Part shown: piece by piece, positions 1 through 28,501 of the stretch | Position numbering within the stretch: position 1 is the stretch's first letter | Layout of the letters: every line of letters starts with the position of its first letter | Source of the DNA: a virus | Length of the DNA stretch: 28,501 bases | Strand: one strand, 5' to 3' | IMG/VR virus record: IMGVR_UViG_3300032331_003503 | Location: 1 to 28,501 of that record | Program-made: the position numbers and the translations under genes | The notes under the pieces: model-generated | Seen by the model: only the letters and a program-made list of their open reading frames with translations | What the model was told of the DNA's origin: nothing | The model's database searches: none

Positions 1-378
1 AATATATGTGTTAAATGGATTTGTTGATCCAGAGATAGATACTCCATTTGTAATGTCAGTCACATTTAGTGACATTGAACGAGCAGTACCTGCTACGTTA
101 GTTTGAGTAACTGTACTATAAAATGATCCATAAGATCCAGTTGCAGTATTACCTATTCCTCCTGTTACTGTAACTGGAAAAGTACTACCGTCACCTTTAG
201 TAAACGTGATTGTGTTTCCTGTAGCGGATGCAGTTGTTAAAAGTGAAGCTGTGTTGGCACTAGGTAAAGTGACTAATGATCCTGTACCATCATAGAATGT
301 AGTACCATCAGGAGTTTGTAAAACTCGCTGATATGTATTTTCTATATTTTTGCCTGTAAGATCATAAATCCCTGACAT
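1..378 (-). CDS. Tail fibre/structural protein, C-terminus beyond window
   Basis: The reading frame opens with ATG at 376-378 (MSGIYDLTGKNIENTYQ) and stays open for 126 codons to the window edge, so the C-terminus is missing. The visible part is rich in Gly, Ser and Thr. It contains a GSFYSTVTQTN stretch followed by a segment around NVTDITNGVSI. This composition and motif order are typical of phage tail-fibre or head-decoration proteins that end in a C1q/TNF-like jelly roll. That family assignment is inference from pattern only, because the diagnostic C-terminal strands lie outside the window. The gene starts 6 bases after the stop of the gene at 385-963 and is probably co-transcribed with it. 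It may act in receptor contact or as a surface trimer. Confidence 0.7.
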   Translation of the reverse strand, partial: MSGIYDLTGKNIENTYQRVLQTPDGTTFYDGTGSLVTLPSANTASLLTTASATGNTITFTKGDGSTFPVTVTGGIGNTATGSYGSFYSTVTQTNVAGTARSMSLNVTDITNGVSISGSTNPFNTYI

Positions 379-384
379 AACTTA

Positions 385-963
385 TTATTTAGTTTTAGGC
401 AACTTATCAAGTATTCCGTTTATAATTTTCGGTAATTGAGTTTCTTGAATAGGATTTTCTTTAGTATAAGTTGCTATAATATTGTTTACTTTATCCTTTT
501 TAATACTTAAATTATTTAAATTAACATCTTCCTTAATTAATAATTTAACTAGTTTTAATATATGTTCTGTTATTGGATCAGCCAAGCTTTGTTGTGCTTC
601 TTTTATTCCACTAACTTGAACTTTTGGAGCACTTTCAATTATAAGATCTACGTCTTGTGATTTAACTTCAACAGTTAATTTTTTAGATGCTTCAACTACA
701 AATTCAGATTTCCATGGGGTAAAGTATGTATCGTCTGCTATAACTTCAAGTTTTATTTCACCTTTTGTGTTACCTTCTAATAAACCTTTTAATTTTTTAA
801 TTGGAATAATACATTTACCATCTGTGGTAATTTGTCCTTTAAATAAAAGATTGATGTCTTCTGATTCAATTATTAGACGAGCTTGACTATTTTTAAGTGA
901 TGCTCCTTCTAATTTTATATTACATTCAAAAAGTTCAGTTTTATCAGTGAATAACGTATACAT
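385..963 (-). CDS. Conserved phage protein, unknown function (192 aa)
   Basis: The product starts MYTLFTDKTELFECNI and has two apparent parts. The first is a beta-rich half of about 100 residues with the conserved-looking segments FTDKTELFEC, IPIKKLKGLLEGNTKGEI and DDTYFTPWKSEFVVE. The second is a Lys-rich, helical C-terminal tail. The N-terminal pattern is one I associate with a hypothetical protein found in marine T4-like phages; no biochemical role is known to me. No signal peptide or membrane segment is visible. Its ATG overlaps the stop of the 963-1295 gene by one base, so the two are translationally coupled. It lies between small virion-type genes and a fibre-like gene, which favours a structural or assembly role, but that is inference. 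Confidence 0.8.
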   Translation of the reverse strand: MYTLFTDKTELFECNIKLEGASLKNSQARLIIESEDINLLFKGQITTDGKCIIPIKKLKGLLEGNTKGEIKLEVIADDTYFTPWKSEFVVEASKKLTVEVKSQDVDLIIESAPKVQVSGIKEAQQSLADPITEHILKLVKLLIKEDVNLNNLSIKKDKVNNIIATYTKENPIQETQLPKIINGILDKLPKTK

Positions 964-1295
964 TATAAATCTATTTTAATATTTATGCCCAATACTTCTT
1001 TAGCTACTAAAGCTATGTCTGTTATACGTATTTGACGATCCACGACTTCTTTGGTTTCTTTATATTCTTTATCCATCGCCTCACATTTCATTATAAGAGT
1101 AATGAATTGTTTACGTTTTTTCTTATCCTTAAATTGATCTTCAGGAGTACCACCTCCACCTAATCCTTCAAGAACTGTTATAATTAACGCTACATCATCC
1201 CAAGTAAATGGATTCTTACTTTGATTAGGAAATGGGTTTGTGTCCCAAGCAAAGTTAGCATTTCCCCATGTAAATGGTATTCTTGTAGTAGCCAT
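963..1295 (-). CDS. Conserved small phage protein with Trp-rich N-terminus
   Basis: The 110-residue product opens with repeated aromatic units: PFTWGNANFAWDTNPF and then NPFTWDDV. A Gly-rich turn (LGGGG) follows, then a charged helical half with KKKRKQFITLIMK, and it ends TDIALVAKEVLGINIKIDL. The repeated (N)PFTW / FAWDTNPF arrangement followed by a helix is a recognisable small-protein layout in T4-like environmental phages. Its function is unknown. It has no signal peptide or membrane helix. It sits 4 bases after the 1300-1533 gene and overlaps the next gene by one base, so it belongs to a compact run of small genes. A minor virion component is the most natural guess. Confidence 0.8.
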   Translation of the reverse strand: MATTRIPFTWGNANFAWDTNPFPNQSKNPFTWDDVALIITVLEGLGGGGTPEDQFKDKKKRKQFITLIMKCEAMDKEYKETKEVVDRQIRITDIALVAKEVLGINIKIDL

Positions 1296-1299
1296 TCAA

Positions 1300-1533
1300 T
1301 TAGAATTCTCCTTCTTTTACGTAAAGAAGAAAATCTTCTAAAATGTCTTTTTGTTTAGGAGTAGCTTTACGATAAGCTTCTAATAAAATTTCTTCTTGAT
1401 CTTTTTTACCTTCAGTTAAAAGTTGTTTAACTGGTTTTAAAACTGATTCAGCTAATGTTAAGTTACTATCAGTGTCGTAATCAGCCATATCATTTAGATA
1501 TGATTCAATTAAATTATTTAGATAAGCACTCAT
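1300..1533 (-). CDS. Small acidic protein with two prohead-protease-like sites
   Basis: This 77-residue acidic protein is not recognised by family. It is helical and carries two sites fitting the (L/I)-x-E | (S/G/A) rule of T4-type prohead proteases: LTLAE-S at residues 25-30 and LLTE-G at 39-42. The segment between them (SVLKPVKQLL) is amphipathic, like the leader peptides of many other genes in this window. The start ATG (1531-1533) lies inside the 3' end of the 1514-1996 gene with an 18-20 base overlap, which indicates coupled translation. It may be a scaffold-like or internal head protein, similar in scale to the small core proteins of T4, but nothing beyond the sites supports that. Confidence 0.7.
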   Translation of the reverse strand: MSAYLNNLIESYLNDMADYDTDSNLTLAESVLKPVKQLLTEGKKDQEEILLEAYRKATPKQKDILEDFLLYVKEGEF

Positions 1534-1996
1534 TGATTAAGTTTTTTACGCGTTTAAATATTTCATTAAGTTTACCAATTTGACTGTTTAACCATTTAAG
1601 TCGTTCACCTAATCTACGACCTTCCATTGGAGTTTCCAAATTTTCTTCAGGAATGTACTCCTTGAATGGTTTTGAATACTCACTACCAGTTAAAAATATA
1701 AACTTATCTTTGTTTAAGTTAAGGCCATGTGACTTCATTTGTTTAATTGTTTCTTCACCCCATTTTTCCTTTTCATCTTTAGGCATTTCCTTAAGTGTTT
1801 TGTCATAAGGGTCTAGTTCTTTGTTTAAAGGAACTAAATGGTGTTTAGCGGATAAGATGAACATCTTGTCTGGATGGAGTGATTTACCGTATTCTAATGT
1901 TTTTCTAAACATAGGAGAAGCGGAGTAGAGCTCCTGTGCGGGAGCCCTATGATCCAATTTGGACTTAGTACAACTTAATAGTACAATTTTGGCCAT
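1514..1996 (-). CDS. DUF6884-type protein (SCTKSK motif)
   Basis: The product starts MAKIVLLSCTKSKLDHRAPA and continues with ELYSASPMFRKTLEYG, then ILSAKHHLVPLNKELDPYD. This order (an SCTKSK loop, an LYxSxxF segment, then an L-S-A-K-x-x-L-V-P-L core followed by P-Y-D) is the signature I know for the DUF6884 family. That family is found in phages and in DNA- or RNA-modification neighbourhoods; its catalytic activity is not established to my knowledge. The length of 160 residues suits a single-domain member with a helical C-terminal extension. An AT-rich leader box (2002-2019) lies 5 bases upstream of the ATG, suggesting a transcript start here. The gene overlaps the next one (1300-1533). Confidence 0.75.
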   Translation of the reverse strand: MAKIVLLSCTKSKLDHRAPAQELYSASPMFRKTLEYGKSLHPDKMFILSAKHHLVPLNKELDPYDKTLKEMPKDEKEKWGEETIKQMKSHGLNLNKDKFIFLTGSEYSKPFKEYIPEENLETPMEGRRLGERLKWLNSQIGKLNEIFKRVKNLINECLSK

Positions 1997-2001
1997 TTAA
2001 A

Positions 2002-2019
2002 TATTTTGTTATAAATATT
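2002..2019 (-). promoter_or_regulatory. Recurring AT-rich start box (1996 gene)
   Basis: The gene strand reads AATATTTATAACAAAATA, the consensus form, ending 5 bases before the ATG and overlapping the stop of the preceding gene. Confidence 0.6.
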
Positions 2020-3040
2020 AGAAAGGTACTATCTCTTTAATTACTTCTGATTTATATAAAGTATTTAAGTGTAATTTAGCACATGAACAAAATATTGACT
2101 TATATTCGGGGCATTTTCTTAGAATATGTTGTATCACCTCAAAATGTCCATAGCCAGTTGTTCTATAACCCCAGCTATCAAAATATGCTCGTTCTTTATT
2201 TAAACGTTTATGAACAGCGTGATAATTTTTGTTATCTGATTTGATTAATAGTTTTTCAAATATACTAGCTAAAAATAAAATATATGGTCTAGACTGATCA
2301 TATTCACAATTTGCTATAATTTCTCTAGCTATTTTAGTGTTACCTTCATCAGTACTATTTAACATAGTGTACAATGTCTCATATATGTCTAAGTCAATAA
2401 CTGTGTCTTTATTTATTTCTTTATCTATAGATGAGTCAAGAACAACATGTAAATTATACTTTTCTATATTATCAAATAGTTCAGTTATAAATTCTATGTT
2501 ATCACATATGTTTTTATGTCCATGATCTCTTCTAATTGGAAATCCTTCTATTTGAGGATATTTTTCAAATTGAGAAAAAGTACTAGAATATTGTTTAATA
2601 TTTTGAGTATCAGTATAGAAAAATAAAGCATCTGAGTATCCGTTAGAGTTATTATATCCCCAATCCTCTTTATCAAAATATTTATTCTTATCCTTTAATA
2701 TTTCTTTAGCGGGAATAATTGTATATTTTTCATTTTTTTCTTTTTCAAGATAATTTAAAAAATCTTTATCAATAATAATAGTATCTATTTTACCCCATTT
2801 TCTAGCTTTAGTAATATTCAATTTATTTTCTTGAATATAATTTTTTAATTTATATGATGGATAATTTGATAATGGAGATTGGTATATTACTGAGTTGTTT
2901 TTAATTTTATTATCTTTACTTTTCTCACACAGTTGTTTATACTTTTTTATGATTTCTTCATTAAGAAATCCGGCGGCAGATGTATAATGAACACTATATT
3001 TTCTACCACCCCAATTAGCTGGATTTATTTGTCTGTACAT
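2018..3040 (-). CDS. Hypothetical phage protein (340 aa)
   Basis: No enzyme family is recognised. The N-terminus reads MYRQINPANWGGRKYSVHYT and is followed by a very Lys/Asn/Asp-rich region. The C-terminal third (about residues 215-330) has a helical look, with ETLYTMLNSTDEGNTKIARE, then IIANCEYDQSRPYILFLASI. This resembles a short segment seen in other T4-like environmental phage proteins, with the order M-L-x-S-x-D-x-x-N, A-x-E-I, A-N-C. The last 40 residues contain three cysteines (KCPEYKSIFCSCAK). The gene looks even more AT-rich than its neighbours. Its ATG overlaps the AAA+ gene end almost directly (TAATTATG), so it is probably the third gene of the ATPase/VWA unit. Its function is unknown. 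Confidence 0.7.
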   Translation of the reverse strand: MYRQINPANWGGRKYSVHYTSAAGFLNEEIIKKYKQLCEKSKDNKIKNNSVIYQSPLSNYPSYKLKNYIQENKLNITKARKWGKIDTIIIDKDFLNYLEKEKNEKYTIIPAKEILKDKNKYFDKEDWGYNNSNGYSDALFFYTDTQNIKQYSSTFSQFEKYPQIEGFPIRRDHGHKNICDNIEFITELFDNIEKYNLHVVLDSSIDKEINKDTVIDLDIYETLYTMLNSTDEGNTKIAREIIANCEYDQSRPYILFLASIFEKLLIKSDNKNYHAVHKRLNKERAYFDSWGYRTTGYGHFEVIQHILRKCPEYKSIFCSCAKLHLNTLYKSEVIKEIVPF

Positions 3041-3042
3041 AA

Positions 3043-4251
3043 TTATTTAGTTAAGAATTTTAGAAGTGTTTTATTTAACATTAATGATTTAAATGCTGTT
3101 GAGTTACCATTATATATTGATTTAACCATACTATATTTTAAATCAACCGCAAATAAATCTTCATTCATTAAGAATGCTAAACGGTCAATCATTCCTTTTT
3201 CAATCTTAGTAGTTTTAGCGTAAAACAAACTATAGTTAGTAAGACGTGTTGATAAGATCGAGGCTAAATCTGCTCTATACTTATCACCTTTACCAATAAT
3301 TCCTTTAAGTGTATTCAAAACATATTCCTCATTTTCATGGAATAAGATATCTTCAGGTGAAATCATCTTATCTAATTTGTTATTAATAAACATTGTGAAT
3401 AATGTTGTGAATTCAGATCCAACTGATCCTTCTCCAATCATTTGTATTAAACCTAAACTAGATTCAAATGATTTAATTGATGAAATAGCATTAAAAAATG
3501 TTGTAATACTTCTTGAGTTAGTATTTGTTGATACTAGTTCTGGATGTTTTAATAAGAAGTTAATACATCGGCCATCAATCTGATTCTCTTCAGCCCACAC
3601 GCTCCAACATTTAATGTCAAATTTTAAGTCAACTGTAATAAATCGAGTGCGTTGAGCGTTGTCTATACTGTTAACTAAATATTCTCCGTTGTCAGGATTA
3701 CTTGTTAATATAATATGCCAATCTTTAGGCAACTTCCAACTAATATATTCTTGACGATCAATTAGCTCCATTACAGCTTGAATAAACCTAATGTCAGCGC
3801 GATTCCAATCATCTAACAATAATACTCCACCTTGATCCTTACCTGAAATCCATTCAGGTGGACAATAACTCATTCGATTACGACCAGTAGTCATCCATCC
3901 TTTCTTGTGAAAGTCTTCTACTGCGTGTTCATCAACCCATCCTTTTTGAGTTGTATTTTGATTTTCCATTTCAAACTGACGAATTGGAAAACCAACTAAG
4001 TCACCTAATTCTTCAATTTGGGCAAGATTCAATTTAACAAAATTAAATCCTAATTCATCTTTTAATTGAACAATAGATGATGTTTTACCAATACCTGAGT
4101 CACCTACGATTTCAACAGCTACTGGTGGTTTATTGTTGTCTTGTAAGTAACGATTGTTGTTAACAATGTGACGTAAGAAATCTTTTGCTTCATTAATGTT
4201 TAATGAAACACGTTGTGTTGTTGATTTTGATGATGTTTTTGCTTTAGCCAT
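3043..4251 (-). CDS. AAA+ ATPase, MoxR-like
   Basis: This is a single AAA+ domain of 402 residues. The Walker A motif is GDSGIGKTS at about 50-58 and Walker B is VLLLDD at 143-148, followed by N-R. A sensor-1 Asn lies in LTSNPDN near 185, and arginines at 201 and 203 (QRTRF) are candidate arginine fingers. The C-terminal half is helical and fits an AAA lid. The motif spacing fits the MoxR/AAA_5 group, which remodels proteins rather than DNA. The next gene downstream of the VWA protein is this one, giving the classic AAA+ plus VWA pairing in which the VWA protein presents substrates to the ATPase. A target in virion assembly is possible but not shown. The leader is nearly identical to that of the 4306-5478 gene. 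Confidence 0.93.
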   Translation of the reverse strand: MAKAKTSSKSTTQRVSLNINEAKDFLRHIVNNNRYLQDNNKPPVAVEIVGDSGIGKTSSIVQLKDELGFNFVKLNLAQIEELGDLVGFPIRQFEMENQNTTQKGWVDEHAVEDFHKKGWMTTGRNRMSYCPPEWISGKDQGGVLLLDDWNRADIRFIQAVMELIDRQEYISWKLPKDWHIILTSNPDNGEYLVNSIDNAQRTRFITVDLKFDIKCWSVWAEENQIDGRCINFLLKHPELVSTNTNSRSITTFFNAISSIKSFESSLGLIQMIGEGSVGSEFTTLFTMFINNKLDKMISPEDILFHENEEYVLNTLKGIIGKGDKYRADLASILSTRLTNYSLFYAKTTKIEKGMIDRLAFLMNEDLFAVDLKYSMVKSIYNGNSTAFKSLMLNKTLLKFLTK

Positions 4252-4278
4252 AACTTTTATTTTTTATTTAGAGTAAAT
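4249..4278 (-). promoter_or_regulatory. Gene leader shared with the VWA gene
   Basis: Read on the gene strand, the bases before the ATPase ATG are TATATTTACT, a short A/T spacer, then AAAAAATAAAAGTTATG. The VWA gene (5476-5502) has the same two blocks with a spacer about four bases shorter. The match is close enough to suggest a shared promoter or translation leader for the two partner genes. Confidence 0.5.
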
Positions 4279-4305
4279 ATATGTTTAAGGATCCTGGAGC
4301 CCTAA

Positions 4306-5478
4306 CTATTGGATTTTGATAATATTTCCCCAACTTAATTTTTTAACTGATTCTACATCTGCTCCATTTGATGATAATACCATTAACATAGGTTTAAAAG
4401 TAGTAGTTGATTTTTCAGGAATGTATCCGTCTGTTAATACAATCAAACTATTGTATTGTCTATTTTCATTAAAATATTTTACAAATGGATTCATATCTGT
4501 GCCTCCTCTACCAGTTACAGTTTCAGGTACTCTACCATCATATTCATAGACATTATGTACATGAGCATCTCCTTCTGCTATAGTAATAGCAACACCTGTT
4601 TTATGCATATGATTGATTTCATTAAAAAATTCTAATATATCACTATCACTAACTGAACCTGATGTATCAATTCCTACTAGTACGTGTTTTTTAGGTTTAA
4701 TTTTTAAAGCTGGATTAGATGGAAATCGTTTATTGTATTTACGTCTTGTTTTTTTAGTATATACTTTACTTGATGAACCAAAAAATCGTCTAAAATATCC
4801 TTTCCAATCATATGATGGAGGTGTAACTTTAAGTAATTCATCAATATATGATTTAAGTTCAGATGGTACAAAACCCATATCTTTAGATGATTCTAAAACT
4901 TGTTTTATTTGATGTTTTAATTGTGCTTCAGCTAATTTCTTATCTGCATCACTCAAATCATCAAATTCTTTCCATGTTGGATGTAATCCTTTACCATCAC
5001 CTCTTAAACTATCCATTAACTCACATAATCCAGGACTTGTTCCTTCATCAAGTGATTTTTGTAATAGTCTATAGTACTCTCTAGCACCTGCCTTTAATGG
5101 TAAGTTAAGTTCTGGGAATGAACTTGGTAATAAGATATCAGGTGATGGATAGTAATCAGGTGTTAAGTACTGATTAATTTCAATATCCATAGCAACATTT
5201 GCTAACTCATGATCTGGAAAATCATCTTTAAATGTTAAGTGACCAAAACAGATATGAAGTAGTTCATGTTTAAATAACCCAATTTTTTTCTTATCAGTAT
5301 TTAAACTGTTCCAAAATTCTTCATTTACTGCTAATTGGTAATTGATTCCATTCTTACATACTCCAGCAGTTGGAACGTCTTTTCTAATTACTTTATTTAG
5401 TGTTGATAAAAACACACCATAAAATGGTTCACTAAACATTAATTGTTTTCCAATTCTGGAAAGATCATCGTGTATCAT
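4306..5478 (-). CDS. VWA domain protein with HExxH metallopeptidase-like N-domain
   Basis: Two domains are visible in 390 residues. The N-terminal domain has HELLH at 71-75 with a further His at 80 and an acidic AMDIEIN segment at about 96-102. This is the zinc-peptidase-like layout of the DUF2201/COG3864 family. The C-terminal VWA domain has the metal-ion-dependent adhesion site: DTSGS at 271-275, GGTD at about 325-328 and LTDG at about 348-351. A basic linker (KKTRRKYNKR) lies between them. Such proteins pair with MoxR-type ATPases, and here the ATPase gene follows after 54 bases. Proteolytic activity is possible because the HExxH motif is intact, but many relatives are uncharacterised. The next upstream element is a strong terminator, so this gene starts a transcription unit. 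Confidence 0.92.
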   Translation of the reverse strand: MIHDDLSRIGKQLMFSEPFYGVFLSTLNKVIRKDVPTAGVCKNGINYQLAVNEEFWNSLNTDKKKIGLFKHELLHICFGHLTFKDDFPDHELANVAMDIEINQYLTPDYYPSPDILLPSSFPELNLPLKAGAREYYRLLQKSLDEGTSPGLCELMDSLRGDGKGLHPTWKEFDDLSDADKKLAEAQLKHQIKQVLESSKDMGFVPSELKSYIDELLKVTPPSYDWKGYFRRFFGSSSKVYTKKTRRKYNKRFPSNPALKIKPKKHVLVGIDTSGSVSDSDILEFFNEINHMHKTGVAITIAEGDAHVHNVYEYDGRVPETVTGRGGTDMNPFVKYFNENRQYNSLIVLTDGYIPEKSTTTFKPMLMVLSSNGADVESVKKLSWGNIIKIQ

Positions 5479-5502
5479 AACTTTTATTTTTTAGTAAATA
5501 TA
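5476..5502 (-). promoter_or_regulatory. Leader of the VWA gene, twin of the ATPase leader
   Basis: On the gene strand the sequence TATATTTACT is followed by AAAAAATAAAAGTTATG, the same pair of blocks seen before the ATPase start at 4251. It lies directly after the terminator at 5505-5529, as expected for the promoter of a new unit. Whether it acts in transcription or translation cannot be decided by eye. Confidence 0.5.
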
Positions 5503-5504
5503 AG

Positions 5505-5529
5505 AAAAAAGGCTCGGTAATCCGAGCCT
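5505..5529 (-). terminator. Rho-independent terminator after the 5535-6206 gene
   Basis: The gene strand reads AGGCTCGG, loop ATTA, CCGAGCCT, then a run of five T. The stem is a perfect 8-bp GC-rich hairpin (5510-5517 with 5522-5529). It lies 6 bases after the stop of the 5535-6206 gene and before the VWA leader. Confidence 0.9.
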
Positions 5530-5534
5530 CTTAT

Positions 5535-6206
5535 TTATTTGATTTTTTGTAATCTTCGATACACTTCATGAAGCGGTTCTTCACTTAATGCGTTATTTAC
5601 TCTTTGAGTTAAAGCATCTTCACCACTTGGTTTTCGACCACGTTTAGATAAACCTAAAGCTTTAGCTTTTAATTTAGCTACTTGATCAGCAGTAAACATT
5701 TCTGTTTGTCCACCACTTTTAGGTATAACATAAGTAATTTCTGCTTCAGATGGTACATATTCTGGATTAGCAATCCAACGTTGTGCTAATAATCTTACAA
5801 CTCCTTCTTTACTTGTGTCACTTGCTTTTCTACCTTTCTTACCAGTTGTTTCAGGTTTTTCTTTTTTAGGTATAGCGGTTTCTGCTTTATCTACAATAAC
5901 ACCACTTTTGATAAGTTCTCTTAATTCTGGGTTGATACGTTCAGGTTTCATATTTAAGATCTGTTTAAGACCATCAATAAATTGACCTGTTTTAGGATCC
6001 TTATAACCTAAACGAGTAATATCTCTATCAGTTGCACCTTCAATAGCGGTGATAATTTTAACTACCCAATAATCTGCTGGGTATAATCTTTTAAGTTTAG
6101 CTGCTTTTTCAGGATCAGCAATAACTAATCCTTTACCAAGACGATCTTCAGTAAGTGCAATTTCTTCTCTAATAAGTTGTCTAAGTGTATTTACTAAGTT
6201 TCCCAT
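5535..6206 (-). CDS. Putative head-packaged basic protein with targeting-type N-terminus
   Basis: The 223-residue product starts MGNLVNTLRQLIREEIALTE, a clear example of the recurring leader helix, ending in an L-T-E site at residue 20. The rest is Lys/Arg-rich and contains two similar basic patches, KKGRKAS (about residue 123) and SKRGRKPSG (about 193), which resemble AT-hook cores without being exact. The middle holds a conserved-looking segment around YWVVKIITAIEGATDRDITR. No enzyme motif is visible. By analogy with T4 internal proteins, a leader helix plus a basic DNA-binding-like body fits a protein packed with DNA in the head. This is inference. The gene is alone between an upstream AT-rich box and a strong terminator, so it forms its own unit or the end of one. 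Confidence 0.8.
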   Translation of the reverse strand: MGNLVNTLRQLIREEIALTEDRLGKGLVIADPEKAAKLKRLYPADYWVVKIITAIEGATDRDITRLGYKDPKTGQFIDGLKQILNMKPERINPELRELIKSGVIVDKAETAIPKKEKPETTGKKGRKASDTSKEGVVRLLAQRWIANPEYVPSEAEITYVIPKSGGQTEMFTADQVAKLKAKALGLSKRGRKPSGEDALTQRVNNALSEEPLHEVYRRLQKIK

Positions 6207-6213
6207 TAAGTAA

Positions 6214-6231
6214 TATTTTGTTATAAATATG
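6214..6231 (-). promoter_or_regulatory. Recurring AT-rich start box (6206 gene)
   Basis: The gene strand reads CATATTTATAACAAAATA, ending 7 bases before the ATG. It matches the box found before at least eight other starts in the window. Confidence 0.55.
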
Positions 6232-6239
6232 ATTAAATT

Positions 6240-7022
6240 TTAGGAAAGTAAATATTCAGCTACATAAATTCCTTGTGCGCCACTAACTGTAATACCACGT
6301 GCACTTAAAGCATCTCCTACAAAATGTACATTTGGATAGTCATTTAACGCTAAGTTAGTATAATCAACTAATGGTTCAGGACTTAAATACTTTACTTCAG
6401 GAATATATATACCCCAATCATCACCAAATTCAAATACTTCGTTCATTTGGTTGATAAAGTTTTCAATATAAAACCAATATCCCTGAAATGCTTTATCTAC
6501 ATCTCTTAATCCAATTTCATCAATTTGGGCTGTATTAATAAGTGTTCCTTCAGATGTATTTGATGGAGTGCGGGTACCATTAGGTGAATAGTATAAACCA
6601 GTATTATTAGGTCTAATTTGTAATTTATTTACTAAGTCACGTGACCATTCAAATGGATTTTCAATGCCTTTAATTTCCATTAGAATACCAAAGTTGGTCA
6701 TATCATTACGATATTGTTCACCTTTTTTAGCATGACCATTGTAAGTAACATCACCATATGTTTCTTCAACAGCAACATATGCTGCGTTATTGTTTGTACA
6801 AAACGAACGTAATGATACATTATCAAATTTCTTATATAATTTAAAATCGTAACTTACATCAATTAATTTTTGGAAATATTTTTGTGGGCTTTCAAATCTC
6901 ACTCCAATCTGGGTTGACTTGACTTCAGTAGGTAAATTGTACTTTTGAGCTAATTTAGCTGAGAAATCTATTCCTGCTTTACCTGTACCTACTATGCATG
7001 TATCAAATTTAATTTTTCTCAT
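6240..7022 (-). CDS. FAD-dependent oxidoreductase, C-terminal half (split gene)
   Basis: The 260-residue product begins at the middle of a COG2509-type FAD dehydrogenase. The order is FDTCIVGTGKAGIDFSAKLA, then IGVRFESPQKYF, then AAYVAVEETYGDVTYNGH. It ends with the C-terminal FAD-binding motif FVGDALSARGITVSGAQGI and a helix ending AEYLLS. The Rossmann N-terminal half is missing here and is encoded by the gene at 7625-8143, with an unrelated gene in between. Its start ATG (7020-7022) gives MRKIKFD, just before a natural loop of the fold, so the two halves could assemble in trans. The alternative is decay of a captured host gene, but both halves are clean of stops and frameshifts. The substrate is unknown. 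Confidence 0.82.
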   Translation of the reverse strand: MRKIKFDTCIVGTGKAGIDFSAKLAQKYNLPTEVKSTQIGVRFESPQKYFQKLIDVSYDFKLYKKFDNVSLRSFCTNNNAAYVAVEETYGDVTYNGHAKKGEQYRNDMTNFGILMEIKGIENPFEWSRDLVNKLQIRPNNTGLYYSPNGTRTPSNTSEGTLINTAQIDEIGLRDVDKAFQGYWFYIENFINQMNEVFEFGDDWGIYIPEVKYLSPEPLVDYTNLALNDYPNVHFVGDALSARGITVSGAQGIYVAEYLLS

Positions 7023-7054
7023 ATTTTTATCATAATTGGGTTTTAATATGAATA

Positions 7055-7603
7055 TTAATCTTCACCTTCTTCATCTTCTTCTAAATGATTGATAGCAGTA
7101 TAAAAAATATAATTAGCTGCTTCTCTATCTTTAGTAAAAGATAATAATTTACCTTGATCTTTTTTTAAAATATCATTTTTTAACTTATTTTTATCTAAAT
7201 TTTTTAAAAATATATTCATATTCATACCTGATGAGCTAGCGTAGTGTATGTCTTCAAAAGAAAAATTTTTATCTAAACGGGCTATAACTTCTTTTTCATC
7301 TTGATAAGTACTATATAAATCACTATATGATTTTATATTTTGATTATCTTCTAAAAATTTATCTAAATCAATATATTCTGTATTTTGTTTTATAATAACA
7401 ACTAAAGGATCTAAAGTTAGAACTCTATATATTTCTCCTTTATTAATGTATCCTTCTTTTTTAAGATATAAAAATATAGCTTCAGGAAAATCTTTTTGTT
7501 TTTTTAATGTTTTAGTATCTACCCAAAAACTAATATATTTAGAAATATCTAATTCATTTATTAATATCTCTTTAATTATATGTTTTAATTCTTGTTTTTT
7601 CAT
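7055..7603 (-). CDS. Packaged-type protein inserted in the oxidoreductase; possible ADP-ribosyltransferase remnant
   Basis: The 182-residue product starts MKKQELKHIIKEILINEL, the leader-helix type with an I-N-E site at residue 17. The body is Lys/Asp-rich. Two segments recall ADP-ribosyltransferases: GEIYRVLTLD (a YR strand) and KLLSFTKDREAANYIF (an S-F-T segment followed by A-x-x-F). The third element expected in that fold, a Q/E-x-E turn well after the S-F-T segment, is not clearly present, because the protein ends soon afterwards in EEDEEGED. The enzyme assignment is therefore weak. T4 Alt is a known case of a leader-carrying ADP-ribosyltransferase injected with DNA, which makes the comparison worth testing. 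The gene lies exactly between the two halves of the FAD oxidoreductase. Confidence 0.7.
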   Translation of the reverse strand: MKKQELKHIIKEILINELDISKYISFWVDTKTLKKQKDFPEAIFLYLKKEGYINKGEIYRVLTLDPLVVIIKQNTEYIDLDKFLEDNQNIKSYSDLYSTYQDEKEVIARLDKNFSFEDIHYASSSGMNMNIFLKNLDKNKLKNDILKKDQGKLLSFTKDREAANYIFYTAINHLEEDEEGED

Positions 7604-7608
7604 GATTA

Positions 7609-7626
7609 TATTTTAATATAAATATT
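7609..7626 (-). promoter_or_regulatory. Recurring AT-rich start box (7603 gene)
   Basis: The gene strand reads AATATTTATATTAAAATA, ending 5 bases before the ATG. It overlaps the stop of the oxidoreductase N-half, so the inserted gene brings its own box. Confidence 0.5.
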
Positions 7627-8143
7627 AATCTTCTAATATCACTTCTCCTGTTTCAAAATCAATATCTTTGACTTCAGTTTCCCAAACAAATTTAACACCC
7701 TTATCAACCAAATATTGATACCATGTTTTAGCAATTTCATGTAAATAGTTTGAACCAATATGCCATACAGGAAATAAACGTAAACCAAAGTATGGTTTAA
7801 TAAATTCAGGTTCTTCTTGTGGATCAGAACAAAATATTTCTTCTGGTTTAGGATGAAAACGTCTAAAGTTACTAATAACTTGATCCATTAATTCCATTGC
7901 TTTATCCTCACCACAATACTTACTTAACACACCTCCAATTGCTGTGTGGTAAGTTAATTTACCATCACTCCAACCTCCAGCACCTAACATACCTGTCATT
8001 ACTTCTTCAGGTAAACGATTATGTGGATCGTTTCCTTTATCTATAATGGTAATAAGTTCACCTGGGTATCCATTATCAACCAATTTAGTAGCCGTGTTGA
8101 TACCTGCTACTCCTGCTCCAACAATTACAATTTTTTTATCCAT
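7625..8143 (-). CDS. FAD-dependent oxidoreductase, N-terminal half (split gene)
   Basis: I place the start at the ATG 8141-8143 (MDKKIVIVGAGVAGINTATK). A longer frame from a GTG at 8227 would translate straight through a terminator hairpin and is not credible. The 172 residues hold the Rossmann dinucleotide motif GAGVAG at 9-14, then GAGGWSDGKLTYHTAIGG, the flavoprotein signature of COG2509 dehydrogenases, and HIGSNYLHEIAKTWYQYL. The protein ends VKDIDFETGEVILED. In the family the next residues lead into a second glycine-rich strand, which is found at the start of the 6240-7022 gene. Together the halves total about 430 residues, close to a complete enzyme. The gene is the first of its unit after the 8199-8227 terminator. 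Confidence 0.85.
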   Translation of the reverse strand: MDKKIVIVGAGVAGINTATKLVDNGYPGELITIIDKGNDPHNRLPEEVMTGMLGAGGWSDGKLTYHTAIGGVLSKYCGEDKAMELMDQVISNFRRFHPKPEEIFCSDPQEEPEFIKPYFGLRLFPVWHIGSNYLHEIAKTWYQYLVDKGVKFVWETEVKDIDFETGEVILED

Positions 8144-8194
8144 GTTTTTTATCTTATATTTAAATATATTTAATTTTTTCCCGTAAGCCAAAAT

Positions 8195-8227
8195 AAAAGT
8201 GGCCCACTTTTTTAAAAGGTGGGCCAC
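8195..8227 (-). terminator. Rho-independent terminator after the 8288-9058 gene
   Basis: A perfect 9-bp stem (GTGGCCCAC at 8199-8207 with GTGGGCCAC at 8219-8227) has an A/T-rich loop that can extend the pairing. On the gene strand it is followed by TTTTATTTT. It lies 61 bases past the stop of the 8288-9058 gene. The 8144-8287 interval otherwise shows no gene. Confidence 0.88.
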
Positions 8228-8287
8228 AGCTCCATAGTTTTTAATTAAAACGACCGGCTATGAATCGATCTATAATATTATATTTAA

Positions 8288-9058
8288 TTATTCAAATGGA
8301 TAATCAAAATATGTTTTAGTATAAATATTAGGTATTCTTCGCACAGTTTGTAATTTTCCTCCAGATACAAATGGTTTTCCAAAATCAACATCAATCCAAT
8401 CTAATTTACCATTAGCATCACCTTTACCACCAACTCCAGTAGATGTATTTATTATTTTACCTTTACCAAATTTTTCATGTTCAAACTCAGCTCCTTTTCT
8501 ATAATCAGTTCTTATAGTATACGATATATTTTCTGTTGATGGTTTTTCTTTTTTAGGATCTTCAATACCCATTACTTTATTTAAATCAATAGGATATAAG
8601 GCTTCGGGAAATTCTAAAATTTTAACTGGTTCGTCTCCGTATTTTCTTTTAGAATGTTCTCTTACTTCTTTTCCAAAATCTTCAGCATCAGAGATAATCA
8701 CACTAACTAATGAATTTTCTTTTACTATAACGTAATAGTATGTACCTGTTCCTTCTAATGTAGTAAGAGTAATCGAATATTTTCTGCCTCCAGTTTCAAT
8801 AACAGGAATAAAAAACTTATATCCTACTCTATACGTTTCAGATAAAGGTACAGTGTCTTTATTTTCTAAATCAGAAAGTTTTTTATATAGAATATTCTGG
8901 ATATATTTGATTAGAGGTTCTTTAACTTGGTCTAAAGTAAAATTGCCTAACGCATTTTTAGAAACATATAAATCAAGAATATTATCTACTCTTTCTTTTT
9001 TTCTATCTTTATAATGTCTTGATAGATTGAGTTCTTTTAATATATCTATTAGTTTCAT
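8288..9058 (-). CDS. Phage protein with leader helix and UvrD-tail-like Tudor domain
   Basis: The 256-residue product starts MKLIDILKELNLSRHYKDRK, a short leader helix followed by an H-x-x-x-R-x-x-E-R motif (SRHYKDRKKERVDNIL) seen in other phage proteins. The middle region is beta-rich (IETGGRKYSITLTTLEGTGT). The C-terminal 65 residues read GAEFEHEKFGKGKIINTSTG and later IDVDFGKPF. This fits the small beta-barrel at the C-terminus of UvrD/PcrA helicases, with the order G-x-x-V-x-H-x-x-F-G-x-G. In helicases that domain contacts RNA polymerase. Whether it does so here is unknown. The gene has its own AT-rich box and a strong terminator, so it is probably monocistronic. Confidence 0.75.
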   Translation of the reverse strand: MKLIDILKELNLSRHYKDRKKERVDNILDLYVSKNALGNFTLDQVKEPLIKYIQNILYKKLSDLENKDTVPLSETYRVGYKFFIPVIETGGRKYSITLTTLEGTGTYYYVIVKENSLVSVIISDAEDFGKEVREHSKRKYGDEPVKILEFPEALYPIDLNKVMGIEDPKKEKPSTENISYTIRTDYRKGAEFEHEKFGKGKIINTSTGVGGKGDANGKLDWIDVDFGKPFVSGGKLQTVRRIPNIYTKTYFDYPFE

Positions 9059-9064
9059 TAATAG

Positions 9065-9082
9065 TATTTTGTTGTAAAAATA
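9065..9082 (-). promoter_or_regulatory. Recurring AT-rich start box (9058 gene)
   Basis: The gene strand reads TATTTTTACAACAAAATA, ending 6 bases before the ATG. It is a variant of the box before other genes. Confidence 0.5.
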
Positions 9083-9103
9083 AGTACTTCTAGGATCTAT
9101 AAA

Positions 9104-9637
<534 letters not shown>

Positions 9638-9650
9638 ATAAATTTTGTTT

Positions 9651-9678
9651 AAAGAAGCCCACGTATGAGGTGGGCTTC
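9651..9678 (-). terminator. Hairpin terminator after the holin-like gene
   Basis: A 9-bp stem (GAAGCCCAC at 9654-9662 with GTGGGCTTC at 9670-9678) has a 7-base loop. On the gene strand it is followed by only TTTAAAC, so it is a weaker T-tract terminator. It lies 7 bases after the stop of the 9686-9874 gene. Confidence 0.7.
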
Positions 9679-9685
9679 AAATTAA

Positions 9686-9874
9686 TTATTTTACTTTTAA
9701 TTTTTCAGTAGCAGCGATGCGGAAATAAATTGCACCAACAGCACCAGCAATAGTTAATACATCATCTAATGTTGCACCTAAATCAAAACCTAAAAGTCTG
9801 GTTAAGAGAGGAGAAAGAGTTACGAGCACTGACCAAATCGTTTTCGATTGGAGCCATGATTTTACGTCTATCAT
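9686..9874 (-). CDS. Putative holin
   Basis: The 62-residue product has a short polar N-terminus (MIDVKSWLQSKTIW), a hydrophobic stretch SVLVTLSPLLTRLLG, a short loop around FDLGATLDD, a second hydrophobic stretch VLTIAGAVGAIYF and a basic tail (RIAATEKLKVK). Two membrane segments, a length near 60 and a charged C-terminus match small phage holins. The S-K-T-x-W start and the A-G-x-x-x-A-I-x-x-R-x-x-A pattern are also seen in them. Holins permit endolysin release by forming membrane lesions. The candidate endolysin is distant, at 17815-18285. It could instead be another small membrane protein. It is flanked by its own AT-rich box and a terminator. Confidence 0.75.
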   Translation of the reverse strand: MIDVKSWLQSKTIWSVLVTLSPLLTRLLGFDLGATLDDVLTIAGAVGAIYFRIAATEKLKVK

Positions 9875-9892
9875 ATTGTTTTGTTTTTAATT

Positions 9893-9908
9893 GTTTATTA
9901 TAAATATT
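9893..9908 (-). promoter_or_regulatory. AT-rich box upstream of the holin-like gene
   Basis: The gene strand reads AATATTTATAATAAAC, 18 bases before the ATG, with an A-rich spacer. The core matches the recurring box, but the spacing is longer than elsewhere. Confidence 0.4.
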
Positions 9909-10743
9909 AAGAAACCTTTTGAACTACCCAAAAGTCGTCTGATAATTGTCTATTAGTTAAGTATTCATAAGGCATATAAAAATATCCTTTATCACCCCAT
10001 TTAGTTCCCCATGAATTTTGCACAATAAAGCATTCCATTTCATCATCATAGCCCATCACAATTATTGCATGGCCACCCAACATTCTTTCTTCTTTATCAG
10101 GCATAGGCATTTTACCTGTTTTAGCTACTTCACGAGATTGAAAACTTTCATATACTGCAAAACCACCAACAAACGGAAATCCTGAAGCTAAACATGATTT
10201 AAAATCATATAACGAGCGATTTAAACGTTCATATTTTACGGCTTTATTATCTGATGCTTCTTTATAGCAACTGTCTGTGGGCTTATTTTTGAATTTAGAT
10301 ATAACATATGGCCAGCTATCTTCAGTACATACTCCTACTTTATTAATTGACTTAATACCATCTCTTAACATGGCACCACTATCTCTATCAACAGTACCTT
10401 CCATTAAACGTTCGTTATAATAGATAAATAAACGTGAAGGAACATAAAATTCTTCTTCTTGTTGTTTAAATACACTAAAAGCAAATGCTGTAGATATAGC
10501 GTTAGCTGTACAACTACCTAAAGCACCTTGATCAAATATAGGTAAATCGTTTTTTCTTAAATCTACCTTAGCAGGTAGTTTTTTCATCTTCTTAGGAAGA
10601 GAAAACATTAAGTCACGATGGTCTGGGGTATCAGGTGTCCAACCAAAAAATCTTTTATCTTTTGGTTTAATTTTATTAACTACTTTACTTTTAGAAGCTT
10701 TTTTAGGGGTAGCTTTTTTGGTAACTTTTTTAGATTTAGCCAT
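9907..10743 (-). CDS. Papain-like (C1A) cysteine protease
   Basis: The catalytic set is complete. The oxyanion-hole Gln72 and nucleophile Cys78 lie in DQGALGSCTANA. His225 lies in GGHAIIVMGYDD, and Asn243 in VQNSWGTKWGDKGYFYMP. Upstream of these, residues 34-45 (GWTPDTPDHRDL) and LPAKVDLR match the start of bacterial and viral C1A peptidases. The first 30 residues are a Lys-rich tail (KKVTKKATPKKASKSK) with no signal peptide, so the enzyme is probably cytoplasmic or virion-bound. At 278 residues there is little room for an inhibitory propeptide. Substrates could be virion precursors, host proteins or cell-envelope peptides; the sequence does not tell. The start is supported by an AT-rich box 2 bases upstream. 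Confidence 0.93.
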   Translation of the reverse strand: MAKSKKVTKKATPKKASKSKVVNKIKPKDKRFFGWTPDTPDHRDLMFSLPKKMKKLPAKVDLRKNDLPIFDQGALGSCTANAISTAFAFSVFKQQEEEFYVPSRLFIYYNERLMEGTVDRDSGAMLRDGIKSINKVGVCTEDSWPYVISKFKNKPTDSCYKEASDNKAVKYERLNRSLYDFKSCLASGFPFVGGFAVYESFQSREVAKTGKMPMPDKEERMLGGHAIIVMGYDDEMECFIVQNSWGTKWGDKGYFYMPYEYLTNRQLSDDFWVVQKVS

Positions 10744-10745
10744 AA

Positions 10746-10763
10746 TATTTTATGATAAATATT
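10746..10763 (-). promoter_or_regulatory. Recurring AT-rich start box (protease gene)
   Basis: The gene strand reads AATATTTATCATAAAATA, ending 2 bases before the ATG. It differs from the consensus at one or two positions and overlaps the stop of the preceding gene. Confidence 0.5.
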
Positions 10764-11233
10764 TATAGGACCCAAATCGGTTTATTATTTAATTTTTTCC
10801 AATCTAATTTTTTAATACCTACTTTATCTTTAATATAGAAATTTTTATATGCCTCTATTGTATTCTCCATTTTAAATTCCTCAGGCATACATTGTGGTGG
10901 AGGTGTAAAACCATTGTCTGGTAGATTAGGTTCATTGTCTCTACACCATTCAAGTACAGTTTGTGTTTTATGGGGTTTACCATAGCGTTTAGTAAATTCA
11001 TTACAAATTTCTAAACCATGAGATATAAGCCATCTGTAGTGTTGAATTGATTCTCTAACCCATTTTGTTGATGGGTGATTTTTATGAGCACGTTTATATG
11101 GTGCTTCAGAATTTGTTTCCCAATGTGCAGTACAACACATTTGTGCACTTTCAATTTGCATTTTGCGGATGTGATCATCTGCTAGCTCTTGTGCTGCGAT
11201 GATTGGATCTTCATTGATGTAAAATATATTCAT
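10763..11233 (-). CDS. Conserved phage protein, distant pyrimidine-dimer-glycosylase-like layout
   Basis: The product starts MNIFYINEDPIIAAQELADD and continues HIRKMQIESAQMCCTAHWET. After that come a KNHPSTKWVRESIQHYRWL segment and EFTKRYGKPHKTQTV, then FTPPPQCMPEEFK. I recognise this as a family common in phages: D-P-x-x-A-A-x-x-L-x-D-x-H-x-x-K-M, then H-P-x-x-x-W, then R-Y-G-K-x-H, then P-P-Q-x-M-P. Its order of conserved His, Arg and aromatic residues recalls T4 endonuclease V (pyrimidine dimer glycosylase), but the catalytic N-terminal Thr of that enzyme is not present at residue 2. The function is therefore open. It starts a unit: the terminator at 11256-11278 lies just upstream, and an AAAGG ribosome-binding site precedes the ATG. 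Confidence 0.75.
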   Translation of the reverse strand: MNIFYINEDPIIAAQELADDHIRKMQIESAQMCCTAHWETNSEAPYKRAHKNHPSTKWVRESIQHYRWLISHGLEICNEFTKRYGKPHKTQTVLEWCRDNEPNLPDNGFTPPPQCMPEEFKMENTIEAYKNFYIKDKVGIKKLDWKKLNNKPIWVL

Positions 11234-11255
11234 AACCTTTGTTTTACATTAATAT

Positions 11256-11278
11256 AAAAAAGGCCTCCGAGGAGGCCT
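11256..11278 (-). terminator. Rho-independent terminator after the 11323-12480 gene
   Basis: A perfect palindromic stem (AGGCCTCC at 11261-11268, GGAGGCCT at 11271-11278) is followed on the gene strand by a run of T. It lies about 45 bases after the stop of the 11323-12480 gene. Confidence 0.88.
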
Positions 11279-11322
11279 AATATTTTATTTTTTATTTTTT
11301 TATAAGTATATTATTTTGGATT

Positions 11323-12480
11323 TTAGGCAGTTGGTTTAGCACTTTGTGTTTTTGCTATTTCTTTATCATCTTTTAATGCTAACTCAAAACTATATTTTGG
11401 TGCATAATTTTTAGCCCATTCATAATCCATTTTATTAGCTACTACTTTTGGTTCTCCTCTTAATCCTTTAAGTTGATTTGGGTATTTATCTAATATATAT
11501 TTTAAAGCAGCTTCAGCTTCTTCTTTTTTTACAAACCCCCCAACAAAAATTATATTTGAATAATAATTTATTGTAACTTCTGGACGACTTTGAATGACAC
11601 CTCCTTGAGCAATTGTACCAAGATCTTTTGCTAAACCTTTCTTTCCTAATTCTGGATTCTGATAGGTCATTGTAACTTTTTTATTAGATGTAATAGGATC
11701 ACCTTTAACATTTTTTAAAGGAGAACCATTTATATCTAATGGATTATTAGGTTTCATTTTACTAAGATATAAATATAAATTCTTAGCTATACCACCTAAA
11801 ATACTTTCATCTACTTCATTTAAATCATCTTCAAATAACGCTTGTACTTCTTCTTTTAAGCTTTTATTTTTCTTAGTAGCTAATTTAGTAGCCGTAGCAT
11901 ACATTTTAGATTTTTCATCTTTTGATTTACCGAAGCTCTTAGATTTCTTCATACCTTTAACGATATCTTCTTTCTTCTCTTTTTGAGCAGCTGTCATTTT
12001 CTTTTTAGCTTCTTCAACTTTAGCTTTATATTCAGTTTCTGAGATGATACCTGCTAGTTTTTGCATATGAAGTACTTGTTCTTCATTTAAAGAATCTTCT
12101 TCTAGTTGAGCTCCAGCAGGTGGATCAATAGTAACTTCGTCAATTACTTCATCCATCATACCTTCATCTTCAGTTGATTTAGCAGACATTTTACCTTCAG
12201 CTTTAGTCTTCATTTTATCTAATACTTTTTCAGCTTTAGCTTTATATTTTTGAAGTTCTTTAATTTCTTTTTTAAGCTCATTGATTTTAGTACTATCCAT
12301 CATATCATGATAAGCTTCATCTAAACCTTCCATGTTAGCTTTCTTTTCACGAAGTGCAATAGCTTCTTCACATGCTCTAATTTTAGCTTCTTGAGCTGCA
12401 ATGTTTCCTGATGCTTCTACTTCACGAATATATTCTTGAATTGATTCTTTAATAAGTTGTCTAAGTTGAATGTTTTCCAT
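11323..12480 (-). CDS. Multi-module internal/virion-type protein (385 aa)
   Basis: The N-terminus MENIQLRQLIKESIQEYIRE is a leader helix with an I-R-E site. Residues 25-100 form a likely coiled coil (KINELKKEIKELQKYKAKAE). A second leader-type module sits in the middle, VLHMQKLAGIISETEYKAK, nearly the same as the N-terminus of the 21534-21968 product. Then comes a basic motif, KKSKSFGKSKDEKSKMYATA, of a type repeated in other phage proteins. After another acidic LxE-rich stretch (LFEDDLNEVDE), the last 150 residues form a separate alpha/beta domain (YYSNIIFVGGFVKKEEAEAA). The protein could be cut into pieces by a prohead protease. Its function is unknown. A start box lies 7 bases upstream and a strong terminator follows. 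Confidence 0.8.
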   Translation of the reverse strand: MENIQLRQLIKESIQEYIREVEASGNIAAQEAKIRACEEAIALREKKANMEGLDEAYHDMMDSTKINELKKEIKELQKYKAKAEKVLDKMKTKAEGKMSAKSTEDEGMMDEVIDEVTIDPPAGAQLEEDSLNEEQVLHMQKLAGIISETEYKAKVEEAKKKMTAAQKEKKEDIVKGMKKSKSFGKSKDEKSKMYATATKLATKKNKSLKEEVQALFEDDLNEVDESILGGIAKNLYLYLSKMKPNNPLDINGSPLKNVKGDPITSNKKVTMTYQNPELGKKGLAKDLGTIAQGGVIQSRPEVTINYYSNIIFVGGFVKKEEAEAALKYILDKYPNQLKGLRGEPKVVANKMDYEWAKNYAPKYSFELALKDDKEIAKTQSAKPTA

Positions 12481-12487
12481 TATAAGG

Positions 12488-12505
12488 TATTTTTATTATA
12501 AATAT
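12488..12505 (-). promoter_or_regulatory. Recurring AT-rich start box (12480 gene)
   Basis: The gene strand reads ATATTTATAATAAAAATA, ending 7 bases before the ATG, with an ACCTT stretch between. Confidence 0.5.
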
Positions 12506-12516
12506 ATATAAATTAA

Positions 12517-13788
12517 TTAAGATTTATGAATTTTTAACTTTAAATTTCCAGTACCCTTAATCAATCTATGATACATATGTTTAGGTATAGAAATAGATTC
12601 GTTCATTGAAGTTGGTAACTGGTTGTCTAATTGAATTTTCCAATCTGTTTCTCCTAATATTTCTACTGTGCGGTGTTCATTATCACGATGCCACATTAAT
12701 TCAATTGGATCTATATTTTCATTAAATTCACGAATAATATATGTGTCTGTAACTTCTATATCTTTATATGGTTTTTTATTTTCATCTAAATCTTCTAAAC
12801 CAGTATCGTCTTTAGTAAGATCTTTAGCGATTTGCTTCATTTCACCCATAGCCCAATTCTTTTGAGCAGATGTTAATTTATCGTTTAATGCATTCTCGAT
12901 AAATGAAATAAACTCATTTTCATCTAATTTATATACTTCAGCAAAGAATAATTCTCTTACACGATCATCATCTATATTACTTTCAAAATATAAATCATTT
13001 AACTTATCATAAATAAATTTACCATACTGGAAATCACGAGGTTCATTAGATACTTTGTCTACTGCTCCTATGATTGCTTTATTTTGTTCTTTGTCTTGTC
13101 CAAATCCTTGTGTACCAACAATTTCATATAAACCTTTTACAATTTCATGAACTAACATTGGAAAACAAAGTGCTCTAGCTTTAATAACAAAACGCTCTTC
13201 TTCCTCATCATATACCATTTCACTGTCACCGCCTGCCATTTTTTGACCTTGTTCTAGAGCGGCTAACATCATTGCAATAGCGTTTTCATCATCATAAATT
13301 CCAAATACTTGTTTTAGAATTTCTCCGTACTTATCTACTAATGAGTTATCTAATAAATCTAAATATTCTCTAAATAAGTAAAAAGCAAATGAACCTCTAA
13401 TTGAGGCACCTTGAGTAATACCGTTTATAATACGACGTTTTGCTTTTAATGCTTCAGGAGCGGTAATATCTTCTGTTGGTGTTTCATCCGTTGCTCCTGA
13501 TCCTAGATTCATATCATCTCCTATCTTAGCATCAATTTTGATGTTAGCATAATCAATAATAGGATATGCTTGAGTAACCATATCAACAGCTATTTGAGCT
13601 AAGACATCACGATATGGAGCTTCAGCCGCCATAATTTCTTTTAATATTTCTCGTGAACTCATTAATGTTTGCATTAATGACTTATTACCAAGCATTTGTT
13701 TTAAAGACTGACCTGACTTACCTTTTAAGGCAGCCATTGTTTCAGGTTTAAATATCTTTTCGTATTCGACTTCTAGTAAACGTCCCAT
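12517..13788 (-). CDS. Conserved virion-type protein with C-terminal cupin-like domain
   Basis: The 423-residue product has a large helical N-terminal region (about 1-335). It begins MGRLLEVEYEKIFKPETMAA and includes SIRGSFAFYLFREYLDLLD, with an acidic patch YDEEEERF. The C-terminal 80 residues form a distinct module: DTYIIREFNENIDPIELMWH, RDNEHRTVEILGETDWKIQL, then ISIPKHMYHRLIKGTGNL. This matches a small cupin-like domain known as a free-standing protein in marine T4-like phages (W-H-R-D, then Q-L-D-N, I-P, then Y-H-R-x-I-K-G). Histidines in WHRD and YHR could bind metal. Here it is fused to a larger protein. Its ATG overlaps the stop of the 81-residue gene upstream (TAATG). The function is unknown. 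Confidence 0.78.
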   Translation of the reverse strand: MGRLLEVEYEKIFKPETMAALKGKSGQSLKQMLGNKSLMQTLMSSREILKEIMAAEAPYRDVLAQIAVDMVTQAYPIIDYANIKIDAKIGDDMNLGSGATDETPTEDITAPEALKAKRRIINGITQGASIRGSFAFYLFREYLDLLDNSLVDKYGEILKQVFGIYDDENAIAMMLAALEQGQKMAGGDSEMVYDEEEERFVIKARALCFPMLVHEIVKGLYEIVGTQGFGQDKEQNKAIIGAVDKVSNEPRDFQYGKFIYDKLNDLYFESNIDDDRVRELFFAEVYKLDENEFISFIENALNDKLTSAQKNWAMGEMKQIAKDLTKDDTGLEDLDENKKPYKDIEVTDTYIIREFNENIDPIELMWHRDNEHRTVEILGETDWKIQLDNQLPTSMNESISIPKHMYHRLIKGTGNLKLKIHKS

Positions 13789-14033
13789 TATTTTTTAAGT
13801 TTTAAAAAGCGTTGAGTTATCTTATTAACTAATTCTTTTTCAGTTTCTTTTAATGCTTTTGGTTTTGGTTGAACACCAGGGGCTGGTTTATCAAACCCTC
13901 TACGTTTTGGAGTAGTACCAGGTTTAGTAGTAGGAGGCGCTTCAATGGTTTCTTTTTCTTTAGCAGGAGCGTTTTCTGCTAATACTGAAGCTAATTCTTC
14001 TTGAATTATACGTCTTAAGTCGCTTACTTTCAT
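13788..14033 (-). CDS. Small basic internal-type protein with targeting leader
   Basis: The 81-residue product starts MKVSDLRRIIQEELASVLAE, one of the cleanest leader helices in the window, with an L-A-E site at residue 20. The rest is low-complexity and rich in Pro, Lys and Thr (TTKPGTTPKRRGFDKPAPG), ending in a short basic helix. Size, leader and basic disordered body resemble T4 internal proteins and core peptides, which are packed in the head after leader removal. No fold is evident. The gene overlaps the 858-residue gene upstream by 4 bases and the gene downstream by 1 base, so all three are one operon. Confidence 0.8.
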   Translation of the reverse strand: MKVSDLRRIIQEELASVLAENAPAKEKETIEAPPTTKPGTTPKRRGFDKPAPGVQPKPKALKETEKELVNKITQRFLKLKK

Positions 14034-16606
14034 TTTTTCTTATTTTTTAGGTTTATTAAAACTTCTTTCATTTGTTGAGCCTCTTCAGGCATAGCAATTG
14101 AGTGAAGTCTTATTAATGTTTTTAGATTTTCTGATATATTATTTGCTTGTAATGATGCTGCTAATTGACTTACTCTAGGTACTCTATAAGCAGTTGTACT
14201 TGTAACTATAAAGTGTTTAGCGTCAGGTTGCATAGTAGCAAACCCAATTACTCGTCCACTAGGCATTCGCATTATGTAAAATCTACTTTGACCAGCAGCT
14301 ATCACACCTGTTACTCTACCAATAGCATCTAAAGAAGCATTTCTTCTAGTATATGGAACTACATTTCCTGCTGATATTCTTGTTCTTATACTAGTAGGTA
14401 AAGCATTAAATCCTTGTGTTAATCCAGCATTTTCAATAGCTGTTGCTACATTAGCATTTGCTTCTCCTGCGGCAGCTGGTGCTGCGGGTGCTGCTGCTCT
14501 TGCTCCGGCAGGTCTACCTCTTCTTCCTCCTCCTGCTGCAGGTGCCGCTGCAGGTTCCGCTACTGCTTGTCCACCTAAAGCTCTAGCGGCTATGTTAGGA
14601 GGAATACTCGCTCTAATTAAACGACCTCTTCTACCTAATGTTTGACTATCTCTTGGATCTTGAGTATTAATAAGAACATATTTTCCATCAATTACAGCAG
14701 GTCTAATTCTACTGTTATCTGCCATAGGTGGATTAGCATCTATGATATCTCTTTTTGACTGTTCTCTGTAGGTATTGTTATCTATTAAGTCTATTAATTG
14801 TTCACTAGTGTAAGATCTATTTTGACTTCTTAAATAATCAAAATATATTCTCCAATCAGTAGTACTTAAATTTCTACTATAACTATCAGTACGTTCTCTC
14901 CAATCATTAGTATCTGGTCCTCCATACATTAAACGTAAATCATTTTGTAAATTAGTAGTTGGATTTATAGATATAGTGAATATTTTATTTTCTTCTGGAT
15001 CAGTTAATATTACTTCTCCGTTTCTAGTTCTATTAGCAAATGGTGTATTGTTTAATATTCTATAAAAAGCATCTTTATCAATTTGTGAAGGAAGACTACT
15101 TTCGTCTGAAAATATTAAATTAACAGCACTTTCTTGAAAACCACTGTTTTCTTCTTCACCAGTTAAAGCATTTTGTACTTCTTCACTTTTAAAAGGAATA
15201 GGTGATATTTTATTGCCTTCTAATTTATATGAAGTAAATGAATTTGAATCTAATATTAATTTACCTGTGTCGGTATCCTTAACTATAATAGCTGAGTTAG
15301 GATCTTCTTGTGCTTTAGTTAATACTGTATTAATAAATTCTTTACTAACAACTTCATCAGATGCTAGTTTTAAGAGATTATTAAATGGTATTTTATCAAG
15401 ATCAGGATATTCAGTTAAATATTTAGATGTACGAGCGTTTAATTTAATATCTGGATAATCGTCTTCAGCGGTATATACACCTACTTTAATATCATCTCCA
15501 AATGTTAATTTAACTATAGTGTTACCATCTTTAGTAATATATAATCTTTCATTAGATTTTATATCCCATTTATTTAAAGCTACTAATAATTTTTTAACAG
15601 CAAATGGAAGATTTTCTCTAGATAATTCTTTTATTTCAACACTATCACGTAAATTAGCAGTAATAGATTTTCTATCTTGATTTGAGAATTTATCTAAATG
15701 TTTTAATAAAAGAGTTGTATTTAATACTTCTGGAGTAACAGCAATAAATGTAGCTAACTGAGGATATTGAGGTAAATATTGAGATACAAATTCATCATTA
15801 CTAATATCTGAAAATAAACTTTCTTTATTTTTTCTAGCTACTAAATATTGTTTTTTAGTTGGGAAAGGTAAATCCACCCATCTACGAATAGATAATTCGC
15901 CTCCTGATTTACCATATACTTGGGTAACTTTTTCAGATGATGATAAAGGAATATATTTAAGTACATTTTTAATATTAGGTACTTCTCTTAACCAAGGTAC
16001 TTCACTCATTAAAGAGCTAAAACTCATTGGTTTAGATTCATGAGGAATATTTCGTCTATTAGTATAGACATATTTTTTATCATCATTCGGAGTATCTCTA
16101 ACTTGAATAGCAACAAAACTTAATTTATCACTATCTGATAAAGCACCATTTTTAGCTAAATAGAAAGTAGGATATGATCTATCTTGACTATATCTATAAT
16201 TACTAAATGAACCTCTAGTTATACACCAACGTTCACCTCTACCATAATGTACACAATTATCTTCTTTACTACCATTCCATATAGTGATATTGTTATCATC
16301 ATATACTACATCTGGTGTTGTATCTTCTCTATCATCTGCGCTTGCTCCTTCAGAAGAAGTAACTAATTTAATAAGTTTAGATAATGAGTATTTACGTAAG
16401 TCTTTTTCTTGTATTTTAGGTGAATTCTTTAACTGATCAAAACGTTGGATGTATGATTCTAATTTAGCATCGTCTATGTCAATGTTTAAGTCATCCGCTT
16501 CTTCCTTAAATTTGTCCATTAATTTTTTTATTTCTCCAGACGAATATTCGTTAAGAGGAAATAAATTGTTCACAACATGGACTATAAATGAATGTATATT
16601 CTTCAC
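14030..16606 (-). CDS. Large virion-type protein with WCIT motif and AT-hook linker (858 aa)
   Basis: The start is GTG at 16604-16606, chosen because it follows the start box by 8 bases and gives a leader ending PLNE at residue 20. Residues about 95-180 contain NCVHYGRGERWCITRGS, then YPTFYLAKNG, then KLSFVAIQVRD. This Y-G-x-G-x-x-W-C-I pattern recurs in large phage structural or internal proteins and resembles PcfJ-type segments. A long middle region has no recognisable motif. Near residues 680-730 is an Ala/Pro/Gly linker with GGGRRGRPAGARAAA, which contains a true AT-hook core (RGRP). A C-terminal domain of about 120 residues follows (FYIMRMPSGRVIGFATMQ). This suggests a DNA-contacting protein packed in the head. 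It is the largest gene in the window. Confidence 0.8.
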   Translation of the reverse strand: MKNIHSFIVHVVNNLFPLNEYSSGEIKKLMDKFKEEADDLNIDIDDAKLESYIQRFDQLKNSPKIQEKDLRKYSLSKLIKLVTSSEGASADDREDTTPDVVYDDNNITIWNGSKEDNCVHYGRGERWCITRGSFSNYRYSQDRSYPTFYLAKNGALSDSDKLSFVAIQVRDTPNDDKKYVYTNRRNIPHESKPMSFSSLMSEVPWLREVPNIKNVLKYIPLSSSEKVTQVYGKSGGELSIRRWVDLPFPTKKQYLVARKNKESLFSDISNDEFVSQYLPQYPQLATFIAVTPEVLNTTLLLKHLDKFSNQDRKSITANLRDSVEIKELSRENLPFAVKKLLVALNKWDIKSNERLYITKDGNTIVKLTFGDDIKVGVYTAEDDYPDIKLNARTSKYLTEYPDLDKIPFNNLLKLASDEVVSKEFINTVLTKAQEDPNSAIIVKDTDTGKLILDSNSFTSYKLEGNKISPIPFKSEEVQNALTGEEENSGFQESAVNLIFSDESSLPSQIDKDAFYRILNNTPFANRTRNGEVILTDPEENKIFTISINPTTNLQNDLRLMYGGPDTNDWRERTDSYSRNLSTTDWRIYFDYLRSQNRSYTSEQLIDLIDNNTYREQSKRDIIDANPPMADNSRIRPAVIDGKYVLINTQDPRDSQTLGRRGRLIRASIPPNIAARALGGQAVAEPAAAPAAGGGRRGRPAGARAAAPAAPAAAGEANANVATAIENAGLTQGFNALPTSIRTRISAGNVVPYTRRNASLDAIGRVTGVIAAGQSRFYIMRMPSGRVIGFATMQPDAKHFIVTSTTAYRVPRVSQLAASLQANNISENLKTLIRLHSIAMPEEAQQMKEVLINLKNKKK
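14456..14575 (-). repeat. GC-rich Ala/Pro/Gly low-complexity linker with AT-hook
   Basis: This stretch of the 858-residue gene is far richer in G and C than its surroundings. It consists mostly of GCA/GCC/CCA/GGA-type codons for Ala, Pro and Gly, with an RRGRP core in the middle. It reads as an in-frame interdomain linker and shows no sign of a separate insertion. Confidence 0.75.
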
Positions 16607-16614
16607 AAGTTAGG

Positions 16615-16630
16615 TATTTGTTATAAATAT
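16615..16630 (-). promoter_or_regulatory. Recurring AT-rich start box (16606 gene)
   Basis: The gene strand reads ATATTTATAACAAATA, 8 bases before the GTG start, supporting that non-ATG start. Confidence 0.55.
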
Positions 16631-16632
16631 AG

Positions 16633-16893
16633 TTATTTTCTTTTATTAACCCACCAAATACAAACATATTCTACAGGTTCTGCGGGAATTTTTCCATCCC
16701 CATTCCATTTAATATAATACTGGCCTTCACATAGTTGTTTTTTCTTATCCCATTTAGCACAGTTAGCACACATAGCACCACCTTGAGGGACAGATTTAGC
16801 TGGTTTGAAGCCAGCTGGAAAATCAAGTTGAGGTGATTCCTCTTTATTTTTTTGTTCGAGTATCCACTCAGTTATATTAAATTCTTTTTTCAT
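16633..16893 (-). CDS. Small four-cysteine metal-binding-like phage protein
   Basis: The 86-residue product starts MKKEFNITEWILEQ, a possible short targeting helix, followed by a Pro/Lys linker. Cysteines lie at about 42, 45, 55 and 78 in MCANCAKWDKKKQLCEGQYY and VEYVCIWWVNKR. A CxxC pair plus two later Cys, with aromatic residues around them, is seen in small phage proteins that resemble high-potential iron-sulfur or zinc sites. The metal cannot be decided from sequence. The gene overlaps the upstream 16890-17285 gene by 4 bases and belongs to the operon that runs from 18.7 kb down to here. Confidence 0.75.
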   Translation of the reverse strand: MKKEFNITEWILEQKNKEESPQLDFPAGFKPAKSVPQGGAMCANCAKWDKKKQLCEGQYYIKWNGDGKIPAEPVEYVCIWWVNKRK

Positions 16894-17285
16894 TTTGTTT
16901 TACCCCATTTTTTACCTTTACCAGGTGATTTACATTGAGCAGGTGTAGGACGACATGATGGATATTTAGCGCGTTTTTCACCTTTTTTTCTACCACACGA
17001 TTTATATTTACCGTCTCGGCAGGTATTGCAATCTACCCATCCACCTTCTTTGCCTGGGGCGCCTTGACGTTTGAACCATTTACGAAGTGATTCATCTTCT
17101 TGAATGATTTCTTTGATGATTTCTTTTAATTCTTCCTCTTTTAATCCTTTCCAGATATTACCTTTACGACAACGTACAATAGCACCTGATTTGTAAGCAG
17201 ATGGCTTATCGTATTTGCGATCAGCAATACGTTTACAGCGATCCTCTTTTAGAAGTTGCTTTAATGTGTCGATTAATTTAATCAT
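16890..17285 (-). CDS. Basic Cys-rich phage protein with two leader-type helices
   Basis: The 131-residue product has the order: leader MIKLIDTLKQLLKEDR (L-K-E site), basic block RCKRIADRKYDKPSAYKSGA, a second leader-type helix ELKEIIKEIIQEDES (I-Q-E site), then a C-terminal domain WFKRQGAPGKEGGWVDCNTC with CGRKKGEKRAKYPSCRPTPA. The last part (G-W-V-D-C, then C-G-R-K, then Y-P-x-C-R-P-T-x-x-Q-C) is a conserved phage motif whose function is unknown to me. The two leaders suggest that a prohead protease could separate the two basic blocks. It overlaps both neighbours by 4 bases. A DNA-binding internal protein is plausible, given its charge. Confidence 0.78.
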   Translation of the reverse strand: MIKLIDTLKQLLKEDRCKRIADRKYDKPSAYKSGAIVRCRKGNIWKGLKEEELKEIIKEIIQEDESLRKWFKRQGAPGKEGGWVDCNTCRDGKYKSCGRKKGEKRAKYPSCRPTPAQCKSPGKGKKWGKTK

Positions 17286-17818
17286 TTAAGAGGATTAATT
17301 AAGATTAAATCTATATCAGGATATTTTTCTAGTCTTCTTTCTACTGCGTCTAAATTCTTTTGTGAATCATCTACAAATTTAATAGTTTTATATCCTTTTT
17401 GAACTTGATTCTCTATCCAATCTGCTTTTAATTCTGGATTTGATCCTGCTACTCCTACTACATAAACATTTACTCCATATTTGTCTCGTAAATGCTTCAT
17501 AACAGGAAAAGCTAATCTACGAGCAGTTAAAACGGTTGTTTTAATACTAGGATCATTTAAAGATTGAGAAATAGCTTTAATATTTTTTAGAATAGGTTGT
17601 GAACCTTTAATCATAGCATCAAACTCAGAAAAATCATATTTTTCTCCTGGTTTGAGTTTATATAATGCAAATTCATGACTTGAAAGAACTTGTTTATTTC
17701 CTTCAGCATCTATAATACCAACTGAGGTATTTGTTTTGACTAAGGTATCATCAAAGTCATATATATGAAGTATTTTTCTACCTTTAACTTCATTTAATAT
17801 GTCTATTAACTTAATCAT
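17282..17818 (-). CDS. HAD-superfamily phosphatase with targeting-type leader
   Basis: All four HAD motifs are visible in 178 residues: DFDDTLV at 21-27 (nucleophile Asp21, acid/base Asp23), Thr98 in VLTARR, Lys131 in ELKADW, and Asp150/Asp151 in KFVDDSQKN. The cap region is small, as in nucleotide or polynucleotide 3'-phosphatases and 5'-nucleotidases. The substrate is unknown. The N-terminus MIKLIDILNEVKG is the short leader type with an L-N-E site just before the first strand, so the enzyme could be loaded into the head and released by cleavage. It starts almost identically to the downstream gene (MIKLIDTL). Overlaps of 4 bases on each side place it in the lysis/cargo operon. Confidence 0.9.
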   Translation of the reverse strand: MIKLIDILNEVKGRKILHIYDFDDTLVKTNTSVGIIDAEGNKQVLSSHEFALYKLKPGEKYDFSEFDAMIKGSQPILKNIKAISQSLNDPSIKTTVLTARRLAFPVMKHLRDKYGVNVYVVGVAGSNPELKADWIENQVQKGYKTIKFVDDSQKNLDAVERRLEKYPDIDLILINPLK

Positions 17819-18285
17819 TTCCAGGGTGAATAAACTGGTTTACCGTTTACTCTTGTAGCTTTTAAAATTTGTTTTCTTTGTTTTCCAGTATGAGACCAAG
17901 AAACATGTACCCAATCTGGATTTTTGTCTGTACCAAATTCCCAAATTAATTGATCAAAATTTATATGATCTTTAATATAACTAAATACCATAACGTTAGT
18001 TACACCAGTTTGTTTATCGTCCTGATCAAGATCTAATGCTTCACCTGAACAATGTTGTGATGTGAGTGATGAACCAGGAACAGCAACATTTAATGCTTTT
18101 GAACGATAACCTGATGATAAAAATATTGGTTTACCAAAATGTTTACGAATTGGTTCAAAAACGTTTTCTGCTAATAATTTTAAATTAGCTAAATGTTCTG
18201 GAGTTGGATTGTTATCGATACCTAATCTTTTAGCGGTATCTGATTTTGTAACTTCTGAAAGGTCTAAATGTTCTGATAGTTGCAT
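17815..18285 (-). CDS. Peptidase M15-type endolysin
   Basis: The 156-residue product matches the M15 D-Ala-D-Ala carboxypeptidase-like family used by many phages as endolysin. The family's active-site order is intact: IFLSSGYRSKALN, then SLTSQHCSGEALDLD with zinc ligands His78 and Asp85, then DWVHVSW with His127. There is no signal peptide, so release would need a holin; the candidate lies 8 kb away at 9686-9874. The role would be cutting peptidoglycan stem peptides at lysis or during entry. Unlike its neighbours it has no leader helix at the N-terminus, which argues for a cytoplasmic lysis enzyme over head cargo. Confidence 0.92.
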   Translation of the reverse strand: MQLSEHLDLSEVTKSDTAKRLGIDNNPTPEHLANLKLLAENVFEPIRKHFGKPIFLSSGYRSKALNVAVPGSSLTSQHCSGEALDLDQDDKQTGVTNVMVFSYIKDHINFDQLIWEFGTDKNPDWVHVSWSHTGKQRKQILKATRVNGKPVYSPWK

Positions 18286-18665
18286 TATATACCTATATTT
18301 AATAGTTGAGGATTTTCTACCTTAAATTTAATTACACCTTTGATGCTGTTTATATTGTCTATAATGTTTTGCAAATTTTCAATAGTAAATGATTTACCAT
18401 TTTTAGTATAAGGATATGGATCTACTTTAATTATAGCTCTATCATACATGTATCCAGGTTTTGAAATATTAGGTATATATTCTTCAATATCGATTGTAGT
18501 AACACCAGGAACAGAACGAATATCTGATAGTATTTGGGTTTGAGTTTTTTTATTAGTATCAGTTACTAGTAAACCTTCAAGTTTATAAAGTTTAGAAGCA
18601 TAATCCTCACGTAATATATTACGTATTTCTTCTTTAATAAAATTTTTAAATGTTGATTTTAACAT
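18285..18665 (-). CDS. Leader helix plus ACT/ferredoxin-like domain protein
   Basis: The 126-residue product starts MLKSTFKNFIKEEIRNILRE, a leader helix with an L-R-E site at residue 20. The remainder reads like a compact beta-alpha-beta domain: LEGLLVTDTNKKTQTQILSD, then IRSVPGVTTIDIEEY, then DRAIIKVDPYPY. The T-x-x-x-x-x-x-x-I-L-x-D-I-R-x-x-x-G-V order resembles ACT or related ferredoxin-like folds found as small proteins in T4-like phages. No ligand or catalytic residue is evident. It overlaps the endolysin gene by one base. It is likely a small packaged or regulatory protein. Confidence 0.75.
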   Translation of the reverse strand: MLKSTFKNFIKEEIRNILREDYASKLYKLEGLLVTDTNKKTQTQILSDIRSVPGVTTIDIEEYIPNISKPGYMYDRAIIKVDPYPYTKNGKSFTIENLQNIIDNINSIKGVIKFKVENPQLLNIGI

Positions 18666-18677
18666 TTGATTAATTTT

Positions 18678-19562
18678 TTACCAGTAACCACTGAATGATG
18701 ATTTGAGTCCTAATAAGCTAGCATATCTAGGTAAACGACAGCTCCAGTATGAAGCTTTTGTTTTATCTGTTTTTTGAGCACATTTGTGACGAGCGGCAAA
18801 TGCTTTGCGTGCTTTAGGATTGTTTATTTTAGCAGACATTCCTGCCTGGCCGAATGATACTTTTTTAATGCCGCCCCCGGGCTTGCGAACATACACATAG
18901 AACTTTTTAGAGCCACCTCTATGGGGTTTGTTGAGTGGGGGTTGTTTTTTCTTTTTAGCTATTTTTTCATTTAAACCAAGCAAATGACCAAAGTGACCAT
19001 CCATTTCATATTTTTGTAATATGCCTGGAATTTCATTAAGATGTTTGTCCCAAAGTGCTTGTTCTAATTCAAAGTAAAAATCTGTGCCACCGTATTCTTT
19101 ATATGCTTGTCTTAACAATTCAGCATATGGTTGAGTTAAAACGCTAGTAGTGAATTCAACATCTTCTCTACTACCTAATTCAGAATCTTCTTCCATCATA
19201 GGTAAATCTAAAGGCACTTTTTTACCTTCATACATTCCATATTCACCTAAATTAGTTTCTGTTATGATTTCTTTATCTATTTCATTTAAATGAATAGCGT
19301 TGCGAGAATATAAGTAACGTGCTTCAGCCCATAAATCTAAAAACGCTTCAGAACCATAACGGAATGTGTTTTCTGTTAAGGGTAATTTATTATCAACATG
19401 ATATTTCATGTTTTCCGATAATGTAATTTTGACGTCTAAATTTTCATTAAGTACAGGTCCTTTATTACCTACATTTTCACATGAATGACATCCACAGTTA
19501 CATTTATCCTCTGATGGAGGTGTAGATAGTATTTCACGTATAAGTTGCTGGATTCTATTCAT
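18678..19562 (-). CDS. Phage protein with many prohead-protease-like sites and basic C-domain
   Basis: I choose the ATG at 19560-19562 (MNRIQQLIREIL). An upstream start at 19625 would overlap the previous gene by 50 bases and lacks the leader at its front. The 294-residue product has a Cys/His cluster (CNCGCHSC at about 21-28). It then has a series of (L/I)-x-E sites: LNE40, LSE50, LTE64, LNE94, ITE102, LNE177 and LNE199. A segment GEYGMYEGKKVPLDLPMMEE is conserved in phages. The last 80 residues form a basic domain: RGGSKKFYVYVRKPGGG, FGQAGMSAKINNPKARKAFA, then KASYWSCRLPRYASLLGL. That C-terminal domain is a familiar family in environmental phages, without known function. Confidence 0.82.
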   Translation of the reverse strand: MNRIQQLIREILSTPPSEDKCNCGCHSCENVGNKGPVLNENLDVKITLSENMKYHVDNKLPLTENTFRYGSEAFLDLWAEARYLYSRNAIHLNEIDKEIITETNLGEYGMYEGKKVPLDLPMMEEDSELGSREDVEFTTSVLTQPYAELLRQAYKEYGGTDFYFELEQALWDKHLNEIPGILQKYEMDGHFGHLLGLNEKIAKKKKQPPLNKPHRGGSKKFYVYVRKPGGGIKKVSFGQAGMSAKINNPKARKAFAARHKCAQKTDKTKASYWSCRLPRYASLLGLKSSFSGYW

Positions 19563-19575
19563 GATGATAAATACA

Positions 19576-20637
19576 TTATATTTTGGGAGAGGATACTCTT
19601 GCTTTTGGAACACTAAGTATTTCACTATCTTTTATTCCAAAATCATTTCTATTACTTCTGTATGTGGCGAAAAGTACAGGTTCATATTCTTCACTAGGAA
19701 TCTCACCATTTAACCACATTTTATTACCTGATAGATTATATGATTCATTTTCTAAGTTCTCGAATTTTAAATCACCTTGAATAACACAAGTAACATTATT
19801 TTCATTAAAATTAGTATTACCAAATTCTTTACCGTAAACTATTTTATTTTTTAAATTTTTATCAGTTATTTCTTTAAAAAAAGTTTGACCAGATTTAAAT
19901 TTATTATTTTCAATATTATCTTTAATATATTCAATAAAAGCTTTTACTTCTTCATATTCTTTATAAGCAGAAATTCCTCCCCATCTATAAAAATCTTTAG
20001 CTGAGTCGCCGTCTTTATGTGAGATATATATATTTGGTTCACCATCTATATAAAAATCTGCTTTAGGTTTACCAGATTGAGGCTGTTGGAATAAACCTTT
20101 ACAATCTTTTGATATATTTTTTCCTACTTGTATATTAATTATATCATCTTTTGGAAAATTTTCTATACCTTTATTTAATGCTTGTGTTTCTTTACTGACA
20201 AAGTCTTTACTCTGTCCTCCAAATTCTTCAGTTTTAATTAATTTACCTGAGGTTTCTTTAAATTCAGTACCGTTCTCATATTCTCCTTCAACATATATGG
20301 TGGATTTAGATAATGATATAATTTGGTTGTATATTTCATCTCTTTTCTCTTTGTCTTCAGAAGTATATATATTTGATCCTATCTTTATTTGATTTAGAAC
20401 CACATTTCCATCTATCGCTTCAAATGGTTTTTTATTATAGAATTTATCTAAAAAAGTTTCTAGATTTTCTCTTTTTTTTAATTCTGTAGCTTGTAACATT
20501 TTTACTTCGTTTAAATTTATTCCTATATTTTCTAATATATCAGCTAAAAGATTAATATCCTGCTCATTAGTTAAGTCAGGATATCCTTTTGGGAATTTAT
20601 ATGAATATTTTTTAAAAAATAAGTCTAATGAATCCAT
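19576..20637 (-). CDS. Phage protein with nuclease-like core
   Basis: The 353-residue product starts MDSLDLFFKKYSYKFPKGYP and has an early L-N-E site in NIGINLNEVKM. The most telling segment is KADFYIDGEPNIYISHKDGD followed by SAKDFYRWGGISAYKE near residue 200. An Asp, then 10-15 residues later a hydrophobic-Ser-His-Lys, followed by a F-x-R-W-G-G turn, resembles the D...(x)xK core of PD-(D/E)XK nucleases. The complete active site cannot be confirmed by eye. The family recurs in T4-like environmental phages. It ends 13 bases before the next gene and overlaps the upstream gene by one base. A DNA nuclease is a reasonable but unproven reading. Confidence 0.75.
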   Translation of the reverse strand: MDSLDLFFKKYSYKFPKGYPDLTNEQDINLLADILENIGINLNEVKMLQATELKKRENLETFLDKFYNKKPFEAIDGNVVLNQIKIGSNIYTSEDKEKRDEIYNQIISLSKSTIYVEGEYENGTEFKETSGKLIKTEEFGGQSKDFVSKETQALNKGIENFPKDDIINIQVGKNISKDCKGLFQQPQSGKPKADFYIDGEPNIYISHKDGDSAKDFYRWGGISAYKEYEEVKAFIEYIKDNIENNKFKSGQTFFKEITDKNLKNKIVYGKEFGNTNFNENNVTCVIQGDLKFENLENESYNLSGNKMWLNGEIPSEEYEPVLFATYRSNRNDFGIKDSEILSVPKARVSSPKI

Positions 20638-21149
20638 TATGTTGTTGGTGTTTCTTCTGCTGGAACTTCTTCAGCAGGTGCTTCAGGTGCTGTTTCAGGA
20701 GCAGGGGACTCAGGAGCTGAGGCTTCAGGCGCGGTTCCTTTTTCAGGTGTTGGTTTAGCACCATATGATAATACACGAGCAATTGCTTCAATACAATTTT
20801 GCTCTTCACTTAAATTTAATAAATAATATTTTTTACCTTCTACTTTAGCAATCCAAGATCTGTCAGTATATATAAGATAAAATGTTTGATCGTTTCCTAA
20901 TACAATTCGAAATGTAGTAGGACGTGGTGCTACCCACTCAATATCTTTTAAAAACAAATCATATTGATCTGTTAATAGTTTAATAATAGTTTCTTTAAGA
21001 GTAGGAAATTTAGCTAGTACTGGGAATCGTTCATTATCTAATGAGACAACAGAAGGACTATCTATATCAATTTCTGTTGATTTAGTAGTCTTTGAGTAAA
21101 CTTGTTTTACTAAAGCTTTAATTTTATCTTTAAATTCGTTTTTAGTCAT
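20637..21149 (-). CDS. Conserved phage protein with Pro/Ala/Glu-rich tail
   Basis: The 170-residue product starts MTKNEFKDKIKALVKQVYSK, an amphipathic helix but without a clear (L/I)-x-E site. The core is DQYDLFLKDIEWVAPRPTTF, then RIVLGNDQTFYLIYTDRSWI, then GKKYYLLNLSEEQNCIEAIA. I recognise it as a conserved small phage family of unknown role. The last 40 residues are a low-complexity tail of Pro, Ala and Glu (PETAPEAPAEEVPAEETPTT). That tail looks like an extended acidic linker. Overlaps with both neighbours (8 and 1 bases) put it in the run of genes from 21.97 kb downward. Confidence 0.78.
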   Translation of the reverse strand: MTKNEFKDKIKALVKQVYSKTTKSTEIDIDSPSVVSLDNERFPVLAKFPTLKETIIKLLTDQYDLFLKDIEWVAPRPTTFRIVLGNDQTFYLIYTDRSWIAKVEGKKYYLLNLSEEQNCIEAIARVLSYGAKPTPEKGTAPEASAPESPAPETAPEAPAEEVPAEETPTT

Positions 21150-21534
21150 TTGATATAGATACTATACTGTTATAATCACTCATAGTAAGAGTTTTACCTC
21201 CTTTAGATAACTCAATAATATTTTCTGCTACTTTATGTAGATCCATATCACTTTGAGCATCTTCTTTAGCGTACTCCATAATACGAATTAATAAAGGAAT
21301 ATCTAATGTAGTGGTATCGGTTGGATTATTAGGTCCCATTAAAGCCTTTCTAACCATTTCTCTAATTCGTTGTTTATTTTCTTTCATAGCTGCAGATTCG
21401 GCTCTTTTAAATGCGGCACCAGTCATCACTTTTTCAGCATCAGCACCATATTTTTTAACCCAAGAATTTTTATTTTTCTTATATTGGTCAAAAAATTGTT
21501 TTTGTAATGCTAGTATACGTGGTGTTGGTTTCAT
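21142..21534 (-). CDS. Conserved small phage protein with KKYGxDAxxVM motif
   Basis: The 130-residue product starts MKPTPRILALQKQFFDQYKK and contains WVKKYGADAEKVMTGAAFKR. That basic motif is common in environmental phages and is echoed in the 11323-12480 product (KSKMYATATKLATK). The C-terminal half reads LDIPLLIRIMEYAKEDAQSD, then DLHKVAENIIELSKGGKTLT, a helical domain also conserved in phages. No catalytic residues stand out. It overlaps the next gene by 8 bases and the previous gene by one. The function is unknown; a role in head content or capsid assembly fits the neighbourhood. Confidence 0.78.
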   Translation of the reverse strand: MKPTPRILALQKQFFDQYKKNKNSWVKKYGADAEKVMTGAAFKRAESAAMKENKQRIREMVRKALMGPNNPTDTTTLDIPLLIRIMEYAKEDAQSDMDLHKVAENIIELSKGGKTLTMSDYNSIVSISND

Positions 21535-21968
21535 TACTCAGCGGCGGTTTGTTGACCTACTACTTGTGTTCTAACTAACATGGTGATAGTATTACCAATT
21601 TGGTTTACTAATTTTTCATCACCTAATGCTTTGGCATTTGCTAATGCTTTACTTAAAGAATCCTGAATTGCTTTAACTTTAGGATCAATGTCAATTTCGT
21701 TAGATACTTCAGGAGCCATAGTATCGCTAGGCATTTCAGTGTCCATTGATGGTTCTACTGTATCAGCACCCATATCTAATTCTACTGAGTCGTCTTGTGG
21801 TGCTACGTCTTCAGGTTTATCTTTTTTCTTTTTCTTAGCTTCACCTAATGATGAATGTACTAATTCTTTAATTTTATCTTTAAGTGAATTTTCAGTAACT
21901 AACTTGTTATACTCGCTTTCGGTAATCAAACCTGCGAGTTTTTGCATATGTAAAAGTTGTTTGCTCAT
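21534..21968 (-). CDS. Internal/scaffold-type acidic protein with LHMQKLAG leader
   Basis: The 144-residue product starts MSKQLLHMQKLAGLITESEY, with an I-T-E site before Ser at residue 17, fitting the T4 prohead-protease rule. More sites follow: LVTE26 and LGE44-A. After a Lys-rich patch (AKKKKKDKPEDV) the middle is very acidic (VELDMGADTVEPSMDTEMPS). The C-terminus is helical (SKALANAKALGDEKLVNQIG). Acidic, helical and protease-sited proteins are typical of phage core or scaffold components, so this is a candidate for one. The same LHMQKLAG module occurs inside the 11323-12480 protein. It is first in its operon, with a near-perfect start box. Confidence 0.8.
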   Translation of the reverse strand: MSKQLLHMQKLAGLITESEYNKLVTENSLKDKIKELVHSSLGEAKKKKKDKPEDVAPQDDSVELDMGADTVEPSMDTEMPSDTMAPEVSNEIDIDPKVKAIQDSLSKALANAKALGDEKLVNQIGNTITMLVRTQVVGQQTAAE

Positions 21969-21975
21969 CTAAGTA

Positions 21976-21993
21976 TATTTTGTTATAAATATT
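21976..21993 (-). promoter_or_regulatory. Recurring AT-rich start box (21968 gene)
   Basis: The gene strand reads AATATTTATAACAAAATA, the consensus form, ending 7 bases before the ATG. Confidence 0.6.
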
Positions 21994-22004
21994 GGAAATT
22001 CCAA

Positions 22005-22637
22005 TTAAGGTTTATTTTTTAAGTAATCTGTTAAGATACTACCAATCGCACCTATTTTTTGTCTAATTAATATCCATTCATCTAATTTAAAACTATGTTT
22101 TTTATTATAGTATGATATAGCTAGTACACCAATAAAGTTACCATTTAAGTCATCAATGGACAGTAAGTAAAATGATTTAGTTTTATATTCTTTACCTTTT
22201 ATTGGAAATAAACCACAGTCGATAGTATTATTTGATGTATCATGTATATCTATTTCACTATTTTTATATAACAATGAAAATATTTTTGGAAATAAAGATA
22301 CTGGTATATTTTGGAATGTTTCCTTAACTGATGGTGCTTTATCTGTTAAACGTTCATAGAATATACTAAACTTTTTAATTGATTTACCTGTTGGGTAAAA
22401 ATTACCTCCATTATGGAATTGTGAGATACATATTCTATCACAACCTAATTCTTCCATAAGTTGTTCAATTTGTTGATCAATTTTTTCATCTTTTTTAATT
22501 GACTCACCTAACAAATCTTCATTAGATTTTTTACGAAAAAATTTAAGTTTTATCCACTCAAAAATAGTTGGTCCAATTATCGATGTTATTAAAGCTGCGG
22601 TTATAGCTGCTATTATTGGTAATGGTAACGTATTCAT
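22005..22637 (-). CDS. Membrane-anchored GAF-like protein
   Basis: I place the start at ATG 22635-22637 (MNTLPLPIIAAITAALITSI), one base after the upstream stop. A longer frame to 22712 would run inside the preceding gene. The 210-residue product has one N-terminal membrane helix (about residues 6-25), a basic juxtamembrane stretch (IKLKFFRKKS), a short coiled helix (DEKIDQQIEQLMEELG) and a GAF-like domain: CDRICISQFHNGGNFYPTGK, then FSIFYERLT, then NFIGVLAISYYNKK. The Q-F-H-N-G-G motif marks a family of membrane-tethered GAF-like proteins in phages and bacteria. The ligand is unknown. It may sense or block something at the host inner membrane. Confidence 0.8.
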   Translation of the reverse strand: MNTLPLPIIAAITAALITSIIGPTIFEWIKLKFFRKKSNEDLLGESIKKDEKIDQQIEQLMEELGCDRICISQFHNGGNFYPTGKSIKKFSIFYERLTDKAPSVKETFQNIPVSLFPKIFSLLYKNSEIDIHDTSNNTIDCGLFPIKGKEYKTKSFYLLSIDDLNGNFIGVLAISYYNKKHSFKLDEWILIRQKIGAIGSILTDYLKNKP

Positions 22638-22638
22638 A

Positions 22639-23208
22639 TTATTTTTTAAGACTTTGTAAATATTTAATTGTTTCTTCTTTATTTTCCAACAACTTTTTCT
22701 TTGAAGAACCAACCCATTTTTCTACATCACCAGCTTCAGTAATATATGATTCATTTGAACCATTTATTACTTCATCAATCCATACACTATAATCTGTAAT
22801 TAGATGATCTAAATCTGAGTTAATTATATTTTTCTCATATTCATCCCATAAACCCATTTTACGAATATCTGTTTCGAATTCAATTTGACAATCAAAACAT
22901 CTTTTATATTGAATATAAAATAGTTTATCATGTTTATGTTTCATTAAATTTGAGCAGCAAGGACAAAATAAGGGAAGGGTAACTTCCTTCTTTGCTTTAT
23001 CTAATTTAGTAATATTTTGCTTAATACCATTTTTAATGGTCCACTGTCTTCCATCTTCTTCCCACACATCACCTTCCTCATGGAATTCTTGTTTTTTACT
23101 ATAACCTACACCAGCAGCAATTCTTTCACCTTGTTTACCTGTCATTAGGTTACGAAGACGTTGAACGTCAGCTGATTTGAAATCTTTTTTTAAAACGTTT
23201 TCAGACAT
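22639..23208 (-). CDS. Conserved phage zinc-ribbon protein
   Basis: The 189-residue product starts MSENVLKKDFKSADVQRLRN and continues LMTGKQGERIAAGVGYSKKQ. After EEGDVWEEDGRQWTIKNGIK come QNITKLDKAKKE and a four-Cys ribbon, FCPCCSNLMKHKHDK, then KRCFDCQIEFE. Two CxxC pairs about 25 residues apart are a classic zinc ribbon. I recognise the family as widespread in T4-like marine and freshwater phages, without a proven role. A nucleic-acid or RNA-polymerase contact is possible by analogy with other ribbons. It is tightly coupled to neighbours: 4 bases after the 23212 gene and 1 base before the membrane protein. Confidence 0.82.
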   Translation of the reverse strand: MSENVLKKDFKSADVQRLRNLMTGKQGERIAAGVGYSKKQEFHEEGDVWEEDGRQWTIKNGIKQNITKLDKAKKEVTLPLFCPCCSNLMKHKHDKLFYIQYKRCFDCQIEFETDIRKMGLWDEYEKNIINSDLDHLITDYSVWIDEVINGSNESYITEAGDVEKWVGSSKKKLLENKEETIKYLQSLKK

Positions 23209-23211
23209 AAA

Positions 23212-24057
23212 TTATTTTTTAATTTTCTTTAAAAATGATTGATAATAAGTATCTCTCATTACTTTTTGTTCTTCAGGGTTTAATTCATCCCATTTTTTAG
23301 CTATTTTTTTAGCAGTATCTAAAACCATTTGAGAATAATCTCCTTTTATATGACCTTCTTTTTCAGCTTGTTTGATTAATTTTTCAGCTGTAGATAAATT
23401 TCTTTTTACTAATTTTTTAATTTCTTCTTTTACTAATTTTTTTAAATTTTCTTCTAAATCGTCTTTTTCTATTTTTAAAGTATATTTTTCTTTAGGTAAA
23501 CCAGATTTTGTTAATATTTTTTTAAGAAAAGCTTCATCTCCTACATGAAACTTAAGCGTATGATCGTCTACTGTGGTAGGTTTAAGACTAGATTTTTTAA
23601 ATTTCTCGTCTTCATTGTTTGTTATTTTATAATATTCCTCAACTATTTCTTCGTTGTGTATATTCTTTTGTGGAAAAACAAATAGTGTTTTTTCTATTTC
23701 TTCTCCTTTTACTTTTTCTTTTTTAATAATAGCTCCTTTTTTATCAAATTTTTTACCTGTTGTAGTTTCTATTTCAGTGTAAAAAGATTTACCATTATTG
23801 TTATATATTTCAATATTTGCTTTTAAAGTAGCTCTAATGTTTGGTCTATCACCAAACACGTTTAATTTAAGTTCTTTTAATCCACCACTGTATTTGGCAA
23901 AAGTACCTTCTAAATTTTTAGGATCGTTTATAATTTTTTTAAGTTCATCAGCAGTTAATCCTTTTTCACCAGTTAAAAACAATGCGTTTTTACCTCTAAA
24001 ACTTTTTAATCCGCTTTCTTCACCGTCATTTTCTATTAATCTATATTTAAATTTCAT
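23212..24057 (-). CDS. Hypothetical Lys-rich phage protein (281 aa)
   Basis: No family is recognised. The first 190 residues are Lys/Glu-rich and beta-like (KELKLNVFGDRPNIRATLKA). Near residue 205 comes an internal leader-type helix, ENLKKLVKEEIKKLVKRN. The C-terminal 70 residues are helical and basic (AEKLIKQAEKEGHIKGDYSQ, ending SFLKKIKK). The internal copy of the L-x-x-L-V-K-E-E-I pattern resembles the N-terminal leaders of other proteins, but no good (L/I)-x-E site follows it. It sits 2 bases from the metallopeptidase gene, in the same operon, and may be a packaged basic protein. Confidence 0.7.
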   Translation of the reverse strand: MKFKYRLIENDGEESGLKSFRGKNALFLTGEKGLTADELKKIINDPKNLEGTFAKYSGGLKELKLNVFGDRPNIRATLKANIEIYNNNGKSFYTEIETTTGKKFDKKGAIIKKEKVKGEEIEKTLFVFPQKNIHNEEIVEEYYKITNNEDEKFKKSSLKPTTVDDHTLKFHVGDEAFLKKILTKSGLPKEKYTLKIEKDDLEENLKKLVKEEIKKLVKRNLSTAEKLIKQAEKEGHIKGDYSQMVLDTAKKIAKKWDELNPEEQKVMRDTYYQSFLKKIKK

Positions 24058-24059
24058 AG

Positions 24060-24509
24060 TTATTTATTTTTAATTGAGTCTTCCCAATTTCTAAAAATTA
24101 TGTTTCCGTTAAGGTACGCTTCTTTTTCCAACTCTTGTAAGTTAGAATCCTCATTAGTATTAGTAGTGTTAACATTATTTAGTCTTCCTTCGTTGTCTTG
24201 AATACGATGAATCATTTCGTGTGAATATGAACGTAACACATCTTTTGGATGGCGATTTAATGTATATAAAGTGATTGAACAATCGCTTGGATTATAATAT
24301 GCTGTTTTACCTAAAATGTTCTCAGCGTTTTCAACATCACTGTTTACTATTCTTAATTTAGGTAAAGGTTTGATATTTAAACCCCGATCAAGCATATGTT
24401 TAGTTAATAGTACTATAGCTTGTTTAAGATCTGTTGGTGGTTGTGGATGTTGACAACCACATCCTTCTTGTAATAAAGGTTGTATAAGTTCTTTAACTAA
24501 TGAAAGCAT
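24060..24509 (-). CDS. HExxH metallopeptidase-like protein with targeting leader
   Basis: The 149-residue product starts MLSLVKELIQPLLQEGCGCQ. The L-L-Q-E-G junction at residues 12-16 exactly fits the T4 prohead-protease rule (L-x-E before G). The catalytic motif is HEMIH at 97-101 in SYSHEMIHRIQD, with the likely third zinc ligand in LQELEKEAYLNG (Glu128 or Glu130). The protein ends IIFRNWEDSIKNK. This HExxH plus E-x-E-A-Y layout matches small phage zinc-peptidase-like proteins. Its substrate is unknown. If packaged, it would be delivered into the host. It is the first gene after a weak terminator, with an unusual leader. Confidence 0.85.
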   Translation of the reverse strand: MLSLVKELIQPLLQEGCGCQHPQPPTDLKQAIVLLTKHMLDRGLNIKPLPKLRIVNSDVENAENILGKTAYYNPSDCSITLYTLNRHPKDVLRSYSHEMIHRIQDNEGRLNNVNTTNTNEDSNLQELEKEAYLNGNIIFRNWEDSIKNK

Positions 24510-24542
24510 TTAATTTACAATTTAACTATAAGTACATATAAA

Positions 24543-24559
24543 ACTTGATTAAGTCAAGT
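24543..24559 (-). terminator. Weak hairpin after the RecB-like nuclease gene
   Basis: The gene strand reads ACTTGA, loop CTTAA, TCAAGT, then TTTATATG. A 6-bp stem with a short T-run lies 15 bases after the stop of the 24574-25368 gene. It could act as a weak terminator or RNA-stability hairpin. Confidence 0.45.
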
Positions 24560-24573
24560 CCTGTATAAATATG

Positions 24574-25368
24574 TTAAATGCTTGAAACAATTTGAATTTC
24601 TGTTGGAAGTTGTTCATCTGATGCCTTAGGTTCAGGATGTTCTAACTTATATAATTCATGTATATATCCGAATAATTTTAAATTTTCTTCAATAGATTTT
24701 TCAGGTTTATATAATTCCCAACCTTTACCTTGAATTTTATCGCCTTTTTTATCTTCACCACGTTTTGATGACTTTAACCACAATACACCTACATTGTCAA
24801 TTTTTTCCTCATATAACTCATTCCATGCTTGAGCATATGCTGAAAGTTGTAAGTCGTGACTAGTATGTAAAGAATTTGAGGTTTTAATATCTAGTAGCCA
24901 TTTTTTACCACCTAATTCTATTACTAAATCACAAGTACCTGCATATGTGTATATATCTGAAAATAAATGGATTTCGCTCTCAATTAAAGTTGGTTTATAT
25001 GTAGACCAAAAATCATGAAATTTGAGTATCATTTTCCATACTTCTAAAGAGTATTTAGATATTCCATTTTCATCTATCCATTGTATTTTTTCGCCTTTAA
25101 GATATCTTTCAGCAGCTTCATGAACCTGTGTACCTTCTTCAGCGGCTTTTTTAGCTATAAAATCAGCATTATGTCCTACATCTTTAAGCCAATTTTCAAA
25201 AAATTTATTTTTAGGCATAAATTGTAATATACTTGTAACAGATGGATATAGTTTATTATTTCTACTATAATACCTGTTATCTAATATATTAACTCGTTTA
25301 GATTTAGAATCTATTTCTACTAATCTTTTAACACTTTTTTTATTGATATTTACGTTTTTTTCAATCAT
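24574..25368 (-). CDS. RecB/Cas4-like PD-(D/E)XK nuclease
   Basis: The 264-residue product carries the RecB-family nuclease motifs in order: His83 in GTQVHEAAERYL, Glu in LIESEIHLF (about 130-134), Asp147 in YAGTCDLVIE, Asp160 and Lys162 in WLLDIKTS, and the QLSAY motif at 174-178. No helicase or iron-sulfur cysteine cluster is present, so it resembles stand-alone phage exonucleases more than Cas4. A role in DNA end processing, recombination-dependent replication or host DNA degradation is expected from the family. It overlaps the primase gene by 4 bases, which links it to replication. It lacks the packaging-type leader. Confidence 0.92.
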   Translation of the reverse strand: MIEKNVNINKKSVKRLVEIDSKSKRVNILDNRYYSRNNKLYPSVTSILQFMPKNKFFENWLKDVGHNADFIAKKAAEEGTQVHEAAERYLKGEKIQWIDENGISKYSLEVWKMILKFHDFWSTYKPTLIESEIHLFSDIYTYAGTCDLVIELGGKKWLLDIKTSNSLHTSHDLQLSAYAQAWNELYEEKIDNVGVLWLKSSKRGEDKKGDKIQGKGWELYKPEKSIEENLKLFGYIHELYKLEHPEPKASDEQLPTEIQIVSSI

Positions 25369-26297
25369 ATTGTTTGTAGTTTTTTCTCGAGTAAATTCGA
25401 GAAGGTTAATGGTAAAGTATTTTGAATTAAATTTGTAAATTTTATAAAACCCATCTCGCTTGGATCTTTGTCCTCAAGATCCACTAAATAAACTTCTTTA
25501 CCTTCGTTTATTAATATTTCACAAAAATTTAATGCTTGTTTAATAGCATCTTTGTCAAGGGCAATATAAATTTTTTCAACTGTTGAGTTGATAATACGTT
25601 TCATTAAACTCTTCTGTATTGTTTTACCTAATAAAGGTATCGCGTTACGTTTAATAGCAATAGCATCAAACATACCTTCACATAAAATAATAGGTACATT
25701 CCAATTAATAAAATGCTCTAAACCAATGATATCTCTAGTAACATCAGGATTCTTATATTTAATAGGTAAGTTTTTATCAAAGTTTCTTGCGGTAAAATAA
25801 TTAAGATTTCCATTCACGTCGTACGATGGAATAATAATCATATTAGAAAATATACCAAACTCACAATAACCTATATTATACTTAATAATGTCTTCTTTAG
25901 TAAGACCTCTATTTTTAATGTATGATATAGCTTTTTTAGCGGTTAAACTATTTAATTGTGGGTTAACAAGTGAAATAAACTCTTTAGGTAATTCTGCTCT
26001 CTTATCATCAATTACTTCAACTTGTTTACCGTCGGTTTTTACTAACAGTCTTAACTGACTAATTTTACTAGTATCTACTTCTAGTTTTTTAAATAAAGTA
26101 GTTAGTTTTTTACCTTTAAATCCACACACCCAACACTGATAAAATTGAAAATGGGGTGATGTTTCATTTAAGTTAATTTCTAGTTTTAACTTATGGTGTT
26201 TACATTCGGGGCAATGATATGCTCTATTACCTTTAGATGTAGATTTACCTTTACCTAAGACAGAATCAATTAAGAATACTAGAGCATTATTAGTCAT
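25365..26297 (-). CDS. DnaG-type DNA primase
   Basis: The 310-residue product has an N-terminal zinc site: CPEC at 29-32 and CWVC at 55-58. Next comes the primase core with IIIPSYDVNGNLNYFTARNF and a TOPRIM domain: CEGMFDA at 206-212 (Glu207) and IALDKDA at 245-251 (Asp248, Asp250). The motif order matches bacterial DnaG and T4 gp61-like primases, and the length is near that of the phage form. It would synthesise RNA primers with a phage helicase, which is not in this window. Its partner here is the RecB-like nuclease gene, overlapped by 4 bases. Replication genes amid virion-type genes suggest a mosaic order. Confidence 0.93.
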   Translation of the reverse strand: MTNNALVFLIDSVLGKGKSTSKGNRAYHCPECKHHKLKLEINLNETSPHFQFYQCWVCGFKGKKLTTLFKKLEVDTSKISQLRLLVKTDGKQVEVIDDKRAELPKEFISLVNPQLNSLTAKKAISYIKNRGLTKEDIIKYNIGYCEFGIFSNMIIIPSYDVNGNLNYFTARNFDKNLPIKYKNPDVTRDIIGLEHFINWNVPIILCEGMFDAIAIKRNAIPLLGKTIQKSLMKRIINSTVEKIYIALDKDAIKQALNFCEILINEGKEVYLVDLEDKDPSEMGFIKFTNLIQNTLPLTFSNLLEKKLQTI

Positions 26298-26335
26298 AAG
26301 TACTAATATATGAAATTATATCTTATAAGCCAAAC

Positions 26336-26800
26336 TTAAGACAAAAAGTCTTTAGTAAAGAATTTACCTAATATATTATCGTTAAAGTAGTAGTCTGGAT
26401 TTTCTAGTACTCCTAATGTAAATAGTATTTTACACTCATAATATGTTAAAAGTTTTTTGTTAGGAACGAGTATTAGTATCTCACGAGTAAACTCATCTTC
26501 TTTACCTGCCTTTATCATTTCGATAATAGGTTTAGCAGAACCATGATATGTTTTCCAATCTGATTCTTTTTGTACTTTTTTAGAAGTAGACTTACGACCT
26601 GGCCCTGATTGTTCGGCTAGCTCTTTTTTAGTAAGTTTTTTAGTAAGATTATGTTGTAAAGCTTTTTTACCTACATATGCTTTATTTGTAGGTGTATGAG
26701 TTATAATATATACAAATCCATAAGTATCTTCAGGAAAATCTTCTATTGAATTATATTCTTTAATAACCTCATCATTTATTTGTGAAAACCATTTATTCAT
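26336..26800 (-). CDS. SegE-like GIY-YIG endonuclease
   Basis: The 154-residue product has the GIY-YIG pair in the form YGFVYIITH (about 27-35) and KAYVGKK (about 40-46). The expected Arg and catalytic Glu are in FTREILILV (Arg106) and LTYYECKILF (Glu122). The segment SDWKTYHGSAKPI is typical of the SegE-like phage group. Such enzymes are often free-standing homing endonucleases that spread between related phages by cutting the empty site. It sits alone between a structural gene (4 bases upstream) and the primase unit, a typical place for a homing gene. It could also be a domesticated nuclease. Confidence 0.85.
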   Translation of the reverse strand: MNKWFSQINDEVIKEYNSIEDFPEDTYGFVYIITHTPTNKAYVGKKALQHNLTKKLTKKELAEQSGPGRKSTSKKVQKESDWKTYHGSAKPIIEMIKAGKEDEFTREILILVPNKKLLTYYECKILFTLGVLENPDYYFNDNILGKFFTKDFLS

Positions 26801-26803
26801 ATT

Positions 26804-27847
26804 TTATCTATCTAGATTTATTATAATTGTTGTATCTGTGGTAGGTGATGAAGGAAGCGGTTGAGCTAATTTACCTATTGCTAATAAATTTTGCATTTCA
26901 TCATATAAACCTACTGTTGTAATATATGGATCAAAATATGAACCAGTTACATTATCATTTAAAACTCCAGATCTACTTCCTGTATTGTAACTACCTGATA
27001 TAGCACTTGGATTTAAAGTACTGTTAAATTCATTTTCTCTAATGGTACATTTATATTGTGTTTCATATATAGTGTATGAACTAGAGAATGAACAAGTAAC
27101 ATTACTAGAGGTAATAACATTTAATAAACTACTAGTCCAATAATTTATAACTGAGTTAGCAGAAACACCAGGTCCATAAACATTAGCGGCATAATGTGCT
27201 GAGGCATAAACTGCTCCAGGTAGTGATGCTGCGTTACTTGCTGAGGAATATATTCTTTCATTTCCTACCAATGTTATAATACCATGAGGATAGAGTATAT
27301 TTCCTACTATTTCTGATCCACTAATAATATTTCCTTCACCATCATCTGTATAACTTCCACTTTCTGTTTGAAGTATAAATGAGTTTGGTTGAATATAATC
27401 TCCAAATAAATAATTAGGAATAGATATAACTCCTATAAGAGCATTTGATCCAGTAGGAAAAAATCTAGGGTATGTTAAATTAGATTGTAAATAATTATCA
27501 TATGCTTGATTACTTGATGATCCAACATATCTATCTCCTTCTGTATCTCGTCCAGGAACTAAAATTGGTCTACTAACTGGGTCTCCATAAACTGATGTTT
27601 GGTAATTTGAGTAATATAGTTCTTTTATAGAATTATATATTAGTCTTTGAAATTGAGAAGTTACTTGACCGGTTTTTGGATCAGAAGCAGAAATAAATAA
27701 AGAATTAATTATATTTTTACCTAAATATCTGTCTATATTTACATTAGATCCTGTAAATTGAGCTGCGCCTGTAAAAGTAAATTCCTTATATACCTCATGA
27801 GGAGCTACAATTATATCAGAAGTTAAAAATTGTTTGTATGCACCCAT
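26804..27847 (-). CDS. Virion structural protein, tail/baseplate type
   Basis: The 347-residue product starts MGAYKQFLTSDIIVAPHEVY and is rich in Ser, Asn, Thr and Tyr, the usual composition of tail or baseplate proteins. Segments such as YPRFFPTGSNALIGVISIPN and YPHGIITLVGNERIYSSASN look like beta-structured virion domains. The last 78 residues (from RENEFNSTLNPSAISGS to IIINLDR) closely resemble the C-terminus of the 27851 gene. In particular, TTVGLYDEMQNLLAIGKLAQ parallels TTIGLYNDTNELLAVAKLSR. No leader helix is present. It lies 3 bases after the paralogous gene, so both are made together. Confidence 0.82.
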   Translation of the reverse strand: MGAYKQFLTSDIIVAPHEVYKEFTFTGAAQFTGSNVNIDRYLGKNIINSLFISASDPKTGQVTSQFQRLIYNSIKELYYSNYQTSVYGDPVSRPILVPGRDTEGDRYVGSSSNQAYDNYLQSNLTYPRFFPTGSNALIGVISIPNYLFGDYIQPNSFILQTESGSYTDDGEGNIISGSEIVGNILYPHGIITLVGNERIYSSASNAASLPGAVYASAHYAANVYGPGVSANSVINYWTSSLLNVITSSNVTCSFSSSYTIYETQYKCTIRENEFNSTLNPSAISGSYNTGSRSGVLNDNVTGSYFDPYITTVGLYDEMQNLLAIGKLAQPLPSSPTTDTTIIINLDR

Positions 27848-27850
27848 TCA

Positions 27851-28501
27851 TTAGAAATCTAACTTAACTCGTACTAATGCTTCTTTTGTAAAATCTTTTA
27901 ACAATGGTCTTGATAATTTAGCAACAGCTAAAAGTTCATTTGTATCATTATATAATCCAATTGTTGTAGGGAATGTTTGAGGATTATTAATAAATGAACT
28001 ATAAATTACTGTACCTGTACTACCTGAAATAAAACTTGGATTTTCTGAATAGTTAAATTCTGCGTTTCTTGCTCTTATAAAGATATAGTCTGATGAAATT
28101 GTTTCTTGACTATTTGCTGTAAATGTTTTTCCTAAATTAATAGCAGCGTATAGTTTTTGATAATTTAGACCATCTGAGTTATTAGATCTACTTGGAGCTA
28201 ACTTTATAGATTCACTAACAGCGTTTGGATTAATTAATAATGTACCAATATCAGGTAAGAACCAACCGTATGAACCATTATTTGTACTATAACCATATGA
28301 ATTTAACCCAGTATAAACATTTCCTGATGATCCACTAACTAATTGGAAAACTCTTCCTGCGTCATTAAAAACTACTGATGATACAGCATTACTGTTATCT
28401 GTTAAATATAAAGGAGGATTACCTGCTACTGAGCTTGATAGAATCAACGTCATTGTACCTGGTAATAAAGATTCTTTATATCTATTTCTGTCTACAGATA
28501 T
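27851..28501 (-). CDS. Virion structural protein, N-terminus beyond window
   Basis: The frame is open from the window edge for 216 codons to the stop at 27851. An in-frame Met at 28453 could be taken as a start, but the 16 codons before it (ISVDRNRYKESLLPG and on) continue the protein sensibly. The gene is therefore partial at its 5' end. Visible features are LYLTDNSNAV, then SYGWFLPDIGTLLINPNAVS and a C-terminal module of about 72 residues shared with the 26804-27847 product. The phrase R-Y-K-E-x-L-L-P-G is one I associate with tail-type structural proteins of T4-like environmental phages. The exact position in the particle is unknown. Confidence 0.8.
   Translation of the reverse strand: MSVDRNRYKESLLPGTMTLILSSSVAGNPPLYLTDNSNAVSSVVFNDAGRVFQLVSGSSGNVYTGLNSYGYSTNNGSYGWFLPDIGTLLINPNAVSESIKLAPSRSNNSDGLNYQKLYAAINLGKTFTANSQETISSDYIFIRARNAEFNYSENPSFISGSTGTVIYSSFINNPQTFPTTIGLYNDTNELLAVAKLSRPLLKDFTKEALVRVKLDF

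Follow-up and report, generated by a model that had tools for sequence, protein, structure and literature searches.

A HAD phosphatase, an HExxH peptidase and further leader-bearing proteins as probable capsid cargo of a T4-like phage

Leader-bearing genes of the window

The stretch of DNA that was analysed, referred to here as the window, is a 28.5-kb fragment assigned to a T4-like phage, with Flavobacterium phage immuto as a relative; an Rfam search of the window found nothing. Two enzyme genes on its minus strand encode proteins that each open with a short amphipathic leader whose last residues are [LI]-x-E. The gene at 17282–17818 encodes a single-domain HAD-superfamily phosphatase of 178 amino acids, made up of a leader and a catalytic domain. 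Its N-terminus reads MIKLIDILNE followed by V, with cleavage predicted after E10 (leader at 17789–17818, minus strand). An earlier note on this DNA had reported all four HAD motifs, and these proved invariant in 8/8 aligned sequences: motif I DFDDT (D21, D23 and T25), motif II T98, motif III K131 and motif IV D150-D151, the four catalytic motifs that define the superfamily. Pfam returned DUF2608 slightly above its cut-off and HAD Hydrolase below cut-off, and the protein matched the PHROG415 polynucleotide kinase (E 2.5e-8); tblastn of the phosphatase against the phage collection found nothing. AlphaFold2 modelled the leader as a low-confidence helix (residues 2–13) followed by a confident catalytic domain.

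The gene at 24060–24509 (minus strand) encodes a HExxH zincin-type metallopeptidase of 149 amino acids, also single-domain, that begins with MLSLVKELIQPLLQE followed by G; cleavage is predicted before GCGC (leader at 24465–24509, minus strand). The HEMIH peptidase previously proposed here is confirmed by H97, E98 and H101, which were invariant along with the downstream E128/E130 in 36/36 aligned sequences. AlphaFold2 predicted helices at residues 88–106 and 122–147, giving the zincin arrangement of HExxH and a downstream Glu on a second helix. Fold searches as a whole gave no match with E <= 0.001, those with the zincin yielding weak matches to SPRTN, IrrE and selecase. The window zincin had no Pfam match, and membership in Peptidase_M91 (PF14891) was rejected, the HEMIH parts of relatives scoring 17–18 bits against a cut-off of 25. 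The leader was again modelled as a low-confidence helix (residues 4–12) ahead of a confident catalytic domain. The earlier description of both enzymes as starting with short helical leaders, ending at L-N-E-V and L-L-Q-E-G, was confirmed. Homologues of HEMIH were collected by BLAST (83, where a narrower regular expression had given 10). Among the 24 distinct relatives that have xC[GS]C, the window protein included, [LIVMF]xE immediately precedes it in every one; two relatives (L048 and L050) encode HEMIH without a leader.

The leader is not peculiar to these two enzymes: about nine other window proteins, all encoded on the minus strand, have similar ones. The basic DUF5872 protein at 16890–17285 begins with MIKLIDTLKQLLKE (17244–17285), the protein at 8288–9058 with MKLIDILKE (9032–9058; site kept in 3/5 orthologues), that at 18285–18665 with MLKSTFKNFIKEEIRNILRE (18606–18665), and that at 11323–12480 with MENIQLRQLIKESIQEYIRE (12421–12480; 3/3 orthologues). 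From an internal ATG start, the protein at 18678–19562 begins with MNRIQQLIRE (19533–19562), its site being kept in 23/23 orthologues. N-terminal similarity identified leaders on the small protein at 13788–14033 (13974–14033; two relatives) and on the proteins at 5535–6206 (6147–6206) and 7055–7603 (7553–7603); a search of related loci found no relative of the latter two. The 858-residue protein at 14030–16606, with a GTG start, is a weaker case, its leader-like start (16547–16606) ending in FPLNE.

Three minus-strand genes had been offered as a contrast: the M15 endolysin (17815–18285; Pfam and PHROG matches) and the genes labelled in the earlier note as a RecB-like nuclease (24574–25368) and a primase (25365–26297). 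None of them has a whole leader, but the short motif does occur in this group. The endolysin contains LSEV at residues 9–12, within its M15 domain (the Pfam match begins at residue 6), and [LIVMF]xE falls within the first 24 residues of 41/54 RecB orthologues. A bare count of [LIVMF]xE was accordingly rejected as a discriminator, these RecB orthologues and 45/59 orthologues of the 26336 protein matching by chance, and we relied instead on register, joints and controls.

Leader register and conservation

In the T4 internal protein IPIII, positions 4 and 7 of the capsid-targeting sequence (CTS) are described as serving targeting and positions 8 and 10 processing (PMC9026906). We took these four positions from that paper for a strict rule, the residue classes being our own choice. 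The HAD leader matches all four positions, thus conforming exactly to a T4-type CTS propeptide (10–19 residues with the 4/7 and 8/10 pattern), and the leader of the protein at 18678–19562 also satisfies the strict rule. Leaders in the set span 9 to 20 residues; that of HEMIH, at 15 residues, lies outside the strict 10-residue register. Across 93 related loci, the strict register was found on 86/1184 N-termini belonging to 18 unrelated families, compared with 1/1184 at a residue 51 control. Within the window, the likeness among N-termini exceeds chance: 21/741 pairs score at least 24, against a mean of 2.4 for internal segments (maximum 7 in 300 resamplings).

Orthologue alignments separated the site from the rest of the leader. 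The first 12 residues were 47% identical in DUF5872 (core 80%), 42% in HAD (core 58%) and 39% in the 18285 protein (core 65%), and the site was kept in 14/14, 6/6 and 16/16 orthologues, respectively.

Polyproteins, prohead protease and virion proteins

The window zincin is a single-domain protein, whereas relatives mostly carry it as one domain of a multi-enzyme polyprotein. Among 43 non-redundant polyproteins we distinguished 18 architectures with at least two disparate domains per polypeptide, the mark of polyvalent proteins, which the single-domain window HAD and HEMIH proteins lack. [LIMVF]xE occurred within −20 to +12 of 104/121 architecture breakpoints, compared with 53.8 expected (0/2000 resamplings), and within −8 to +4 of 87/121, compared with 25.6 expected (0/500 resamplings); note that kinship among loci and breakpoints causes the P values to overstate independence. 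A site was present at 87/92 domain joints, against a background of 0.446 per search window, these counts omitting two seeds that returned no domain (the basic KPKGSG domain and a second zincin). In L045, one chain holds both HAD and HEMIH, with an E site ahead of each. The leader MNSLVKELIQPLLE is found on the cytidylyltransferase chains L030, L017, L022 and L034, and is near-identical on the window peptidase.

A gp21-type prohead protease was found in 8/14 related records, including G003 (L039) and G001 (L005), and these eight take in the closest long relative; it was not found in the window, which is only a 28.5-kb fragment. Where maturation cleavage is expected in the major capsid protein, immuto and five relatives each have [VI]xE.

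Similar leaders are present in Melnitz and in the cyanophage S-CREM2. According to published mass spectrometry, 4/5 non-structural S-CREM2 proteins that follow the strict rule are in virions, compared with 28/195 (P 0.0016), in a test that was not blind because the leaders had been viewed before the rule was written. ORF175 follows the rule yet was undetected in virions, and 24/28 non-structural virion proteins fall outside the rule. A trained leader position score separated virion from non-virion proteins of S-CREM2 weakly (Mann-Whitney P 0.089), with 5/28 versus 7/167 at score 3 (P 0.017). The text of the S-CREM2 paper makes no mention of targeting, cleavage or a propeptide. In Melnitz there was one strict match, which was not significant (P 0.19). 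In immuto, using our own ORF calls on bases 1–150000 of 160410, the position score was higher in the cargo/head region than in the rest (28 versus 180, P 6.7e-7); 6/28 versus 9/180 scored at least 4, and the difference at a score of at least 6 was not significant (P 0.077).

Interpretation and known systems

We consider it probable, for the explanation taken as a whole, that the window is a piece of a T4-like phage akin to immuto, that T4-type capsid cargo with a CTS, cut by the prohead protease and probably injected, includes HAD, the HExxH peptidase and some nine further proteins, and that this clade encodes such cargo either in single genes or in polyproteins. The leader, a 9–20 residue amphipathic helix, would dock its protein within the core of the prohead, and a gp21-family prohead protease would remove it at [LI]-x-E during head maturation; the freed enzymes would remain in the head alongside the DNA and pass into the host at infection, where they could influence the metabolism of nucleotides or NAD and cleave host proteins. 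The sequence basis for this consists of the leader, its register, the joints and the protease in relatives. Assignment to the capsid is a well-supported prediction, drawing on the T4 CTS register, the gp21-family protease, the joint sites, the L045 chain and virion detection in S-CREM2; injection into the host is probable. The proposal that the leader separates injected from intracellular enzymes is partly supported: it holds up for capsid cargo but fails for the short motif alone.

In relatives, one polyprotein unites the peptidase with nucleotidyltransferases, with a cytidylyltransferase/NMNAT-like domain and, in some cases, with HAD; the gp21-family protease would also cut this chain at its [LIVMF]xE joints. 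The stand-alone peptidase of the window retains the leader of such polyproteins. We favour, with less assurance, the idea that this clade makes injected enzymes as polyproteins for which the prohead protease doubles as processor, freeing up to about six enzymes inside the capsid. Leader and joint would then be the same kind of element, and cargo genes could therefore fuse and split freely there.

The zincin domain might itself cut joints and leaders in cis, as proposed for zincin-like peptidases in polyvalent proteins (Iyer et al. 2017, PMC5512222). HEMIH is present in all 43 polyproteins, but only because these were gathered through HEMIH, and like leaders occur in Melnitz and S-CREM2, where tblastn with HEMIH finds no match (only four immuto records match). 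[LIV]xE also marks capsid-protein maturation sites and T4 sites. We regard cutting by the zincin as unlikely. The AlphaFold2 helices would also suit leaders that stay on for membrane binding or protein docking inside the infected cell. Conservation of the leader-end site while the remaining leader diverges in DUF5872, HAD and 18285, and the finding of tagged S-CREM2 enzymes in virions, argue against this, and we give it little credence. Least likely, in our estimation, is that the proteins with leaders serve simply as scaffold or core components, their enzyme domains idle after infection: T4 scaffold and core proteins likewise have [LI]xE sites near the N-terminus, but the catalytic residues of HAD and HEMIH are invariant.

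If the capsid-cargo explanation is correct, the T4 capsid-targeting code reaches little-known aquatic T4-like phages, a cultured relative of which infects Flavobacterium. Many unknown genes would be marked as injected proteins open to one-by-one testing, the tag would let such proteins be read from a phage genome sequence, and the prohead protease would provide a splitting mechanism for some multi-enzyme phage proteins where zincins were proposed.

Several known systems resemble this one. The N-terminal 30 residues of phage P1 DarB are described as directing cargo to the head (PMC9024508), a likeness by description rather than sequence in a phage of another type and assembly. Polyvalent proteins also combine unrelated enzyme domains, including zincins and nucleotidyltransferases, in one chain and are predicted to be injected. 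Their processing is ascribed in PMC5512222 to a zincin in cis or an assemblin-like peptidase within the polypeptide, whereas the joints described here have prohead-protease-type sites that interchange with N-terminal leaders. The T4-like cyanophages S-CREM2 and S-SCSM1 have the same kinds of enzyme (NMNAT/cytidylyltransferase, kinase and SAM hydrolase) reported in their virions, leader-tagged in S-CREM2. Alike in form are T4 IPI, IPII, IPIII and Alt, whose gp21-cut CTS is likewise a short N-terminal propeptide with hydrophobic positions 4 and 7 and an [LI]xE end, and whose gp21-type protease is found here in relatives; Alt is reported to be cut close to its C-terminus as well (PMC5694885). Compared with T4, the cargo consists mostly of other enzymes, the leaders vary from 9 to 20 residues, and where T4 cargo is made as single proteins, that of this clade can come as a polyprotein in which several internal sites occur.

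Leaders in the T4 register on unrelated proteins

The 28.5-kb window is the whole of an IMG/VR record and represents a fragment of a phage, its genes all lying on the minus strand. An earlier note had placed in it a HAD phosphatase (17282-17818) and an HExxH zincin-type peptidase (HEMIH; 24060-24509), proposing that short helical leaders mark both as candidate injected cargo. Both ORFs were found at these coordinates; the HAD catalytic motifs are invariant in 8/8 sequences, and the HExxH residues of HEMIH with a downstream Glu in 36/36. The leaders are likewise as described, MIKLIDILNE followed by V in HAD and MLSLVKELIQPLLQE followed by G in HEMIH, each amphipathic and modeled by AlphaFold2 as a low-confidence helix preceding a confident domain. 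A comparable start is found on 9 more window proteins. Among the 39 window N-termini, 21 of 741 pairs scored at least 24; segments from inside these proteins gave 2.4 such pairs on average and never more than 7 in 300 resamplings.

According to PMC9026906, the propeptides of T4 internal proteins are capsid-targeting sequences (CTS) of 10-19 residues, and in IPIII targeting depends on residues 4 and 7 and processing on residues 8 and 10; the cleavage sites of T4 Alt are given in PMC5694885 as ITE-6 and LTE-619. We used a strict rule in this register (positions 4 and 7 hydrophobic, position 8 L or I, position 10 E), the residue classes being chosen in the present analysis. Two window N-termini of the 39, those of HAD and the 18678-19562 protein, match exactly (0.08 expected, P 0.003). 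Of the 1184 deduplicated N-termini from 93 related loci (L001-L093), 86 match against 1.57 expected from internal sequence, counts that are not independent because the loci are akin to one another; applied at residue 51 as a control, the rule matched 1/1184. The matching N-termini fall into 18 families without core similarity, 10 of them with at least 2 members. That such families share this start indicates that its most frequent form, MIKL(I/L)(D/N)(I/L)L-x-E, is a single tag on many unrelated proteins.

Over the first 12 residues, orthologues of the DUF5872 protein (16890-17285), HAD, and the 18285-18665 protein share 47%, 42%, and 39% identity with the window proteins, and in the core 80%, 58%, and 65%. 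Despite the leader divergence, [LIVMF]xE is retained in 14/14, 6/6, and 16/16, respectively. Since the bare motif is frequent by chance in other proteins (41/54 for the RecB-like nuclease, 24574-25368), this retention backs the CTS reading only in combination with other evidence. In the more distant HAD relatives of L010 and L013 the N-terminus differs.

Several further features were also observed. The leader-bearing proteins 16890-17285 and 18678-19562 have very basic tails with Cys (DUF5872 type; similar SYWSCRLPRY tail), and are possible DNA-binding head proteins. Three immuto (MW353175.1) proteins outside the head region (24569-24994, 60009-60353, and 81525-81944) have high leader scores, their leaders MIKLIDLLTE, MSLINEIKQILSE, and MKLDLLKKLIKE making them candidates for additional cargo. 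A short HMQKLAGIITESEY-like peptide occurs in otherwise unlike proteins of the phage group (window 11323-12480 and 21534-21968; immuto 25061 and 111675), one form lying toward the end of the protein encoded beside the immuto capsid gene. The gene at 6240-8227, which from its motifs we take to be an FAD-dependent oxidoreductase, looks split: one ORF (7625-8227) covers the N-terminal part and another (6240-7022) the C-terminal part, and a third ORF that carries a leader (7055-7603) separates the two. This insert has 20% GC compared to 31-33% on either side, and short similar sequences (LIFILK in another frame) precede both it and the second half.

Leader-bearing proteins in S-CREM2 virions

For the T4-like cyanophage S-CREM2, the proteome of the virion has been published (PMC10665884, Table 3). 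The strict rule fits 5 of its 219 proteins (0.19 expected), all non-structural. Four of these are reported there as virion-detected (SAM hydrolase ORF6, kinase ORF14, cytidylyltransferase ORF154, and ORF13), against a base rate of 28/195 (P 0.0016), a comparison that is not blind because the rule was written after the S-CREM2 leaders had been inspected. ORF175 fits the rule and is not among the proteins reported as detected, and 24 of the non-structural proteins that were detected fall outside the rule. A trained leader score gave poorer separation than the rule (P 0.089). Relatives of ORF154 occur in 526 phage records, and NMNAT-like proteins are described as recurrent in cyanophage virions (PMC10665884, PMC9602691). 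ORF12 of S-CREM2 (OR473000.1, 7704-10313), annotated as a Cas9-like nuclease, is also reported as virion-detected; it has no Pfam match and no strict-rule leader.

Polyprotein joints and the prohead protease

The HEMIH relatives (83 ORFs, 64 distinct) are mostly domains within longer chains of up to 1762 aa; 67 are at least 250 aa (43 non-redundant). Their 18 architectures, one of which is HEMIH without any other scored domain, include as partners an N-terminal nucleotidyltransferase, DUF5661, NT5C-like or HAD phosphatases (a single L045 chain contains HAD and HEMIH), a cytidylyltransferase-like domain (above the Pfam cut-off in L030 and L045, under it in L026 and L085), and a second nucleotidyltransferase with Pfam matches only under cut-off. 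At breakpoints between architectures, [LIMVF]xE lies within -20 to +12 in 104/121 (53.8 expected; observed count reached in 0/2000 resamplings) and within -8 to +4 in 87/121 (25.6 expected, 0/500). Joints defined by domain seeds contain the motif in 87/92, compared to 44.6% of equal-sized windows, the 5 exceptions all being HEMIH joints, and [LIVMF]xE lies immediately upstream of 24/24 peptidases starting xC[GS]C. The leader of the L030, L017, L022, and L034 cytidylyltransferase chains, MNSLVKELIQPLLE, is almost identical on the window's stand-alone peptidase, so that by sequence leader and joint look interchangeable. The stand-alone peptidases of L048 and L050, which have no leader, count against the CTS reading.

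The family of the T4 prohead protease gp21 (PF03420) was found in 8 of 14 searched records (immuto, Melnitz, and 6 environmental contigs) and not in the other 6, which are partial or of uncertain completeness. The 6 environmental contigs include the 155-kb contig of L039, which has many window genes in common, and that of L005, whose HAD is 60% identical. Alignment of the major capsid protein from 5 relatives and immuto places [VI]xE at the position of the T4 maturation site and LLE sites in the prosequence.

Proposed route and relation to known systems

By analogy with T4, the leader would dock the protein in the prohead core, and a gp21-type protease would cleave after E during maturation, at polyprotein joints as well. 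The zincins might instead split the chains themselves, in cis, as section 8 of PMC5512222 proposes for polyvalent proteins; such cutting does not account for the leaders of phages in which the search for HEMIH was negative. Following gp21-type cleavage, mature enzymes would stay with the DNA and then enter the host, if packaging and entry proceed as in T4. Judged from domain names, the cargo mix (nucleotide transferases, NMNAT-like proteins, nucleotidase-like HADs, and zincins) suggests, as a guess, that host nucleotide or NAD pools are adjusted early in infection and that host proteins are cut.

T4 cargo carrying a CTS has been described, a review raising the CTS as a possible general route among T4-like phages, and so have polyvalent proteins (PMC5512222). 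Judged by title and abstract start, we found no description of prohead-protease joints in polyvalent-type polyproteins in the open-access PMC literature. By their proposed mechanism the tagged proteins thus belong to a known kind, and the polyprotein form and the enzyme set appear new.
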